Shown: positions 1 to 64,000 of the stretch, in pieces
How positions within the stretch are numbered: position 1 is the stretch's first letter
Layout: each line of letters begins with the position of its first letter
DNA from: Candidatus Methanoperedens sp.
GTDB lineage: Archaea > Halobacteriota > Methanosarcinia > Methanosarcinales > Methanoperedenaceae
DNA: 64,000 bases
NCBI GenBank assembly: GCA_027460525.1
Contig: JAPZAS010000017.1
Span: 1 to 64,000 of the forward strand
Reading direction: 5' to 3'
Position numbers and translations under genes: made by a program
The notes under the pieces: generated by a model
Told to the model about the DNA's origin: nothing
What the model saw: only the letters and a program-made list of their open reading frames with translations
The model's database searches: none

Positions 1-222
1 GGATGGAGTGTTCATAAATCGCATGCTGTAAAAACTTTTGCAGCATTGAATCCAAGATTGCATCTTATTCCATTACCTTCGTGCTCATCATGGATGAATT
101 CAATTGAACGCATTTTTTCTAGAATCCAGGTTGAAGTTTTGGATAATAGCGATTTTCAATCACCTTTAGAGGCAATTTATACAGTTAGTGCATTCCTTGA
201 AAAAGAGCTTAATTCAAGTTGA
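1..222 (+). CDS. IS630-type transposase, C-terminal end (cut by window edge)
   Basis: The frame is open from base 1 to a TGA at 220-222 and encodes the last 73 residues of a DDE transposase. The run LIPLPSCSSWMNSIERIF matches the catalytic-core end of IS630/Tc1-like enzymes, in which the conserved 'P..S.W.N.IE..F' block holds the last acidic residue (here E of SIER). The N-terminal part, and so intactness, lies outside the window. The following 95 bases up to the next gene must contain the right end of the element, but I could not define an inverted repeat without the left end. Confidence 0.8.
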   Translation, partial: GWSVHKSHAVKTFAALNPRLHLIPLPSCSSWMNSIERIFSRIQVEVLDNSDFQSPLEAIYTVSAFLEKELNSS

Positions 223-316
223 AGGCGTAATTAAGTTAGCTTAGAATGTGTCCTAACAAATTCCAGACAGAATAAGAATACCTTCCAGAATTATTTTTAA
301 TGTGTTCCTGTATTTT

Positions 317-1615
317 TCACAGGAAATACAGTATGACAGGCAGCATTATCACTCCCATGGCATGTGTTTTTCTTACCTTTGCAAACGATGCCATCATCCC
401 GATGGGTGTGGATATTAAAAATATGACAAACCCGAACCAGCCTGTGAACATGAAAACCATAAAAGACAGCCCTGCAAGGACTCCCGCGCACAGTTTTGAG
501 TAATTGATTCCAGACAGGAAACCTGCTACCCTGTCTCCAAGGTAAATCGTGGTATAATAAGAGATCACCGAAACAAATACTATAACAATCAACAAAATTA
601 TTATCACGGAAAGCTCCCACTCTTTTATATTGACAAGTTTATCAATGGCAACCATCGCCCCGCTTCGTGCCTTTTGAATGATATACAGGGCGATTAAACT
701 GAAAATCGCATTCGACGTATTGGCGCTGCTTATTGATACCATGAACTCTTTTGACGAATCCGCTCCTTTTTCCTCACGGACAAAGAGCCTTGCGATTATT
801 GTGCCAACCGCAGAGGATACGCCGGGAAGCCAAGCCACAAAAGAACCTGCTATGCTTCCTGTAAACATGGCGCGAACAATCCTCCTTTCCGAGAGCTCAA
901 ACCTGCATTTCTCCTGCTGCGGAGGGATCTCTGATTTTGTCATAAGGCTGATAACAAGCATGGAAGCACCGAACAGCCCCGAAAGAAGAGGAAGAAGAAT
1001 CGAGGGTTCCCCAAATTTAACAAGCGGCTGCATCAATCCCTCATTGCCGAATGCAAATATCCCGAGCAATCCTGAAATAAAAAACAGTATGACAGCGTAC
1101 ATCTTGAATTTGAGGTGCACAAGCGACCCCTGCCCTTCAACAACTTCCCCGTTCTCGGTGGCTATCATGAGGACCACAATTAATACAAGAATCCATCCGA
1201 TGTATGCGTTTATTGTATTGTAGATGGTAAGGAAGAAAAATGCCATGGGAATAACCATTAACAGAGAGACGAAGACTGCGCCTGCGCTTCCAAGAGCAGA
1301 AAGCCGCACAGCCTCTGCACCTCTTCCCTCCATGAGGAGCGCATGACCCGGGAGTACCGCAAGCGCTGTATCGGGTTCGGGCGCGCCCAGGAAAATAGAA
1401 GGAATAATGTCAAGGAAGGTGTGCGCTATGGAATTTGAGAGGATTACCACTGCGATATAGAACGGCGCAAACCCGATGCTTGCGAAGAACGGCGACAGCC
1501 CAACAAGGAGCAGGGCAAAGTTATTGACGTGAACGCCTGGCGTGAGACCTGAGATGATGCCGAGGAAGAAGCCAAAGAATATGGAGATAAGGAGGAGGGT
1601 AAGGGAGATATCCAT
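317..1615 (-). CDS. TctA-like (DUF112) membrane permease, archaeal type
   Basis: This 432-residue polytopic protein has about ten hydrophobic segments. The N-terminal half carries the TctA-family pattern GLTPGVHVNNFALLL and, near residue 75, FLGAPEPDTALAVLPGHAL, which resembles the glycine/proline-rich loops of tripartite tricarboxylate transporter large subunits. A second loop, LPGVSSAVGTIIARLF, sits near residue 265 as in the duplicated fold of the family. No TctB or TctC partner is visible; archaeal members often occur alone, so the substrate is unknown. It is divergent from hemD with about 60 bases between the starts. Confidence 0.75.
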   Translation of the reverse strand: MDISLTLLLISIFFGFFLGIISGLTPGVHVNNFALLLVGLSPFFASIGFAPFYIAVVILSNSIAHTFLDIIPSIFLGAPEPDTALAVLPGHALLMEGRGAEAVRLSALGSAGAVFVSLLMVIPMAFFFLTIYNTINAYIGWILVLIVVLMIATENGEVVEGQGSLVHLKFKMYAVILFFISGLLGIFAFGNEGLMQPLVKFGEPSILLPLLSGLFGASMLVISLMTKSEIPPQQEKCRFELSERRIVRAMFTGSIAGSFVAWLPGVSSAVGTIIARLFVREEKGADSSKEFMVSISSANTSNAIFSLIALYIIQKARSGAMVAIDKLVNIKEWELSVIIILLIVIVFVSVISYYTTIYLGDRVAGFLSGINYSKLCAGVLAGLSFMVFMFTGWFGFVIFLISTPIGMMASFAKVRKTHAMGVIMLPVILYFL

Positions 1616-1677
1616 AGAGTAGTCTCAAGTCTATTGTAAACAAAAGCATTATGCTTTGATGTGTGATTTTGTGTTGC

Positions 1678-2361
1678 GTGAAAATCGCAGTCACCAAACT
1701 TGAAGAGAAATCCGAAGGCATCCCTGAGCTATTCCGAAGATACGGTCATGAAGCCGTAATAATATCCACTATGCGGTCGGCAGAACCTTCTAACCCTGAA
1801 CCGCTTTCCCGACTGGCGGAGCGCCTCTCACAAAATGAAATCGACATCCTGGTTTTTACAAGCGCTCTCGGGGTTGAAAAACTTTTTGAGAAAGTAAAAC
1901 CCGGGGATAACGTGAGAATCGTAAGTGTAGGTCCGAAAACAGCAAGGAAGGTGGAAGAATATGGCATGTCAAGTGAAGTCATCGAGAAATTCTCATCCGG
2001 CCACTTTGCGAAATATCTCGGCGACATTAAAGGAAGAACAATCGGCATCGCCCGCGCCGAGGTACCAAATCCGGAATTGATACGCTCCCTGACATCAAAA
2101 GGCGCCAGAGTTATCGAAGCCCCTGCATATCGGCTGGAACCCGCTGATAAAAGCATTGCAGGCGAATTAAAAAATGTGGATGCTGTGATTTTTACAAGTG
2201 CTAAATCCTTTGAGTTCTCAGGCTTTGATAAGAACAATGCAGATATGATAAAGGTTATAGCTATCGGTCAAAAAACAGCCGAAGCGATGCGAAAACATGG
2301 CATAGCTCCAGATATTGTGGGGAACGGTACGCTTGAAAATTGTTTATCTCTTATTTCCTGA
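1678..2361 (+). CDS. hemD: Uroporphyrinogen-III synthase
   Basis: This enzyme closes and rearranges hydroxymethylbilane to uroporphyrinogen III, the branch point to heme d1, siroheme, cobalamin and F430. The protein shows the two-lobed HemD pattern: lobe 1 contains DILVFTSALGVEKLF and VSVGPKTARKVEEYG, and lobe 2 contains DAVIFTSAKSFE and AIGQKTAEAMRKHG. The frame also opens from a GTG at 1663, but the family N-terminus 'KIAVTK' fits the GTG at 1678 better, giving about 227 residues. It stands alone between the divergent permease and the convergent pstB, with 16 bases to the pstB stop. Confidence 0.85.
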   Translation: MKIAVTKLEEKSEGIPELFRRYGHEAVIISTMRSAEPSNPEPLSRLAERLSQNEIDILVFTSALGVEKLFEKVKPGDNVRIVSVGPKTARKVEEYGMSSEVIEKFSSGHFAKYLGDIKGRTIGIARAEVPNPELIRSLTSKGARVIEAPAYRLEPADKSIAGELKNVDAVIFTSAKSFEFSGFDKNNADMIKVIAIGQKTAEAMRKHGIAPDIVGNGTLENCLSLIS

Positions 2362-2377
2362 TAATTACTATCTTCTT

Positions 2378-3370
2378 TCACTCCTGCTTCTGTATCACTA
2401 TCTCCCAATCCGTCTTATTTATCTGCTTGACGTTCAATACCTTATGCCCGTCGGCTTCCATGCCCCTTGGCACCTCGGTAACTGCCGTAGCATCATCTAC
2501 GATCACCTTGAGGATTTTGCCCTTCTCGAGGTTATGCAGCGCCTGTTTAGCATACACAAAATTATATGGGCACTGGTTCCCTTTCGTGTTGATCACTTCA
2601 TCTATTTTCACATCTGCAAGGAAAGTTCCATTAATATATGCCCGCGTCCTCTCTTCCTTCGGGTTTTCAAACACCTCGTTCGCAGGACCATGCTCTACGA
2701 TTTCGCCGAGATACAGGTGGATCACGTAGTCAGCAAGCCTCATGGCCTGGTGGATGTTGTGGGTGACTATCACGATGGTGTAATCATTCTTGAGTTTGAG
2801 GAGCTGCTGTTCGATATGCTGCGATGAGACCGGGTCTAAAGCCGACGTGGGCTCGTCGCACAGGATTATCTCAGGTTCAACAGCCAGCCCCCTTGCAAGG
2901 CAGAGCCTCTGCTGCTGACCTATGGAAAGTTTCGATGCAGGTGACTTTAAGCGGTCTTTCACTTCGTCCCAGAGACCGGCGATTTTCAGGTATTTTTCCA
3001 CTATCTGGTCTAATTTCTTTTTGTCTTTGATGCCGTGCAGCCGAGGTCCATAAGCCACGTTGTCGTATATCGACATCGGAAGAGGATTTGGCTTTTGCGG
3101 CAGCAATCCCATCCTGCGCCTCACCTCGGTGATGTCAACGCTGCCGTTAAGGACATCTATGCCATCGACAATTATTTTCCCTGAAGCTCTTGCTCCCTCC
3201 GTGAGATCAATAAGCCTGTTGAAACATTTGAGTAAGGTGCTCTTCCCGCATCCACTCGGTCCTATGATGGCTGTTATCTGCTTTTCCGGTATCTCAACTG
3301 TTATGCCTTTTAAAGCCTGATGATCGCTGTAGAACGCATTAACATCCTGGATACTGATATGACTTTTCAA
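2378..3370 (-). CDS. pstB: Phosphate ABC transporter ATPase PstB fused to a TusA-like domain
   Basis: Residues 1-250 are a normal PstB: Walker A GPSGCGKST (37-45), signature LSIGQQQRL (148-156, with Ile in the usual Gly position), Walker B IILCDEP and the PstB-typical PTSALDP. The family normally stops near residue 250, but this protein has 330. The extra C-terminus from about 260 has the layout of a TusA/SirA sulfur-carrier domain: a Cys-Pro at 267-268 (QCPYN), a helix AKQALHNLEKGKILKVIVDD and a closing strand GHKVLNVKQ. The second Pro of the usual CPxP is absent. It is the last gene of pstSCAB, 6 bases after pstA. A phosphate role follows from context; the job of the extra domain is unknown. 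Confidence 0.9.
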   Translation of the reverse strand: MKSHISIQDVNAFYSDHQALKGITVEIPEKQITAIIGPSGCGKSTLLKCFNRLIDLTEGARASGKIIVDGIDVLNGSVDITEVRRRMGLLPQKPNPLPMSIYDNVAYGPRLHGIKDKKKLDQIVEKYLKIAGLWDEVKDRLKSPASKLSIGQQQRLCLARGLAVEPEIILCDEPTSALDPVSSQHIEQQLLKLKNDYTIVIVTHNIHQAMRLADYVIHLYLGEIVEHGPANEVFENPKEERTRAYINGTFLADVKIDEVINTKGNQCPYNFVYAKQALHNLEKGKILKVIVDDATAVTEVPRGMEADGHKVLNVKQINKTDWEIVIQKQE

Positions 3371-3376
3371 ATTTAA

Positions 3377-4225
3377 TCACCTTATAATGTTTTTCATGAA
3401 CTTCCTGGATAAATACCGTGATGTTAAACTGAGTGCAAGTACTATTAATAGAAGTATCAACGCACTGGCATACGCACGTTGTTGCACCTCGGGGAAGGGC
3501 GTGCCAAGCTGGAAGAACACAGCAAGCGGCAATGAAGCTACAGGGTCAAACAGCGAGCGCGGCAGGCTGTCGGTGTAACCTGCTGTGAACAGAATAGAGG
3601 CAGCGTCCCCGATCCCTCTGCCGAAGGCAAGGATTACCGCAGTCACTATCCCCGGCAACGCCTGCCTCACCACTACGCCAGCGGTGGTCTCAAAACGCGT
3701 TGCTCCGAGGGTATAGGAGGCTTCTTTTAACTCTCCTGGAACCATTTTTATTACCTCTTCCATTGCGCGAATCATTATTGGGAGCTCCAAAATCGTAAGA
3801 ACCATGATCCCACCCAGGAGCGACGCTCGTATACCTAAATATAGCATTATAATAAAACCGAATGCTCCGTACACGATTGAGGGGGTACCCCAGAGGACAT
3901 CAAGGGAGAGCCTGATGTAATAGGCAGCCTTTGTTTTCCCAATATAATCTTTCTGCAGCGATAGCGCCGCCGGCAGACTTATCATCAGGGCAAGAATCAG
4001 GCTTCCAAATGCAAGGTACAGTGACCCCACTATGGCATTCAGAATCCCGCCTTCCTTTCCAAGATAGTATCCCCCTTTAGGCGTCTGCGTTATCATGGAT
4101 AACGAAAGCGCAGGCATGCCGTTCCAGACTATCACAGCCACCACTATGAAAAGGCTGCCCACCACCATAGCCAGCGATGAGATCATGAGAGCCTTGAATA
4201 TCTTTTCCTCACGAAGTTTATCCAT
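3377..4225 (-). CDS. pstA: Phosphate ABC transporter permease PstA
   Basis: This inner subunit of the phosphate importer has six predicted membrane segments and the EAA-type cytoplasmic loop EASYTLGATRFETTAGVVVRQ that docks on PstB. The ATG at 4225 is chosen because GAGGAGG lies just upstream; a TTG 15 bases earlier is in frame but would itself contain that ribosome site. The start overlaps the last eight bases of pstC, indicating translational coupling. Its length (about 282 residues) is ordinary for the family. Confidence 0.9.
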   Translation of the reverse strand: MDKLREEKIFKALMISSLAMVVGSLFIVVAVIVWNGMPALSLSMITQTPKGGYYLGKEGGILNAIVGSLYLAFGSLILALMISLPAALSLQKDYIGKTKAAYYIRLSLDVLWGTPSIVYGAFGFIIMLYLGIRASLLGGIMVLTILELPIMIRAMEEVIKMVPGELKEASYTLGATRFETTAGVVVRQALPGIVTAVILAFGRGIGDAASILFTAGYTDSLPRSLFDPVASLPLAVFFQLGTPFPEVQQRAYASALILLLIVLALSLTSRYLSRKFMKNIIR

Positions 4226-5138
4226 GCATCCTCCTCTCAATGCGTATCAATATCAGTCTCGCGCCCAGAGTAGAAAACAAAATGATCAGCATCAGTATGA
4301 GGGCGGCAAGCAGCAGGGCTGAATCGTACAGCGGTATGGACATCATTTCGCCATAGTTATTGGCGATCAGCGCAGGCAGAGGATAAGCGGATTCGAAAAT
4401 CGAGGACGGGATTTTCGCTACATTCCCTACCACCATGAGAACAGCCATCGTCTCTCCGATCGCTCGGGAGAAACCCAGGATAACGGCGGCTGCTATACCC
4501 GGTAATGCGGCTCTTATCACAGCATGCTTTATTGTCTGCCACCGTGTGGCTCCGAGCGAGAGGGATGCTTCCCTCACCTCGAACGGCACAGCCTTGAATA
4601 CCTCGTATGAGATCGAGATAATAATAGGGAACACCATGATAGCAAGCACGATGCCGCCGGCAAGCAAGCTGTAGCCGGTGGAGTAACTGCCGCCGCTCAA
4701 CAAGGGTATTCCCGAGTTTCTGAATAAAGGTGCTATGGCTGCTACGAGAGGTACGATGGCCAGCACCCCGAAAACTCCGAACACTACAGGGGGTATGCCT
4801 GCAAGCAGGTCTATCAGGGGCAAGATCATTGATTTCAATCTCACGTTAGCGTATTCCGCAAGATATGCCGCACTCAGGATAGAGAGGGGTATCGCGAAGA
4901 CCATGGCAAGCGCGGTTACATAGACAGTACCCAGAATAAAAGGATAAAAGCCAAATTCGCCCCGGGAAGGCAGCCACGTACTTCCGAGCAAAAGCTCGCC
5001 CAGCGATTTCACTTCAAGGATCGGCTCAGACCGCAGGAAGAGGACGAAAGCTACAATAAATACCAGAGCGCTTGAGAAAAGAGCGGCAGCCAGCATGAGC
5101 CTGCCGGCAATTATATCTTTCAATCGTCTGATATGCAT
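4218..5138 (-). CDS. pstC: Phosphate ABC transporter permease PstC
   Basis: This second membrane subunit has 306 residues, an N-terminal membrane helix and the BPD_transp_1 loop REASLSLGATRWQTIKHAVI followed by ALPGIAAAVILGFSRAIGETMAV, a PstC hallmark. It lies 48 bases downstream of pstS and overlaps pstA. Together with pstS, pstA and pstB it forms a complete importer gene set in the usual order S-C-A-B. Confidence 0.92.
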   Translation of the reverse strand: MHIRRLKDIIAGRLMLAAALFSSALVFIVAFVLFLRSEPILEVKSLGELLLGSTWLPSRGEFGFYPFILGTVYVTALAMVFAIPLSILSAAYLAEYANVRLKSMILPLIDLLAGIPPVVFGVFGVLAIVPLVAAIAPLFRNSGIPLLSGGSYSTGYSLLAGGIVLAIMVFPIIISISYEVFKAVPFEVREASLSLGATRWQTIKHAVIRAALPGIAAAVILGFSRAIGETMAVLMVVGNVAKIPSSIFESAYPLPALIANNYGEMMSIPLYDSALLLAALILMLIILFSTLGARLILIRIERRMHG

Positions 5139-5186
5139 TTTTTTACCAAAATAAAAAGTATAGGGTTAAGGCAAAACCTTAACCGC

Positions 5187-6215
5187 TCAATCAAGCTTTT
5201 TCAACTCACCATCAAGTGTTTCCTTGGACAACTGTATGTAGCCCACCTCATCCACATACTTCTGTCCGTCCGTGAGAACCCATCTTATGAATTCGGAAGT
5301 AATTTCTGTGGGCTTTCCTTTGGTCACAAATAATTCGATTCTCGCAGGCGGACTCGGGAACACTCCGTTTTTAATGGCTGCAATTGTTTTTTCCTTGGTG
5401 CTTATATTCTCGTCAGGGTCAACAATACCGTTCTCATTCACGTCAAATGGTATTATCTGGATACCCGCCACTGGTAGTCCGGTCTTCATATCAAATGCAT
5501 AATTGTAGTTGTTATACCCTATTCCTAAGGGGTCTTTCTGCACTGCTGCAAGCAATCCCGGGTCGCCATAAACGCCTGTGCCTTTGAGACTTTCCTGTTT
5601 GCCTCCGATGTACTTTGCCCATATATCAGAAGCACCCGATGCATCGCTTCTCGTATATACATGAATTTCTGCTTTATTTTCAGTCCCGACTACATCGCCC
5701 CACGTATTCACAGTCCCGTTGAGATACAGAGCCGCAAAGGTCTTTCTTTTGACACCTCTGCTCTGGAGGTCGTTAAGCACCGGGTTTTTTGCATTGACTG
5801 TGGCTACAACGGCATCCTTGGTGACGCCAATCGGATATGCGCCTTTCTGGAGCTCCGAGGGGTCAACATCCCTTGAAATCATGCCGATGTCGACAAGCCC
5901 GCCAAGCGTGTCAGCCATACCCTTCCCCGCGCCTCCCGCAGAGATCTCAACATTAACCTTTGGATGAAGTTTCTGGAACTCCTCGCCCCAGCGCACAGCC
6001 ATGGGATACAAAGCGAATGCACCTGATAGCGTTATAGTGCCCGAAAGTTCCTGCGGGCTTGCAGCGGTCTGTACAGCCGTAATTCCAGGTGATGCCGGGG
6101 TTGTAGTGACTGCAGGTGTGGCCTGGGTTTCGGACTTTGGATTGCCGACGCATCCTGATAATAATGCACCGATCAGAACTGTGATGAATATAATCGTAAT
6201 AAATTTTCCTTTCAT
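5187..6215 (-). CDS. pstS: Phosphate-binding lipoprotein PstS
   Basis: This extracellular phosphate receptor starts with a signal peptide ending in a lipobox, LLSGC, with Cys 22 as the likely lipid attachment site. A Thr/Pro/Ala-rich linker follows. The mature domain shows SGAFALYPMAVRWGEEF and EISAGGAGKGMADTLGG, typical of PstS phosphate-coordinating loops, and TRSDASGASDIW. The ATG at 6215 is chosen because GAGGTGG sits 4 bases upstream; an in-frame GTG at 6224 overlaps that ribosome site. Transcription probably starts from the TATA box at 6311-6318. Confidence 0.9.
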   Translation of the reverse strand: MKGKFITIIFITVLIGALLSGCVGNPKSETQATPAVTTTPASPGITAVQTAASPQELSGTITLSGAFALYPMAVRWGEEFQKLHPKVNVEISAGGAGKGMADTLGGLVDIGMISRDVDPSELQKGAYPIGVTKDAVVATVNAKNPVLNDLQSRGVKRKTFAALYLNGTVNTWGDVVGTENKAEIHVYTRSDASGASDIWAKYIGGKQESLKGTGVYGDPGLLAAVQKDPLGIGYNNYNYAFDMKTGLPVAGIQIIPFDVNENGIVDPDENISTKEKTIAAIKNGVFPSPPARIELFVTKGKPTEITSEFIRWVLTDGQKYVDEVGYIQLSKETLDGELKKLD

Positions 6216-6310
6216 TAATTCCACCTCGAATTGCTTAAAATAGTCCTTTATTTGTTGTTATCATTTTAATTCACCTGCTTATGATAAGCGAGAGAAGATG
6301 GATGGATGTC

Positions 6311-6376
6311 TATAAATATGCAGAGAAACAGGCGATAATTGGAACGATTGTTACAAAATCCGAATAATTGCGGCAA
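6311..6376 (-). promoter_or_regulatory. pstS promoter: TATA box plus shared upstream element (copy A)
   Basis: On the minus strand an AT-rich TATA-like box (complement of 6311-6318) lies 93 bases before the pstS start. A 24-base element at 6353-6376 lies upstream of it and ends in the odd palindrome TTGCGGCAA. The same element occurs before the YeiH-type gene (21 of 24 bases identical) and before the gene ending at 8697 (18 of 24), always 40-42 bases from the TATA box. A position upstream of TATA suits an activator site; the factor is unknown. Confidence 0.6.
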
Positions 6377-6398
6377 AAATTGTACGCCAATGAAAATC

Positions 6399-6470
6399 AA
6401 CCACGGAGGACACAGAGTTCACAGAGAGAGGATTATTTTTTCTCTGTGTCCTCTGTGCTCTCTGTGGTTT
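6399..6470. repeat. Imperfect inverted repeat, possible terminator
   Basis: The arms AACCACGGAGGACACAGAG... and ...CTCTGTGCTCTCTGTGGTT are largely complementary around an AT-rich loop at about 6430-6441. Sequences of this 'CCACAGAGGACACAGAG' type are scattered in many prokaryotic genomes. Here it sits 28 bases past the stop of the YeiH-type gene and could end that transcript. Confidence 0.6.
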
Positions 6471-6498
6471 TTCAAACCACCCACCGAGTCTCTCTCTT

Positions 6499-7824
6499 CT
6501 ATCCGCCGAAGAACAGGTAGGAAATGAATCCTCCCCAGATTATGGCGATGAGCAGGGAAATCGCATAGACGGCTGCCGGCTTCCCGAGACCGATCTCCTT
6601 GAATCTCGAAAAGCGCGTATTGAGCCCTATTGCAAGGAAGGTAAACATGAAGAACGCCACCCTGAGAGGATCGGTTCCGAATGTCACTACAGGTGCAACT
6701 GCCCTGGCACCTGCAGCAGCAGAAGGATACGTGAAGGCAATCGCTGACAACACCGCGCTGGTCGCAATATATCCCAGAACGAACTTGGGAAACCTGTACC
6801 ACAGCACTCCCGGACCTGCATTCGCGCCTGTCTTCCCCAATCTGTACGCCCACACAGCGGCGAGTAAGAATGCTATCACACCAATCCATACGTCAATCAT
6901 TACCTTGGTCATCACAGCAGAATTCAGTGCTGCTCCATTTGCATTCAGGAGTCCGTCAACTATGGATCCGCTGGCTGACGCTGCTCCGTCTGTCTTAACT
7001 GAGAGCCCCATCCACACCCCTGCCGCCGTCGCATGTGTAGGAAAGACATAAGCTGCCACGAAAGGCATTACGACTATCTCTACAGCCGCAAAGATTACAA
7101 TTATCGACGAGATCACGGTTGAATAGATGGCGGGTGCCTCGATTGCGGCTGCCGTTGCTATGGCGGCTGAAACCCCGCAGACGCCCACACCCGAAGAAAG
7201 GGTTGCTGCAAAATCCCTGTCAAGCCCCATCTTTCTTGAAATGAGAAATGCGATGACCCAAACGACAGGGAAAGACAGGAGGGCCGCTGCCAGCATGCCC
7301 GGGGCACTTGTGACAAAAGACGTGAGCAGGATCTTGGCGCCCAGGAGCACTATCGCTATCTTGATAAAGAGTTCGCCCCTGGCTGAATCCTTTAACCACG
7401 ATGGCAGATGCGTCACATTTGTAACCACTATCCCGACTAACAAGGCCACAATGAATCCGACTTCGGCACTTCCTGCAACCTTCACAAGTGGGGCATAGTT
7501 CGAAAGTATCCAGATCGCCCAGGCGGTGAAGAATATTACAAAGAATCCCCTGAACCAATCTTTGGGTTTGACTCCGTTGAATTTCAGCGCTGGTGTCAGC
7601 AGTATGGCAAGGAAGAAGAAGCTGAAGAGGAGACCTATCCAGGGGTTGAGCGCCTTTGTCGCAAGAGCCTGGCTGATGTCTGACCAGGACTTCGCGGTAG
7701 GAATCCATCCGAGTAGAAATATGCCGAGGTACGAAGGAAGCGAAAGGATGAATATTGCCAGCCCGATCCACACTGCCCACCAGTCTTCCTTTTTCCACAG
7801 CGATGACCAGTCTATATCTGCCAT
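6499..7824 (-). CDS. YeiH-family (UPF0324) putative sulfate exporter
   Basis: This 441-residue protein has about eleven hydrophobic segments. It contains the UPF0324 signature blocks GELFIKIAIVLLGAKI and SSGVGVCGVSAAIATAAAI, and the late block VFGTDP/FFMFTFLAIGLNTRF. Members are called putative sulfate exporters, but biochemical support is thin, and this one is longer at the N-terminus than the usual 330-350 residues, with an extra pair of helices. It lies upstream of pstS on the same strand, and its promoter shares the pstS upstream element, so it may be co-regulated with phosphate uptake (inference). Confidence 0.8.
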   Translation of the reverse strand: MADIDWSSLWKKEDWWAVWIGLAIFILSLPSYLGIFLLGWIPTAKSWSDISQALATKALNPWIGLLFSFFFLAILLTPALKFNGVKPKDWFRGFFVIFFTAWAIWILSNYAPLVKVAGSAEVGFIVALLVGIVVTNVTHLPSWLKDSARGELFIKIAIVLLGAKILLTSFVTSAPGMLAAALLSFPVVWVIAFLISRKMGLDRDFAATLSSGVGVCGVSAAIATAAAIEAPAIYSTVISSIIVIFAAVEIVVMPFVAAYVFPTHATAAGVWMGLSVKTDGAASASGSIVDGLLNANGAALNSAVMTKVMIDVWIGVIAFLLAAVWAYRLGKTGANAGPGVLWYRFPKFVLGYIATSAVLSAIAFTYPSAAAGARAVAPVVTFGTDPLRVAFFMFTFLAIGLNTRFSRFKEIGLGKPAAVYAISLLIAIIWGGFISYLFFGG

Positions 7825-7880
7825 TTTATGCCTCCTGAACTATGCTCATGGTAGTTCATGGATTAAAAGGAATACATACA

Positions 7881-7944
7881 TATAAATGTGGGGGAGAGAA
7901 CGTCAATGGCTGCAAAGATTACAAAAATCGAATAAATGCGGCAA
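7881..7944 (-). promoter_or_regulatory. YeiH-gene promoter: TATA box plus shared upstream element (copy B)
   Basis: The TATA box (TTTATATG on the minus strand, 7881-7888) is 57 bases before the start codon. The element at 7921-7944 matches copy A at 21 of 24 positions, including GAATAA and GCGGCAA. Spacing from the box is 40 bases, against 42 in copies A and D. Confidence 0.6.
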
Positions 7945-7953
7945 AGCATGAAA

Positions 7954-8106
7954 CTAATTCAGACCTGCATAATCCATTACTGCTTTCTGGTCATTCAGGA
8001 ATTTAACAATCTTATCAAACTCGACATCATTTTTTGATTTTATAGCTTCAACTTTCATCCGACAGGAGTTATTTATTCGAGATTGGGTATATATTTCCTC
8101 AGTCAT
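7954..8106 (-). CDS. Short hypothetical protein
   Basis: A 50-residue frame (MTEEIYTQSR... to ...AVMDYAGLN) could be read; in-frame TTG codons upstream would lengthen it to 73 residues. It is charged and helical with no recognisable domain, and no strong ribosome site was found. It overlaps no other gene and lies just upstream of the YeiH promoter. It may be chance. Confidence 0.25.
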   Translation of the reverse strand: MTEEIYTQSRINNSCRMKVEAIKSKNDVEFDKIVKFLNDQKAVMDYAGLN

Positions 8107-8367
8107 ATCTATCTCAATCGAAAGATTATACTGCTGGCTATATATAATTACACGAAGAGGCAGATCTTGACACAATTATTCCAATGTAACAAAAAATTAA
8201 ACCGGAAGCATTTCAATTTCCCACATCTATTGCCTTGTTGGCAACGTTTCCTGAACGACGGATTTCTGTGACAACGCCGTCAAGTATATTTGGCGCGCTT
8301 ATTTTAATCTGCATAAAGAGGCTGTTTTTGGTAAATTGGTTCGGAAAAATGAGAGAATGGAGAAATA

Positions 8368-8380
8368 ATTGCCGCAATTG
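8368..8380. promoter_or_regulatory. Palindrome AATTGCCGCAATT (related to the shared element)
   Basis: A 13-base odd palindrome carries the same TTGCSGCAA core as copies A and B. It lies 9 bases after the stop of the 8389-8688 gene, without a TATA box at the 40-42 base spacing seen elsewhere. It could bind the same factor or be coincidental. Confidence 0.35.
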
Positions 8381-8388
8381 TTTTGTTT

Positions 8389-8688
8389 TTACATCTCTAT
8401 CAAAATAAGCTCGAACTTGATACCCATGCAGGATTGACAGAATCCCAGGAATTCTTTTGCATTGACTGACATTTCTTCATAGAGAGATTTCGAGATATAA
8501 AAAATAATATGGACCTTTCCTGAATTCCCTGCAATCCTCTTTCTTATCTCGCCGTGAAGCTCCTCAAAAAGGCTTACTAGAGTCTTGAAGTTTATCCTTT
8601 TCAGGATACGTATGCGCCCCACCCCAGCCTCATCTACCCAGATACGGTAATTGGCAGATTTTCGAATAAAAACATCCATATCATTCAT
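8389..8688 (-). CDS. Hypothetical protein, about 99 residues
   Basis: A soluble alpha/beta-looking protein, MNDMDVFIRK... ending ...IKFELILIEM. The middle part (LVSLFEELHGEIRKRI then KVHIIFYISKSLYEEM) suggests helix-strand alternation, but I do not recognise a family. The ATG at 8688 is preferred because it lies 8 bases after the stop of the preceding gene (TAG at 8697-8699), implying coupled translation; an in-frame ATG at 8727 would overlap that gene. Confidence 0.6.
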   Translation of the reverse strand: MNDMDVFIRKSANYRIWVDEAGVGRIRILKRINFKTLVSLFEELHGEIRKRIAGNSGKVHIIFYISKSLYEEMSVNAKEFLGFCQSCMGIKFELILIEM

Positions 8689-8696
8689 AGTATGCT

Positions 8697-9107
8697 CTAG
8701 CTGTTTTTGCTGGCTTCGATATCCCATTTGACTTCTTCAGCCAGAGACCGTCTTGCTGCGGCAACAATATCGAGCTGCTCATGGATATATCCGCGCAGGA
8801 TCATATCTTCGATTTTTTCCGCATCATTTTCGATATCATGCTGGCGGTCAAGCATGTTTCCAAGTTCTCTTTGTGCATGATGCCTGCTTGTACGCCGCCA
8901 GCTTCCTTCAATTATCGAAAGCGAGCGGACTAATCTTTCAAGACCGATCCTTATACGGTGGTATTCCGGTCTTCCCAGCCTTTCCTTTGCATAGTTTTCA
9001 TACCCCGATGCTTCTTGTATTTCCTCAGTACCCTCGGCTATATCCGATACTTCACCATTCCATTTTTTATGGACGGCAAAAACGATCCCTTCTTTGATTG
9101 AACATAT
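8697..9107 (-). CDS. Helical hypothetical protein with no ATG/GTG/TTG start
   Basis: The frame is open from 9110 to TAG at 8697-8699 and encodes about 136 residues of convincing coding sequence (GIVFAVHKKWNGEVSDIAEG, then LDRQHDIENDAEKIEDM). It has no ATG, GTG or TTG before the internal Met at about two-thirds length. An ATA at 9107 lies 8 bases after a GAGAGGA ribosome site. Alternatively translation starts at the ATG at 9105 (or GTG 9114) in the neighbouring frame and shifts +1. The TATA box at 9138-9144 puts transcription start almost at this position. The function is not recognised; the charged C-terminal half could form coiled helices. Confidence 0.5.
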   Translation of the reverse strand: MCSIKEGIVFAVHKKWNGEVSDIAEGTEEIQEASGYENYAKERLGRPEYHRIRIGLERLVRSLSIIEGSWRRTSRHHAQRELGNMLDRQHDIENDAEKIEDMILRGYIHEQLDIVAAARRSLAEEVKWDIEASKNS

Positions 9108-9137
9108 TTTTCACATCCTCTCTATATGAAAAGATGA

Positions 9138-9203
9138 TATATATCCCTGAATATACAGGCAGGTTTTGTCACAATTTAATCAAAACAGGAATTATTGCGA
9201 CAA
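9138..9203 (-). promoter_or_regulatory. Promoter of the 9.1-8.4 kb gene pair with shared upstream element (copy D)
   Basis: An ATATATA box at 9138-9144 is followed upstream by an element at 9180-9203 that matches copy A at 18 of 24 positions and starts 42 bases from the box. A further half-site, AATTGCCGAATAA, follows at about 9205-9217. The transcript would be almost leaderless. Confidence 0.5.
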
Positions 9204-9271
9204 CAATTGCCGAATAAGTTAAACTTATACCTATCCCTTATCCAGATAATCTATCTGGTTGATAAATATGC

Positions 9272-9673
9272 TCACCCATTTTTTAACATTCTTCTCCAGA
9301 TTTCTGTCCCCTTCTCCGCATATATCTGTGATTTTACAATTAGCATCTTATTGTAAACTGCCATGATAAATGCTATCAGGAAGACAACCTGTGTTATCTC
9401 AACAATATAATAGGTGTTAAACACATCACCTGCGATTCTGAACCAAATCGTAAACTTGATTAGTATATTTAGAGCAAACCCTGCTCCAGCAACTGAAATA
9501 TAAATCCAGGTTCGCTCCAGCACTGCCTTGTCAAGAAATAGATCAGTATTTGATAAGTCCCTGTCCGCCTTGCGTATCATAAAGAGAATCTGCCCAATGA
9601 GGATTATTAAAATAAACGCAGCGCATACAGTAAATATTTCAAGGAAAGCCTCAACAAACCCTTTTGTTAAAAT
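9272..9673 (-). CDS. Small membrane protein, probable ATT start
   Basis: The frame encodes two or three membrane helices: VEAFLEIFTVCAAFILIILI near the N-terminus, WIYISVAGAGFALNILIKF, then VEITQVVFLIAFIMAV. The first in-frame ATG (9580) would cut off helix 1. The frame stays open upstream for 31 codons with no ATG, GTG or TTG, to an ATT at 9673 placed 8 bases after a perfect GGAGG. I therefore propose initiation at ATT, giving 133 residues. No family recognised. A TATA-like run lies at about 9768-9778. Confidence 0.55.
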   Translation of the reverse strand: MLTKGFVEAFLEIFTVCAAFILIILIGQILFMIRKADRDLSNTDLFLDKAVLERTWIYISVAGAGFALNILIKFTIWFRIAGDVFNTYYIVEITQVVFLIAFIMAVYNKMLIVKSQIYAEKGTEIWRRMLKNG

Positions 9674-10031
9674 CTCTAATTCCTCCTTTATGAAATTTTA
9701 TGAGTAGGTCATTTGAAGTCATACAATCCGGAACAATAACCAACATACCTATAACGATATTAATAATGCATATATATATTTGTATTGTATCATAATGCCA
9801 CAAAAGATTAAACATCCCATTTTTTGATAAATCTTCTGTTTTGTATATTTCGGATGGAAATCGAGCCGTTTACCTCTGACTCCATGCAGCTTAAGGTTAA
9901 AAGTTAAATAACTATCCATTATTAGTTACAAAAACATTAAATGCTGAAAGTTTCAGGTAATTATTGCCCTTTTGTTCCTGAAAACCGCATAGAGCTGTCA
10001 AATATATCCTTTTTACGTGATTTTAATATGT
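9674..10031. other. AT-rich intergenic region
   Basis: This stretch holds the probable promoter of the leftward membrane-protein gene (TATATATA around 9768-9778) and oligo-T runs. I see no open frame with coding character and no clear RNA gene. Confidence 0.5.
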
Positions 10032-10061
10032 ATGAAAACTATGGAATTTCTGGTGATTGAA

Positions 10062-10224
10062 ATGACAACTCAAGAAAACAGAAGGGGTTTTCTTTGCCCC
10101 TGGAACAGAATACAGTAAAGGTAAAAGGGATGCCAACCCTGAACCGGTAAAAGTTAAGAAGAGGGCATCTTTTAAAAGCGCGGGCAATGTCCGGATGCAT
10201 GATACTGTCTGGTGGCTTATATGA
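10062..10224 (+). pseudogene. Small gene with ATG and body in different frames (+1)
   Basis: The ATG at 10062 follows a GGTGAT site 4 bases away but its frame stops after 18 codons. The +1 frame, open from 10066, gives 52 residues that look coding (EGVFFAPGTEYSKGKRDANP then MHDTVWWLI). It ends in TGA overlapping the ATG of the next gene, as for coupled genes. The frame change falls in or before AGGGGTTTTC (10083-10092), a homopolymer-rich spot where a base miscall, real mutation or slippage is possible. No family is recognised. Confidence 0.4.
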
Positions 10225-10367
10225 CCTCGACCAGACAGTACAAATGCCCCAACTGCAAGCATGCAATACCGATAACAAGCGCTGATTTCATAAAAGGAAT
10301 TGCCATGGTTTCATGCGTGGACTGCGGCATGGATGCTTTCGCTATAGAAGAGGCGCTGTTAAAATGA
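10221..10367 (+). CDS. 48-residue zinc-ribbon protein
   Basis: The tiny protein MTSTRQYKCPNCKHAIPI... has two CxxC knuckles, CPNC (residues 9-12) and CVDC (32-35), spaced as in a rubredoxin-like zinc ribbon. GGTGG lies 5 bases before the ATG at 10221. The start overlaps the stop of the preceding frame (ATGA), so the two look like one operon. After the stop, an A-rich stretch and a run of seven T (10385-10391) form a plausible terminator. The role is unknown; such proteins often act as transcription or redox accessories. Confidence 0.6.
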   Translation: MTSTRQYKCPNCKHAIPITSADFIKGIAMVSCVDCGMDAFAIEEALLK

Positions 10368-10431
10368 CAAAAAGAAAAAGGGGCGTTTTTTTCCTATCCA
10401 TTAACGCTCCTTTTTCCAATTCGAGGTAAAT

Positions 10432-10539
10432 ATGGATTATAAAACAGAAGAAATAAACGATGATGTAAGCGAAACTGTCGAAAATATGGATGAAGAAGAC
10501 CTGAGGCGCTTCCTGCGGGGAGGCTTCGGGGCAAAGTGA
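10432..10539 (+). CDS. 35-residue acidic protein
   Basis: The frame starts at ATG 10432, 4 bases after a GAGGT site, and ends at 10539. The peptide is strongly acidic (EEINDDVSETVENMDEEDL) with a basic glycine-rich tail, RRFLRGGFGAK. Codon use is normal for the region. Its function is not recognised. The good ribosome site argues it is real; its shortness argues for caution. Confidence 0.45.
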   Translation: MDYKTEEINDDVSETVENMDEEDLRRFLRGGFGAK

Positions 10540-10579
10540 GCGCATGGGATTTCACATCTCATGCGAGACTACGGATCTT

Positions 10580-10834
10580 TCAACCAGTATCTGTCATAAG
10601 CATGCACATTTTCTTCGATGAACCATGGAGCTTCAACAGGCTATAGTCCCATGCTCTGCAATCCTTCCGCAGCGCCTTCCGCAGATCCATCAACTCTTTT
10701 ATAATGTTTACGGATACGAGCTGCCGATTTTCCTCAGGATACTTGTCGAATCTGTCCGTTGAAGCTATCCCAACAAGGTCTGCACCCGCAAGCATAGCTG
10801 CCTTTTTAATAGGTTTTGCTGATATCCCGGGCAT
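10580..10834 (-). pseudogene. Remnant of an iron-sulfur reductase-type gene (N-terminal fragment)
   Basis: The 84-residue frame begins like the N-terminus of archaeal 4Fe-4S proteins related to epoxyqueuosine reductase (KKAAMLAGADLVGIASTDRF) and then loses similarity to anything catalytic. No cysteine cluster follows, and usual family members are 250 residues or more. I read it as the 5' end of a gene with the rest deleted. The family assignment rests on the N-terminal pattern alone. Confidence 0.4.
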
Positions 10835-10857
10835 AAAAAATCGAAAGAAAGATGGTC

Positions 10858-13029
10858 TTAATCCTTCTTCCTTAGTACAAAGTATGCGGCACCACTAATA
10901 CCTAAGACTGCATAAAACCCCCAGAACCCAAGCAACCCTTTCAGAGGTGCATTCTCTGTCGCTGTCTTTACAGGTGAATCTGACTGTACTGCGGTCACCG
11001 CTCCTGCCTGTATCGAGGCAGACGAGGGTACCTGTGTTGCGACTGCTGTTGATGCTATCGCTGGCGCTGAAGTGGAGACTGGAGGGGTTGCAGCCTTCAG
11101 TCCTAATGTGGATGTAGCCTGAATTGTCTGCTCAACAAATGGATAAAACCGAAGGGCATCATCCTTATCCGCTATTTTAAATTTCAGGTCGCTATATAAA
11201 GGCTGAACACTATTTTGACTGAGGTCTATCTGCTTGTCTTTGTTATAGAGGAGCAAGTAATTCTCATTTGCATCCTTTACCTCAAATACACCGAACTGAT
11301 CCCCGCCTTTGACTTCAAGCACATTCTCGGAGATAAGCCAGGTGTATCTAAGCTGGACAACTGCTGACATGCCTTCAGCACCTGTAAATATACCATTCAC
11401 GTAGGTCACGAATAGCGGGAAATCCGACTCTCCCTGCAGGTTTTTCTCGACGTATGTGTAAACCTCACCCTCATGGACGACTTTCGTGTCAACAGTTTTC
11501 CCGTCCTTGCTAAGAGTTAGCGATGCCTGCCTTGGAGATACACCGGTATCGAGTGCATCAACCGTAAGATTGTAGCCTTCGCCGAAGTTCCATGTTTCAC
11601 CCAGCTTCAGTGTCTTTTTATCCCTTCTATCCTGCTCATAGATCAATTTAGCCATCTTGTTTGCTTTGCCGTTCACAGCCACGTATCGGTTGCCAAACCA
11701 GCCAAGCTGTGCATACTTGCCGCCTGTACTGCCTTTTGTAAATCCTTTGGAACTGCTGTAACTCAGACCATTCTCCACTGTTAAACCTTTGTCTGTGAAC
11801 ACGGTATAGTTCTGGTCTGTACGCGATGTATTATAGAAGAGATTATTTTTCAAAATGGTCCTGCTGCTGAATTTTAGGCTTGAAGCGGGCTGGGTGATGG
11901 TGAGAGTTTCACCTGACTTCCCGCCATTAAAGTTATACCAGAAACCAGGGAATTTCTGGGCATCCCACTGCAATGTGGTATTATATGTTTTTGATTTCTC
12001 ATCAAAAACCACGCCGTGAAGCTCGTATTTCCCTGGCGTAGTTTTTTGGAGAACTGGATAAAACCGAAGCGAATCGTCCTTATCCGCAATTTTGAACTTG
12101 AGATCGCCATATAATGGCGAAACACTATTTTGACTGAGGTCTATTTGCCTGTCCTTGTTATAGAGGAGTAAGTAATTTTCATTAGCTTCCTTTACCTCGA
12201 ATACCCCGAACTGATCTCCGACTTTAACTTCAAACACATTCTGCGAGATAAGCCAGGTGTATCTAAGCTGGACGACAGAAGCCATGCCTTCAGCACCTGT
12301 AAATATGCCATTTACGTAGGTCACGAATAGCGGGAAATCCGACTCTCCCTGCAGGTTTTTCTCGACGTATGTGTAAACTTCGCCCTCATGGACGACTTTC
12401 GTGTCAAAAACTTTTCCATCTTTGCTAAGAGTTAGCGATGCCTGCCTTGGAGATACACCGGTATCGAGTGCATCAACCGTAAGATTGTAGCCTTCGCCGA
12501 AGTTCCATGTTTCACCCAGCTTCAGTGTCTTTTTATCCCTTCTATCCTGCTCATATACCAGTTTAGCCAATTTGTTGGCTTTGCCGTTCACAGCCACATA
12601 CCGATTGCCAAACCAGCCAAGCTGTGCATACTTGCCGCCTGTGCTGCCCTTTGTAAATCCTGTGGAACTGCTGTAACTCAGACCATTCTCCACTGTTAAA
12701 CCTTTGTCTGTGAACACGGTATAGTTCTGGTCTGTGCGTGAGGTATTATAGAAGAGATTATTTGCCAAGATAGTCCTGCTGCTGAATGTTAAACTTGAAG
12801 CAGGTTGAGTGATGGTGAGAGTTTCACCTGACTTCCCGCCGTTAAAGTTATACCAGAAACCAGGGAATTTCTGGGCATCCCACTGCAATGTGGTATTATA
12901 TGTTTTTGATTTCTCATCGAAAACCACGCCGTGAATCTCGACTGTTGTCACATTGGATGCGTTTGCAGGCATTGCCAGTATGAATGAAAGCGCAAATATT
13001 GCGATTATTTTAATTATTTTTTTCTCCAT
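10858..13029 (-). CDS. S-layer protein with duplicated Methanosarcina-type domain
   Basis: The 723-residue secreted protein has a signal peptide (IIAIFALSFILAMPANA), two near-identical S-layer domains (about 29-335 and 339-640), a Ser/Ala/Thr-rich linker and a C-terminal membrane helix followed by RKKD. Each domain opens with the same block, VHGVVFDEKSKTYNTTLQWD or close to it, and contains ATENGLSY-like and RRDKKTLKLGETWNFGEGYN segments. This is the tandem-duplication layout of Methanosarcina S-layer proteins (DUF1608 family). The repeats are nearly identical at DNA level over long stretches. A TATA-like AATATTATATAG lies close upstream (about 13051-13062), so the leader is very short. Confidence 0.9.
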   Translation of the reverse strand: MEKKIIKIIAIFALSFILAMPANASNVTTVEIHGVVFDEKSKTYNTTLQWDAQKFPGFWYNFNGGKSGETLTITQPASSLTFSSRTILANNLFYNTSRTDQNYTVFTDKGLTVENGLSYSSSTGFTKGSTGGKYAQLGWFGNRYVAVNGKANKLAKLVYEQDRRDKKTLKLGETWNFGEGYNLTVDALDTGVSPRQASLTLSKDGKVFDTKVVHEGEVYTYVEKNLQGESDFPLFVTYVNGIFTGAEGMASVVQLRYTWLISQNVFEVKVGDQFGVFEVKEANENYLLLYNKDRQIDLSQNSVSPLYGDLKFKIADKDDSLRFYPVLQKTTPGKYELHGVVFDEKSKTYNTTLQWDAQKFPGFWYNFNGGKSGETLTITQPASSLKFSSRTILKNNLFYNTSRTDQNYTVFTDKGLTVENGLSYSSSKGFTKGSTGGKYAQLGWFGNRYVAVNGKANKMAKLIYEQDRRDKKTLKLGETWNFGEGYNLTVDALDTGVSPRQASLTLSKDGKTVDTKVVHEGEVYTYVEKNLQGESDFPLFVTYVNGIFTGAEGMSAVVQLRYTWLISENVLEVKGGDQFGVFEVKDANENYLLLYNKDKQIDLSQNSVQPLYSDLKFKIADKDDALRFYPFVEQTIQATSTLGLKAATPPVSTSAPAIASTAVATQVPSSASIQAGAVTAVQSDSPVKTATENAPLKGLLGFWGFYAVLGISGAAYFVLRKKD

Positions 13030-13318
13030 GCGCCAGACATTTTTCCGAACCTATATAATATTAGATAAATCAGCAACTTTTGATGGATATATTCTGAAAT
13101 CGTAACAATAGAGGCAATTTTGTTATGAAAATTTGAGGATATACTTGTTGGATTGTACAATGCACCCCTGAATGAACTCGCTATAGTTTTTTGGCATTTT
13201 CGAGCATGAAAATCCGATGTAATTGGAACTTTGAACATGCTCCGTTAATTAACGCATTTCAGCATTAATAAACGGGCTATCCAAAACATTCAATAGCATT
13301 TAAGGAATATTACACTCA
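13030..13318. promoter_or_regulatory. Divergent intergenic region between the S-layer gene and marC-like gene
   Basis: It contains the leftward TATA-like box of the S-layer gene at about 13051-13062. On the right it has an AT-rich stretch GCATTTAAGGAATATTACAC before the marC-like ATG at 13319. I see no small gene. Confidence 0.4.
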
Positions 13319-13951
13319 ATGACCCCGGAGCTTACTTTCTTCATATATGCCTTCACATCCATCTTTGCCATCGTCAATCCAGTCAGTGGCGTGATGGCTT
13401 TTATCTCCATGACCTCGCACATGAGCCGTGCAGATAAAATCTATATAGCAAAGCGTTCCGTAGTGATAGCCTGCATTGTGGCGATAGTTTTTTCAATATC
13501 GGGAGAAATCCTATTAAAACTTTTTAACATCACAGCCGATTCCCTCAGGGTGGCAGGAGGAGTGTTGCTTTTCCTCGTGGCAATAGACATGCTTTTCGCA
13601 AGAACCACGCGTGAGAGCATTACAACCGAGGAATTAAAAGATGCCTCACAGAGGGAAAACATTTCGATATTCCCGATAGCAATGCCCCTCTTAACAGGTC
13701 CGGGTGCGATTACCACAATCATAGTATTGATCAAAACAGCAGAGAATATCGACTTAAAACTGATAGTAGTAGGGGCAATCCTGCTTACTTTCTTAATCAC
13801 TTTTTTAATTTTCAGGTTTTCTGATTACTTTAATAAAGTAGTGGGAATGACCGGAATGCTTGTTATGACACGATTGATGGGTCTATTCCTCGGTGCTATC
13901 GCAGTTGATTTTATTTCTACTGGAATAAAAGGCATATTTAATCTGGCTTAA
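13319..13951 (+). CDS. MarC-family integral membrane protein
   Basis: The 210-residue protein has six hydrophobic segments and the MarC features FAIVNPVSGVMAFISMT near residue 15 and PLLTGPGAITTIIVL near residue 120, the two related half-helix motifs of the family. MarC proteins have been linked to drug resistance historically, but their substrate is not settled. It ends two bases before the DHPS-like gene, so the two are probably one transcript. Confidence 0.85.
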   Translation: MTPELTFFIYAFTSIFAIVNPVSGVMAFISMTSHMSRADKIYIAKRSVVIACIVAIVFSISGEILLKLFNITADSLRVAGGVLLFLVAIDMLFARTTRESITTEELKDASQRENISIFPIAMPLLTGPGAITTIIVLIKTAENIDLKLIVVGAILLTFLITFLIFRFSDYFNKVVGMTGMLVMTRLMGLFLGAIAVDFISTGIKGIFNLA

Positions 13952-13953
13952 GT

Positions 13954-15429
13954 ATGAATATCCTCGTAGCAACAGGGAAACTTGCAGAGAATTCCGTTAA
14001 AAAAGCTGTACTGAATGGCGCCGATGTTCTTGTACTGGATATAGATATTGCGGCTTTTATTACACCTGCCCTGCTTCGCCGCTCCTTGCCCGAAAAAAAG
14101 TACGATTTAATACTTATTTCAGGTCTTGCAACAGGCGATTTTTCACGGATTGAAAAGGAAATAAATACGCCTGTAAGGCTTGGACCGAAGCATGCTGCTG
14201 ACCTTGATTTTGTTCTATCCTTTGAAGACATGACTTTTTCCACAAAAGTACCTGCATGCGAACTCTTAATTGAAAAAAGACGTTTTGGCGCTTTTGAAAG
14301 AATAAAGGAACTTGAAACCAGAGCGGCTTCACCTTTAACTTTAAAAGGAGTAAAGCTTGGCGGGAATTCCAGGATGAAAGTGATGGCAGAGATAGTGGAT
14401 GCGGGTCATTTAAGGCTGAATGAATTGACCAGTAAAATAGTATACTTTGCAGAAAGAGGTGCGGATATCATTGATCTTGGGATTTCCCTCGACACCACAC
14501 TTCAGGAAGTCAGGACTGCCGTGGAAACCGCAAGCAGAGCTTCGGCACTTCCCCTGAGTATAGACACGCTTGACCCTGAGCTAATAAACACAGCCCTGGA
14601 TTCAGGAGTAGATATTGTGCTCAGCCTGAACTCAGAAAACATCCATGAGGTAAAAGAGAACATCGTCAGGCACAATGCAGCGTCTGTCATAATACCTGAC
14701 TGCGTGGAGGAACTTGAAAGCTTATTTAACAATATTGAATACGCCCGCAGCCTTGGGATCACAAATATTATTGCAGACCCTGTGCTGGAGCCCCTCGGCA
14801 GCGGGCTTGTGGAATCGATCGGAAGGTATTACGAATTCAGGAAACGCCAGCCGACAACTCCTTTATTCTTTGGCGCGGGTAACGTGACAGAACTTGTGGA
14901 TGCTGATTCTATCGGGATTAATGCCATACTCTGCGGGATTGCAATGGAGCTTGAAGCCGGTATCCTGTTCACGCCTGAATTCAGCCATAAAACCCATAAC
15001 AGCGTTTTTGAGCTAAAAACCGCCTCCATCATGATGATGCTTGCAAAGGAACGGGGTTCTTCTCCTAAGGACCTTGGAATTGACCTGCTTTCAATAAAGG
15101 AAAAAAGACGGCGCGAATTCGCTGTTCTGCCTGAAAATTTTACAGAAGCAAAGCCAAGCGAAAAATGGCAGCTTGACCCGGCAGGATGTTTTAAAATTGC
15201 TATCAGCGGCGATGAAATCCACGATGGGAAACTCTATCCTGGAAAAATTGTGGCAAAACATAACAACAATTCAATAGCAGGGCAAACAGCGAAGGAAATC
15301 CTTGATACTATCATCGGGTCAGGACTTGTTTCGCGCCTTGACCACGCTGCTTATCTGGGCAGGGAACTTATGAAAGCCGAGCTTGCCCTTAAATTCAGGA
15401 GGAGCTATTCCCAGGATGACAAATTTTGA
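13954..15429 (+). CDS. Archaeal dihydropteroate-synthase-like protein
   Basis: This 491-residue protein belongs to the archaeal DHPS-related family (TIGR00284 type). The N-terminal 130 residues are family-specific. The central TIM-barrel-like region has VMAEIVDAG, RGADIIDLG, PLSIDTLDPELINTALDSG and IADPVLEPLGSG, paralleling pterin-binding strands of DHPS. Members are proposed to act in tetrahydromethanopterin or related pterin pathways, without firm proof. The last 14 bases overlap mqnC, and an AGGAGG inside its end serves that gene. Confidence 0.8.
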   Translation: MNILVATGKLAENSVKKAVLNGADVLVLDIDIAAFITPALLRRSLPEKKYDLILISGLATGDFSRIEKEINTPVRLGPKHAADLDFVLSFEDMTFSTKVPACELLIEKRRFGAFERIKELETRAASPLTLKGVKLGGNSRMKVMAEIVDAGHLRLNELTSKIVYFAERGADIIDLGISLDTTLQEVRTAVETASRASALPLSIDTLDPELINTALDSGVDIVLSLNSENIHEVKENIVRHNAASVIIPDCVEELESLFNNIEYARSLGITNIIADPVLEPLGSGLVESIGRYYEFRKRQPTTPLFFGAGNVTELVDADSIGINAILCGIAMELEAGILFTPEFSHKTHNSVFELKTASIMMMLAKERGSSPKDLGIDLLSIKEKRRREFAVLPENFTEAKPSEKWQLDPAGCFKIAISGDEIHDGKLYPGKIVAKHNNNSIAGQTAKEILDTIIGSGLVSRLDHAAYLGRELMKAELALKFRRSYSQDDKF

Positions 15430-16540
15430 GCTCATAAAAAAACTCACAGGTGACGACGCTGTTGGTGAAATTCTCACCCGTGCCCTGACCCCGTATTTAA
15501 ATACGGGGAATGTTGAAACACTGGATATAAAAGATGGCGTTAAGTTGCTTGAAAGCAGTAATCTTAACCTTCTTGGCGCAGCAGCGGACGAGATGCGAAA
15601 ACGCAGCGTCGGCAACCTTGTAACCTTTGTTGTGGACAGGAACATAAACTATACCAACGTATGCTCTTCAAAATGCAAATTCTGCGCGTTCTACAGGGAA
15701 GCCGATGCTGTGGATGCATACGTTCTCACGCTTCCTGAGATTCTCTCAAAAGTCGATGAGGCAGTAAAGCTCGGTGCAACCCAGATTCTCCTTCAAGGCG
15801 GTTTGAACCCTTCCATAACCATTGATTATTATGAAGAGATGCTGAGGCAGGTTAAGAGAAGGTTCAATGTGCAGATGCATGCATTCTCCCCTCCTGAGAT
15901 TGTGCATATCTCAAAGTTATATGGGTCAGGTATTAAAGAAACGATTTCACGGCTTCATGAGGCAGGGCTTGATTCCATACCTGGAGGCGGGGCTGAAATA
16001 CTGGATGACAGGGTGCGAAGCAGCGTCTCGCCCAATAAGATCGGATGGGAAAAATGGAAGGAGGTGATGCTGGCTGCGCATTCACTGGGGATTCCTACCA
16101 CTGCCACAATGGTCTTCGGGCATGCCGAAACCATAGAAGAAAGGGTAAAGCACATCATCAGAATTCGCGATATGCAGGAAAAATATAACGGCTTCACCGC
16201 GTTCATACCGTGGAGCTTTCAACCTGAAAATACAAAGTTAAGCGGTGATTCAACAGGCATGGATTATCTGAAGATGGTAGCCGTAGCCCGCATTCTTCTC
16301 AAGGGGTATATTAAAAACATACAAATTTCATGGGTTACGCAGGGTCTCAAAGTTGCACAGGTAGCATTGAACTTTGGTGCAAACGACATCGGCGGGACGA
16401 TGATAGAGGAGAACGTCGTAAGAGCCGCAGGCGTGCCTTTTCACAGTAAAACCATAGAAGAATTCGTGCATATCGCAAAAAAACTGGGGCGCCCCGTTGC
16501 GAGGCGGGATACGCTGTACAATATCCTGGAACGATATTAA
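15416..16540 (+). CDS. mqnC: Cyclic dehypoxanthinyl futalosine synthase (radical SAM)
   Basis: The enzyme forms the spiro intermediate of the futalosine route to menaquinone. The radical SAM cluster motif is C83-SSK-C87-KF-C90. [12 protein letters not shown] and the MqnC-typical PGGGAEIL (rather than the CofH variant) favour MqnC over the F420 enzyme CofH. The ATG at 15416 follows AGGAGG (15396-15401); an upstream in-frame ATG at 15383 would extend into the DHPS-like gene. Length 374 is normal. No other mqn gene is in the window. CofH remains the main alternative. Confidence 0.8.
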
Positions 16541-17511
16541 GCTTCCAGTATCTCATCCATACAAAGTGCCTCCCATTTTCTCTCCCCGAGCACAATCTCA
16601 AACTCCTGCGGCGTCAGAACGGGTACATGGAATCTTTCCGCATCATCAATCGTTATCCTCGGGCATGCCGTGTTCACATAGGCATCAACCTTGAATGCCA
16701 GCAATTGCTCGGGCGTTACAAGATCCATCATGATAATAAATGCCTCACGCTTGTGATTATTTGCGCTCTCCTCAAGCCTCTGCGCAAGCCTCATCCTGTT
16801 TTGCCCGTTTTTTGTAGAAACAATGATGCCGAAGACTTTTGCTGACATTGACGCAGCGATATACCCGTGCCGCTTTCGCAGTAATCTTTCAGGAGAAACC
16901 TCAACAGCCTGATTCAAATAGGGGTCTGCCGCAATCACCCTTTTCCTTGTGGCAATCGCAACCCCGAGCGGGTGGAAAAAGCCGCTGCCGACGTAGAGAA
17001 TTTCCTCGCAGTCAACTCTCGCTGCCGTGAAATTACACCCGATGACCTGACCCGGATAGCGTACCCTCAAATCTCCTTTTCCAATAACGGCTTCCTTTCC
17101 ATTTTCCCTCAGGAATTTAGAGATCTCTTCTAATTTATGGATATGCTGAACAGTGGTTATAATGCCAATCCTGCCGGCTTTTAAAAGGGGAAGGGCAGAT
17201 TTAACTGCCGGTATGACATCGATGCTCGAACGCGCCTCGATAAAAACCACATTCTCGTATCCACCCATGCCTGCGTGCCCGAAATGGAAGAGCATATCGA
17301 CTTTGCCTGCAAGAATGGTATCGATATCACAGGCTCCGAAGGAAGGATTGCCTGAAATAATTATCTTTGCCTGGCTTTTCCCTTCAATTTCCCTGGCGAT
17401 ATTGATTGCCTGTCTTTTCAGCCCTTCGGGAAATTGAAACCCGACCTTTTCGCAGTTTTTATCCTTTATAATTTTAACTACGCGTTCTAAATCAAAATCA
17501 ATCTGTTCCAT
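16537..17511 (-). CDS. dph2: Diphthamide synthase subunit Dph2 (archaeal homodimer type)
   Basis: This enzyme transfers the 3-amino-3-carboxypropyl group of SAM to the histidine of elongation factor 2. The three cysteines that hold the 4Fe-4S cluster are visible at the expected spacing: Cys61 (FGACDID), Cys159 (VIGCNF) and Cys283 (TACPRI). Length 324 matches archaeal Dph2. The ATG overlaps the stop of the upstream S4/FtsJ gene (TAATG), so they are coupled. It converges on mqnC with a four-base overlap. Confidence 0.92.
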
Positions 17512-18158
17512 TACAATTTCCTTGCTATTATATACGCTTCCTTTTTTTCAGATTCCAGCACCTGGACAATCTCCAATCCCAGGGATGACAGCTTCCGCAG
17601 AATCTGGTCTCTGTCCAGTTCTTTTGGTAATTTCAGCACCTGCAGCAGTAGACCTTTGCTTTTCAGTGAGGTGAGCACATTCTCAAGGGCTTTCATGGAG
17701 GATAAAGGGCTTGCGGTAATATCCAGAAGCAAAACATCGAATTTTCCACTTTCAAAAGGCATTGTAAAAACATCCCCGAATTCCACGGTTATATTAGGGT
17801 GCTCATGGGCAAGCCTTCTGAGTTCTGAGCGGAACTCGCGGCTGAACTCGATGCCGTGAACATGGGTTGCAACCTCGGACGCAAAGAGGAGAAAACCTCC
17901 TGCACTTGAACCTATGTCCAATACGCTGTCCTCCTTTTTGATAAAACCAGTTTTCTCCTGTATCCCTTTAAGTTTCCAGTAGCCTGCGGGTTTATCAAGG
18001 TTTTCCATTATTTCAATTTTGTCAGAATATGCAACATCGTACGATGGTTTGGTGATTACCCTTTCATTAACCCTGACGTGCCCTTCAATAATTGCCCGCT
18101 TTGCGCGCCCCCGTGAGCCGAGATTGCCAATCTCGACAAGATATGAATCAAGCCTCAT
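17511..18158 (-). CDS. S4-domain RNA methyltransferase (FtsJ/TlyA-like)
   Basis: Residues 1-60 are an S4 RNA-binding domain ([31 protein letters not shown]). From about residue 75 a Rossmann methyltransferase follows, with motif [16 protein letters not shown] and [12 protein letters not shown] at motif IV. The order is as in TlyA-type 2'-O-methyltransferases, but at 215 residues it is shorter. The substrate is probably rRNA (inference). It is co-transcribed with dph2. Confidence 0.8.
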
Positions 18159-18193
18159 AAAATACCTTAAATTCTGCTTGTAGCATGTTAAGT

Positions 18194-18317
18194 CTATTTT
18201 CTTATTAAGACGTACACTTTCTTGCCAATGTACTTTTTGAAGAAAGTATCATAGCACTCAAGAAAGCCTATCTCGATTAAATCGTGGATAACATCAATCT
18301 TGCCGATATCCAATAAA
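18194..18317 (-). pseudogene. Possible C-terminal gene remnant
   Basis: Directly after the stop of the surface-protein gene a frame encodes about 40 residues of protein-like sequence (KIDVIHDLIEIGFLECYDTF then KKYIGKKVYVLIRK, stop TAG 18194-18196). The only near start is a TTG and no ribosome site is seen. It looks like the tail of a lost gene; I do not recognise the family. Confidence 0.3.
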
Positions 18318-18320
18318 TGC

Positions 18321-19400
18321 TTATCTTCTTTTACGACCTCTGATTAACGAACCTGCCAGCAACGTTATTGCAAGTAGAGCTACCGCCGCTTCGAATCCTG
18401 GCACTTCCTTCTTTGTTGGAACTGCCGCTGGTGTAGTCTCTATCGGAGTAACTGTTTCTGTTACCTCAATTACTGGTGTTGCTGCCGGTGTAGTGGGAGG
18501 CGTTGCTGTTGGTGTAATGGAAGGTGTTACTGCTGGTGTAGTGGAAGGCGTTGCTGTTGGTGTAGTGAAAGGTGCTGTTGGCGTTGATACGGCAATAGTT
18601 CCGCTGTAGCCCGCAGCGCCTATGAGTTCAGGATAACCTTGATAAAGAATCCTGTTAGTCGTGATTGCAGCGTATAACCGATAACTGCCAGAAGCCGTAG
18701 ATGGTATCTGGATATTTGCTTCATAGGTGCCAGTAGCGGTAGTTATGGCATTATTTCCAAAATGCGTCCTGGTTGAATCTTGCACAAACTCTACATCGAC
18801 GTTGTTAGGGGCAACACTTACAGGAGTTCCATTTTTAGAAACTGTTACCGTAACTTTGATTGTACTTCCCGGGCTTACCTGCTTGATGTTTGGAGTTGCG
18901 GTTAAATCATAGTTTGAGACGATTACAGGTTTAGCTATAAAATAGTTAGAATCATCTCGATTCTGGACTGCAAGGGCATAAATACCCGGACCCATTTTAT
19001 AGCCACCGCTACCGTCATCACAAACATCTGGACAGTTTGAATCAAATCTATCTGCGGATATTGTTGTTGAAATTGAACCCGATGTCGCATAAAAAGTTTT
19101 AAACCATGGTGTAATTTTATCAACAGTAAAAAGTACGAGCCTCATATTACTGACTCCTCCACTTACCGTTACACCAACAGGATCACCTATTTTATAATTG
19201 CCGATGTCTGCAACAGTAAAGGAAAATGTACTCCCTTCATAGGTAACTGTAAAATCACGATCTGGAACATCGAGTGATTTATCAAATGTTATAGTTGCGC
19301 CTGCGGCGTAGCCTACGAAGAAAAGAAATAAGGCTGCAGTCAGCAATATTCCACGTGATATAAATAATCCCAGATCAAATAAATTACGAACATTGTTCAT
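18321..19400 (-). CDS. Secreted surface protein with PGF-CTERM sorting signal
   Basis: An N-terminal signal peptide (LLTAALFLFFVGYAAG) leads into a domain of about 240 residues shared with the two genes upstream: it opens ATITFDKSLDVPDRDFTVTY and includes NYKIGDPVGVTVSGG and DRFDSNCPDVC. A Thr/Pro-rich linker of PTATPSTTPA-type repeats follows. The C-terminus VPGFEAAVALLAITLLAGSL then RGRKRR is a PGF-CTERM tripartite signal, which archaeosortase A is expected to process for lipid anchoring. The start at 19400 is the ATG after AGAGAT; a TTG 15 bases earlier is in frame. No archaeosortase gene is in the window. Confidence 0.8.
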   Translation of the reverse strand: MNNVRNLFDLGLFISRGILLTAALFLFFVGYAAGATITFDKSLDVPDRDFTVTYEGSTFSFTVADIGNYKIGDPVGVTVSGGVSNMRLVLFTVDKITPWFKTFYATSGSISTTISADRFDSNCPDVCDDGSGGYKMGPGIYALAVQNRDDSNYFIAKPVIVSNYDLTATPNIKQVSPGSTIKVTVTVSKNGTPVSVAPNNVDVEFVQDSTRTHFGNNAITTATGTYEANIQIPSTASGSYRLYAAITTNRILYQGYPELIGAAGYSGTIAVSTPTAPFTTPTATPSTTPAVTPSITPTATPPTTPAATPVIEVTETVTPIETTPAAVPTKKEVPGFEAAVALLAITLLAGSLIRGRKRR

Positions 19401-19593
19401 ATAATCTCTTAACAAATGAAGATTTAATGAATAGTAACTAATACTATAAAATCTTTACATTGGCAAATATTGTCAATTAAAGGACAGATTTTAACGATAT
19501 TTCTTGATATCCACTAACATGTCCTATAACTCAAGGTTCTTATTATTCATCTCTAATTCAGATTGTCATTAACAAAAAAGTACACAAGTATTT

Positions 19594-21504
19594 TTACGTT
19601 GTGGATACTGCCACTGACTGGGCTCCGATTACGTTGCCGCTGCCATCCTTTAACTGCAGCGTTATCCTGTTGTTTACAAGATCCAATGTTATCTTCTGCG
19701 TTGGTGTCAGGAACACTCCAAATGTCAGCTGGTCGCCCTTGTTTATGGTCAATTTCGTTGCCGGCCCGATGATTGCTCCGGTTTTTGGATCGGTCTGGTT
19801 CAACTGCAATGCCAGCCCTGTTATCGAATTTGGTACGACCAGATTAAGGGTTACACCGGTTGCATTGGCACCGACATTCGATGTAGCTACTGCAAAGAAT
19901 GTTGCGTTGTTAACGCCGGTCCTTACATCCAGGGTCGTGGATATCATGATAACATCCGCCAAGGGTGTTGCACTTGGTGCTGTGGCTGCCATTGTCAGCG
20001 TGTTCACTCCGCTTATCGGAGCTGCTGCCGCATTGGTGCCTGTCACGTTGAAGGTCATCGGCGAACTATTGAACGCCGCTGTTGCATTGATAGTCAGCAC
20101 AAAGTTAGCCGTGCCGCCTGCAGCTATGCTTGCAGGTGTGTTTGCTGAACCTGTGAATGCTGTTCCGTTCCATGGCTGGTAGCTTACAGTTGCGGGCTCC
20201 AACGGTGGCGCCTGTGCTATGCTCACATTGGTCGCGGTTGCTGTTCCGCCGTTAATCACCGACATGAATACCGTTATTGGTGTGCCTACCACTGCATTCC
20301 TGCTGTTTGGAGTTATGGAGGAGACCAGTGCCGGTAAAGTTAGCGCAAAACTTGCAGTTATAGTTGTGCTTCCGCTCGTGAAGCCAGTATTGCTTGCAGT
20401 TGCCTTTATTGCGCCTGCGCTCGTGGCTTTCAAGCTAAGGGTTAGTACACCACTGGCATCTGTAGTGCCGATTACGCTGACACCTGCACCGCTAATAGCA
20501 ATTCCTGCGCCACTTACTGGCGTGCCTGCGCTTGTTACTGCGAAGGTAACGTTAGTTGGTACGCCTACAGTTATTGTGGTCGGTGCTGCAGTTATGTTCA
20601 AGGGTTGCACCGCAGGTATCGGCGTAGGTATTGGAGTAGGTGGTGGTGTTGTAGTTGGACTCGGAGCAGGAGCAGGGGTAGGAGTAGGAGTAGGAGTAGG
20701 GATAGGAGTAGGAGTAGCAGTAGCGGTGGTTATTGTAATAATCCCATTGTAGCTGGCTGCGCCGATGGTTTCTGGATAATCTTGATAGATGTACTTATTA
20801 GTCGTAATCGCTGCATATAATTTATATGTGCCAGATGCATTAGTTGGTATCTGGATATTTGTTTCGTATGTGCCTGTTGATATGGCTACTGCATTTTGTT
20901 CAAATTTTGTTTTAGTTGAATCCTGAAACAACCCTACTTTGACGTTGTTGGGGGCAACACTTACAGGAGTTCCATTCTTGGAGACGCTAACTGTAACTTT
21001 TATTGTATTATCAGCATTCGTCTGTGTTTTGTCCGGGGTTACAGTCAAATCATAATCAGAAACAATTACAGGTTTAGCTATGAAGTATTTAGAATCGGCG
21101 TGATTCTGGACTGCAAGGGCATAAATACCTGGGCCCATTTTATATCCACCGCTACCACCACAAACATCTGCACAGTTTGAATCAAATCTATCTGCTGGTA
21201 TTGTTGTTGAAATAGAACCCGGTGTCGCATCAAAAGTTGAAAACCACGGTGTGAGTTTATCAACAGTAAAAAGTACAAGCCGCATATTGCTGACTCCTCC
21301 ACTTACTGTTACATTAACAGCATCGCCTATCTTATAGTTTCCAATGTCAGCAACCGTAAAAGAAAATGTGCTTCCTTCATAGGTAACCGTAAAACTGCGG
21401 TCTGGAACATCAAGCGTTTTATCAAATGTTATCGTTGCGCCTGCTGCACTTCCAATTAAGCTAAACATTGAAACCGCAACTATTATCCATAAATAAGCTT
21501 TCAT
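19594..21504 (-). CDS. Large secreted surface protein, paralogue without C-terminal anchor
   Basis: The 636 residues begin with a signal peptide (LWIIVAVSMFSLIGSAAG) and the same roughly 240-residue domain as the 18.3-kb protein (ATITFDKTLDVPDRSFTVTY). A Pro/Thr linker ([12 protein letters not shown]) follows, then two Ig-like domains: one with TITVGVPTNVTFAVTSAGTP, the other with a CARDB-like pattern (TPITVFMSVINGGTATATNV). It ends QSVAVSTT with no membrane helix or sorting signal, so it is either released or held by other proteins. The start overlaps the stop of the upstream paralogue (ATGA). Confidence 0.75.
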   Translation of the reverse strand: MKAYLWIIVAVSMFSLIGSAAGATITFDKTLDVPDRSFTVTYEGSTFSFTVADIGNYKIGDAVNVTVSGGVSNMRLVLFTVDKLTPWFSTFDATPGSISTTIPADRFDSNCADVCGGSGGYKMGPGIYALAVQNHADSKYFIAKPVIVSDYDLTVTPDKTQTNADNTIKVTVSVSKNGTPVSVAPNNVKVGLFQDSTKTKFEQNAVAISTGTYETNIQIPTNASGTYKLYAAITTNKYIYQDYPETIGAASYNGIITITTATATPTPIPTPTPTPTPAPAPSPTTTPPPTPIPTPIPAVQPLNITAAPTTITVGVPTNVTFAVTSAGTPVSGAGIAISGAGVSVIGTTDASGVLTLSLKATSAGAIKATASNTGFTSGSTTITASFALTLPALVSSITPNSRNAVVGTPITVFMSVINGGTATATNVSIAQAPPLEPATVSYQPWNGTAFTGSANTPASIAAGGTANFVLTINATAAFNSSPMTFNVTGTNAAAAPISGVNTLTMAATAPSATPLADVIMISTTLDVRTGVNNATFFAVATSNVGANATGVTLNLVVPNSITGLALQLNQTDPKTGAIIGPATKLTINKGDQLTFGVFLTPTQKITLDLVNNRITLQLKDGSGNVIGAQSVAVSTT

Positions 21505-22307
21505 AATTTCTTCTTTATAAACAATGCCATACCCAGAAGGATAAGCAATGTAACTGCTCCGCCTACAAAAGGCATCTTTTCCCCTGCCGAAGGTGGCGCT
21601 ATTTCGATATCTCCGCCACTTGCAATTGCTAATATCTCAGGATAGTTCATAAATACCTTGCGTTCCGTTGCTATAACTGAATATAATGAAAAGGTTCCAT
21701 TCGCAGCCTGCGGTATTTCGATGTGTGCCTCATACGCACCCGTTTTTGTCGATGATGCATTTGTTTCGAAAGAAGAACTGCCCTTTGAAAGCACTACCTT
21801 TACTGTATTATCCACGTTGACCGGAACACCGTCCCTGCTGATAGCTACTTCCACGTCAAAGCCATTGCCTGCGATTACTTTATTGCTTTTAGGTATCACC
21901 GAAAGGTCGTAATCGGATATTACCACTGGTATTGCCTCAATGATATTCGTTCCATGTGAAACCGTTAGCGCGTATGTTCCTGCTTCACCCGTCTTATTTG
22001 CAGGTATAACTCCAGCTACGCGTCCGCTTGTGTTATAGAAGCGCTTGAACCACGTTGATAGCTTATCCTTATCATAGAGGACAATAAGCATGTCATCCAC
22101 GCCTGGAGCATCGACGGTGAAGCCGATATCCTGATTCGTCTTATAACTTCCAATTTCCTTGATTTCGAAAGTCTGGTTTTCATAGCTGACTGTTCTATCA
22201 GGAACATCGATTGTCTTGCTAAGGATTATTTCCGTTCCCTCAGCAACGCTAACTGATATGCTTGAGGTAAATATCAAGATCCAAATAAACAATAAAAATT
22301 TCGACAT
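21501..22307 (-). CDS. Membrane-anchored surface protein, third paralogue
   Basis: This shorter version of the same domain runs from a signal peptide (LLFIWILIFTSSISVSVAEG) through IILSKTIDVPDRTVSYENQ and YALTVSHGTNIIEAIPVVIS, and ends in a transmembrane helix (FVGGAVTLLILLGMALFI) with KKKL. It lacks the Pro/Thr linker and the cysteine pair of its paralogues. ATG 22307 is chosen because the signal peptide begins there; an in-frame ATG at 22355 adds 16 residues. It is translationally coupled to the next gene. Confidence 0.7.
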   Translation of the reverse strand: MSKFLLFIWILIFTSSISVSVAEGTEIILSKTIDVPDRTVSYENQTFEIKEIGSYKTNQDIGFTVDAPGVDDMLIVLYDKDKLSTWFKRFYNTSGRVAGVIPANKTGEAGTYALTVSHGTNIIEAIPVVISDYDLSVIPKSNKVIAGNGFDVEVAISRDGVPVNVDNTVKVVLSKGSSSFETNASSTKTGAYEAHIEIPQAANGTFSLYSVIATERKVFMNYPEILAIASGGDIEIAPPSAGEKMPFVGGAVTLLILLGMALFIKKKL

Positions 22308-22391
22308 AGGTTTATAGAAAGGGAAGACAATCTTCTCTCTTTTAGCAGCTAGCATTCGCTTGAGCCCATCTTTTAAGCAACAATTATTTCC

Positions 22392-25166
22392 TTATTTACC
22401 TCCTTTCCTTATCACAAGGAAGTACACAGCTACCAGAATAATTACAATTACAATTAAAACTGTATACAATGTAACTGGAGGCGCTGTTATTGGTGGCACT
22501 GTAACGGAAGGTGTGGGTGTTGGAACTCGCGTAACAGTTGCTGTTGGCGATACAGCCAGTGCTTTTGGAACTCCTACTATCGCATAGCCTGAGAATCCAG
22601 GCGTTTCTGCTTTGTAGGTTTCTGCACCTATTTTCTCGGTCTTCAGGTCTCTCCATGCACCGTCAATGAACTTCATCAGCTTGACCGATTCTGCATTATT
22701 ATTCTTAAGCCAGTCATCAGGGACTTTGAACACTACATATGCATTTTCTATTTTTGAAGATGTGCCGTATCCGGATAATCCCAACCATACGTCGAAATAC
22801 CTGTACACGCTGCCAGGAGCATCGGATGTGGCCAGTTTAGGTCTGTCTTTGAGGAGCTGCACTTGAGCTGTTACCCATCCTTCATTTGTCCTGGCATCAA
22901 ACCCGATTCCTTTTACAATATCCAGAGTGGTGAACTTGTACACTATCGTGCCTACCGCGATATTCACATCTTCGCTTTCAGATTTCTCTATGTTGGCGAA
23001 GTTCTCGTTGGAACTGGCGCCGCCACCCCCGCTGCCTCCACCACCGCCGCCACCTGAAGGTGGTGGAGTTGGTGCTACAGTTCCGATGAGCGTGAAGGTG
23101 CTGAAGTGGGGTATAAGTGCTACCACAAAATTTTGATCCGTATTGCGCACAATTATTAACAGATTCTCAAACCTATGCGTAGTCCTGTTAAAGAATCTGA
23201 CCTGTAAGCTGTTTTCACTCACACCGGCTGGCAGAGGCTTGGTATAATTAAACCTTGCCTGTATCGGTGGATCAAACCTGGCACCTTCAGGTCCAAGATC
23301 AACAATATCTCCAACTACCCTGTCGCCGCTCGAGAGTGCCACGATTGCATTTGCTGGCAGACTTTGGGTTGAATCGGTTGAAACATTTGTAAGGGGATTT
23401 CCATTTGCATCAACAGCCAGAGTTCCATTTGGAATTGTTATTGTCACGTTTCCTGATGGTGATGTAATATTGATTGTGGTATTCGTTCTATTGGTATCTG
23501 GGTCTAATGGTAATTTATTCTTAATAGCACATTCCGTAGTCCTGATACTATCAGACCCCACAATGTCCTGCCCGCTGATTGTCGTTCCTGTGAGGCTTGC
23601 CTGCGTATCACCACATTTGATGCCCGTATCCTGAGTATTAAAATGAAGCATAAGTTTGTTGGCAGGAGTTTCACTACCAACTGGCACTGCACCATCGGGC
23701 CCAAATCTTACAGTTGAAATGATTATGCTGGCAACATCAAAGCCGGGAGGTGTGTTGTTAAAGATGGTTACTTTAATTTTACCACTGCTATTCGGGTTGA
23801 TGACCTTCGGGTTAATATCAATCGTGACATGGATAGCCAGTGGTGTGGGTGTGGGAGTTGGTGTTGCAGTAGGAGTGGGTGTGGGAGTTGGTATTGTAGT
23901 AGGTGTAGGTGTCGGAGTTGGTGTTGCAGTAGGTGTAGGTGTCGGAGTTGGTGTTGCAGTAGGTGTAGGTGCCGGAGTTGGTATTGCAGCGGGTGTAGGA
24001 GTCGGAGTTGGTGTTGCAGTAGGTGTAGGAGTCGGAGTTGGTGTTGCAGTTGGAACTAAAGTTATACTGCTCTGGTTGAATGCCACAGAGAGATTTGTGC
24101 TGTTAAAAACCACTGTATTGACAAGATAACTTCCCGCAGGAAGCGTGCCTGTTTTTAACGTCAGGACAGCAGATATCGAATTAACTGTAGTCCTAGTGGT
24201 ATTGGATCTGGGAATTATATCTCTGAGACCATTAGCATTATTTAATATTGTACCGTTGATCGTAGCCGCCTGCGCCAGGGTCAGGCATGAACTGCAGGTG
24301 ATATTTATCTTACCCACGTTATCATTAAAATCAGTTCTATTGATTATGCTGGTAACGTAGGTGTATTTTTCAATGGGAGCGGATGAGTTAAGAGTGATAG
24401 TCACGTTCAAATCATGGCCCTGTGCGGCAGCGCCTGTCCCATCTCCAACAGCGAAAGAAGAATTGAAAGGCATTACTTTAACGCCATTCCATGAAATAAT
24501 CTTCTTGGGGTTGGTGCCATTGGTAACCATTATCAGATAGTTCCCAGGTTTCAGGTCCTGGTTTATAGGGCCGAAATCGCCTGCGGAATTAAGTGGTACG
24601 GTGGTGACATTGATTTCATTTTCATCCTTCGCAGTTGTCAGGAACTCATCAAATAGCTTTGAATTATTGTTCCATGTGTCTTTTAAATCATCAAAGTTAA
24701 TCACAGCAATAGAAAAGTCCGAGAAAAAAGGTATACTGTAGCTTACCTGTTTGAAAGTGGACACGTTGACGACCGTATTTGCAAAAGAACTTGATGCATC
24801 TATAGTGTAACTGACCGCTGCTTTACCGCTGGGGCCTATGTAATACACCTTTTGGTTTGGTAAGTCTGTTATGCTCGGTCCAAAGTGACTGGTATTTAAA
24901 ACCAGCGACCTGTTTCCGCTTACAAGAGTTTTGTTTATTGCGAATTCCAGGCTGATCGTCGGCATCGCAATATCGCTATCAATCAGTCTGACGAAATTAT
25001 TTGATTTCAGAACATCATCTGTGATTGTATAGTTGCGAGCGGCAACATTGGTATAATTAAAATTTATTCCAGCGTTTGCCGGAACGACCGAAATCATTAT
25101 TAAAGCCAGTATTAATAATATGGTTGATGCAGAATAACTTTTTATATTTTTTGAACTATGAACCAT
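22392..25166 (-). CDS. Giant secreted protein with Pro-Thr linker and PGF-pre-PGF domain
   Basis: The 924-residue protein has a signal peptide ([20 protein letters not shown]), a beta-rich N-terminal region of about 340 residues with many N-glycosylation sequons, a PTPTPTATP linker of about 75 residues, and a domain with [21 protein letters not shown] Gly/Ser spacer leads to a PGF-pre-PGF domain ([16 protein letters not shown] to [15 protein letters not shown]). The C-terminus is a membrane helix with RKGGK rather than a PGF-CTERM. The ATG at 25166 is preceded by GGCGGAG; upstream in-frame ATGs lack such a site. It is divergent from the ABC ATPase. Confidence 0.8.
23838..24052. repeat. Low-complexity tract coding the Pro-Thr linker
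   Basis: About seven 30-base units of the type GGTGTAGGTGTCGGAGTTGG (plus strand) repeat with few changes and encode [10 protein letters not shown] on the minus strand. Repeat-number variation between strains would be expected. Confidence 0.8.
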
Positions 25167-25258
25167 ATCTCCGCCTATAACCTTAACTTTCATAACGTTG
25201 TTCACACATATAATATTTACCGTCATAAATATAATTATTAGTATAATGATGATGATAC
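25167..25258. promoter_or_regulatory. Divergent promoter region, surface protein / ABC transporter
   Basis: The 92 bases contain a leftward TATA-like AAATATTATATG (complement of about 25205-25216) and rightward AT-rich boxes (CATAAATATAATTATTAG). Both genes probably start from here. The rightward ATG lacks a strong ribosome site, which suggests a short or absent leader. Confidence 0.4.
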
Positions 25259-25945
25259 ATGGCTGATAAAATCGTGCAGGTTACTAATCTAAGCAAGCAC
25301 TATCGTGTAGGCGAAGTAGTTATTGACGCACTTCGCGGTGTTAACCTTGAGGTCGAGCAGGGCGAGTTCGTCGTGATACAGGGTCCCAGCGGTTCAGGTA
25401 AATCCACCCTGCTGCATATCATAGGCTGTGTGGACGTCCCAACATCAGGCAGCGTGAAAATTAACGGTTACGATACCACGAATTTAAGCGCCGGGCGGCT
25501 TTCAAATCTTCGACTGCACACTATCGGCTTTGTATTCCAGCATTTTTTCCTCCTGCCAACACTGACAGCGTATGAAAACATCGAACTGCCCATGCAAGAG
25601 GCGAAAATTTCGAAAGACAAAAGGAAAGAGCGGGTTTTAGCCCTGTTAGATTCGGTCGGGCTTTCAGGTCGAGCCAATCACAGACCCGGGCAATTGAGCG
25701 GCGGTGAGCAGCAGCGCGTCGCGATAGCGCGTGCACTGGCAAATGATCCTTCCCTTATTCTGGCTGATGAGCCAACTGGTGAACTTGACAGCAGCGGAGG
25801 GAGTAAGATAATTGAACTGCTAATCAATTTAAATCAAAAATACGGTAAAACCACAATCGTTGTAACACATGACGAAAATATCTCCAGAAAAGCAATGCGC
25901 ATAATAAAAATCAGGGATGGATCAATAGTAACTGATGTTAGCTAA
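25259..25945 (+). CDS. ABC transporter ATPase, LolD/MacB type
   Basis: The 228-residue ATPase has Walker [10 protein letters not shown] (about 42-50), Q-loop [13 protein letters not shown], signature LSGGEQQRV, Walker [13 protein letters not shown] and the switch histidine in VVTHD. The sequence class is that of MacB/LolD/FtsE exporters that work with FtsX-type permeases. It overlaps the permease gene by 11 bases. Substrate unknown; in this setting an action on surface proteins or envelope lipids is possible (inference). Confidence 0.88.
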
Positions 25946-27098
25946 GATTGCCTTTTTAAACTTGGTGCATAGAAAATCCAGAACCTTTTTCACAGCATTA
26001 GCTATTGGTATTTCTGTGGCGACGGCTATTTTGCTTGTATCTGTTGCTGTAAGTCTGAATCAGAATAACACATCAGCTTTTGAAAAAGAGACCGATTACT
26101 GGGTTATACCATCGGGTTCAGGCGTACTTGATCCTGTAACAAATTCAGAAAAAACTATGCTGGGAAATGTTCACCAGCAAATTAATGCCATAAAATCAAA
26201 TCCCGATGTGAAGAATGCAACTCCTATCTTGAGTAAAGTGATATACGCAGCCAGAAAAGAACCCAAGGTTGTACTTGGGATCGGAATCATACCTGATGGC
26301 AATATCTTCATTCCTGCAGACGCTCTATCCTCTGGTGACCCATATTACTATGGAAAAAATCGGACATTCGAAGTTGCAATAAACCAGCAGCTTTCGAACC
26401 TGCTTGGAGTTAAAAAAGGAGACTATGTATATCTGGGTGGATCTGCAAACACACTTCTGAATTCTACTCCTTTCAGGGTTACAGCAACAGTAGATTCTGC
26501 TGAATTCTCAACTGCACCAGTAGCCATGCTTCATCTTTCTGAACTCCAGGAGCTTACAGGAAATTTAAAAGGGGATAGGGCAAACCAGATAATTGTAAAA
26601 GGCGGGAATATCCAGTCCCTGCTGCAGGGATATTTTCCTGATGCTATTGTTCTTTCCGACGCAGAGTATTATGCGCACAGCATAACCGACGATAAACGGA
26701 CTCTTGCGACTGCAATAGCAATTACTGCTGTTTCTTTCGTATTGGGTGTGCTATTTATATCCACAACAATGATCTTTTCAGTTAATGAGCAACAAAAAGA
26801 ATTCTCTGTAATGAGAGCAATTGGTATTTCTGATAAGTCAGTCATAAAAATTGTCATGTACGAGTCTGTTATGATCTCTATCATAGGGGGCATCGTAGGC
26901 GTGGTATTGGGTTTTTCAGGGAAGTACGCTTTAAACGCTGCAACCAGTTCGTTGTTTGAAATCGACATTGTCTCATCAATAAATCCTGTGATAATCATTG
27001 CTGCTTTCTCCACAGCAGTCGTTGCAGGAATAGTTTCAGGGATAATACCTGCTCTCATGGGCAGGCGAGCAAACATAGCCAAGGTATTGGGTGGCTAA
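25935..27098 (+). CDS. FtsX/MacB-type ABC permease
   Basis: The 387-residue protein has the expected layout: one N-terminal helix (FFTALAIGISVATAILLVSV), a large extracytoplasmic domain (about 45-255), and three C-terminal helices with the conserved QKEFSVMRAIGISDKSV block before the third. It pairs with the ATPase upstream and overlaps the DUF1616 gene by 8 bases. A second permease of the same class lies at 35.0 kb. Confidence 0.85.
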   Translation: MLAKIAFLNLVHRKSRTFFTALAIGISVATAILLVSVAVSLNQNNTSAFEKETDYWVIPSGSGVLDPVTNSEKTMLGNVHQQINAIKSNPDVKNATPILSKVIYAARKEPKVVLGIGIIPDGNIFIPADALSSGDPYYYGKNRTFEVAINQQLSNLLGVKKGDYVYLGGSANTLLNSTPFRVTATVDSAEFSTAPVAMLHLSELQELTGNLKGDRANQIIVKGGNIQSLLQGYFPDAIVLSDAEYYAHSITDDKRTLATAIAITAVSFVLGVLFISTTMIFSVNEQQKEFSVMRAIGISDKSVIKIVMYESVMISIIGGIVGVVLGFSGKYALNAATSSLFEIDIVSSINPVIIIAAFSTAVVAGIVSGIIPALMGRRANIAKVLGG

Positions 27099-28034
27099 AG
27101 TGATACCGAAATTACTTTTAGACTTATTGAATAATTCTTTTCATGGATCGAGTTACAAAGTCCGTAGCGGGCTTATATTCAGGCTCCCATCCGACCTTAA
27201 GGTTGTTATTGTCATGTCTGCGCTGACCTTTGTATTCGTGCTCATGCCACCTTTAGACAGTACTGCGTTAAGAATAATATTTGGAATACCCTTAGTGCTG
27301 TTCCTTCCCGGTTATGCTTTAATAGCCGCGCTTTTTCCCGGCAAAAATGACCTTGATACTATAGAGCGCATTGCCCTCAGCTTCGGATTGAGCATAGCGA
27401 TTGTTCCCCTCATCGGTCTTGCTTTGAATTTCACGCCGTAGGGCATACGCCTTGTTCCCGTTATTATCTCATTAACTGTTTTTATCTTGATAATGACATT
27501 TATCGCTCACCTCAGGCGGCTCAAGCTTCAGGAAAATATGCGGTTTGATGTAAAATTCAAAGAAATGTATCATTCACTTAAAAATGAAATATTAGTCAAA
27601 ACTGAGAACCGTATTGATAAAATTTTAACTGCAGCTCTTGTTATTTCCATCGTAGCTGCTTTGATTATGCTCGCTTATGTCATCGTTACTCCAAAACAGG
27701 GTGAGAAATTCACCGAATTCTATATACTTGGCACAGGCGGCAAGGCTGAAGGTTATCCCACAAACCTGACTGCAGGAGAAATCAGCGCTGTCATCATCGG
27801 CATAGTAAACCACGAATACGAACTGTCAACTACACGCTTCGCATTAAATTAGGTGAGGATGTACTGGAAGAGCAGCAGATACGAACAGCACATAATCAAA
27901 CATGGGAGCAGCAAGTCAATTTTACTCCCGTGCGTGCAGGCGATGGAATGAAACTTCAGTTCCTCCTCTACAAGAACAACAACTTTACACTGCCGTATAG
28001 AGATACCCATTTATGGGTGAATGTAAGAGGTTAA
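27091..28034 (+). pseudogene. DUF1616 membrane protein gene, broken by an amber codon and a frameshift
   Basis: The full DUF1616 pattern can be read: LPSDLKVVIVMSALTFVFVL and GIPLVLFLPGYALIAALFPG, then GIRLVPVIISLTVFILIMTF, then LGEDVLEEQQIRTAHNQTWE and FLLYKNNNFTLPYRDTHLW. It is interrupted by TAG at 27439-27441 (after LNFTP) and by loss of about one base near 27823 (TCAACTACACG, where the downstream frame needs one more base). Both breaks would have to be bypassed for a full product. Pyrrolysine at the amber codon is conceivable in this lineage, but the frameshift makes decay the simpler view. It converges on the next gene with overlapping stops. Confidence 0.75.
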
Positions 28035-28843
28035 CGCAGGTTGAATCTTGCGACTATGCTATTTTTACTGTGTTCAACTTGCTCTATTACGATGGTTTTT
28101 CCTGTATTTTTGGCAACTATGCACGCTATCAGACTGCAAAAAGAACACCCGATATCGCATATACGCGGCGCTTCTTTAGATACCTTATCGCATAGATTTA
28201 TATAAACGGGTTCGTTGACTTTTACAGTTATAGAGCTGCCCTGCATTACCTCCACGCTTTGCGCCAGTTCAAGTCCCTCTACAAGCACATCATTTAAAGC
28301 CTGCGCCAGGTCGCTCCAATCCGCCCCTTTTTTTTCTGCCATCTGCATAAGGGAATATCCGAGCGGGATAAGTACTAAAGCAGTGCTGCTGGGTTCATCA
28401 CCTGCCTGAAAAGTTCTCTGTGGAATCTTCTCAGGGATTTTATAATCAGACCTGAGAGGAAGAATAACCCTTATTTCATTATCTGCCAAAATATAAATCC
28501 CTTTTGAATATATTTGAAGCTCCTGTATGATATTGTTTATGACAATAATGCTGGAAAGGACGCTTTTCTCCATGAGATCTTCCCTGACGAACCTCTCCGG
28601 ACTGAGAAAAAGAGAGATAATGCCGAGGTAAGTAGTACCAAGACCTGCGAATAAAAGGATAGAGGCAAGTGTAGTATTATTGTAAGTGAAATAAGAGAGT
28701 GCAAGAGTTATAGCCCCGAAAAATATCAATGTATACCCTGTGTTTCTATATTCATTTTTTTTTGCCAGCCCGTGCTCAGCCCTCAGCCTCTCATTCTCTC
28801 TTTCCAGCTCAATCATCCTTTTTCTCAGTAATGCGTTTTCCAT
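28031..28843 (-). CDS. Coiled-coil membrane protein of unknown function
   Basis: The 270 residues start with a charged coiled coil (LLRKRMIELERENERLRAEH), then two membrane helices (TLIFFGAITLALSYF and TLASILLFAGLGTTYLGIIS). A cytoplasmic alpha/beta domain follows, with a cysteine-rich stretch, ICDIGCSFCSLIACIV, near residue 230. I do not recognise the family; the C-terminal part recalls small ligand-binding domains of the V4R kind, without proof. It overlaps the DUF58 gene and is the last gene of the MoxR operon. Confidence 0.65.
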   Translation of the reverse strand: MENALLRKRMIELERENERLRAEHGLAKKNEYRNTGYTLIFFGAITLALSYFTYNNTTLASILLFAGLGTTYLGIISLFLSPERFVREDLMEKSVLSSIIVINNIIQELQIYSKGIYILADNEIRVILPLRSDYKIPEKIPQRTFQAGDEPSSTALVLIPLGYSLMQMAEKKGADWSDLAQALNDVLVEGLELAQSVEVMQGSSITVKVNEPVYINLCDKVSKEAPRICDIGCSFCSLIACIVAKNTGKTIVIEQVEHSKNSIVARFNLR

Positions 28844-30222
28844 CTATATACCGCCTGATTGATTATTTGTTCAGGCTTATCTCCCGGGCAAGCTTCCACA
28901 ACTTTCACGCCCTTAAGCCGTTTGAATTTTTCAATTTTTTTCTGAAATCTCATGTATTCCTGGTAATGTCCCTCCAGTTCAAGTACATCGTATGCCCTGA
29001 ACATAACCGACGATGTTGCTATTAAAAGAACCTTGTTTCCATAATAAGTTGCAAGGCGTATACTTTCAATCAACGGCGCATCGTATCGTTCTGTTATTAT
29101 ACAGATCATGGAGGGTGTCTTTGAAAAATTTATCACGCGTTTTATTGCCTGGTAAATTCCCTGCTTTTCCATAGCCTTTAAGTGTTCCGAATTCTCGACA
29201 AAAAATGGAGCAAGTAAAGAAAAAAATTCATCTTTTGACGAACTCAATTTTTGCCCAAATGCCTTTATCTCCCCCATATCCATAGCCATGGCATATGGCT
29301 TACTCTCTTTCTGTTCCAGTGAAAAAAGATTTCTCGATATTTCAAACCGTTTTTTTCCTTTTTTTATTAAAGTCTGATTCGTAATGCGGTCATGCGTAAA
29401 CGTTAGCAGACCTACAGGTTGATCGTTACCTTCTGCCTGCTGAATCAGATAATTTGCCATCCTGACAGCATTGCCGAGATTGCTATCCGGGTTGGATGTC
29501 TTGCTGTGATCAACCAGAACAAACACCGGAAGCCCGATGTCTGATTCGAACTCTCTTGTAAACATGCTGTTAAGCCTCAAACTCGTTTTCCAGTCTATAC
29601 GCTTGAAGTCGTCTCCCAGCATGTAATTTCTAATGTTGGCAACTTCAATGCCCATACCTTTTTGTTTTGACTTGCCTGAACCATAGAGTGAAGAAATATA
29701 CTGAGCTAAAATAGATCTTTTTGATAAAACCGGTGGGTAAATGCTGACTTCTGCCCTGCTTTCAAGAGTCATGCTATGCTCAAACATGTGAAAATTGCTT
29801 CCGAGATGGATATAGGACTCTGAAAATGAATGCGTTCCGCGCTTGATTGCGCATAACCTGTAGCAGATATTATGATAGGAACTCCCAGCATCGATCTTTC
29901 TTGTCACATCTCCAGAAACAAGCGTAAAAGCGTCAGGATATACGTCTTTAAAATATATGTTTTTTAAGTTTTTAGCTTTAATTTTTAACTCCATCTTTAC
30001 ATCCAGAAAATTATCCTGGAACATTCTATTTTTACTGATATTTCTTATTGCATATGAATCGAATGCATCGACCGCAATCAAAAAGCTCACCAGATCAAAA
30101 AACAGAATGATAGCTATAGCAATGCCTGCTGCATAAAATAATGGGTTTGTAGTTATTAAACCCAACATCAGGAAAATAAATATAAAAACTATGGCATTTT
30201 TTCCTCTATGCTTGAGATGCAT
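28825..30222 (-). CDS. DUF58 domain protein (von Willebrand-like), MoxR partner
   Basis: Two membrane helices near the N-terminus (IVFIFIFLMLGLITTNPLF) precede the DUF58 signature RNYMLGDDFKRIDWKTSLRL and a vWA-like segment with PVFVLVDHSKTSNPDSNL, which resembles a MIDAS site. Length 465 is typical for archaeal members. MoxR/DUF58 pairs act as chaperone-like systems in assembly or metal insertion of partner complexes. It lies three bases downstream of the MoxR gene. Confidence 0.85.
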   Translation of the reverse strand: MHLKHRGKNAIVFIFIFLMLGLITTNPLFYAAGIAIAIILFFDLVSFLIAVDAFDSYAIRNISKNRMFQDNFLDVKMELKIKAKNLKNIYFKDVYPDAFTLVSGDVTRKIDAGSSYHNICYRLCAIKRGTHSFSESYIHLGSNFHMFEHSMTLESRAEVSIYPPVLSKRSILAQYISSLYGSGKSKQKGMGIEVANIRNYMLGDDFKRIDWKTSLRLNSMFTREFESDIGLPVFVLVDHSKTSNPDSNLGNAVRMANYLIQQAEGNDQPVGLLTFTHDRITNQTLIKKGKKRFEISRNLFSLEQKESKPYAMAMDMGEIKAFGQKLSSSKDEFFSLLAPFFVENSEHLKAMEKQGIYQAIKRVINFSKTPSMICIITERYDAPLIESIRLATYYGNKVLLIATSSVMFRAYDVLELEGHYQEYMRFQKKIEKFKRLKGVKVVEACPGDKPEQIINQAVYRWKTHY

Positions 30223-30224
30223 TT

Positions 30225-31166
30225 TTACACAACTTCCACCTGGTTTAAAATATTCTGGATAATCTCGTTTACAGTTATTCCGCCGAGTTCTGAATCAGGC
30301 GTTAAAATCAAGCGGTGCCTCAGTACAACCGGGAGTAGATATTTGACGTCGTCAGGAATAACGTATGACCTGCCACGGATTGCTGCGAAGGATTTTGATG
30401 CGTTGAGAAGCGCAATAGATGCCCTGGGACTTGCACCAATCAAAAGATCCTTGTTCTTCCTCGTATTTATAACCAGATTCCTGATGTATCGCATTACTTT
30501 CTCATCTATATACACTTTTTTCACAGCCGCTATAAGGTCGTTGATTTGCTCTGGAGCGGTCACTTTTCTTATTTCGCTCGATATTCCGTTATCTTTTCGG
30601 ATGAGTATATCGAGTTCTTCCTTTTCATCAGGGTATCCCACATCGAGTTTAAACAGAAACCTGTCGATCTGCGCTTCAGGAAGTGGATACGTCCCCTCCA
30701 GGTCTATCGGGTTCTGGGTTGCGATAACCATAAAGGGCACAGGCACTCTCATGGTCGTTCCCTCAAGCGTGACCTGTCTTTCTTCCATGCATTCCAGCAG
30801 GGCGGATTGGGATTTCGGAGAGGCACGGTTGATTTCGTCTGCCAGCACAATGTTAGCAAAAACAGGACCTTTTCTGAGCTCAAAGCTCCCTGTCTTTTGA
30901 TTATAGATATACGTGCCTGTGATATCCGCTGGCATTATATCAGGAGTGAACTGAATCCTCTTGAAATCACAGCCAAGCACTGAGGCAAATGTCTTGGCAA
31001 TAGTTGTTTTCGCAACACCGGGATAACCCTCCATGAGAATGTTCCCCTCTGAAAGAAGGCATATTATAAGGTAATTGATAAGGTCGGTTTTTCCTATGAC
31101 CACTTTGCTTACCTCATCAAAAATAGCTCTGATTGTATGCTGAACCTTTAATAATTCATTTTCCAT
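30225..31166 (-). CDS. MoxR-family AAA+ ATPase
   Basis: The 313-residue ATPase has Walker A MEGYPGVAKTT (about 41-51), Walker B IVLADEINRASPK, sensor 1 VIATQNPIDLEGTYPLPEAQ and sensor 2 GASPRAS. These are diagnostic MoxR blocks. Start and stop overlap or abut the neighbours, showing one operon with the DUF58, DUF4350 and DUF4129 genes. Confidence 0.92.
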   Translation of the reverse strand: MENELLKVQHTIRAIFDEVSKVVIGKTDLINYLIICLLSEGNILMEGYPGVAKTTIAKTFASVLGCDFKRIQFTPDIMPADITGTYIYNQKTGSFELRKGPVFANIVLADEINRASPKSQSALLECMEERQVTLEGTTMRVPVPFMVIATQNPIDLEGTYPLPEAQIDRFLFKLDVGYPDEKEELDILIRKDNGISSEIRKVTAPEQINDLIAAVKKVYIDEKVMRYIRNLVINTRKNKDLLIGASPRASIALLNASKSFAAIRGRSYVIPDDVKYLLPVVLRHRLILTPDSELGGITVNEIIQNILNQVEVV

Positions 31167-32158
31167 TATTTCTCTTTCTTTAGTTTGTTTTTAAAAAGCA
31201 TCAGTTTTCGCTCGCTCCATTTATGTCTTTTTAAGATATCTGAAATTATATTCTCTTCATCCAGTTCACAATAACCATGGTCATTTGTTTTATCTCTTCC
31301 GAATAGACCTATCTTGCCTCTGTTCGTATATAAAAATGCCAGAGATACTATAATACCTGCCAACAGGTATTGAGCATAAGGATCTGTCTTTATCAGGTAA
31401 TCAATATTAGAAACAGGCGGCATTCGACCGCCCTCATCAAAAATTACTGTAGTTCGATTTTCCACAAATTCTCCGAGCAGACGCTTGTTCTCTTCCATCG
31501 GGAGCATGCTGTTTATAAATATACTGGGGTCGGCTATTGCTATTATCTTGCCTCTGCCATAGGGGAAATAAGCTATCACAGGATACGAACCCGGTTGCCC
31601 ACGCTGTGATTCATTTTCAGAAAGCCTGCCAAACCTGCTTGTACTGGCGAGTACTTCAATTGATTTATCTGTTATTACAAGGGATGTCGGATAATTCATC
31701 GTGATGTTGCTCACGTTTCCAATGCTTGTTGCTGCTACCGGGAATGTGGAGTTCTTCCAGAAGCTTACATCATCCTGCAGGAGCATATTAGAAAATGAGA
31801 CAGAAGTTGTAAATCTATTGAGAAGCTCATTTCCTGAGCCGAAATCATCCGAAAGGAGGAGTAGCCCGCCTGCTTCTACAAATTTCCTGATCGTATAAAT
31901 GTCTTTTTCTGAAAAATTGCCCCTTGGCCCAAGAATGACAAATGCAGTTTCACCGGGTGCGAAGGATACAAGATCGCTGCGAACCGGCATTGCTATAACT
32001 CGATGATGTTCAGATATAAGAATTCTGATCTGCATGCCTCCATTCCAATCTGGATTGTATGTGCTGAAGTCCGCCGTGCTCTCGGAGAACCTGAAAGTGC
32101 CTATAAGTATGAGGATAGATGCGATTAACAATAATATTTTCTTATTTATTTTTTTCAT
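31166..32158 (-). CDS. DUF4350 membrane-anchored protein
   Basis: An N-terminal helix (ILLLIASILILIGTFRF) is followed by a DUF4350-like extracytoplasmic domain: FVILGPRGNFSEKDIYTIRK then FVEAGGLLLLSDDFGSGNEL and YFPYGRGKIIAIADPSIFIN. A second helix (YLLAGIIVSLAFLYT) leads to a charged tail. Such proteins regularly sit between MoxR/DUF58 and DUF4129 genes, as here. Confidence 0.8.
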   Translation of the reverse strand: MKKINKKILLLIASILILIGTFRFSESTADFSTYNPDWNGGMQIRILISEHHRVIAMPVRSDLVSFAPGETAFVILGPRGNFSEKDIYTIRKFVEAGGLLLLSDDFGSGNELLNRFTTSVSFSNMLLQDDVSFWKNSTFPVAATSIGNVSNITMNYPTSLVITDKSIEVLASTSRFGRLSENESQRGQPGSYPVIAYFPYGRGKIIAIADPSIFINSMLPMEENKRLLGEFVENRTTVIFDEGGRMPPVSNIDYLIKTDPYAQYLLAGIIVSLAFLYTNRGKIGLFGRDKTNDHGYCELDEENIISDILKRHKWSERKLMLFKNKLKKEK

Positions 32159-34475
32159 TGCTTAAATTATGAATTTTTCTTAATAAATCTACAGCTTTTA
32201 CAGCTTGCTCAGCATCCATCTTTCTGCTGCTGTACATGGCAGTTTCATACAGCTCGGTAAGCTTCAGGAAATCATCTGCAACTGCTGGCATGCTGCTTTT
32301 TGCAATATTGTAAAACTCCCAGTGGGTTTGTTGCGGAGCACTTTTGATTCCGGAATATGTTGAAACGCAATCTTTTGCATCTTTGTAGGAATATAAAATC
32401 GATTCTTTGAATTGTTTTTGTTCAATAAGATTTTCCAGATGTGCATAAACCTTGATTAACATATCCTGTTCCTGTACTTGCACTGCTGTCTCTTCTGGTT
32501 TTTGTTTTATTTCAGCTTCTTTCAGAGGCTCATGTGTAATTGGAGGCGTTTCTGTTTTTGTCCCACTGCCAATTCGTACTTTAATTGCTGATGCAAGAGC
32601 ATCGATCCATAACGAGAGCTCTTTTCTTAAATAGAAAATAATGATTATACTAATTGCTCCAAGTATTAAAAATAATATATTCCTACTATGCTCTGGTTTA
32701 GCTATTATTTCAACGGATATTGAATTTTCAGACGGCAAGAATGGCGAATCTCCAGTGAATTTCACTGTAACAGTGTGGTTCCCCAAACTCGTATTTTTGT
32801 CAATCCAGAAGCTAAAGAAAAAATCGCCTCTGGTCACAACTGCAGCCCCCACTTCCTTTTCATCGAGGAGGGTACTTACCCTGGCATTCGGGACTTCAAG
32901 GTTCTTATCTGTTAACAGTTTCCCTGTTAGATTGAGATAATCCTGCTGATATGCAATCTTTGCCCCGGATATTATAATTGTAGTCGCTGTCTGCATCAGT
33001 GTTATTATTGTTTTATTACCGGATCGAAAGAGCGGCTGCTCTGATGGAATGAACTCGGCATTAACTACATGCTCGCCTTCAGCCATCGCCGGAACGTTGA
33101 AATTGTATTGATACAATCCTTTTTCATCGGTTTTAACATTCACAGGGGTTTTGTTATCGAGCTTTATAACAATGTCAGCATCAGTAATGCCTGATGAATT
33201 TTTCATAACCAAGCTTCCTGATAGAGTTAGGATATCGCCAAACTTGCCGCGGTCAGGGTCAGCCTTTATAGTAAGTGTGGTATTTTCAGGTATCACTTTT
33301 ATTGCCGTTGTGTTGCTGGATTGAAGAAGGAGCGGGTCGGATGAAATAAAATCCAGTTTAACTATATGCTCGCCTTCAGCTATCCCTTGAATTTTGAAAT
33401 CATGATCATACAACCCCTTTTCATCGGTTTTTACATTGGCAAGGGTTTTATTATCGAGCTTTATAACAATATCAGCATCAGCAACTCCTGATGAATTTCT
33501 TGCAACTAAGCTTCCTGATAGGTTCAGGATATCACCGAACTTGCCGTGGTCAGGGTTGGCTTTGATTGTAAGTGTAGTATTTGTTTGTTTAATAAAAAAC
33601 GAGCCTCTGGCAGATGATTCTAATAGCGGTTCATTAACAGGAACGAAATTCACCTGCACAGGGTAAACGCCGGGTTTTTTATTTGATATTTTATATGTGA
33701 AATTGTATTTTCCATTCTTATCAGTAGAAATTTTAACGACTTCGTTATCTATTTTAATTGCCAGGCTGGCGTCCGGAACACCAGAACCATTCCCGGGCAA
33801 TGTCAGGTTGCCTTTTATATATATAGCATCCCCCAGTTCGCCTCCCGGAGGAGAGACTGAAAGTAAAGTTTCAGTTTCATCGAAAAGCGTCAGCTCAACA
33901 GTTAGCCATCGCTTCTGGATCTCATTCAACGTGCTGTTAAAGGATAATAATCCATTCTGGTAAAGCGTGATATTCACGCCAGGATACTGCGCCACAGCCT
34001 CCATTATAAGTTCCTGCTGCAGGGAACTGAGATTCCCGACAATATTACTGGCTTTGAGCGCTATCTGGATTGCCCTATCAGTCTGGTTGTTCTGGTATGC
34101 GAGTTTTCCCTCTTCGTAGAGAGAGCGCAGCTGGTTAATCTGATCAGTAGTCAGGTTCAACGTATTCGCGCTTTTTTTTAGTTCTGTATAAACATCGCCA
34201 TTAATTCCAATTAAAATGTTATCATTCTCTTTCAATGTTCTCAGGTAGCTCTCGAAATTTTCCTGAGCGCCTTTGATATCCCCCTTGTTCAACGAGATGA
34301 ATACTCCTGACCAGTAGGACAGCAATTCGTTGATAAGCAGCACCTGCTGCGCCTGAAGGTTTGCAGTAGAAGCGGTAACATTGGCAGGATTTATATGGGA
34401 AGGAATACCTCCCGATGCTGGTATGATTACAGCGGAAATTATTAAGAAAACCAGCAGGATATTCAAGTCTTTCAT
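32142..34475 (-). CDS. Ig-repeat membrane protein with C-terminal DUF4129
   Basis: The 777-residue protein has a signal peptide (ILLVFLIISAVIIPASGG), a helical region (about 30-205), then four Ig-like beta domains of about 95 residues. Two of these are close copies, marked by TLTIKANPDHGKFGDILNLS and TLTIKADPDRGKFGDILTLS. A membrane helix (NILFLILGAISIIIIFYL) at about residue 600 precedes a cytoplasmic domain whose THWEFYNIAK and LTELYETAMYSSRKM fit DUF4129. It is the first gene of the operon. The hairpin-rich repeat at 34.5 kb lies in its upstream region. Confidence 0.8.
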   Translation of the reverse strand: MKDLNILLVFLIISAVIIPASGGIPSHINPANVTASTANLQAQQVLLINELLSYWSGVFISLNKGDIKGAQENFESYLRTLKENDNILIGINGDVYTELKKSANTLNLTTDQINQLRSLYEEGKLAYQNNQTDRAIQIALKASNIVGNLSSLQQELIMEAVAQYPGVNITLYQNGLLSFNSTLNEIQKRWLTVELTLFDETETLLSVSPPGGELGDAIYIKGNLTLPGNGSGVPDASLAIKIDNEVVKISTDKNGKYNFTYKISNKKPGVYPVQVNFVPVNEPLLESSARGSFFIKQTNTTLTIKANPDHGKFGDILNLSGSLVARNSSGVADADIVIKLDNKTLANVKTDEKGLYDHDFKIQGIAEGEHIVKLDFISSDPLLLQSSNTTAIKVIPENTTLTIKADPDRGKFGDILTLSGSLVMKNSSGITDADIVIKLDNKTPVNVKTDEKGLYQYNFNVPAMAEGEHVVNAEFIPSEQPLFRSGNKTIITLMQTATTIIISGAKIAYQQDYLNLTGKLLTDKNLEVPNARVSTLLDEKEVGAAVVTRGDFFFSFWIDKNTSLGNHTVTVKFTGDSPFLPSENSISVEIIAKPEHSRNILFLILGAISIIIIFYLRKELSLWIDALASAIKVRIGSGTKTETPPITHEPLKEAEIKQKPEETAVQVQEQDMLIKVYAHLENLIEQKQFKESILYSYKDAKDCVSTYSGIKSAPQQTHWEFYNIAKSSMPAVADDFLKLTELYETAMYSSRKMDAEQAVKAVDLLRKIHNLSNEKNK

Positions 34476-34489
34476 AAAGGGTTACGCCC

Positions 34490-34652
34490 CTTTATGACGT
34501 CCCGAGTCACGCCTCGGGAGGGCGTGTCAGGGTATGGCGCACTATATCCGTCGTTTGAGAACCGAAACATCGGTTCACGCAGTATCCACGTATGCCTGCG
34601 GGCATACGTGTCTGCGAAGTAAAGCGGCGCAACGGTTTTTGATAAAACTTTC
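34490..34652 (-). repeat. Hairpin-rich repeat element, copy 1
   Basis: Three strong stems are visible: CCCGAG/CTCGGG (34501-34518), AACCGA/TCGGTT (34560-34575) and the 10-bp CACGTATGCC/GGCATACGTG (34587-34610). They are followed by TTTGATAAAACTTTC (34638-34652). The last two stems and the tail recur in the same order at 61.2 kb, and the first stem recurs at 62.3 and 63.2 kb. Here it lies between the DUF4129-type gene start and the small membrane gene, so it is probably transcribed as a leader. Confidence 0.6.
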
Positions 34653-34668
34653 CTAATGTTCTTCATAT

Positions 34669-34941
34669 TCACCCAATTATCTTCATCACTTTTTTTATCA
34701 CTATATAGGAGAATGCTATTGCTCCTGCGAGCACAATCCATTTTAACCTCTGTTTCCATTCAGGCTTGAAGTTGAATGGTGCTGTGATTTCAACAAGCAC
34801 CAGAAAGCCTATCAAATTCAGAACAAAAAAAATCTCAATATCAAGATTATTAGCTATTATTAAGAAAAACAATACTATGAACATCCATGCGGAAAGCATG
34901 TATATAAAGCGATGTTGTCTATGAATAGAGGCCATCACCAA
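34669..34941 (-). CDS. Small membrane protein
   Basis: The 90 residues contain three hydrophobic segments (YMLSAWMFIVLFFLIIA, IFFVLNLIGFLVLVEI, WIVLAGAIAFSYIVI) and a basic end, KKVMKIIG. The family is not recognised. A second in-frame ATG at 34935 could be the true start. It may be the first gene of the MoxR-operon transcript, 190 bases upstream of the DUF4129 gene, or a separate unit. Confidence 0.6.
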   Translation of the reverse strand: MVMASIHRQHRFIYMLSAWMFIVLFFLIIANNLDIEIFFVLNLIGFLVLVEITAPFNFKPEWKQRLKWIVLAGAIAFSYIVIKKVMKIIG

Positions 34942-35008
34942 GAGATACGACTTTTAACTATTATAACCTTCCATAATAAATATCAACAATGCCAGCGTTT
35001 AAAAATTT

Positions 35009-36211
35009 ATGATTGCCCTGCGGAATCTTTCCTATAACAAATTTAGAACGTTCCTGTCGATCACAGGCATCGCTTTTGCAGTAATTTCAATCATACTTCT
35101 GGGATCGATAGGCAACGGGCTCATGACGACTGGTGAAAAGACCCTTGAGCGAAGCAGCATGCAGATGTGGATTACAGGAAAGACCTTTGATCTTCAGTCA
35201 CAGTTTTCAGGGGGTTATGAGGGAAAGATCACTTATGCCCATAAGCTTGAGAAGGAACTTTTAAAGAACAGCAATATTAAAAGAGCGATTCCCGTGCTGA
35301 CCGAGATAGTGTATGCTTACAGGGAAGGGGCAGAACCGAAAGCTGTATTCGGTCTTGGGATCGAAGAAACCAGCGGCAGTTTTGTCTCAATTCTGCAGGG
35401 GGAAGGTCTTGCAGGCGATACCCATTACAACAATGGCATCTATAGCGGTCCCTTAAAGGGGGAAATACTGCTGGACGGAAGGGCCTCCAGATTTCTGGGG
35501 GCAAATATCGGGGATACGCTGTATGTGGGAAAAACGCTGACTGAGGCCCGCAATCAGAAATTCAAGGTAGTGGGGCTTACGAATTCGTTATCAAGCTTCA
35601 GCTCCGGCCCCATGGTCGTTTTTTATCTTTCAGAACTCCAGGACATATCCGGGAACAATTATTATGATACCGTGAATCTCATAACGCTCAGGCTGAAAGA
35701 CCCTTCCAGAGCCGAAGAGACACAGAAAAAATTGGAGGCACAATACCCGGATTATACCGTGAGCACAAACCTGAACCTGCTAAAGAAGATAGTCAAGCAA
35801 AATTTCCCTATCCTGGCAAGCGCAATTTCGATTGTTGCCCTGGCAGTAATCATGGGATTGATCCTGGTGGTGAACACGGTGCTTTTGTCATTGAACGAAA
35901 GGAAGAATGAGATAGGGATTTTAGCGGTGATGGGTATCAAGAGGCGTTCCATATTCATGTATGTGGGGTTTGAAGGGTTCCTGATATGCATAATAGGCGG
36001 GGTTACAGGGGTCTTGCTGAGCTTTCCTCTTGCAGGGATACTGAACATGATAGTCTATAAGATGGTGGGATTCAACAACCTCGTTCTGATCGATTATACC
36101 TATATTTACATGGGTCTTGCGGTAGCGATCTTCTCAGGACTTCTGACGAGCTTTCTTGCCGTAATGCAGATAAGCCGGATGAACAAAGCCGAGCTGCTGA
36201 GAAGCGTGTAG
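35009..36211 (+). CDS. FtsX/MacB-type ABC permease without adjacent ATPase
   Basis: The 400 residues match the 25.9-kb permease in layout: an N-terminal helix (TFLSITGIAFAVISIILLGS), a large outer domain and three C-terminal helices around LNERKNEIGILAVMGIKRRS. Shared blocks include the outer-domain VFGLGIEE and VFYLSELQDISGN (compare HLSELQELTGN). No ATPase gene is next to it; the ATPase at 25.3 kb could serve both permeases (inference). It is divergent from the small membrane gene. Confidence 0.85.
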   Translation: MIALRNLSYNKFRTFLSITGIAFAVISIILLGSIGNGLMTTGEKTLERSSMQMWITGKTFDLQSQFSGGYEGKITYAHKLEKELLKNSNIKRAIPVLTEIVYAYREGAEPKAVFGLGIEETSGSFVSILQGEGLAGDTHYNNGIYSGPLKGEILLDGRASRFLGANIGDTLYVGKTLTEARNQKFKVVGLTNSLSSFSSGPMVVFYLSELQDISGNNYYDTVNLITLRLKDPSRAEETQKKLEAQYPDYTVSTNLNLLKKIVKQNFPILASAISIVALAVIMGLILVVNTVLLSLNERKNEIGILAVMGIKRRSIFMYVGFEGFLICIIGGVTGVLLSFPLAGILNMIVYKMVGFNNLVLIDYTYIYMGLAVAIFSGLLTSFLAVMQISRMNKAELLRSV

Positions 36212-36768
36212 GACGTGTCTTTCAAACAATTAACTGCGCTGGGCAGTCCCCAGACCCCAATATTTGAGAAATAATCCAGCGCGAATATGGTGTCTGGACA
36301 TTCGTCCAGAGTCAGGGATTGTGCTCTCGCCAAAAATATATCCTGTGGTAAGGGTCTATTCCCTTTAAAAGATTTAGTCCAATTCAAAACACCAAGGAGA
36401 TCAGGGCAAGTTATGAAACAATAGCGATGTAGTTTTCGATCTGGAAGCGAAATAATAATCGTATCTAACAGCCGACTACAGTGATATTACAATTAAATCA
36501 AATTTTTCTTAGCTAATCGGAACTTGTTCTCTACACGTACAGTATTTTCATAATATTTTGACCCTGGTTGCATACTCGCTAAAAAAAATTGCACCGTGAA
36601 AATAATGATAATTAAAAATATGATAATCATGATTATAATCAACTATAATTTATAATAAGAAAGATTTAAATATCAATAAGGATTACCAATAGATTGGTGG
36701 AGATGCGATAACATCGTAAAATAATCTACTAACCACCATCTTCTCCAAAAAAAGAGGGGAGGTCCGCA
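36212..36768. other. AT-rich intergenic region with leader of the GT2 gene
   Basis: I see no gene in the first 400 bases. A self-complementary ATAATCATGATTAT lies at about 36623-36636. AGATTTAAATATC near 36662-36674 is a possible TATA box. The stretch 36690-36745 contains GGTGG and CCACC segments that could pair in a leader hairpin, and GAGGGGAGG directly precedes the start codon. Confidence 0.4.
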
Positions 36769-38370
36769 ATGAGCACACAAATAACATCGGTGGGCCCACT
36801 CAAATGGTCAGTAAAACCCTTTAGAATGAATGGAAGCTGTCAAGAGCCATATACCATGAGCAGTGCAATCACCGCAATCCTTCCGGCATTCAATGAAGAA
36901 GTTTCCATAGGCAGCGTGGTTCTTCATGCCAGGCAGCATGCACACCGCGTCATCGTGATCGACGACGGCAGCACGGACCGAACTTCCGAAATAGCAAGAC
37001 TTGCGGGCGCAGAGGTGATCCGGCATCAGTTCAACAAAGGCAAGGGCGCAGCGCTTAGGACCGGCTTTGAGATAGCATCCCAGAACGGTGCGAAGGTTAT
37101 TGTCACCATGGACTCTGACGGCAGGCATAATCCCGGCATGATCCCAGAAATCATCAATCCTGTTCTAAGTGGGAATTATGATATCGCAATTAGCTCAATG
37201 CCTTGCAGTAAAATATCCTCTAATAGAGAAAATCTGTTTTTCCTGAACAAAAAAAATCCCTTTAATTCGAAGACAGGGGTTTTAGCTCTTTCAACCGAGT
37301 CTTTAAAAAAAATAGATCTAACACTTCTTAACGGCTCGTCTATAAAAAACATATTGTCCCAGGCTGAAAGGAACCACCTCAAGATAAAATACTTAAATTT
37401 TGAAAATGAGCAAAGTTTCAATCAATTCAATGGATACAACATAGGGGTGGTAGTCCCGGCATACAATGAAGAACTGCTGATAGAGGAAACGATCAGGGGT
37501 ATCCCGAAGTATGTTAAAAGGATATATGTTATAGACGACTGCAGCAATGACCATACCTCTGAGATCATAAAACGTATCACCGATACCAGGGTAGTCTCAG
37601 TGCGCCACGACAAGAACCGCGGCGTGGGTGCGGCCATAATCACAGGCTACAAACTGGCGCTTGAGGATGAGATGGATATCGTTGCTGTTATGGCTGGGGA
37701 TAACCAGATGGACCCGGAGCAGCTTCCGCGCCTTCTGACGCCCATCATTGAGGGGCGGGCGGATTATACCAAGGGAAACAGGCTGATAAGCAAGGAATTC
37801 CGCCAGGGTATGAGCAAGTGGAGGTTCGTGGGTAATGCGATGCTTACAATGATCACGAAAATCGGGACGGGTTACTGGCATGTGATGGACCCGCAGAACG
37901 GATACACTGCAATATCCAGGCGGACACTTGAGGTGATGAACCTGGATTCCATCTATCCTTATTACGGGTATTGCAACGATATGATGATCAAACTTAATAC
38001 ATTCGGTATGAGAGTGGAAGACGTGGTGATGCCCGCGCGCTACGGCAAGGAGAAGTCAAAAATAAAATACAGCAGCTACATCCTGAAAGTTGCGCCGATG
38101 ATCTTTCGGGGGTTCCTGTGGCGCCTTAAGACAAAGTACGTTGTGCTGGATTTCCATCCCCTGGTGTTCTTCTACACGGCGAGCATGGTGCTTCTGCCTG
38201 CAGGGGTACTTTTCAGTTCCTGGATCCTGGTCCAGAAAATGTATCACAACCCGGTCTCTCAGAACATCCCGCTCCTGGCAGTATTTATAACTCTCATGGG
38301 ACTGCAGTTCCTCCTGTTCGCTATGCTTTTTGATATGCAGGCTGATAAGAGCAGGAGCGGGACGGTGTGA
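36769..38370 (+). CDS. Double-domain family 2 glycosyltransferase with membrane C-terminus
   Basis: Two GT2 modules occur in one 533-residue chain. Module 1 (about 31-150) has ILPAFNEEVSIGSV, VIDDGSTDRTSEIA and TMDSDGRHNPGMI but breaks off without the second half of the fold. Module 2 (about 222-450) is complete: VVPAYNEELLIEETI, VIDDCSNDHTSEII, VMAGDNQMDPEQLP. It ends in two membrane helices like dolichyl-phosphate sugar synthases. The N-terminal module may be regulatory or a remnant of a tandem duplication. GAGGGGAGG precedes the start. Confidence 0.85.
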   Translation: MSTQITSVGPLKWSVKPFRMNGSCQEPYTMSSAITAILPAFNEEVSIGSVVLHARQHAHRVIVIDDGSTDRTSEIARLAGAEVIRHQFNKGKGAALRTGFEIASQNGAKVIVTMDSDGRHNPGMIPEIINPVLSGNYDIAISSMPCSKISSNRENLFFLNKKNPFNSKTGVLALSTESLKKIDLTLLNGSSIKNILSQAERNHLKIKYLNFENEQSFNQFNGYNIGVVVPAYNEELLIEETIRGIPKYVKRIYVIDDCSNDHTSEIIKRITDTRVVSVRHDKNRGVGAAIITGYKLALEDEMDIVAVMAGDNQMDPEQLPRLLTPIIEGRADYTKGNRLISKEFRQGMSKWRFVGNAMLTMITKIGTGYWHVMDPQNGYTAISRRTLEVMNLDSIYPYYGYCNDMMIKLNTFGMRVEDVVMPARYGKEKSKIKYSSYILKVAPMIFRGFLWRLKTKYVVLDFHPLVFFYTASMVLLPAGVLFSSWILVQKMYHNPVSQNIPLLAVFITLMGLQFLLFAMLFDMQADKSRSGTV

Positions 38371-38374
38371 TAGG

Positions 38375-38899
38375 CTAATGCCTTATTTTTCCCCCGGGAA
38401 ACAGGTATTTCAAGGCGAGGAGCGTCATGATGATAAATCCTATGACTTCGGCGATGAAATCATACGAGAGACCGACTGTATAGGAATTCCTGGTCATGAC
38501 AAGGAAATAATCAAACCAGTTATCAGGAGTACCCCGGGGAAAACTCCATCCCAGCAGCGGCCAGAGGAGAATAGCAGGCTCCATCCACATTTCATCTTCC
38601 AGGAGGTGCAGGAAAGAAGCGCCGGATATAAAAAGAATGCGCATGTCCCCGCGGCGCCTGTAATGATAAAATCCAGCAAGAGCCAGGAGAAGAACGAATA
38701 CGAGAGTATGAGCAATAACCCGTCCGCTGGCAATGGAATAAGGAAAGAGTATCCTGCCAAGAAGCTTATCGATAATATCTGGCAGGACCGCACCGAAGGC
38801 CACATACCAGTAGTTGATCCTGCCCCGGATTCCGGGTACAAGATACCCGAGGATGAAAAAGAGTCCAAGTGTGACGCCGAGATGACCGAGCAGGAACAT
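38375..38899 (-). CDS. Membrane-bound metal-dependent hydrolase-like protein (DUF457/YdjM type)
   Basis: The 174-residue polytopic protein has the family histidines and acidic residues at membrane boundaries: MFLLGHLGVTLG, FGAVLPDIIDKLLG, VIAHTLVFVLLLAL and FLHLLEDEMWM. These fit the DUF457 group. The activity is not established. It is antiparallel to the GT2 gene, with stops only four bases apart. Confidence 0.75.
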   Translation of the reverse strand: MFLLGHLGVTLGLFFILGYLVPGIRGRINYWYVAFGAVLPDIIDKLLGRILFPYSIASGRVIAHTLVFVLLLALAGFYHYRRRGDMRILFISGASFLHLLEDEMWMEPAILLWPLLGWSFPRGTPDNWFDYFLVMTRNSYTVGLSYDFIAEVIGFIIMTLLALKYLFPGGKIRH

Positions 38900-38918
38900 G
38901 ATAGGTTCTATAATTTAT

Positions 38919-39130
38919 GTTAGCTAAAAAGGTTATTCCCGAGGAGCAGATGCCCCTCGATTTCACCCTCTCAAAATCCACTCCCTCTGCTCCGTAGTGG
39001 CGCAGCGCTGCCCCACCCTGACGCTGGCGGAGTACTTCCAGGCAGAGAAACTGCCTCTGCGCTTTGCCATGATGCGCCACGACATCGACCGCAAGCCCGT
39101 TCCTCACGGCGAGGATGGACACGGAGTGCG
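38919..39130 (+). pseudogene. Truncated copy of the deacetylase gene found at 39.9 kb
   Basis: Bases 38990-39095 repeat the 5' part of the 39934-40728 gene almost exactly, including the segments GACGCTGGC, GAGTACTTCCAGGCA and ATGATGCGCCACGACATCGA. The copy has an early frameshift with a TAG (CTCCGTAGTGG) and loses the alignment after the HDIDRKP codons. It is a dead partial duplication placed before the toxin-antitoxin pair. Confidence 0.8.
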
Positions 39131-39315
39131 ATATACAGGCAGGATGTATAAGTTTCTATAGAATATATAACTGAGAATTCTATAAAAAGTTTGTGAGAGG
39201 AGCACTCAGGGACGATACGGATTTCCGACTCATTAGGGAATTTTATCCTCTAAATATCGTCAGAATTAAGAATTGAATATATATAGAGTCGAAACATATA
39301 ATGTTAGAGGTAGTC

Positions 39316-39534
39316 ATGACCCATACAATTGAAGCGGTTTATGAAGATAATGTATTGAAACCCATTAAACCTCTAAAAGGCCTTATGGAACATGAGAGAG
39401 TTACACTGATCATCCGTGCATATCCTGTCAAGAAAGGTCTGCGTGAAATAGCAGGAAAACTAACACATACAGAAGCTGAAGAGATGCAGAAACTTATTGA
39501 TGAGGAGTTTGAGAAAATTGAAGGCGAATGGTAA
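39316..39534 (+). CDS. AF2212-like (DUF104) antitoxin
   Basis: The 72-residue protein MTHTIEAVYEDNVLKPIKPL has the DUF104 hallmark: an N-terminal strand 'I.A.YEDGVLKP', then LKGLMEHERVTLII. A helical C-terminus follows that should wrap the toxin. GAGGT precedes the ATG at 39316, which is preferred over the in-frame ATG at 39301. It overlaps the PIN gene. Confidence 0.82.
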   Translation: MTHTIEAVYEDNVLKPIKPLKGLMEHERVTLIIRAYPVKKGLREIAGKLTHTEAEEMQKLIDEEFEKIEGEW

Positions 39535-39937
39535 GCTGGTTGTAGATACAAATGCTGTAATTGCTTACCGAGAAGGTCTCTCTTCAGTTTGCAACTGGAT
39601 TGATGAAACAGATATACTTTTTTTACCCGTTGTTGTTCTGGGTGAATTGCTTTATGGTGCGATTAACAGTGCAAAACCTCAAAAGAACGAAAACGAGATA
39701 AAAATTTTCTCAGCCAATTCTGTTCTCGTACCTGTAGATGAGGGAATTGCTATTCGCTATGCTAAAGTACGTTTAAAGCTCAAGAAGGCAGGCTGTCCTA
39801 TTCCTGAAAACGACATATGGGTCGCCGCAACGTGTCTATACCTTGATGCTCCGCTTCTTAGCAAAGATGCTCACTTTGACAGTATTCCTGGCCTTGATAT
39901 TATTAATTGGGAGAAAGATAATGGAGATATAAAGTGA
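39500..39937 (+). CDS. PIN-domain ribonuclease toxin (VapC type)
   Basis: The PIN core is clear: KLVVDTNAVIAYREG (first Asp), VVVLGELLYGA (Glu), and ENDIWVAATCLYLDAPLLSKD (the acidic pair). It is the toxin to the DUF104 antitoxin and overlaps its 3' end. Start choice is uncertain: ATG 39500 or TTG 39518, just before KANGKLVVDTN. The end overlaps the GTG start of the deacetylase gene. Confidence 0.85.
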   Translation: MRSLRKLKANGKLVVDTNAVIAYREGLSSVCNWIDETDILFLPVVVLGELLYGAINSAKPQKNENEIKIFSANSVLVPVDEGIAIRYAKVRLKLKKAGCPIPENDIWVAATCLYLDAPLLSKDAHFDSIPGLDIINWEKDNGDIK

Positions 39938-40728
39938 ACCCAAGCATGCCAATTGCAAGGAAGCGACCCATGAATTTAGATTTTACCCTCCCTAAATTCC
40001 GCTCCCTCTGCACCTGTGTGGCGCAGCATTACCCCACCCTGACGCTGGCTGAGTACTTCCAGGCAGGGAAGCTGCCCCCGCGCTTCGCCATGATGCGCCA
40101 CGACATCGACCGCAAGCCCATGAGCGCGCTCCTCACTGCGAGGGTGGAGCAGGAGCTGGGGATAAGGGCGACGTATTATTTCAGGATGAATGACACTGTT
40201 TTCCGTCCTGGGATCATGCGCGAGATAGAGGGTATGGGTCATGAGGTGGGGTACCATTACGAGGTGCTGGGGAAGGCGAATGGGGATAATGAGAAAGCCA
40301 TAGAGATGTTCGGGAGGGAGTTGAAAGAGTTCAGGAAGGTATGCGATGTCAGGACGATATGCATGCACGGGAACCCGCTGTCGAAACACGATGACCGCGA
40401 ACTGTGGAAATCTTACGATTTCAGGAATTTCGGGATCATCGGGGAGGCTTATTTATCAGCGGGGAAGGATGTCAGCTATTTTTCCGATACAGGACGAAGC
40501 TGGAACTCGAAGAACAATTTGAGGGACTTTATACCTGGCAGGAGAGAGGAGAGCGCGGCTGAGACTACGGATGATCTGATCGAGATAATAAAAAGCGAAA
40601 GATTTGAGAAATTGTACATTTTAACCCATCCTGAAAGGTGGGCGGCGGGCGGTATAGGGTGGGCTGCCAGTTGCCTGACGGATATGGTGTTTAATGCGGG
40701 GAAGAAGATACTAGCAGTCGCGAGATAG
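39934..40728 (+). CDS. Polysaccharide deacetylase-like protein
   Basis: The 264-residue protein has NodB-like features: MMRHDIDRKP (an Asp-Asp metal/catalytic motif), ATYYFRMND, EGMGHEVGYHYEVLG (H-x-x-x-H type) and the late LYILTHPERW. It begins at GTG 39934, which overlaps the PIN stop and follows a GGAG. A truncated copy lies at 38.9 kb. It probably modifies sugars of the polymer made by the following cluster (inference). Confidence 0.75.
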   Translation: MNPSMPIARKRPMNLDFTLPKFRSLCTCVAQHYPTLTLAEYFQAGKLPPRFAMMRHDIDRKPMSALLTARVEQELGIRATYYFRMNDTVFRPGIMREIEGMGHEVGYHYEVLGKANGDNEKAIEMFGRELKEFRKVCDVRTICMHGNPLSKHDDRELWKSYDFRNFGIIGEAYLSAGKDVSYFSDTGRSWNSKNNLRDFIPGRREESAAETTDDLIEIIKSERFEKLYILTHPERWAAGGIGWAASCLTDMVFNAGKKILAVAR

Positions 40729-40731
40729 ATA

Positions 40732-41760
40732 ATGATAGAAATCGTATCCAAAATTAAAGATGATGAATGGAAAGATTTCTTGGATAAAAGTACCAAAGCG
40801 AGCATATACCATATGCCGGAATGGAAGATATTCTTAGAAAAGACTTTTAATTATAAATCTTATTACCTTTTTGCAAAAGATGAATGTGGAGAAATAGCCG
40901 GGTTATTGCCGCTGTTCCATGTTAAAAGTAAATTAACAGGGAACAGGTTGTGTTCTGTTCCATTTTCTCATGAATGCGGTCTTATATGCAACGAAAATAG
41001 TGTAAGAGAATTAACTAACGGAGGGTTTAATTTATTCAAAGATTTAAATGTAGATTTCCTTGAAATCAGGGATTATATCGATTCGGAGAGTTTTCAGCAT
41101 CATAATATATTTTCTACATACATCTTAGAATTATCATCAAATACCGGTGAAGTATGGCAAAAATTGGATAAAGGAAGTGTCAGGTGGGCAATAAAGAGAT
41201 CGCAAAAGAGCGGAGTTTCTGCAGATACAACAAAAAATATAGAGGATGTTAAAGAATTCTATGAACTGAATTGCATGACAAAAAAAGAAATAGGCGTTCC
41301 ATGTCATCCATGGAAATTTTTTAAGAATTTATTCGATCTATTGAAAGATAATGTTTCCCTGTACGCCGCTAGATGTAATAATGAACTGATTGCAGGCGGA
41401 ATCATGGAATACTATAAAGATACAGTACTCTATGGGTATGGCGCCGCAAACCCAAAGTACCTGGGATTGCATCCTTATAACGCTTTCATCTGGAAAAGTA
41501 TTGAAGATGCATGCAGGAATGGGTATAAATATTATGATTTTGGAAGAACATCATACGATAACTCTGGATTGATTGAATTTAAAAAACGGTGGGGAACGGT
41601 CGAGAAGAAGCTGTATTATAGTTATTATCCAAAGAATTCGGGATTTTTAACCCAAAATCGAGATAATTTGAAATATCGGATAGGGACTAGAGTGATCAGA
41701 ATTATGCCTATGCCGATTTATAAGACTTTTAGTGATACTATATTTGGACATTTTGGATAG
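40732..41760 (+). CDS. FemAB-like acyl/aminoacyl transferase (GNAT fold)
   Basis: The 342 residues have the double-GNAT FemAB layout: an N-terminal half with MPEWKIFLEKTFNYKSYYLF and GLLPLFHVKSKL, then KGSVRWAIKRSQKSGV, and a C-terminal GNAT half with AGGIMEYYKDTVLYGYGAAN and YKYYDFGRTSYDNSGLIEFK. Such enzymes transfer amino acids or acyl groups in cell-wall or capsule assembly. It starts the AT-rich part of the island. A second family member is at 52.8 kb. Confidence 0.8.
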   Translation: MIEIVSKIKDDEWKDFLDKSTKASIYHMPEWKIFLEKTFNYKSYYLFAKDECGEIAGLLPLFHVKSKLTGNRLCSVPFSHECGLICNENSVRELTNGGFNLFKDLNVDFLEIRDYIDSESFQHHNIFSTYILELSSNTGEVWQKLDKGSVRWAIKRSQKSGVSADTTKNIEDVKEFYELNCMTKKEIGVPCHPWKFFKNLFDLLKDNVSLYAARCNNELIAGGIMEYYKDTVLYGYGAANPKYLGLHPYNAFIWKSIEDACRNGYKYYDFGRTSYDNSGLIEFKKRWGTVEKKLYYSYYPKNSGFLTQNRDNLKYRIGTRVIRIMPMPIYKTFSDTIFGHFG

Positions 41761-41770
41761 GAGTTATACA

Positions 41771-42460
41771 ATGGAAGATTATTATTGGGATACTGTCAAT
41801 GAAACGAAGGTAGGGGACTATCTCACCAGAAAAGGGAGAGAATTCATTGACTCATTCTTAGAAGATAACAAAATTGGCACTTGTTTGGATGTGGCGTGTG
41901 GAAGTGGAAGGTTTAGTATTCCGATATTTCAGCATGGAATTAATATTGTGGCAGTAGATTACGATTTAGTTCCGTTAAAAAAATTAAAGGCGAAAAATGA
42001 AAGCTTATCGATCCAAATCTGTAGAGGGGATGCTAATAAACTGCCATTTAAAAAATCCAGTTTTGATTGTGTTGTTTCTATTGAAACAGTTGACTATTTG
42101 GATGCAGAAAAATTTATACGTCAATGTAATAAACTATTAAAAATAGATGGTTTTATATTATTTACTTTATCAAATAATAGTAGCTATAAAAAATATATTC
42201 AAAGGGCTTTGAGTAAGCACAGAATTTTTTATAGATATGCCTTTCATGATATCGTATCGTATTTAGAAAAAGAGGGTTTTAAAGTGGAGAGATGCATCGG
42301 ATACAATTGGATTCCCTTTAAAAGGGGTTCAAACAGCAATCTGATAGCTACCTTTGAGATTTTAGAGAAAATATTAAGGTTAGAGTATTTTTCTGCGTTC
42401 AGTCCTTGGGTATTTTTCATCGCTAAGAAAACAAAGGAGTCCTATGAAAATACTTGTTGA
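41771..42460 (+). CDS. Class I SAM-dependent methyltransferase
   Basis: Motif I is CLDVACGSGRFSIPIF, with motif II VAVDYDLVPLKKLK and motif IV FDCVVSIETVDYLD. The start is the ATG at 41771 behind AGGAGTT. Length is 229 residues. It probably methylates a sugar or lipid-linked intermediate of the cluster, but the substrate cannot be read from sequence. Confidence 0.82.
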   Translation: MEDYYWDTVNETKVGDYLTRKGREFIDSFLEDNKIGTCLDVACGSGRFSIPIFQHGINIVAVDYDLVPLKKLKAKNESLSIQICRGDANKLPFKKSSFDCVVSIETVDYLDAEKFIRQCNKLLKIDGFILFTLSNNSSYKKYIQRALSKHRIFYRYAFHDIVSYLEKEGFKVERCIGYNWIPFKRGSNSNLIATFEILEKILRLEYFSAFSPWVFFIAKKTKESYENTC

Positions 42461-43508
42461 TATCGGTCATCCAGCTCATGTACATTTCTTTAAAAATATG
42501 ATATGGAAATTGGAAGAAAACGGGCATGAAATTTTAATTACAAGCAGAGATAAAGATGTCGCTTTAAAACTTTTGGATATCTATAAATTCAAATATAAAT
42601 GCGTTGGCAGATACAGGAAAAATGCAATATTTAAGATTATTGATTTATTAAATATCAATTATAATATATATATAAATTCTAATATGTTTAAACCAGATTT
42701 GATCTTAGGCTTTGGCTCAATTAATGCTGCACATGCATCATTTCTTATAAGAAGACCATGTATTATTTTTGATGATGATGAATACTCTTATAAATTTTAT
42801 AAACCGTTTGCCAAAATAATATGCACGACTCACACTTTTAAAGTCGATTTAGGCAAAAAACATATTAAATTCAATGGATATAAAGAACTTGCTTACCTGC
42901 ATCCCCTATATTTCAAACCAAATCCTGATTTTTTAAAAGAACTTGGATTAGATAAAAAGGACGATTTTATAATAATGAGATTTGTGGGATGGACTGCTCA
43001 TCATGATACAGGAAAAAGTAGTTTAGACTTTCAACAAAAGAGATTTTTTGTAAAGGAATTGGAAAAATATGCCCGTGTTTTTATTTCGACCGAAACTGAT
43101 TTGCCGCCAGAGTTAGAAGAATATAAAATTATAATATCGCCAGAAAAAATTCATGATTTGCTCTATTATGCTAAAATGCTTATAAGTGACTCGCAGACAA
43201 TGACGACTGAAGCTGCTATTCTGGGAACTCCGGCTATTAGATGTAATTCCTGGGTTGGAAAAGATGATATGTTAAACTTCATAGAACTTGAGCAAAAATA
43301 TGGTCTAATATTCAATTACAGCGACCCAGATAAAGCGTTTGAAAAAGCAATTGAGATTCTTCAAAAGCCAAATCTAAAAGAAGAGTGGAGTAAGAAAAGC
43401 GATAGATTACTAAAGGACAAAATTGATGTTACTGCCTTCATGGTCAAGCTTGTTGAGGATTATCCTAAAAATTATTCGCATAATAAACAAGAACCAGAGA
43501 TACAATGA
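42444..43508 (+). CDS. DUF354 protein (GT-B-like fold)
   Basis: The 354 residues match DUF354 from the first line, MKILVDIGHPAHVHFFKNMI, through LILGFGSINAAHASFL and the late SDSQTMTTEAAILGTPAIRC. The family resembles GT-B glycosyltransferases and is frequent in archaeal polysaccharide clusters. It overlaps the methyltransferase gene by 17 bases. Confidence 0.85.
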   Translation: MKILVDIGHPAHVHFFKNMIWKLEENGHEILITSRDKDVALKLLDIYKFKYKCVGRYRKNAIFKIIDLLNINYNIYINSNMFKPDLILGFGSINAAHASFLIRRPCIIFDDDEYSYKFYKPFAKIICTTHTFKVDLGKKHIKFNGYKELAYLHPLYFKPNPDFLKELGLDKKDDFIIMRFVGWTAHHDTGKSSLDFQQKRFFVKELEKYARVFISTETDLPPELEEYKIIISPEKIHDLLYYAKMLISDSQTMTTEAAILGTPAIRCNSWVGKDDMLNFIELEQKYGLIFNYSDPDKAFEKAIEILQKPNLKEEWSKKSDRLLKDKIDVTAFMVKLVEDYPKNYSHNKQEPEIQ

Positions 43509-43529
43509 GGTTATTTTAGGGGAACCAAA

Positions 43530-44870
43530 ATGTTTCATAAACAATTATTCATATTAGCGCATCAAGTTGGAGATAAAAATTTTTATCCGACATATAAAAA
43601 ATTGATCCAAAATCAATGGAAATCTTATGAAGAGTTAAAGGAAGAACAGGAAAAGCAGTTACGACATTTGATTAATTTTGTATATCGGAATGTGCCATAT
43701 TACCATAAATTATTCGATTGTTTGAAATTGAGCCCAGATGATGTTATAAAAATAGAGGATTTGGAAAAACTTCCAATCCTTACCAAATCTATCATCAAAG
43801 AGAACTGGGATGCTTTCAAACCAATCAATCTAAACAAAATGAAATACCATGCACAATCAACAGGTGGTTCTACAGGAAATCCTTTGCAATATAGGTTATT
43901 AAAATATGATCGTTTTCTTGCAGGCGCATTACTTTATCGAGGGTGGGGATATGCAGATTATGAACTTGGTGATAAAATGGTTTTTTTGGCAGGAACTTCT
44001 TTGGATGTGGGGTCGAAACCGTTTGCCATTAAAAAAATTCATGAGATTGCAAGAAATTTAAAAAAGTTATCTGCGTTTGATATGGGCAATGCTGATATGA
44101 AAATATATGCAGATATAATTAACTCATTTAAACCAAATTTTATGAGGGGATATGCATCATCAATTGATTTTTTTGCCAAATATATTGAAGAAATGGATAT
44201 TAAAATATATCACCCTTCTGCAATATTCACAACGGCTGAAAAGTTATATCCTCACATGAAACAAAGAATTGGCAACGCTTTTGGTTGTGAAGTTTATGAT
44301 GGTTATGGCTTGAATGATGGGGGAGTTAGTGCTTATGAATGTAAGGAACATTGTGGATTGCATATTGATGCCGAAAGAAGCATTATGGAAATTGTTTCTG
44401 ATGAGGGGGATCAAGTAAGTTGCGGTGAAGGTAAAATATTGGCAACGTCGCTTTATAATTATGCGATGCCATTTATTCGATATGAGACAGGTGATTTAGG
44501 GGAGATCACAGATGATGTTTGTGCTTGCGGGCGACATACTAAAATATTAAAAAAGATTGTCGGCAGAGATAAAGAATTATTAATAACACCAACTGGTAAA
44601 TATGTTCATGGGGCGGCATTTTATAATGATATAATTGGTGAGTTTAAAGAGGCTAATAACATTATTGAGTGCCAGATTATTCAAAGTAAAAAAGAATCTA
44701 TTATATTTAATATGATTTGCAATAATAATTTTAATGCAACGCAATTACAAAATATTCAAAATATTGTTAAAAAAAGAAGTGAAGGTTGGGACGTTGAATT
44801 TAGGGTTGTTGATAAAATTGAGAGGACGAAGGCTGGAAAATATAAGTTCATAATTTCAAAGTTGGTTTGA
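43530..44870 (+). CDS. CapK/PaaK-like AMP-forming ligase
   Basis: The 446-residue protein belongs to the phenylacetate-CoA ligase group in its capsule (CapK) branch: FVYRNVPYYHKLF, the AMP-binding STGGSTGNPLQ (TGGSTG 111-116), EVYDGYGLNDGG, RYETGDLGEI and the C-terminal RTKAGKYKFI. It probably activates a carboxylic acid for attachment to the polymer. Together with the FemAB-like and GNAT genes this implies acyl or aminoacyl decoration (inference). Confidence 0.85.
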   Translation: MFHKQLFILAHQVGDKNFYPTYKKLIQNQWKSYEELKEEQEKQLRHLINFVYRNVPYYHKLFDCLKLSPDDVIKIEDLEKLPILTKSIIKENWDAFKPINLNKMKYHAQSTGGSTGNPLQYRLLKYDRFLAGALLYRGWGYADYELGDKMVFLAGTSLDVGSKPFAIKKIHEIARNLKKLSAFDMGNADMKIYADIINSFKPNFMRGYASSIDFFAKYIEEMDIKIYHPSAIFTTAEKLYPHMKQRIGNAFGCEVYDGYGLNDGGVSAYECKEHCGLHIDAERSIMEIVSDEGDQVSCGEGKILATSLYNYAMPFIRYETGDLGEITDDVCACGRHTKILKKIVGRDKELLITPTGKYVHGAAFYNDIIGEFKEANNIIECQIIQSKKESIIFNMICNNNFNATQLQNIQNIVKKRSEGWDVEFRVVDKIERTKAGKYKFIISKLV

Positions 44871-44891
44871 TGGAAAATAAGTACTGGTGGT

Positions 44892-45962
44892 ATGATGTCA
44901 GATAATTATGCTGTGACCCTTATGGCTGTTGGTGACATCATGCTGGGCGATCATCCGATATGCTTAGGGCATGGTGTTGGAAGTGTAATAAAAAAAGAAG
45001 GCCCAGAATATATATTTGATAATGTTTCCGATGTATTAAAAAAGGCAGATATTACTTTTGGAAACTTAGAGAGTGTGCTGTCAGATATTGGGATTGATTA
45101 TGGCAACTACAATACAATCCAATTGAGGGGAGCAGAAACTTCTGTGAATGGACTTCTACACGCTGGTTTTGATGTGTTGTCTATCGCAAATAATCATATT
45201 TTAGAGCATGGCGAAAATTCGCTAATAAGAACAAAAAAATTACTCTCTGATAATGGCATTCTGGCAGTAGGCGTATCTGAAAATAAAAGAAAATCTAGAG
45301 AACCAGTTATTTTTGTTCGGAATGGAATTTCTTTTGGTTTTTTGGCTTATTGTCTTGTGAGAGATAAAACTGCTTATTGTTCGGTTGAAGATTCTCAGGA
45401 TATGATTAGTGATATAAGAAAAGCAAAAGATAACATTGATATTTTGATTGTTTCGCTTCATTGGGGCAAAGAATTTGTAAGAAAACCATCGCCTGAACAA
45501 TTTTCTCTTGCTCACAGAATAATTGATGCAGGAGCTAATCTCGTATTAGGGCATCATCCACATGTGTTGCAGGGTGTAGAGACTTACAATGAAGGAATGA
45601 TTGTCTATAGTTTAGGCAATTTTGTTTTCGATATGTGGCAAAGGAAAATGAGAGAATCAATGATTTTTTCATGTAGATTTTCTAAGAATGGAATTGTTGA
45701 TTTTAAAATCATGCCTGTGTATATCAATGATTTTTATCAACCATGTTTACTTCAGGAAAATGCAAAACATATATTGCTGTCAAAAATTATGGATGAATTT
45801 TTAGAGCATGTTGTTGAGGATGCATACCAAGAAGAAGTATGGGCTTGTAGAACTAAATATAGGTTGGAACTTGTTATACATTTAATAATAAATTTCTATA
45901 AATATAATCCGATTTATCTATGCCAAATTGCTAAAAATTTCATTAATAAACAAAGGTGTTGA
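44892..45962 (+). CDS. CapA-family metallophosphatase-like protein
   Basis: All core blocks of the PGA_cap family are present: AVGDIMLGDHP, FGNLESVLS, SIANNHILEHGE, SLHWGKEF, VLGHHPHVLQGVE and YSLGNFVFD. The 356-residue protein has no signal peptide. CapA was named from poly-gamma-glutamate capsule synthesis, but the family occurs widely in capsule loci. Confidence 0.88.
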   Translation: MMSDNYAVTLMAVGDIMLGDHPICLGHGVGSVIKKEGPEYIFDNVSDVLKKADITFGNLESVLSDIGIDYGNYNTIQLRGAETSVNGLLHAGFDVLSIANNHILEHGENSLIRTKKLLSDNGILAVGVSENKRKSREPVIFVRNGISFGFLAYCLVRDKTAYCSVEDSQDMISDIRKAKDNIDILIVSLHWGKEFVRKPSPEQFSLAHRIIDAGANLVLGHHPHVLQGVETYNEGMIVYSLGNFVFDMWQRKMRESMIFSCRFSKNGIVDFKIMPVYINDFYQPCLLQENAKHILLSKIMDEFLEHVVEDAYQEEVWACRTKYRLELVIHLIINFYKYNPIYLCQIAKNFINKQRC

Positions 45963-45966
45963 TTTC

Positions 45967-47091
45967 ATGAATTTACTGGTTTGTATGAAACTATCAGATA
46001 GAAGTCTGAAATACCATATCTATCCAATTTCATTATTGGATGAAGTTGATAGAATCTTAATAGTTCGGGATCAACAAGGACCCGAAATAAAGAAAGTCGA
46101 ATATTATTGTCCACCTAAATGGAGTTTAGACATGCCAGTATTTGCCTTTTTTGTTAGATTCTTATTAATGGTATATTTATCATTAAAGGAGAAACCAGCA
46201 CTTATCCACAGTTATCTTTTATTTCCTCATGGATTTTTGGCATTTATTGTCGGAAAAATAACAAGAAAAAGAGTAGCCGTATCACTAATTGCTGGCCCTT
46301 TGGAGTTGTATGTGTTAGGTAAAAGTCCGATTGAAAAATATGCATATACTAAACCCTTACCAAAATTATCCATAACCGGGAAAATAATTCTAAATATCTT
46401 ACAAAAATTTGATGCTATTGTAGTTGCCGGAACAATGACAGAAAATTATCTGTTGGATAAAGGAATTGCCACGGATAAAATTTTTCGAATACCATATGTT
46501 ATAGTTGATAGCAAATGCCGACCGATGCATAGGAATAAGGTTTATGACCTTATATATGTGGGCAGACTCGCAAAGGTGAAGCATGTTGAGATTGTACTAA
46601 AAACCGCACATAAATTGGTAAACGATTACAATTTATATAATTTGAAAATTGCAATCGTGGGTGACGGTTTTTGTTGTAAGAAGATGAAAAACTTGTGTAA
46701 AAAAATGGAATTAGTATCGAATGTAGATTTTTTAGGATATAAAAATGATATTGCATTCTATTTTAACAAGTCCAAGATGTCAATTATAACATCTGAACGA
46801 GAAACTGGTCCTCTAACAATGATCGAATCTATGTTATGTGGTGTTCCAGTAATTTCTTCTCGTTGTGGTGATTTAATTGTTGATTTCTTAAAGGATGGAT
46901 ATAATGGCTCTATAATTGATGATTATGCTGATGTTGAAGCATATGCATCTGAACTAAATAAGATCCTATCAAATCAAAAGTTATTAGATAACTATTCAAA
47001 TAATTCAATGAAAATATCGCAGAATTTAAATGCTGAGAACGTTTCAGGTGCTTGGCATACTCTATTTAGTAAAGTTATGCAGCAAGGATAA
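45967..47091 (+). CDS. Family 4 glycosyltransferase
   Basis: A GT-B enzyme. The C-terminal donor half shows LIYVGRLAKVKHVEI, AIVGDGFCCKKMKN, VDFLGYKNDIAFYFNKSKMS and TSERETGPLTMIESMLCGVPVI with the E-x7-E motif variant. ATG 45967 follows AAAGGTG; an in-frame ATG at 45928 would run into capA. Length about 374. Confidence 0.85.
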   Translation: MNLLVCMKLSDRSLKYHIYPISLLDEVDRILIVRDQQGPEIKKVEYYCPPKWSLDMPVFAFFVRFLLMVYLSLKEKPALIHSYLLFPHGFLAFIVGKITRKRVAVSLIAGPLELYVLGKSPIEKYAYTKPLPKLSITGKIILNILQKFDAIVVAGTMTENYLLDKGIATDKIFRIPYVIVDSKCRPMHRNKVYDLIYVGRLAKVKHVEIVLKTAHKLVNDYNLYNLKIAIVGDGFCCKKMKNLCKKMELVSNVDFLGYKNDIAFYFNKSKMSIITSERETGPLTMIESMLCGVPVISSRCGDLIVDFLKDGYNGSIIDDYADVEAYASELNKILSNQKLLDNYSNNSMKISQNLNAENVSGAWHTLFSKVMQQG

Positions 47092-47096
47092 AAGGG

Positions 47097-47192
47097 GTGG
47101 GTTACATTATTAAAATCTGTATGGCTGTTACAAATCCTTGTACAAATGACGCCCATGTATTATCACTTTCTTGTATATGCTCAAAAACCTGA
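47097..47192 (+). pseudogene. Remnant of a glycosyltransferase start
   Basis: A 31-codon frame from GTG 47097 contains KICMAVTNPCTNDAHVLSL, which resembles the opening 'mkI.mvvtnpf..DaRVl.eA' of many GT4 genes, and then hits a TGA. I read it as the leftover 5' end of a deleted transferase. A chance match is possible because it is so short. Confidence 0.4.
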
Positions 47193-47205
47193 ACAGGGAT
47201 TAAAA

Positions 47206-48402
47206 ATGACACTAAAGGTACTTCTATTCTCTGACTATCCCTCTCCGAACGGGATTATTAGTGGTGGAATACCAAGGGCGGTATATAATTTAGTTACTGA
47301 ACTATGCAAATTAGATCCCTCATTAGAAATTCATGTATGCACACTGACCTCAGAAGTTAAAGCGGATATAACAAAAAGAACAGTTCCAAAAGAAAATCTT
47401 TTCATCCATTATATAAGGTTTCCATTAGCAAAATATCCTATTTTCATTCCAAGTTTATTAACTCAGAGAATTGTAAAGAGAGAAATTAATAAAATTAACC
47501 CAGATATAGTACATGTCCAAGGAATAGGTAAATTTTATGCATATCCAATAATAAGACTAAAATTTAATCCAGCAATCATCACGGTACATGGAGTTATCCA
47601 TGAAGAATCAAAAACATGGAATGGCTTTTTAGGCAAGTATCGAGCAATTGCAGGACGAAGATTAGAAGATTATGTACTTAAAAATGCTAAATATTTAGTG
47701 GCTGTTAGTCCATATGTAAAAAATATTATAGAACCTGTTACTAAAGGAGATATTTCTGTAATATTCAATCCAGTTGAAGAAAAATTCTTTAATGTAAAAA
47801 AAGAAGAAATATGCCATAGAATTTTATTTGTTGGTGGAATTGAGCCAAGAAAGGGGTTGCATGTATTAATAGATGCTATCAAAATTGTTAAACAGGATAT
47901 ACCTGATGTCAGATTACATATTGTTGGCGGTATCAGAAAGAAGGATTACTTTACTAAAATCTATGAAAAAATAAAAGAGTATGATTTATCAGAAAATGTT
48001 ATTTTTAAAGGAGCGGTAGCAGAAGAAAAATTAATCAAAGAATATTCCGAAGCTGCGATATTTATACTGCCATCGAAAGAAGAATCTTTAGGTATTGTAT
48101 TATTAGAAGCTATGGCAACAGAAACGCCAATCATAGCTTCTAATATTGGAGGAATACCATACATAGTAAGAGACGGTTCAAATGGATATTTAGTGGGTTT
48201 TGGTGATTATAAAAAAATGGCAGAATATATTCTCGTTTTATTATCTGATACAAAAAAAAGAAAGGCAATGGGACTTATAGGTAAAGAGATAGCAGTACGA
48301 TATCATCCAAAGGCAATAGCCATGGAACATTTACAGCTTTATAAAAGGTTATTGACTGACTACAAATCATCAGTTTTCAACTTAATAAAACGGTCTATAT
48401 AA
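47206..48402 (+). CDS. Family 4 glycosyltransferase
   Basis: The acceptor half starts LKVLLFSDYPSPNGIISGG and has INPDIVHVQGIGKFYA. The donor half has ILFVGGIEPRKGLHVLIDAI, VIFKGAVAEEKLIKEYSEAA and LPSKEESLGIVLLEAMATET, with the E-x7-E signature. ATG 47206 is chosen at the natural family start; an ATG 60 bases upstream is in frame but lies in the remnant region. About 398 residues. Confidence 0.9.
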   Translation: MTLKVLLFSDYPSPNGIISGGIPRAVYNLVTELCKLDPSLEIHVCTLTSEVKADITKRTVPKENLFIHYIRFPLAKYPIFIPSLLTQRIVKREINKINPDIVHVQGIGKFYAYPIIRLKFNPAIITVHGVIHEESKTWNGFLGKYRAIAGRRLEDYVLKNAKYLVAVSPYVKNIIEPVTKGDISVIFNPVEEKFFNVKKEEICHRILFVGGIEPRKGLHVLIDAIKIVKQDIPDVRLHIVGGIRKKDYFTKIYEKIKEYDLSENVIFKGAVAEEKLIKEYSEAAIFILPSKEESLGIVLLEAMATETPIIASNIGGIPYIVRDGSNGYLVGFGDYKKMAEYILVLLSDTKKRKAMGLIGKEIAVRYHPKAIAMEHLQLYKRLLTDYKSSVFNLIKRSI

Positions 48403-48414
48403 TGAAAAGGAAAA

Positions 48415-50286
48415 ATGAAACTAAAAGAAAGCATTTCTAAATTAATTATAGAAAAATTAGATTTAATCCTTGCATCAGGAGGTATCCTTTTAGGGATTTT
48501 TATTATTTTTCTATCTTTAACATATAGCATACACCAGCAGGATATTGGCGGAACAATATTCATTGCCTCGTTTTTATACCTTTTATTAAGAAAGAGATTG
48601 GTTAAAGCAAGTGAAACTTTTCACTTTGGAGCAACAAGAAAAATAATATATATTAATAACATTATTTTTTTTATTGCTTTCAATTTTAGTGTATGGCTCC
48701 TGTATAGTATCCTTTATTACAGACCTGTAATTTATTTCATACTTGTTGGTATTGCTTGCGCGTCGATTGCTCTGGAAATTCTTTATGCAGACAGAAAATG
48801 GACAGGATTGGTTTTAGTTAAAATTCTGTTGATTGGAATTACTTTATATGGAGGAATTTATTATGAATTTTCTGATATTTATGGAGCTGATACTCACTTT
48901 CATAATGGTCAGACAACAATATATGTAGAGAAGGGACATATCGTTCTCGATGCTCCAACCGGCTGGCTAAACTCATATTATTATTTCCCAATGTTTCACT
49001 TACTTGCGGCCTCAACAAGCATTATTAGTTCTTTAAATGTTCATGATTCAATCTTTATATCAATAACTTTTTCATTAGTTTTTTCAGTAATTTTTGTTTT
49101 TTTAATAGGAGAAAAATTGATTAATGCAAAAGTAGGGTTACTGGCAGCCCTCATGCTTGTAGTTGGTAATTACAGAATTTTATTTGGTGCAGGCGCAATT
49201 CCAATGACTCTTGGAATCGTGTATTATACAATAATTTTGTATTTATTTGTTGTAAACACACCAAAACCGATAATTAAAAGAAGTATTGTAATTTTTCTAT
49301 CTATTATTTTAGTACTAACCCATACAATTGCAGGTTTTATAATGTCTTTAACAATAATATCACTTGTTACATGGAAATATTTACATAACTATTTAAGTAA
49401 TAATTTTATTACTAAATTTTCAATTTTCTTGAATACAGCATTAGTATCTACAGGTCTGCTTATAGGTTATTGGATGTATGCAATAGAAATACCTGGAAGA
49501 TCATCCTTGACTTTCTTTGACTATTCTGTGTCAGCCCTATACAGGGCTTTAACATATGATGCTGAATTTGCAACCGGTACCATTACTAAAATATCTCCTT
49601 ATATTTCAACCAATTATTCTGAATATTTGTTGGATAATATGGGTTACTTGATTTTTTTAGGGATGGGTTTAATTGGAACTTATGTCTGGATCAAGAATAA
49701 AAATGAAATTAAAACTCCATTGTGTCTTACAATGGTGGTTATGTTTGCATTTTTATACGGATTTTCGCTCATGGGAATGAGGACAATAATTCCAACAAGA
49801 TGGTTTGGTTTTGTTTATATTTTTCTCGCTCTTGTTTCTGCCTCCGGAATATTTAAGTTGGCAAATTTATTGAATATAAAATTTAAAACAGTCACAGTCC
49901 TGATTATTATTTTCTCGATATCATTCTTTATGGTTACTTCAACAGTTTCCAATGATGACAACCCTTTGTATAATAAAGAACATGCAACCAGACAGGGAAA
50001 TAAGGCATCAGAATTGCAGGGTGCTGTGAAAATTAAAACTATTTTTAATGGAACTTATGGTTCGATAAGTTCAATTTTGATATCTCAAGATTATAATTTC
50101 AGTAAAGAAGAGGGTAAATTGTATATACTAAATAAAGATGCTTTCAGAATCCCGATGGTTTTTGAAGAAATACAACATAGAATAGTCAAGCCATTTATCC
50201 TCACGAATGAATTTAAGATAAAATTGGAATCACAGAGTAATGAGATTTATGATAATGGCGAGGTATGGGGATATTTGATTAAATGA
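48415..50286 (+). CDS. Polytopic membrane protein, GT-C-like
   Basis: The 623 residues hold about 12-14 membrane segments with a short soluble C-terminus. After the third or fourth segment an outer loop carries GADTHFHNGQTTIY, an acidic/histidine motif at the place where GT-C glycosyltransferases have their catalytic Asp. It could transfer sugars from polyprenyl phosphate or polymerise the repeat unit (Wzy-like). Neither role can be fixed from sequence. Confidence 0.65.
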   Translation: MKLKESISKLIIEKLDLILASGGILLGIFIIFLSLTYSIHQQDIGGTIFIASFLYLLLRKRLVKASETFHFGATRKIIYINNIIFFIAFNFSVWLLYSILYYRPVIYFILVGIACASIALEILYADRKWTGLVLVKILLIGITLYGGIYYEFSDIYGADTHFHNGQTTIYVEKGHIVLDAPTGWLNSYYYFPMFHLLAASTSIISSLNVHDSIFISITFSLVFSVIFVFLIGEKLINAKVGLLAALMLVVGNYRILFGAGAIPMTLGIVYYTIILYLFVVNTPKPIIKRSIVIFLSIILVLTHTIAGFIMSLTIISLVTWKYLHNYLSNNFITKFSIFLNTALVSTGLLIGYWMYAIEIPGRSSLTFFDYSVSALYRALTYDAEFATGTITKISPYISTNYSEYLLDNMGYLIFLGMGLIGTYVWIKNKNEIKTPLCLTMVVMFAFLYGFSLMGMRTIIPTRWFGFVYIFLALVSASGIFKLANLLNIKFKTVTVLIIIFSISFFMVTSTVSNDDNPLYNKEHATRQGNKASELQGAVKIKTIFNGTYGSISSILISQDYNFSKEEGKLYILNKDAFRIPMVFEEIQHRIVKPFILTNEFKIKLESQSNEIYDNGEVWGYLIK

Positions 50287-50325
50287 ATAAAAAAGAGAAA
50301 CCATTATGAATTTATTAAAATCACC

Positions 50326-51480
50326 ATGAGGCTTATTGCACAATATAACCCGAGGTTTAATCCTATTGTAGGAGGAGGAGAAACATATATATCAAATCTT
50401 GTCGAAAGTATGAAAAACTATAATTTCGAAATAATAACAAATGCGTTGCCCGGGCATCCTCTGGAGGAGAAGTTTTCTGAAAATACTTTGATAAGACGAT
50501 TTTTACCATATGATAGAAGCTTGATTCCATTTGGCAACTCAGCATTAAGCAAATATTCTTTTCCATATAGAATAATGACTGATATTATAAGAATATATAG
50601 AAAAAACCAATTTATCGGAAATTCCAGTTATGCTATAATTCATTTTCATGGAATGGGATTTGGTGGTAATCTGCTGCGAGTGGATAAATGGATAAAAACT
50701 CTTTTTTTATCAAAATATATTGATTTTAATTGGATTAGTATTCCCAAAGTCCTTACAATACACAATTTGTTTTCTCCATTAACAGATAATGCTATTTTTG
50801 AAAAATATGAGCATTACATTATCGACCAGTTTGAAAATATAATTTGTGTGGATAAAAACATTGAAAGTTATGTTAACAATTATTTAAAATCAAAAAACCA
50901 GAACAAAAAAATATCATTTATTCCAAATTCAGTTGATTTAAATAGGTTCTCTTTTTCTAAAATAGAGCAAAGAAAAAAACTTCAGATTGGTTTTGCAGGG
51001 CGGTTTGAACGCTCACGAGGTATTGTTTTTTTGCAAAAATTAATAAAAAATCTGCCTGATTTTTGTGAACTTCACTTGACATGCAATCCTATTCAAATTC
51101 ATAATAATTCAAATATTCATTTCTATGGATCACTTCCGGAAAATAAAATTCCAATTTTCTTGAAAAATATCGACATTCTTTTTAATCCTGTGATTGCTGA
51201 AGGAATATCGAGAATTACTCTTGAAGCAATGTCCAGCGGGCGATCAGTAATTATGCTTGATAAAGGTAATAGGCACCCAATAATTCATGGCAAAACTGGC
51301 TATCTCGTAAAAGAAGATATTAATGATTTAATCAATTTACTTGAACATATAAAAGACAATAGAGATGATTTGCAAAAATTAGGCTATAATGCTAGAAAAA
51401 TAGTTGAGGATGAATTTAGTAATGAGGTTATAATACCAAAGATTGAAAAAATATACGAGGACCTACTGAATGAAAATTAG
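50326..51480 (+). CDS. Family 4 glycosyltransferase
   Basis: It opens with LIAQYNPRFNPIVGGGETYI (the glycine-rich acceptor loop) and later shows IGFAGRFERSRGIVFLQKL, IHFYGSLPENKIPIFLKNID and PVIAEGISRITLEAMSSGRS. Length 384. It overlaps the next gene by 11 bases. Confidence 0.87.
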   Translation: MRLIAQYNPRFNPIVGGGETYISNLVESMKNYNFEIITNALPGHPLEEKFSENTLIRRFLPYDRSLIPFGNSALSKYSFPYRIMTDIIRIYRKNQFIGNSSYAIIHFHGMGFGGNLLRVDKWIKTLFLSKYIDFNWISIPKVLTIHNLFSPLTDNAIFEKYEHYIIDQFENIICVDKNIESYVNNYLKSKNQNKKISFIPNSVDLNRFSFSKIEQRKKLQIGFAGRFERSRGIVFLQKLIKNLPDFCELHLTCNPIQIHNNSNIHFYGSLPENKIPIFLKNIDILFNPVIAEGISRITLEAMSSGRSVIMLDKGNRHPIIHGKTGYLVKEDINDLINLLEHIKDNRDDLQKLGYNARKIVEDEFSNEVIIPKIEKIYEDLLNEN

Positions 51481-52741
51481 TATTAAGGTGGGGGTTATCG
51501 AAGATACGCCATTGAAAAATGATGTAATCACGGAAATACTAAATCACCAAGGAATATTATTCAAAATATGTAATGAAAAAAATGTTGAGAATCATTCTTG
51601 TGTTATTTCAACCATAAATAAAGATATTAAATACAAAAATGTGATTTATATCGATGATGATTTTTTAAATGATTATTTATTTGCACTAACAGGGTCATTG
51701 AAATTAGATGAGAAAGATAGGATAGATGCATCAGTTGTAGAACATGAAATTCAATTAACTGAAAAAATAAGGAACTGTTATCATGGCCAAAATCTACCTT
51801 TTATAAGAAAATGGTTCTGGCCTGATTTTAAACAAGCATGTTGCATTATAACTCATGATATTGATGAAATTGACAGGTGTCCATCAAGAAAAAAATCAAA
51901 ATTTGAATGCATCAAATATATACTGTCACATATAATGCTCAAATCTTATGGTGATAATATCGACACATTATTGAATATTGAGGATGAAAAATCGATTAAA
52001 TCTACATTTTATCTATTCCCAAAATATTCACAAAAGAGTCATTTCTTCAACATTCTTGAAAAAATAAAACATAAGGGGCATGAAATTGGTCTCCATGGAT
52101 CACCTGAAGCCGCATTAGATGAAAAAGATTTCATTGCTGAAAAACAAGAACTTCAAGAGAAGACAGGTGAAGAAATTATAGGCCATCGGCAACATACTTT
52201 GACACGAGCATTTTTGAATCCAAAAACATTGCAGATAATTAATAATTGTAATCTAAAATATGATATTTCAATTGCATCCAATGAAAAATTCGGTTTTAAA
52301 TCAGGGATTTGTTATCCATATCATCCATTCGATATGGATAACAAATCAAAATTTAAGTTTTTAGAAATTCCTTCGCCGTATATGGACTGGACTGGCATAC
52401 ATAGAAATTTTAATGCGAAACAACATATTGAAATAATGGCGGAACTCACTAAAACTGTTGAACTGCACCATGGTTGTTTAGTATTAAGTTTTCATAATTC
52501 ATATATTAACAAAAGATTATTTCCCGAAATTTACGAAACATTTTTAAAAACATTGGATTACGTGTCGGAAAAAAATTACTGGATTGCAACAGCAAGTGAA
52601 TGTGCTGAGTGGTGGCAAAAAAGAGAGGACGTTGAAATGGAAATCTATTTTGAAAATGGAAAGATTATTGGAAATTCAAGTACAAAAATGCCCATTCGAA
52701 TAGAATATATCAATAAATATCTAGATGTTTTTGTTAAATAA
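51470..52741 (+). CDS. Polysaccharide deacetylase family protein
   Basis: The 423-residue protein has a NodB-like core: ACCIITHDIDEIDR (catalytic Asp/metal Asp), STFYLFPKYS, KGHEIGLHGSPEA (H-x3-H), IGHRQHTL and LSFHNSYIN near the end. An N-terminal region of about 120 residues precedes the core and is not recognised. It is the second deacetylase of the window. Confidence 0.8.
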   Translation: MKISIKVGVIEDTPLKNDVITEILNHQGILFKICNEKNVENHSCVISTINKDIKYKNVIYIDDDFLNDYLFALTGSLKLDEKDRIDASVVEHEIQLTEKIRNCYHGQNLPFIRKWFWPDFKQACCIITHDIDEIDRCPSRKKSKFECIKYILSHIMLKSYGDNIDTLLNIEDEKSIKSTFYLFPKYSQKSHFFNILEKIKHKGHEIGLHGSPEAALDEKDFIAEKQELQEKTGEEIIGHRQHTLTRAFLNPKTLQIINNCNLKYDISIASNEKFGFKSGICYPYHPFDMDNKSKFKFLEIPSPYMDWTGIHRNFNAKQHIEIMAELTKTVELHHGCLVLSFHNSYINKRLFPEIYETFLKTLDYVSEKNYWIATASECAEWWQKREDVEMEIYFENGKIIGNSSTKMPIRIEYINKYLDVFVK

Positions 52742-52755
52742 GGATTTGAATTAAA

Positions 52756-53787
52756 ATGATTAACGTCAGAATTGCAAATAATGATGATAAGAGGGCATGG
52801 AACAATATAGCATTGAAAGCAAAAAATAGTACTTATGCCCATACCTGGGAATGGAAGGAGGTTATCGAAAAAGGATTTGGCATTGAATCTTTATATCTTG
52901 TTGCAGAAAATAATTCAGGCGAAATTGTTGGAATATATCCAGGGTTCCTGAGGCCGTTGGAAATAAAAAATATCGAATCCATATCGAGAAAATTTAGGAT
53001 ATTTGAATCCCCATTGTATATGACCTGGGACTACGGTGGCCCATGTGTTTTACCAGATGCAGATGAAGGAATTTTAGATGATTTGATTACTCAAATGGAA
53101 AGGTTCGCAAGGCAAAAAGGAGCTGTTTCTTTAAGACTTTCTCCGTTTGAAGGAAATAATCTTAAGAAAATTTTGGTAAAAAAGGGGTATAGGATATCGG
53201 AGAGGTTGACATCTATTATCAACTTAATGATCAGCGAACAGGAACTATGGGAGGGATTAAATAAAAAGACTCGCACACCTATACGAAAAGCAAAAAATTC
53301 AGGAGTGGAAATTAGACAAGATAACACAGAATTTGCATTGAAGATTTTATTTAATGCCATGCATTCGTTATCGAAATTCAAAGGATTTGACATCCCCCAA
53401 TTTGAATTTTATAAATATGCCCTGGATGAACTGGGTGATAAAGAAATGGTTAAAATATATTTAGCCAATCACCAGGATAAACCAATCGGTGCTGCACTTG
53501 TACTTTGTTTTAAAGATATGATTGTTACGAGATATTGGGCAATTTTGCCAGAATATCGCTCATTGCAGGCAAATAATTTATTGGTTTGGGAAATACTTAT
53601 GGACGGAAAGAAAAATGGATATAAAAAATGCGATCTTGGTGGTATGCCTTCTGAAGAGAAAGATGGAATTTACATTTTTAAATCAGGCTGGAATGGTGAA
53701 ATAAGACATGTCGATTGGTTTGTGAAAAATGTAAGGTTTGCGCGCATGATAGAATTATACAGGCGCATTAAATCGGGAATAAAATGA
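52756..53787 (+). CDS. FemAB-like acyl/aminoacyl transferase
   Basis: The protein has a double-GNAT layout like the 40.7-kb gene: AHTWEWKEVIEKGFGIESLY, then NKKTRTPIRKAKNSGVEI, then a C-terminal half with PIGAALVLCFKDMIVTRYWA and YKKCDLGGMPSEEKDGIYIF. 343 residues. The shared blocks show the two are paralogues that may act on different positions. Confidence 0.82.
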   Translation: MINVRIANNDDKRAWNNIALKAKNSTYAHTWEWKEVIEKGFGIESLYLVAENNSGEIVGIYPGFLRPLEIKNIESISRKFRIFESPLYMTWDYGGPCVLPDADEGILDDLITQMERFARQKGAVSLRLSPFEGNNLKKILVKKGYRISERLTSIINLMISEQELWEGLNKKTRTPIRKAKNSGVEIRQDNTEFALKILFNAMHSLSKFKGFDIPQFEFYKYALDELGDKEMVKIYLANHQDKPIGAALVLCFKDMIVTRYWAILPEYRSLQANNLLVWEILMDGKKNGYKKCDLGGMPSEEKDGIYIFKSGWNGEIRHVDWFVKNVRFARMIELYRRIKSGIK

Positions 53788-54389
53788 CTGTTAATAAGTT
53801 TTTTGCACTAAAAATTTATAACGCTGTTATTAATACTGCAACAAGAATTTATTTAATGGCCAACATGAAAACGATGTTTATAAATCCACGCAAATATCCG
53901 GTCCCGCATGGAACAATTATAATAAGACAAATGAATACAAAAGATTTGACTGATGTTATCGATATATTCTATAACAGTTTCAATCATTTATCTGCAGAAG
54001 AACAAAATCAATATGCTGAGGAAATGAAAAAATATGTATATAAATACCCTGCAATAAATAGTGTCGCAGAATTTGAGGGGAAAATCGTGGGTTTTATTAC
54101 GTCTGTACCGAGATTACATCTTTCTAAAAAAGGCATTGAAATTCACCTTAATATAACTTGGATGGCAATAGATTCTAATTATAGAGGGTTAAAAATATCA
54201 AATGAAATGTTGGATTATTTATTATATGTGGGATCAGCGATGCGCAATATAAAAAAAATTATGACACAAACTAATGTTACCAACATTCCAGCGATAAAGG
54301 CATATGAAAAATTAGGGTTTAGTCATACAAAGATATTACCTGAATTTATAAATAAAGAAGATGGAATAAAATTAGAAAAGATAATTTAG
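53784..54389 (+). CDS. GNAT-family N-acetyltransferase
   Basis: The 201 residues contain a single GNAT domain: IIIRQMNTKDLTDVIDIFYN, KIVGFITSVPRL, ITWMAIDSNYRGLKISNEML (the acetyl-CoA pyrophosphate loop region, in degenerate form) and NIPAIKAYEKLGFSHTK. It overlaps the FemAB-like gene by four bases, so they are coupled. Confidence 0.8.
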   Translation: MTVNKFFALKIYNAVINTATRIYLMANMKTMFINPRKYPVPHGTIIIRQMNTKDLTDVIDIFYNSFNHLSAEEQNQYAEEMKKYVYKYPAINSVAEFEGKIVGFITSVPRLHLSKKGIEIHLNITWMAIDSNYRGLKISNEMLDYLLYVGSAMRNIKKIMTQTNVTNIPAIKAYEKLGFSHTKILPEFINKEDGIKLEKII

Positions 54390-54465
54390 TGGTTAGAAAA
54401 CTAGTTAAAATGTGTGTTTAGTAACTGATAATTTCGAATGCAATAAAAATATAGGTGAATTGAAA

Positions 54466-55623
54466 ATGAAAATTGTATTTGTATCCTCTCTAAAGATAAC
54501 GGATGTGGGGGGTGTACTTTCACATATGAAATCCTTAGGTGAAGGTTTGGAAAAATTAGGGCATACAGTAGATTATATTACTGCATCATCTATTCCAAGA
54601 CCGATCCTGGTATTTGGTTTATATACACCCCTTATTATTCTCAAAAAGTTCAAAACTATTAAGGTAATATATCAAGAAATATCGTTGATCTTCATGTTTT
54701 TAAATATTGTTATACTCAAACAAATTTTTAATAGATATGATCTGATTTGTATGACTGATTATACTGTATTTATTCCAAATCTTGTGATAAAAAAAATATA
54801 TAAAATTCCATTAATATCCTTTATTCACAGTTATATGAGCCATAGTATAGAAATTGTAGGAATGCAAAGAGATAGTTTAGCGGGGAGATTTTTAATCAAA
54901 GAACAACAGATTCTTTTAAAACATGCTGATTTACTAATCCCTGTTGATTCGAGGATTGAAAATAATTTAATTTCAGAATGGAAAATAAATCCAGATAAAA
55001 TTGAAAAAATGATTAATTTCGTTGATATCGAAGAATTTAAACCAAGGAAATCCAAACAATTATTTGGATTGCCCAATAAAAAAATTGTTTTATGCCCAAG
55101 GAGAGTAAATGATCCGAAAAACGGAGTTATATATGCAGTAAAATCTATGAAATATCTAAATGATGATGTTCTCTTGGTGATTACAGGCAATAAGGGTGAA
55201 GTAGTCGATAATATTAAAGAAACTATGAAAAAAGATGGACTTGAGCATAGGATATTATTCCTGCCTTTTATACCTCATGAAAATATGAAATACCTATATA
55301 ATGAAGTAGAAATTGTGATTATACCCTCTATTAATTATATGGGTCTTGAAGAGGCAACTTCAATATCTGCTCTCGAAGGAATGGCATCTGGAAATATTGT
55401 TATTGCTTCAAATATTGGTGGTTTAAAGGAGATTATCCATGATGGTATGACTGGTTTCCTAGTTCCAGAAAAAAATCCTCACAAAATTGCTGAAATAATC
55501 ACTCAATCACTTCAATCCGATACAAGTGAAATTGTAAGGAATGCACGAAAATTTGTTGTTAAATATTGCTCCAATGTAAAGAGAGCGGAAGAACTATTGA
55601 ATGTCTGTGCGAAAATAAAATGA
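54466..55623 (+). CDS. Family 4 glycosyltransferase
   Basis: The N-terminus MKIVFVSSLKITDVGG is followed by a donor half with KIVLCPRRVNDPKNGVIYAV, ILFLPFIPHENMKYLYNEVE and EEATSISALEGMASGNIVIA. ATG 54466 follows AGGTGA and is the family start. The first 34 codons have a close match on the opposite strand just downstream (55640-55781). It is the last rightward gene of the island, about 385 residues. Confidence 0.88.
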   Translation: MKIVFVSSLKITDVGGVLSHMKSLGEGLEKLGHTVDYITASSIPRPILVFGLYTPLIILKKFKTIKVIYQEISLIFMFLNIVILKQIFNRYDLICMTDYTVFIPNLVIKKIYKIPLISFIHSYMSHSIEIVGMQRDSLAGRFLIKEQQILLKHADLLIPVDSRIENNLISEWKINPDKIEKMINFVDIEEFKPRKSKQLFGLPNKKIVLCPRRVNDPKNGVIYAVKSMKYLNDDVLLVITGNKGEVVDNIKETMKKDGLEHRILFLPFIPHENMKYLYNEVEIVIIPSINYMGLEEATSISALEGMASGNIVIASNIGGLKEIIHDGMTGFLVPEKNPHKIAEIITQSLQSDTSEIVRNARKFVVKYCSNVKRAEELLNVCAKIK

Positions 55624-55639
55624 ATATTTCCCACTCAGC

Positions 55640-55781
55640 TTTTTTTTAGCTAAGAATTGTAGGGAATAAATATAAGCAACTTCATGCCTAATTCCTCGAA
55701 CCCCTTCCCAAGAGTTGTCATGTGAGAGATCACACCGCCAACATCCGATATTTTCAAAGTAGAAACGAATAGAATTTTCAA
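55640..55781 (-). pseudogene. Inverted 5' remnant of a second GT4 gene
   Basis: From a TTG at 55781, overlapping the flippase stop (TTGA), the minus strand reads MKILFVSTLKISDVGG then VISHMTTLGKGFEELG. This aligns residue by residue with the start of the 54466 enzyme. A missing base after GAATTAGG then throws it out of frame (the continuation HEVAYIYSL is in the next frame), and similarity ends near 55640, at the end of the converging gene. Confidence 0.8.
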
Positions 55782-57241
55782 AACTTAAAAATCTCCTTTT
55801 TATTATTTAAAAAACTGATAAATATCTCCTTTTCTTTTGAATTTAACTGTGAAAAAACCGCATAAATTGTGATAATAATTAATAATATCGAAGCAAAAAT
55901 AAAAGTATAACCATTTAATAGTTGAATAATAAAATATGATATACTAAATATTGATGACGTATGAAGAAATAATTTTTTCCAATTCATAAATTTGATTCTT
56001 AATTTAATTTGAAGATATATTATCAAAGTTAAAACATAAAATACATAAGAGATTAAATATGCATAAGCAATGCCATTAATGCCTTTTTCAATAAACAAAT
56101 TTAATAATATTACGAAAGAAATCGCCCAAAGAATATTTAGCAAAAATGACCCCCAAACTTTAGCAGTTCCCTGTAGAAAGACACCCTGAATTAGTCCGAT
56201 AGATATTACAAATGTTGTAATGGTCATTATGAATGTTGGAAACCAAGCATCGTTATATGTTGACCCATATAATAATTCTATAATGATTTTCGAGAACAAT
56301 CCCATCACTACCGTCAAAGGAAGTAATATTAAAATCAATATCTTGGTTACATCAGAGAATGTATGGGATAATTTTTCTTTATCTATAGAATCAAGTTCTG
56401 AAATAAGAGGAAAAAGTGGAACAGATATAGCAGATGGTATAAATAATAGACTACTTGAAAGAGTACTCGCGATTCTGAAAAATCCCACTGCTTCAAATCC
56501 TATGTTGATTGCTAAAAGAGTATTAGCGTACAAACTAGCAATCGAAATAACGATTACTGCTAAAAAAGATGGTATTGAGTAATTAATTAAGGTTTTATAT
56601 TGTTTTAGGTTATTTATATTGAAATTTAATGAAATCCCTGTAGTATGGGGTCGTAAATAAACAATGAATATAAATATATTTATGATCGTTGCTAATAAAG
56701 ATGCAATTACAGCACCTATGAGACCGTAAAAATAAATGGAAACCACAAATAATGCGATCGCTATTGAAGTTTTGAGTACATTAATTTTCGATAAAAGAGT
56801 TATCTGATGAAGCCCTTGAAGTAAGTAATTTCCAATATCTGCATAAGCATTAAAGATGACAACAAGAGACGATATTGCTATTAAACTTACTAAAATTGGC
56901 TCGTTATATACTTTAGAAAAATAGCCTGCACTAAGGTAATATATTATTGATGAAAACAAAGAGAAGACGAAAATCAAAACGATTGAAGTTGATAAAATAT
57001 GACCTGTTTCTTCATTTGATTTTGATGCCGCTATATATCTGGTCAAAGCAACTGGAATGCTAAAAGTAGCCATCAAAGATGCCATTGTCTGTAAATTTCC
57101 TAATATCGAAAATATGCCTAAATCAGATGGCCCCAACAGCCGAGCGACGACTATAGATTGAACTAACATCATTAATTTTATCAAAACTGATGCTATAAGT
57201 GTATAAGCAGCGCCTTTGGCTAGACGTTCAAGTACAATCAC
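55778..57241 (-). CDS. Polysaccharide flippase (Wzx/MATE-like)
   Basis: The 487-residue protein has about 14 hydrophobic segments, beginning LAKGAAYTLIASVLIKLMML then SIVVARLLGPSDLGIFSILG, a common start of the polysaccharide_synt family. It should move the lipid-linked repeat unit across the membrane. It starts a leftward unit and was formerly followed by a GT4 gene now reduced to a remnant. Confidence 0.88.
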   Translation of the reverse strand: MIVLERLAKGAAYTLIASVLIKLMMLVQSIVVARLLGPSDLGIFSILGNLQTMASLMATFSIPVALTRYIAASKSNEETGHILSTSIVLIFVFSLFSSIIYYLSAGYFSKVYNEPILVSLIAISSLVVIFNAYADIGNYLLQGLHQITLLSKINVLKTSIAIALFVVSIYFYGLIGAVIASLLATIINIFIFIVYLRPHTTGISLNFNINNLKQYKTLINYSIPSFLAVIVISIASLYANTLLAINIGFEAVGFFRIASTLSSSLLFIPSAISVPLFPLISELDSIDKEKLSHTFSDVTKILILILLPLTVVMGLFSKIIIELLYGSTYNDAWFPTFIMTITTFVISIGLIQGVFLQGTAKVWGSFLLNILWAISFVILLNLFIEKGINGIAYAYLISYVFYVLTLIIYLQIKLRIKFMNWKKLFLHTSSIFSISYFIIQLLNGYTFIFASILLIIITIYAVFSQLNSKEKEIFISFLNNKKEIFKF

Positions 57242-57298
57242 TTAATTCACCGACCTTCCCTCCTCAATCCAAGCCTCACCGTATTATTCCTAACTGTA

Positions 57299-58321
57299 TT
57301 ATTCCTCAACGTCACTCACCACATTCTGTTGATTTCGTTTCTTTTGCAATATGCAAAACAGATGATATTTGCCACAGCGAGGATCTGGAGAGGGTTTGAT
57401 AATTTGTTTCACTAAATTCAATTTTTTAACAATTTTCATCGAAGTTATTAATGTATAAAGGTTATTGACTGAGCGCCTCAAAGTATTTTTTTGTTTGGTC
57501 AGAATAGTCCTAATTCCTACTAAGTAAGGATACCCCAAACATTCAATATGAATGAGATCAAACCCAATTTCTTTTGCAATATAATAACAGGTATTAAAAG
57601 AAAGGTATTGCATATGTTCAAAATCCACTCGGAACAGTACGGGATCATTTTCGAATAGTGAAAAAGAAGCATTTGGAGTCCATATTAATAATAGACCCCC
57701 TTCTTTTAAAAGATTATTAGCCGTTTTGATGGATGACATTGGATCCAGTGGGTGTTCAATAAAGTCATTAAGAATAATCAAATCATATTTTTTAGAATTA
57801 TCTATTTCTTCAATTCGATATCTGAAAACAGTTTTTATATTAAGGTATTCTCTCGCGAAGTGCACTGCATCTTGATCTAAATCAACACCATACACATTAG
57901 CTCCTAATTTTTTCAATCGTACTAAAGTTTCACCTCTCCCAAATCCAACATCTAATACATCAGCACCTTTAAGATCAATTAATGAAGATATCTCTTTAAT
58001 TCTCAAATCCTCCCATGGATCTAATGATAAAATTCGTTTAGCTTCAATGGAAGTAAAATTATTACTACCCCCTGAATGTGTTTCGAAATATTTAGAATAA
58101 CAATCATTCAGTTGACATTCATTGGGTGCAGGCGATACAAAAAAAGAGTGGCAATTATTGCAATACTTAATGATTAATCGGTCTGGGCGAATGAAACTAT
58201 TTTTTCCATCGAAATTGCAAAACGGACATTTACGATCATACAATTTATCGATGTCCCAATCGTGGATTCTTCTAGCATCAAGTGGTGATAATTTTTTAAT
58301 GTCTGTGTGATTCGTTTTCAT
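57299..58321 (-). CDS. Zinc-ribbon class I methyltransferase
   Basis: An N-terminal zinc ribbon (CPFCNFDGKNSF then YCNNCHSFFVSPAPNECQL) leads to a SAM-binding core: ADVLDVGFGRGETLVRLKKL, VYGVDLDQDAVHFA, YDLIILNDFIEHPLDP. A C-terminal helical part ends at 340 residues. Methyltransferases of this type work on nucleotide- or lipid-linked sugars. Confidence 0.82.
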   Translation of the reverse strand: MKTNHTDIKKLSPLDARRIHDWDIDKLYDRKCPFCNFDGKNSFIRPDRLIIKYCNNCHSFFVSPAPNECQLNDCYSKYFETHSGGSNNFTSIEAKRILSLDPWEDLRIKEISSLIDLKGADVLDVGFGRGETLVRLKKLGANVYGVDLDQDAVHFAREYLNIKTVFRYRIEEIDNSKKYDLIILNDFIEHPLDPMSSIKTANNLLKEGGLLLIWTPNASFSLFENDPVLFRVDFEHMQYLSFNTCYYIAKEIGFDLIHIECLGYPYLVGIRTILTKQKNTLRRSVNNLYTLITSMKIVKKLNLVKQIIKPSPDPRCGKYHLFCILQKKRNQQNVVSDVEE

Positions 58322-58336
58322 ATTGCTTCATCCGAC

Positions 58337-59422
58337 TTAACTTTTCTTAAGTTGCGAAAATATTTCCACGATTTCTTCACTCGCCTTCCCATCCCCATAC
58401 GGATTCACCCAATTCCCATCTTTCCCCATCATCCTCCGTACACCTTCAACAATCCTCCCACTATCACACCCCACCAGTACATTCGCACCCACCTCCACAG
58501 TCTCAGGCCGCTCAGTATTATCCCGCAACGTCACACACCCAACACCCAGAACACATGCCTCTTCCTGCAAACCCCCGCTATCGGATAAAACAAGCTTCGC
58601 ACTGCTCTCAAGCTGCAAGAACTCAAGATACCCCAGAGGTTCAATCATCAGCGTACCAGAGGGCACATCAAATCCAAACTCCGATATCATCTTTACAGTA
58701 CGCGGGTGTGCGGGAAACACGACATGCATCCCGAACTCCTCATACACACGTCTGAAACCATCAAGAATCCCTGCAAGCCGCACCCTGTCATCCACATTTT
58801 CGGCACGGTGTACAGTGGCAAGGAAATACTCGCCCTCAACAAGACCAAGCCTTTCCTGAATTTCCACCTTTGCCTTTGCTATCTCAAGGTTCTGGTACAC
58901 CGCATCCACAATGGTATTGCCTGTGACAAAAATACGCTCATCAGGGATGCCCTCATCCAGAAGGTACCGCCTTGACGTCTCAGTAGGCGCAAAAAGATAA
59001 TCAGAGATATGATCGGTAATTACCCTGTTTATCTCCTCAGGCATCCGGCGGTCAAAACTGCGAAGCCCTGCTTCCACATGCCCCACCAGAATGTGAAGTT
59101 TGGATGCTGCAAGAGCACATGCAAGCACGGTATTGGTATCACCCTGCACTAGAACCACATCAGGCACATCCCGCATCAGGATCTCCTCAATGCCGGAAAG
59201 CATGGTAGCAGTCTGCCGACCGTGGGTGCCTGAGCCAACATCCAGATTGTAGCGTGCAGACGGGAGGTTGAGTTCTTCAAAGAACACACGGTCCATCTCG
59301 AAAGAATAATGCTGTCCTGTGTGCAGGATATAATAATCAAGACCACGCCGCTCACACTCACGGATAATGGGGCTCATTTTTATAATCTCAGGGCGGGTGC
59401 CGAGAATGATTGCGATCTTCAT
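58337..59422 (-). CDS. wecB: UDP-N-acetylglucosamine 2-epimerase (copy 1)
   Basis: The enzyme makes UDP-ManNAc from UDP-GlcNAc. The diagnostic blocks are MKIAIILGTRPEIIKMSPII, VLVQGDTNTVLACALAASKL, HVEAGLRSFDRRMPEEINR, ATVHRAENVD and LVLSDSGGLQEEA. ATG 59422 is used; the frame also extends to a TTG at 59431. About 361 residues. It differs considerably from copy 2, so it is not a recent duplicate. It follows the WecB-WecC chimera with overlapping ends. Confidence 0.92.
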   Translation of the reverse strand: MKIAIILGTRPEIIKMSPIIRECERRGLDYYILHTGQHYSFEMDRVFFEELNLPSARYNLDVGSGTHGRQTATMLSGIEEILMRDVPDVVLVQGDTNTVLACALAASKLHILVGHVEAGLRSFDRRMPEEINRVITDHISDYLFAPTETSRRYLLDEGIPDERIFVTGNTIVDAVYQNLEIAKAKVEIQERLGLVEGEYFLATVHRAENVDDRVRLAGILDGFRRVYEEFGMHVVFPAHPRTVKMISEFGFDVPSGTLMIEPLGYLEFLQLESSAKLVLSDSGGLQEEACVLGVGCVTLRDNTERPETVEVGANVLVGCDSGRIVEGVRRMMGKDGNWVNPYGDGKASEEIVEIFSQLKKS

Positions 59423-59427
59423 GAAAA

Positions 59428-59778
59428 TCAACTGCCATATTTTGTCGGAGGGCTGTTCTTATCCCCACGCTCTATAACCTTATACACAAACCCTGCACCA
59501 ATGAACCCATCCATATCCACAACATTCCGACGATCCACAATAAAAGAATGCTTCTGCCGTTGTGAGGGCAAGTTCCTGACAAAAACCGAATTACTGATCG
59601 CCCAGCCCAGTAAAGCGACCATATAGCCCGAAGGCTTCTTCCCTGCTCTTAAAAGAGCTTCCACAGTCAGATTATATGTATGCATAGGGATAAAATCATA
59701 CACCTTGCGAAGTTCACGGGACAGCGGTGCGCACTTGATGAACTGGGGACGGGCGCCAACGATAGAGATGATTTTCAT
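59428..59778 (-). pseudogene. Chimeric remnant: wecB 5' end joined to a decayed wecC-like 3' end
   Basis: The first 25 codons ([20 protein letters not shown]) are those of the copy-2 epimerase. The rest reads [31 protein letters not shown], then [20 protein letters not shown], which fits the C-terminal part of UDP-ManNAc/UDP-sugar 6-dehydrogenases (WecC-type) with deletions. The NAD-binding and catalytic Cys regions are absent. It keeps the full wecB promoter (TATA box 59805-59814), so it may be transcribed into the downstream wecB. Confidence 0.7.
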
Positions 59779-59997
59779 GTTCTGCTCTTAGATATGACAC
59801 GGGATATATAAATAAAGGTAGTGCAGATGGCTGCGCCGGCGCCGGTGATTATATAATTCAAGAAAGTCTATTTTTGAGACGCATCGCTTCTGAAATTACC
59901 TGCTGGTGTCTTTGCGCACTTTGCGATCATTGGGTGGGTGTTTTGTTCTGGAGGCTGAATTGGTTTCTTCTGTGCGCCATAACTGTATAAATCTATT

Positions 59998-61071
59998 TTA
60001 ATATCTTTTTTGAAAATTCATAGATTGTGCCAATTGGAGAATCCTTTTGCTTGCGCCCTTGCCGCCAAAAACCTTCCTCTGTCCACCCCTTGGAGACAAA
60101 CTGCGCACCCCCTCTAATATTTTCCTCTTCTCCGCCCCCACCAGCACATTCCACCCTCCCTCCAGCGTCTCCACCCATTCAGTATTCTCCCGCAGCGTGA
60201 TGCATGGCACTCCGAGCACATACGCCTCCTTCTGGATCCCCCCTGAATCGGTCAGTATCTTCCCGGCATTTGCCATCAGCCTCAGCATATCCAGATATCC
60301 CAGAGGCTTGATCAGCTTCACATTCTCAGGCATCAGCAGCCCATATTCCCTCAGGTATTTCTCAGTCCTGGGATGCACAGGGAACACCACAACCCTCCCT
60401 GCCTCACGCAGCGCCCCGATGATATTCGTCATGTTCTCCCTGCTGTCTGTATTACCCGGACGGTGTACTGTGATCACAAGATACTTACCCTTCTCAAGCG
60501 CAAGCTCCTCGATTATCCCGGATTTCTTCTCAGCTATCTTCAGATTATACTCAAGCGCATCCACCATCACATCCCCCACCAGATGCACGCCTGCTGTAAT
60601 ACCTTCATTTGCCAGATTATCCACCGCAGTCTGCGTAGGGCAAAACAACAGGTCAGATGTATGGTCTGTCAGTACCCTGTTGATCTCCTCGGGCATGCTC
60701 CTGTCAAAACTGCGCAATCCCGCCTCCACATGCGCCACCTTTATATGGAGCTTCGCCGCAGCCAGCGCGCCTGCAAGGGTGGAGTTGGTGTCGCCGTAGA
60801 CTATGACCAGATCCGGCTTCTCTTTCATGAGCACCTTTTCTATCTCGATGAGAATTTTTCCAGTCTGCTCACCGTGGCTGCCTGAGCCGATGCCCAGATT
60901 GTAATCAGGTTTCGGGATATTTAGCTCCTCAAAAAATATATCCGACATCTCATGATCATAGTGTTGCCCCGTATGCACCAGTATCTCCTCATGCTCCTTT
61001 CGCAGTTCGCGGGACAGCGGCGCGCACTTGATGAACTGGGGGCGGGCGCCAACGATAGAGATGAGCTTCAT
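59998..61071 (-). CDS. wecB: UDP-N-acetylglucosamine 2-epimerase (copy 2)
   Basis: A complete 357-residue epimerase: [96 protein letters not shown]. Its 5' end and promoter are the source, or a sibling, of the repeated fragments at 59.7, 62.2 and 63.1 kb. The TATA box is 27 bases before the ATG and no ribosome site is seen, pointing to a leaderless message. Confidence 0.93.
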   Translation of the reverse strand: MKLISIVGARPQFIKCAPLSRELRKEHEEILVHTGQHYDHEMSDIFFEELNIPKPDYNLGIGSGSHGEQTGKILIEIEKVLMKEKPDLVIVYGDTNSTLAGALAAAKLHIKVAHVEAGLRSFDRSMPEEINRVLTDHTSDLLFCPTQTAVDNLANEGITAGVHLVGDVMVDALEYNLKIAEKKSGIIEELALEKGKYLVITVHRPGNTDSRENMTNIIGALREAGRVVVFPVHPRTEKYLREYGLLMPENVKLIKPLGYLDMLRLMANAGKILTDSGGIQKEAYVLGVPCITLRENTEWVETLEGGWNVLVGAEKRKILEGVRSLSPRGGQRKVFGGKGASKRILQLAQSMNFQKRY

Positions 61072-61097
61072 GTTCTGCTCTTAGATATAACGCGGGA

Positions 61098-61107
61098 TAT
61101 ATAAATA
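61098..61107 (-). promoter_or_regulatory. wecB TATA box
   Basis: TATATAAATA on the plus strand (TATTTATATA for the gene) lies 27 bases from the ATG at 61071. The same box at the same distance precedes the three other wecB 5' copies (59805-59814, 62266-62275, 63139-63148), each with the same GAGCAGAAC directly before the ATG. Confidence 0.75.
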
Positions 61108-61139
61108 GGGCGCTTTTGGACATGCGAGGATTTTTGGGC

Positions 61140-61254
61140 TCGTGGTTGCCCCGGTTCTTGCAGGGGGCCACAACTCGGGGCGTTCATAAACCGAGACTTC
61201 GGTTTACGCAGTGTTGGGGTATGCGAAGCATACCCCTCGTTTGATAAAACTTTC
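61140..61254 (-). repeat. Hairpin-rich repeat element, copy 2
   Basis: The stems are AAACCGA/TCGGTTT with a four-base loop (61188-61205) and a 9-bp GGGGTATGC/GCATACCCC with a three-base loop (61216-61236). TTTGATAAAACTTTC follows at 61240-61254. Order and sequence match copy 1 at 34.5 kb. It lies directly upstream of the wecB promoter, transcribed side unknown. Confidence 0.6.
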
Positions 61255-61370
61255 ATAAGTTTTTTCATCTGCGGTTAATATTTTTCAGACCGGAGGTTAT
61301 TTGGGATTTCTACTGGCGCGCCTGGACTGTTGGAAGATATGGGCAATGTTTTCTACATCAAGTCATATCT

Positions 61371-61628
61371 TCAATTAGATGCTTCTTGGTTTATTTTTTC
61401 ACGTATCCATGAGCCGATCAGCTTATCATAGCTCTTTTTTTTCTTCTGGGCTATTTTATTAAGCTTTGCAGAAAGATCGCTATCTATCTCCAGCATTATC
61501 CTGCGTTTAGCAAGATGAACTTCGATTTCAACCGGCTCTGTGTCTTCTATATACTCTGCGAAACTGTGGCTATCCCAGTAGTCAGCCGCTTCTTCCAGCG
61601 ATTTGAAATCTGGTGTTTTTTTTGTCAT
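61371..61628 (-). CDS. CopG-like antitoxin (module 1)
   Basis: The 85-residue protein has an acidic N-terminus (DFKSLEEAADYWDSHSFAEY) and a ribbon-helix-helix-like C-terminus (RRIMLEIDSDLSAKLNKIAQ). This is the form of the CopG/BrnA-type antitoxins in PF12441-like modules. Its ATG overlaps the toxin stop (ATGA). It is homologous to the 62421-62684 protein. Confidence 0.75.
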   Translation of the reverse strand: MTKKTPDFKSLEEAADYWDSHSFAEYIEDTEPVEIEVHLAKRRIMLEIDSDLSAKLNKIAQKKKKSYDKLIGSWIREKINQEASN

Positions 61629-61903
61629 AATTTTAAATATATTGATTTTTCCTTAGTATCCATTTCTCGTGCGCTTATTATTAATGCTTCGTTTGTTCTC
61701 TTGAAGATGAAGACTACGAATAACAGACGGTTTGCATCTGTGCTGCCAAGAGCATAATATATATTTTCTTTAACATAATTTCCTGCTGGACCACGCCTGA
61801 ACTTTGGTTTATTCTTAAAAACATCTTCAACTTCGGTTACAGTAACATTATGCTTATAGCGTATTTTTTCAACAATCTCATCAAGCCAGATTATCCTATC
61901 AAT
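61625..61903 (-). CDS. BrnT-like toxin (module 1), no standard start codon
   Basis: The frame gives about 92 residues with BrnT-type features: IIWLDEIVEKIRYKHNVTVT, EVEDVFKNKPKFRRG and LLFVVFIFKRTNEALIISAR. No ATG, GTG or TTG precedes the conserved start. The ATT at 61903 (or ATA at 61909) lies where the second module has TTG, with GGTGAT 10 or 4 bases upstream. Either the toxin starts at ATT/ATA or its 5' end was cut by the adjacent wecB fragment. Confidence 0.65.
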   Translation of the reverse strand: MDRIIWLDEIVEKIRYKHNVTVTEVEDVFKNKPKFRRGPAGNYVKENIYYALGSTDANRLLFVVFIFKRTNEALIISAREMDTKEKSIYLKL

Positions 61904-61934
61904 CCTTATTTATATCACCATCCATTCCCAAAAA

Positions 61935-62239
61935 GGCTTCTTCCATATTACACCTGTTGGTCTCTTCAGGTATCATTCTGTCAAAACTGCGCACTCCTGC
62001 CATCACATACCCAGCTTTTATACAAGGTTGGATGCTGCCAGCACGCCTGTTAGCGTTGAGTTTGTCTCGCCTAACACAAGCGCCATATCATGTTCTTCTT
62101 TTAAAAGCACCCTTTCAATTTCGATGAGCATCCTGCCCCGTGTGCACCATCACCTTCCCATGCTCCTTTCGCAGTTCGCGGGACAGCGGCGCGCATTTGA
62201 TGAACTGGGGCGGGCGCCAACGATGGAGATGAGCTTCAT
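61935..62239 (-). pseudogene. Decayed wecB 5' copy (about the first 120 codons)
   Basis: From the ATG at 62239 the sequence follows copy-2 wecB ([18 protein letters not shown]), then loses bases (GGGCGGGCG has one G fewer; the QHYDHEMSD region is deleted). It resumes at EIERVLLKEEHDMALV, then GETNSTLTGVLAASN and VRSFDRMIPEETN in shifting frames. The promoter box at 62266-62275 is intact. Toxin module 1 begins where the similarity ends. Confidence 0.8.
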
Positions 62240-62314
62240 GTTCTGCTCTTAGATATGACGCGGGATATATAAATAGGGCGCTTTTGGACATGCGGAGGCT
62301 GGTGGTTGCGCCCT

Positions 62315-62332
62315 CCCGAGGCGCGACTCGGG
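62315..62332. repeat. CCCGAG/CTCGGG hairpin, partial element copy 3
   Basis: A six-base stem with a six-base loop, flanked by GCCCT and GGCGTTCATCTGC. It matches the first stem of copy 1 at 34.5 kb and the stem at 63188-63205, and sits 40 bases upstream of the wecB-type TATA box. Confidence 0.55.
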
Positions 62333-62420
62333 GCGTTCATCTGCAGTAAATTGTCGCCCGCATCGCACATAAATTCAAAAATCATAAAAAACCATATCCA
62401 ATTGGATAAATATATTAAGG

Positions 62421-62684
62421 TTATTCCGCTTCTGCAAGTTGACCATGAAGCAACTCGTTTGCAAGATAATTGACAGAAACCCCTTTTTTCCTCGCCAATT
62501 CCTGAAGCAATTCTGCTGTTCTGGAATCCAATTCTATTAGATAATGTCTTTTCTGAATGTCGACCTTAATTTCCACATCTTCAAATTCATCCAGGTAGTC
62601 TGCGCTGTTATGGGTATCCCAGAACTCGGCAGCTTCTTCGTATGTTTTAAACTCTTCCGGTATTTTCTTAACTTTTTTTGGCAT
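62421..62684 (-). CDS. CopG-like antitoxin (module 2)
   Basis: The 87 residues parallel module 1: FKTYEEAAEFWDTHNSADYL, then YLIELDSRTAELLQELARKK as a ribbon-helix-helix-like end. The start overlaps the end of the toxin gene by 17 bases. The charge pattern and order (toxin first) are the same as in module 1, so the modules are related by duplication or separate insertion. Confidence 0.75.
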   Translation of the reverse strand: MPKKVKKIPEEFKTYEEAAEFWDTHNSADYLDEFEDVEIKVDIQKRHYLIELDSRTAELLQELARKKGVSVNYLANELLHGQLAEAE

Positions 62685-62952
62685 TGTAGTATTTCCGCTC
62701 TTGAACTGTCATATCTCTTGCAGATATTATGAGTGCTATCATAGGTGATTTATAAATGAATACTATAAAAAGATACCGCCCTGAATGAGTTCGACCATAT
62801 GCAACATAAATATCTTCTCCTTTCACTCTACCTCGCTGTGCGCGGCGAAATAAACCATTTGAGAGCAAGGCGTCTTCGACTTCCTCGCCGGTAACATTAT
62901 GCTTCACCTCTATCTTTGATGTGAACTTTTCAATCCAGATGATCTCTTTCAA
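62668..62952 (-). CDS. BrnT-like toxin (module 2)
   Basis: From TTG 62952 (or ATG 62958) the protein reads LKEIIWIEKFTSKIEVKHNV, then EEVEDALLSNGLFRRAQRG and YLFIVFIYKSPMIALIISAR, matching module 1 block by block. The frame runs open into the upstream wecB fragment to 63033, but those residues derive from wecB in a wrong frame. BrnT-like toxins are RNases with a RelE-like fold. Confidence 0.72.
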   Translation of the reverse strand: MKEIIWIEKFTSKIEVKHNVTGEEVEDALLSNGLFRRAQRGRVKGEDIYVAYGRTHSGRYLFIVFIYKSPMIALIISARDMTVQERKYYNAKKS

Positions 62953-62994
62953 CCACATGACATGCCACAGCCTGATTAGAACGGTGTTTCTTTC

Positions 62995-63112
62995 AGTCGC
63001 AGTGCTGCCCCGTATGCACCAGTACCTCCTCATGCTCCTTTCGCAGTTCCCGGGACAGCGGCGCGCACTTGATGAACTGGGGGCGGGCGCCCACGATGGA
63101 GATGAGCTTCAT
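62995..63112 (-). pseudogene. wecB 5' copy, about the first 38 codons
   Basis: The ATG at 63112 and the codons to [18 protein letters not shown] and VLVHTGQH are those of copy-2 wecB with a few substitutions; similarity then stops and the toxin module starts within about 40 bases. The promoter (63139-63148) is intact, so it could drive transcription of toxin module 2. Confidence 0.82.
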
Positions 63113-63187
63113 GTTCTGCTCTTAGATATGACGTGGGATATATAAATAGGGCGCTTTTGGACACGCGGAGACTGGTGGTTGCACCCT

Positions 63188-63205
63188 CCCGAGGCGCGAC
63201 TCGGG
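63188..63205. repeat. CCCGAG/CTCGGG hairpin, partial element copy 4
   Basis: The same stem and loop as at 62315-62332 with identical flanks (GACTCGGGGCGTTCATCTGC), again 40 bases upstream of a wecB-type TATA box. Confidence 0.55.
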
Positions 63206-63329
63206 GCGTTCATCTGCGGTTTGTTATTTGCGCTATCGGTTGCCCTTTTTGCCTATCGGCGCGCCGAACTGTTAAACATTTTAAGCATAGTCCAATCTTT
63301 CCTCCTGTGCCCGCCCGGCTGTATTCTCA

Positions 63330-63390
63330 ATGCTCCTTCAACAATTCTCGGACAGCGGTACGCACTTGATGAACCACCTTACCGGGAAGA
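63330..63390 (-). pseudogene. Very short wecB remnant
   Basis: The stretch containing CTCGGACAGCGGTACGCAC and TTGATGAAC on the plus strand repeats the codons of the wecB segment '[11 protein letters not shown]' and lacks the start and promoter. It marks the outer edge of the repeat nest. Confidence 0.5.
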
Positions 63391-63767
63391 TGGAAACGCG
63401 TAGACCAATGACGTTGACCATTGCAGAGCAACACAACAAAAACGGCCCGGAAAGGATTAGTCGTGAACTCAACGATTTAACCATAGGCTCGATACGTTAT
63501 TACCGCCGAAGAGCGGCGCATGCACAAGGTCTGGGGTCGCAACCCCGGCGCGGCAAATGTTTTACAAAGATGTTCTTGCTTGCTTCGCAAAATCAAAAAT
63601 GATGCAATCGGACCATTTGCCTCTCCACATCACTCAACTATGCACGCGGATTATCATCATAATATTTATACAATATTTATAGCGATGACTATAAATCGTA
63701 AAGAGGTGTAATGGGTTTTAGCGGATTAAGGTGGAGCTTTCATGCATTCGAAGTAAGGGAGATTAAT
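63391..63767. other. Intergenic region before the last gene
   Basis: I find no gene with good start and coding character. AT-rich boxes (ATAATATTTATACAATATTTAT, in pieces around 63659-63681) are likely promoter elements of the rightward gene at 63768. Confidence 0.4.
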
Positions 63768-64000
63768 ATGTATAAAAAGTATAACAATTTATTGCGGTCT
63801 GTTTTAACATTTTTGGTTTTATTTCCGATTTTAATGATAGTAATGTCGATACCTGCTCAGGCTCCTGGTCAAGGTATAAAACTGAACATAGATCCACATG
63901 ATACCTTCGTTAATTCTTCGAAGGATGAATATCATGCTACCATGAATACAGAAAGCGCCCCTCATGGCGGATTTTTTTTCCTGAATCTAACAATTCCAAA
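63768..64000 (+). CDS. Secreted protein, N-terminal part (runs off the window)
   Basis: From ATG 63768, behind AAGGGA, 77 codons are visible. A signal peptide (LRSVLTFLVLFPILMIVMS) ends near PAQA, and the mature part begins PGQGIKLNIDPHDTFVNSSK. The family cannot be told from this piece; it is probably a surface or extracellular protein. Confidence 0.65.
   Translation, partial: MYKKYNNLLRSVLTFLVLFPILMIVMSIPAQAPGQGIKLNIDPHDTFVNSSKDEYHATMNTESAPHGGFFFLNLTIP

Follow-up and report, generated by a model that had tools for sequence, protein, structure and literature searches.

We propose, at about even chances, that a domain of some 240 residues shared by three neighboring surface proteins of Candidatus Methanoperedens serves as extracellular partner to a type VII-like ABC machine, with protein A as the core copy and proteins B and C as copies uncoupled from the machine and fitted with exchanged tails. 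A would be held by its own membrane helix beside an FtsX/MacB-type permease, and as ATP drives the permease ectodomain, its movement would be transmitted to A and to a large surface protein, D; the machine may in this way extract surface glycoproteins, load them, or assemble them. The other two proteins, B and C, would be later copies that no longer couple to the permease and are displayed via their tails: archaeosortase lipid anchoring for C and, for B, a lineage-specific C-terminal module that would keep it at the surface. Type VII ABC systems recurrently work with an extramembrane partner protein, as set out in part of PMC12646458. The window is the 64,000-nucleotide stretch of DNA that was analyzed, and its genome is referred to below as G000.

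Three Paralogues with a Predicted Pair of β-Sandwiches

Genes A, B, and C are minus-strand ORFs and true paralogues, as the initial annotation had it: B is 65% and A 39% identical to C over a common region of about 240 residues, and the three are the only matches (E ≤ 0.01) to the shared domain in their own 2.44 Mb genome. Gene A (21501..22355, likely ATG at 22307) encodes a signal peptide, the shared two-sandwich ectodomain (∼21594-22244), and a C-terminal membrane helix (∼21507-21557). Gene B (19594..21504), whose ORF overlaps that of A by 4 bp, encodes a signal peptide, the shared domain (∼20740-21441), a Pro/Thr linker, an Ig-like stretch (∼20347-20607, approximately residues 300-386), and a C-terminal module of ∼245 residues that is followed by TAA (19597..20334, minus strand) and is called the CTD here. 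Gene C (18321..19415) encodes a signal peptide, the shared domain (∼18567-19295), a Thr/Pro linker, and a PGF-CTERM-like end (∼18324-18401). The two Ig-like domains first assigned to B give way to one Ig-like stretch plus a module of two halves, so the protein probably holds three β-domains there rather than two. In a tree, A groups with the copies of genomes G002 and G025, its nearest relatives at 63-64% identity, and B and C form a sister clade inside Methanoperedens. Because the gene order D-A-B also recurs in G002 and G025, the paralogy, taken with the sequence identity, is beyond chance.

Structure prediction of the shared domain of A is confident and gives two Ig/macroglobulin-like sandwiches, so that the predicted fold is an ordinary, common β-sandwich pair. 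In this model, the first sandwich superimposes on CD109 (9fx2) with Z 11.5 and an rmsd of 1.6 over 88 residues, both sandwiches superimpose on TEP1s (4lnv) with Z 12.4 and an rmsd of 11.5 over 178, and Ig chains score almost as well as macroglobulin chains. The matches listed by the structure search for A are of macroglobulin, complement, and Ig-type families, a list from which the absence of other families proves nothing. The predicted model thus has the MG2-type fold of the alpha-2-macroglobulin/TEP family; the domain is not assigned to that family because no MG2 sequence match exceeds the family cutoff (best 14.6 bits against 32.8). For the second sandwich, the YtkA-like family (PF13115) is matched by B at 26.6 bits (cutoff 25.9), by C at 23.3 bits, which is below the cutoff, and not by A. 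A haloarchaeal homologue of the domain, L110, scores 19.9 bits against TIGR04279 (cutoff 35) and has matches in eight plasmid records from haloarchaea (29-33% identity, with 53% of its length aligned). D was considered as a fourth paralogue and is not counted as one: its TIGR04279 region is similar by eye, and hhalign gave a probability of 0.2%, or 4% with 44 rows. A mobile or viral origin was set aside, since searches of IMG/VR found no relative of either the shared domain or the CTD and the window CTD is unmatched in plasmids and phages.

Tails of A, B, and C

A ends in the plain membrane helix expected of it, a hydrophobic segment followed by KKKL. At the end of C, a PGF motif precedes a hydrophobic stretch and RGRKRR, whereas B lacks a C-terminal hydrophobic segment. 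The 19-residue Kyte-Doolittle maximum over the last 60 residues is accordingly 2.3 for A, 2.0 for C, and 0.8 for B. The assignment of C as a PGF-CTERM protein is right in layout, but its score against PGF_CTERM (TIGR04126), 14.9 bits, lies below the cutoff of 24.5 (Heimdall-CTERM: 18.7 bits, cutoff 24). The genome holds two matches to archaeosortase A (TIGR04125) over the cutoff, at 244 and 213 bits, and a PGF-CTERM fate for C is therefore possible. "Choice-of-anchor" families, in NCBIfam naming, have one front and different C-terminal anchors; the shared domain behaves in a like manner, and the curated choice-of-anchor models gave no match to A, B, or C at E ≤ 1.

B had been described as having no anchor, and it does lack a membrane segment, but its tail is not neutral: the same module ends 13 other complete ORFs of G000. 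The anchorless state looks derived because PGF-pre-PGF is present in five of the six B-type relatives scanned, whose C-termini, read by eye, carry a membrane segment, some together with PGF and some lacking it; the B relative in G027 has neither CTD nor anchor. By parsimony, it is likely that the CTD replaced a PGF-CTERM-type end in B, and instead of marking B for release, such a tail may serve to retain it.

A C-Terminal Module on Unrelated Fronts

The CTD occurs in 2 of the 185 genomes of the order, ending 14 complete ORFs of G000 (B included) and three of G016. Its fronts are unrelated and differ from ORF to ORF: an MtrC-like cytochrome with 15 CxxCH motifs, a subtilase, a chitinase-cupredoxin protein, VWA and NosD proteins, and B. 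At least 14 CTD-bearing proteins of this organism are probably exported. We note a 289-residue protein (L149:4320-5189) that comprises little beyond a signal and the CTD and could be a layer-forming unit. A profile search for solved relatives of the module returned none (best E 0.14), and its single-sequence structure model (pLDDT 42) is unusable. Type IX CTDs are likewise one C-terminal module on many fronts; type IX sorting models gave no match to window B (E ≤ 1) or to four further CTD proteins (E ≤ 0.05).

A simple rule that the CTD replaces PGF-CTERM was rejected: the swap is seen for the S8 protease and not for the cytochrome. Among 40 genomes searched, the one near-full-length orthologue of the protease outside the CTD genomes (in G008) matches PGF_pre_PGF at 141 bits, and its sequence at the position of the CTD in G000 reads by eye as a PGF end; more distant subtilases have various ends, three of them (L186, L187, and L189) without a membrane segment. 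The cytochrome orthologues lack a membrane segment in 8/8 closed tails, so there the CTD replaced no anchor. This last result agrees with the reading that the CTD, an Ig-like pair spread by shuffling, plays no part in sorting and that B is freely secreted, which we hold to be possible, if well short of an even chance. The missing membrane segment of B fits it too, as does a weak likeness to DUF11 and NPCBM_assoc: the window copy scores 20.2 bits against DUF11 (Pfam cutoff 24.6) and 11.3 against NPCBM_assoc (cutoff 24.4), both below the cutoffs, and among 19 CTD members 11 and 13, respectively, have weak matches (E ≤ 1). Free secretion is opposed by the position of the module. In all 16 other complete ORFs, the BLAST alignment with B's tail extends to the final residue or stops one short of it, and the matches listed for G000 (all 28 candidates scored, one weak match unlisted) and for the 185-genome search (14 of 22 candidates scored) include no internal copy. 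The terminal position is taken from these alignment ends and from the match ends in the 185-genome search; the stop codon that follows the CTD in 17/17 rows is circular, the rows having been cut from ORF ends. Also opposed to free secretion is that, within the genome, identity at fourfold sites averages 53% against 66% for amino acids, so that selection, more than recent copying, maintains the likeness. Recent gene conversion was rejected on the same average, by which most copies look old; the pair L151/L152, with 92% identity at these sites, looks recent. Tentatively, and with confidence well below even, we put forward the CTD as a new archaeal sorting or attachment module of ∼245 residues in two parts, found in two Methanoperedens genomes only, which would hold at least 14 exported proteins at the surface through a putative receptor of its own, as an alternative to archaeosortase anchoring.

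Association with an ABC/FtsX Module

The three-gene set of the initial annotation stands, but the unit extends upstream to gene D (22392..25226, minus strand), which lies 36-84 bp from A depending on the start of A, and beyond it an ABC/FtsX module diverges from the A-D unit, starting at 25259. D is a 944-residue surface protein with a C-terminal membrane segment, scoring 45.3 bits against TIGR04279 (cutoff 35) and 113 against PGF_pre_PGF (cutoff 28). The module comprises, on the plus strand, an ABC ATPase (25259..25945; ABC_tran 119.6 bits, cutoff 25) and an FtsX/MacB-type permease (25935..27098; FtsX 68.9 and MacB_PCD 47.3 bits, both over the cutoff). Hydropathy peaks of the permease at 21-39, 257-275, and 306-324, with two overlapping at 340-371, place one membrane segment ahead of the ectodomain and about three behind it. 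The stretch 25259-27098 therefore has the features of a type VII ABC system: a separate ATPase and a permease with FtsX, a MacB-type ectodomain, and one plus three segments. Further along lie a gene for a DUF1616 membrane protein (27091..28030, plus strand), its frame broken in the assembly by an internal stop near 27441 and then a frame change; minus-strand genes (28825..32158) for DUF58 (28825-30222), a MoxR-type AAA+ ATPase (30225-31166), and DUF4350 (31166-32158); a secreted protein with Ig-like domains and DUF4129 (32142..34475, minus strand); and a second FtsX/MacB-type permease (35009..36211, plus strand).

The shared domain is carried by 20 of the 185 genomes of the order and the matching permease (E ≤ 1e-70) by 21, 16 of which also have the domain (Fisher p = 2e-15, uncorrected for relatedness). 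A domain copy lies within ∼6 kb of an ABC/permease pair in 15 of the 20 carriers, counting G079, whose permease was seen in the neighborhood though outside the E ≤ 1e-70 set. Four carriers (G014, G007, G027, and G067) have no adjacent ABC pair, and the neighborhood in G002 runs off the contig. The domain gene is directly upstream of the ABC pair, on the same strand, in nine genomes: it overlaps the pair in two, is separated by 49 bp in one and by 11 bp in one, and in five the gap between A and the ATPase gene is 1 bp. Five permease genomes lack the domain; no diverged copy was found beside their permeases, three of these contigs being short. At haloarchaea-like loci, where gene labels were sampled with Pfam and NCBIfam, a D-like surface protein is near the domain in 17/17 (three being the D queries themselves), the full ABC set of ABC and two permeases is present in eight and absent within ∼7 kb on each side in nine, and relatives of at least one of DUF58, MoxR, and DUF4350 are near in four. 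By gene order, then, it is the ABC genes and D, rather than its fellow paralogues, that are the most conserved partners of the domain. The annotation had set its proposal against an ordinary fold in copies scattered singly among relatives; the predicted fold is ordinary, but most copies are syntenic. These neighborhoods, and the D-A-B order of three Methanoperedens genomes (G000, G002, and G025), support its view of the proteins as parts of one surface apparatus.

It is unlikely, in our estimate, that the paralogues are ordinary Ig-like adhesins or coat proteins brought near the ABC genes by the clustering of envelope genes, with no mechanical link. Such clustering has many causes and the sandwich pair is a common fold; moreover, the B/C-type copies in G014 and G027 have no ABC gene within the available stretch (for L040, only ∼0.5 kb upstream), and in family f2 (L050, L105) a ∼790-residue protein in a different context contains a relative of the domain. 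The 1-bp gaps, the presence of the domain in most permease genomes, and the similar partner set at haloarchaea-like loci speak instead for the ABC partnership. That A, C, and B form the base, the middle or connector, and the outer or released layer of one structure, as first suggested, is very improbable: one cluster with three different tails and the D-A-B order in three genomes accord with it, but 12 of the 20 carriers have a single match and three have tandem copies, the clusters of G002, G025, and G015 contain no counterpart of C, most B-type relatives have PGF-pre-PGF and a membrane-type end, and the conserved partners lie outside the paralogue set.

Comparison with Known Systems

Type VII ABC systems (FtsEX, LolCDE, MacAB, and YbbAP-TesA) have extracytoplasmic partner proteins. 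The window resembles them in its separate ATPase, its permease, and a gene for an extracellular protein in or next to the operon; it differs in that the host is an archaeon with no outer membrane and the partner proposed here consists of two macroglobulin/Ig-like sandwiches with swapped anchors, and its permease is only distantly related to solved MacB and FtsX chains (best E 7e-9). Makarova et al. (2015), in a section of PMC5898192, predicted that arCOG01314 (DUF4350) and arCOG02884 (DUF1616) belong to an archaeal secretion or membrane-remodeling complex, and the window likewise brings together a MoxR ATPase, DUF4350, the frame-broken DUF1616, and secreted Ig-like proteins. The part of that text describing this neighborhood names no ABC transporter, a SalXY-family ABC being named for another gene set, whereas here the shared domain is most tightly associated with the ABC/FtsX pair. 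In Haloferax volcanii, hvo_2160-hvo_2173 includes a very large ArtA-type secreted glycoprotein, a second secreted glycoprotein, and a DUF1616 protein, a clustering whose cause is called open by the authors in part of PMC8241124; it resembles the window cluster in its described gene content. The end of C is like those of PGF-CTERM/archaeosortase A substrates in layout, and D and the five B-type relatives are like PGF-pre-PGF proteins; unlike PGF-CTERM substrates, A has its plain helix and window B the CTD. Other PGF-CTERM proteins and S-layers are treated in portions of PMC8875312 and PMC9012536. TIGR04279 occurs in none of the open-access papers listed for it, and the titles and abstracts listed show nothing about the CTD or about a link between the domain and the ABC genes.

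Our analysis ties an unnamed surface domain to what may be an ATP-driven envelope machine of methane-oxidizing and haloarchaea-like genomes, and its occurrence in the latter makes the role of the domain testable in a laboratory haloarchaeon. One front moves among three ways of ending at the archaeal surface, and the candidate retention module that ends B is also carried by a multiheme cytochrome, in a genus studied for extracellular electron transfer.

Gene Cluster and Shared Domain

Four genes lie on the minus strand in close succession: D (22392-25226), which encodes a 944-aa surface protein, followed by the surface-protein genes A (21501-22355, with an alternative start at 22307), B (19594-21504), and C (18321-19415). 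Between D and A lie 36 bp (84 bp with the alternative start), the ends of A and B share 4 bp, and 178 bp separate B from C. Each of A, B, and C begins with a signal peptide followed by ~240 common residues; identity to C in the alignment is 65% for B and 39% for A. The three copies are the only ones in this genome (2.44 Mb, 99.5% complete), and the three paralogues with a common domain reported in the initial annotation are real.

That annotation could assign the domain to no known family. This holds for scans of the shared part against Pfam and NCBIfam, where the one score over cut-off is YtkA in B (26.6 bits against 25.9; C falls below it and A has no match). A model of A built from 8 sequences (mean pLDDT 85.7, residues 22-238 mostly >90) depicts two predicted beta-sandwiches and a terminal helix. 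Taken together, the sandwiches align with neighboring domains of the thioester protein 4lnv (Z 12.4), although the rmsd is as high as 11.5 over 178 residues. Aligned singly, the first sandwich fits CD109 (9fx2; Z 11.5, rmsd 1.6 over 88); for the second, the match is ICAM-1 (1p53; Z 11.0, rmsd 2.5 over 88). With Foldseek, complement, antibody, and receptor Ig chains rank together. On this model, the architecture is an ordinary one. We do not claim membership in the macroglobulin family, as the MG2 score is 14.6 bits against a cut-off of 32.8.

Elsewhere in the window, a PF07752 S-layer protein (319 bits) is encoded at 10858-13029, ~5 kb from the cluster, and positions 42000-58000 have a GC content of 29-33% vs 37-50% elsewhere, with ORFs that look glycan-synthesis-like by eye. 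A short ORF at 59428-59778 resembles a truncated tandem copy of the longer ORF at 59998-61071, whose first 25 residues it repeats with one difference; the likeness to an epimerase is by eye only. The genome has two over-cut-off matches to archaeosortase A (G000:C8 and G000:C34; L005, L006).

Association with an ABC ATPase and Permease

Within the order, a 17-row profile detected the domain in 20 of the 185 genomes, and these 20 belong to three families. In a phylum-wide sample of 392 genomes it matched 22, namely this genome, G034, 17 clear haloarchaea-like carriers, and three weak partial matches (G266, G335, G282). The label "haloarchaea-like" is based on eight plasmid records with haloarchaeal names, all of which match a single protein from the 17 carriers. 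In 15 of the 20 order carriers (G000, this genome, with G015, G009, G011, G030, G010, G025, G005, G032, G034, G068, G069, G075, G076, and G079), a copy lies within ~6 kb of an ABC ATPase and an FtsX/MacB-type permease, the pair found here at 25259-27098; in nine genomes the copy immediately precedes the pair in the same orientation. The pair was not seen near the domain in G014, G007, G027, or G067, and the G002 locus runs off its contig. The permease (E <= 1e-70) occurs in 21 of the 185 genomes and the domain in 16 of those 21 (Fisher p 2e-15, uncorrected for kinship). No diverged copy was found beside the permease in the other five (G042, G054, G058, G061, G065), three of whose permease contigs span only 4.6-6.8 kb.

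At all 17 haloarchaea-like loci a D-like protein adjoins the domain or lies within ~2 kb, three of these proteins being the query sequences themselves; PGF_pre_PGF is over cut-off in six of nine scanned. An ABC gene with two permeases is present at eight of the 17 loci, an ABC gene stands at the edge of one more (L118), and lower-scoring ABC genes occur at two (L111, L123). DUF1616 is found at 3/17 and MoxR, DUF4350, or DUF58 at 4/17. Pfam agreed with the gene labels for the ten proteins scanned. Family f2 has a relative of the domain embedded in a ~790-aa protein, within a separate recurring gene set (L050:3574-5946, L105:945-3341).

Exchange of C-Terminal Tails

In a 43-row tree of the domain, A groups with the G002 and G025 copies (100/100). 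The sister clade, still inside Methanoperedens, unites B and C (99/97); there B pairs weakly with one G027 copy (L041) and C, also weakly, with another (L040). Five of six B-type relatives scanned combine the domain with PGF_pre_PGF (150-160 bits). Of these, L037 and L039 end in PGF, L040 ends in GGF, and L038 and L042 end in plain helices; the tail of L041 differs and has no anchor. The protein's end has thus changed several times, and the three anchoring fates described initially are one snapshot of repeated tail change.

A search with the last 338 residues of B gave 17 matches in this genome and 20 in G016; in other relatives, most among the matches listed cover only the first Ig-like stretch. 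Reading of ORFs in L147-L157 revealed that 14 complete ORFs of this genome, B and 13 others, end in the same ~245 residues, and one further copy is cut by a contig end. In all 16 complete ORFs besides B, three from G016 included, the alignment of B's tail reaches the last or last-but-one residue. Among the G016 matches, some run into contig ends, and C20 is a short fragment interrupted by a stop codon. Hydropathy indicates a hydrophobic, signal-like stretch at all 17 ORF starts examined. Among the fronts are an MtrC/MtrF-like cytochrome (15 CxxCH motifs), a subtilase, VWA+TIG, GH18+cupredoxin, four NosD/beta-helix proteins, and Big-type proteins, and one ORF (L149:4320-5189) is barely more than signal and module. 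By profile search, the module occurs in 2 of the 185 genomes of the order (14 of this genome's 22 candidates scored) and in 1 of 392 in the phylum sample, this genome itself, G016 being outside that sample. Copies within the genome average 66% identity in amino acids vs 53% at fourfold sites.

An N-terminal pattern, approximately GGRALRIxVGITALVLLLAGG, recurs in many exported proteins of this genome and of G016 and in one G027 protein; it is an unusually conserved signal peptide (L149, L148, L153, L155, L041).

Does the module replace an anchor? The one near-full-length subtilase orthologue outside the two module genomes, from G008 (62% over 951 aligned residues), carries PGF_pre_PGF (141 bits) and ends, by eye, in TPGFGLLQAVAMIIAMYFFVRKRG (TIGR04126 was not reported). 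More distant subtilases vary, L188 having a membrane segment and L186, L187, and L189 none. Of 11 cytochrome orthologue loci read, eight have tails closed within the locus, none with a membrane segment. Replacement is therefore seen directly once, in the subtilase; B is a likely second case, and the cytochrome shows none. MtrC-like orthologues in other Methanoperedens have another recurrent tail of ~90 residues, with related ends and no membrane segment, which in several begins near GWNLVSLN (L192, L193, L194, L198, L199, L201).

A Possible ABC-Linked Machine

Type VII ABC systems are described as carrying ATP-driven motion across the membrane, with a recurrent partner protein (PMC12646458). 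A may be the ectodomain partner of such a type VII-like machine, and we infer that in archaea the cargo would consist of surface glycoproteins, D among them. An account by Makarova et al. (2015) groups DUF4350, DUF1616, MoxR, and Ig-like proteins in a predicted secretion or membrane-remodelling complex (PMC5898192), and like gene kinds occur at 27091-34475. The DUF1616 gene here (27091-28030) is broken in the assembly, being interrupted by a stop codon near 27441 and changing frame further on; its relatives have open frames of ~280-320 codons, and the break reflects decay or assembly error. As described in PMC8241124, the Haloferax volcanii hvo_2160-2173 cluster encodes five N-glycoproteins, among them a DUF1616 protein and HVO_2160, a predicted ArtA substrate and the organism's largest protein; the authors there leave the reason for the clustering open. 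That it is the same cluster as ours is a lead.

The initial annotation envisaged a layered surface structure with a base, a connector, and a released or outer layer. The finding itself is real, and an ABC-linked surface module whose tails can be exchanged explains it better than such layers do. Fold and neighborhood are both variants on known types; what a specialist would find unexpected is the C-terminal module.
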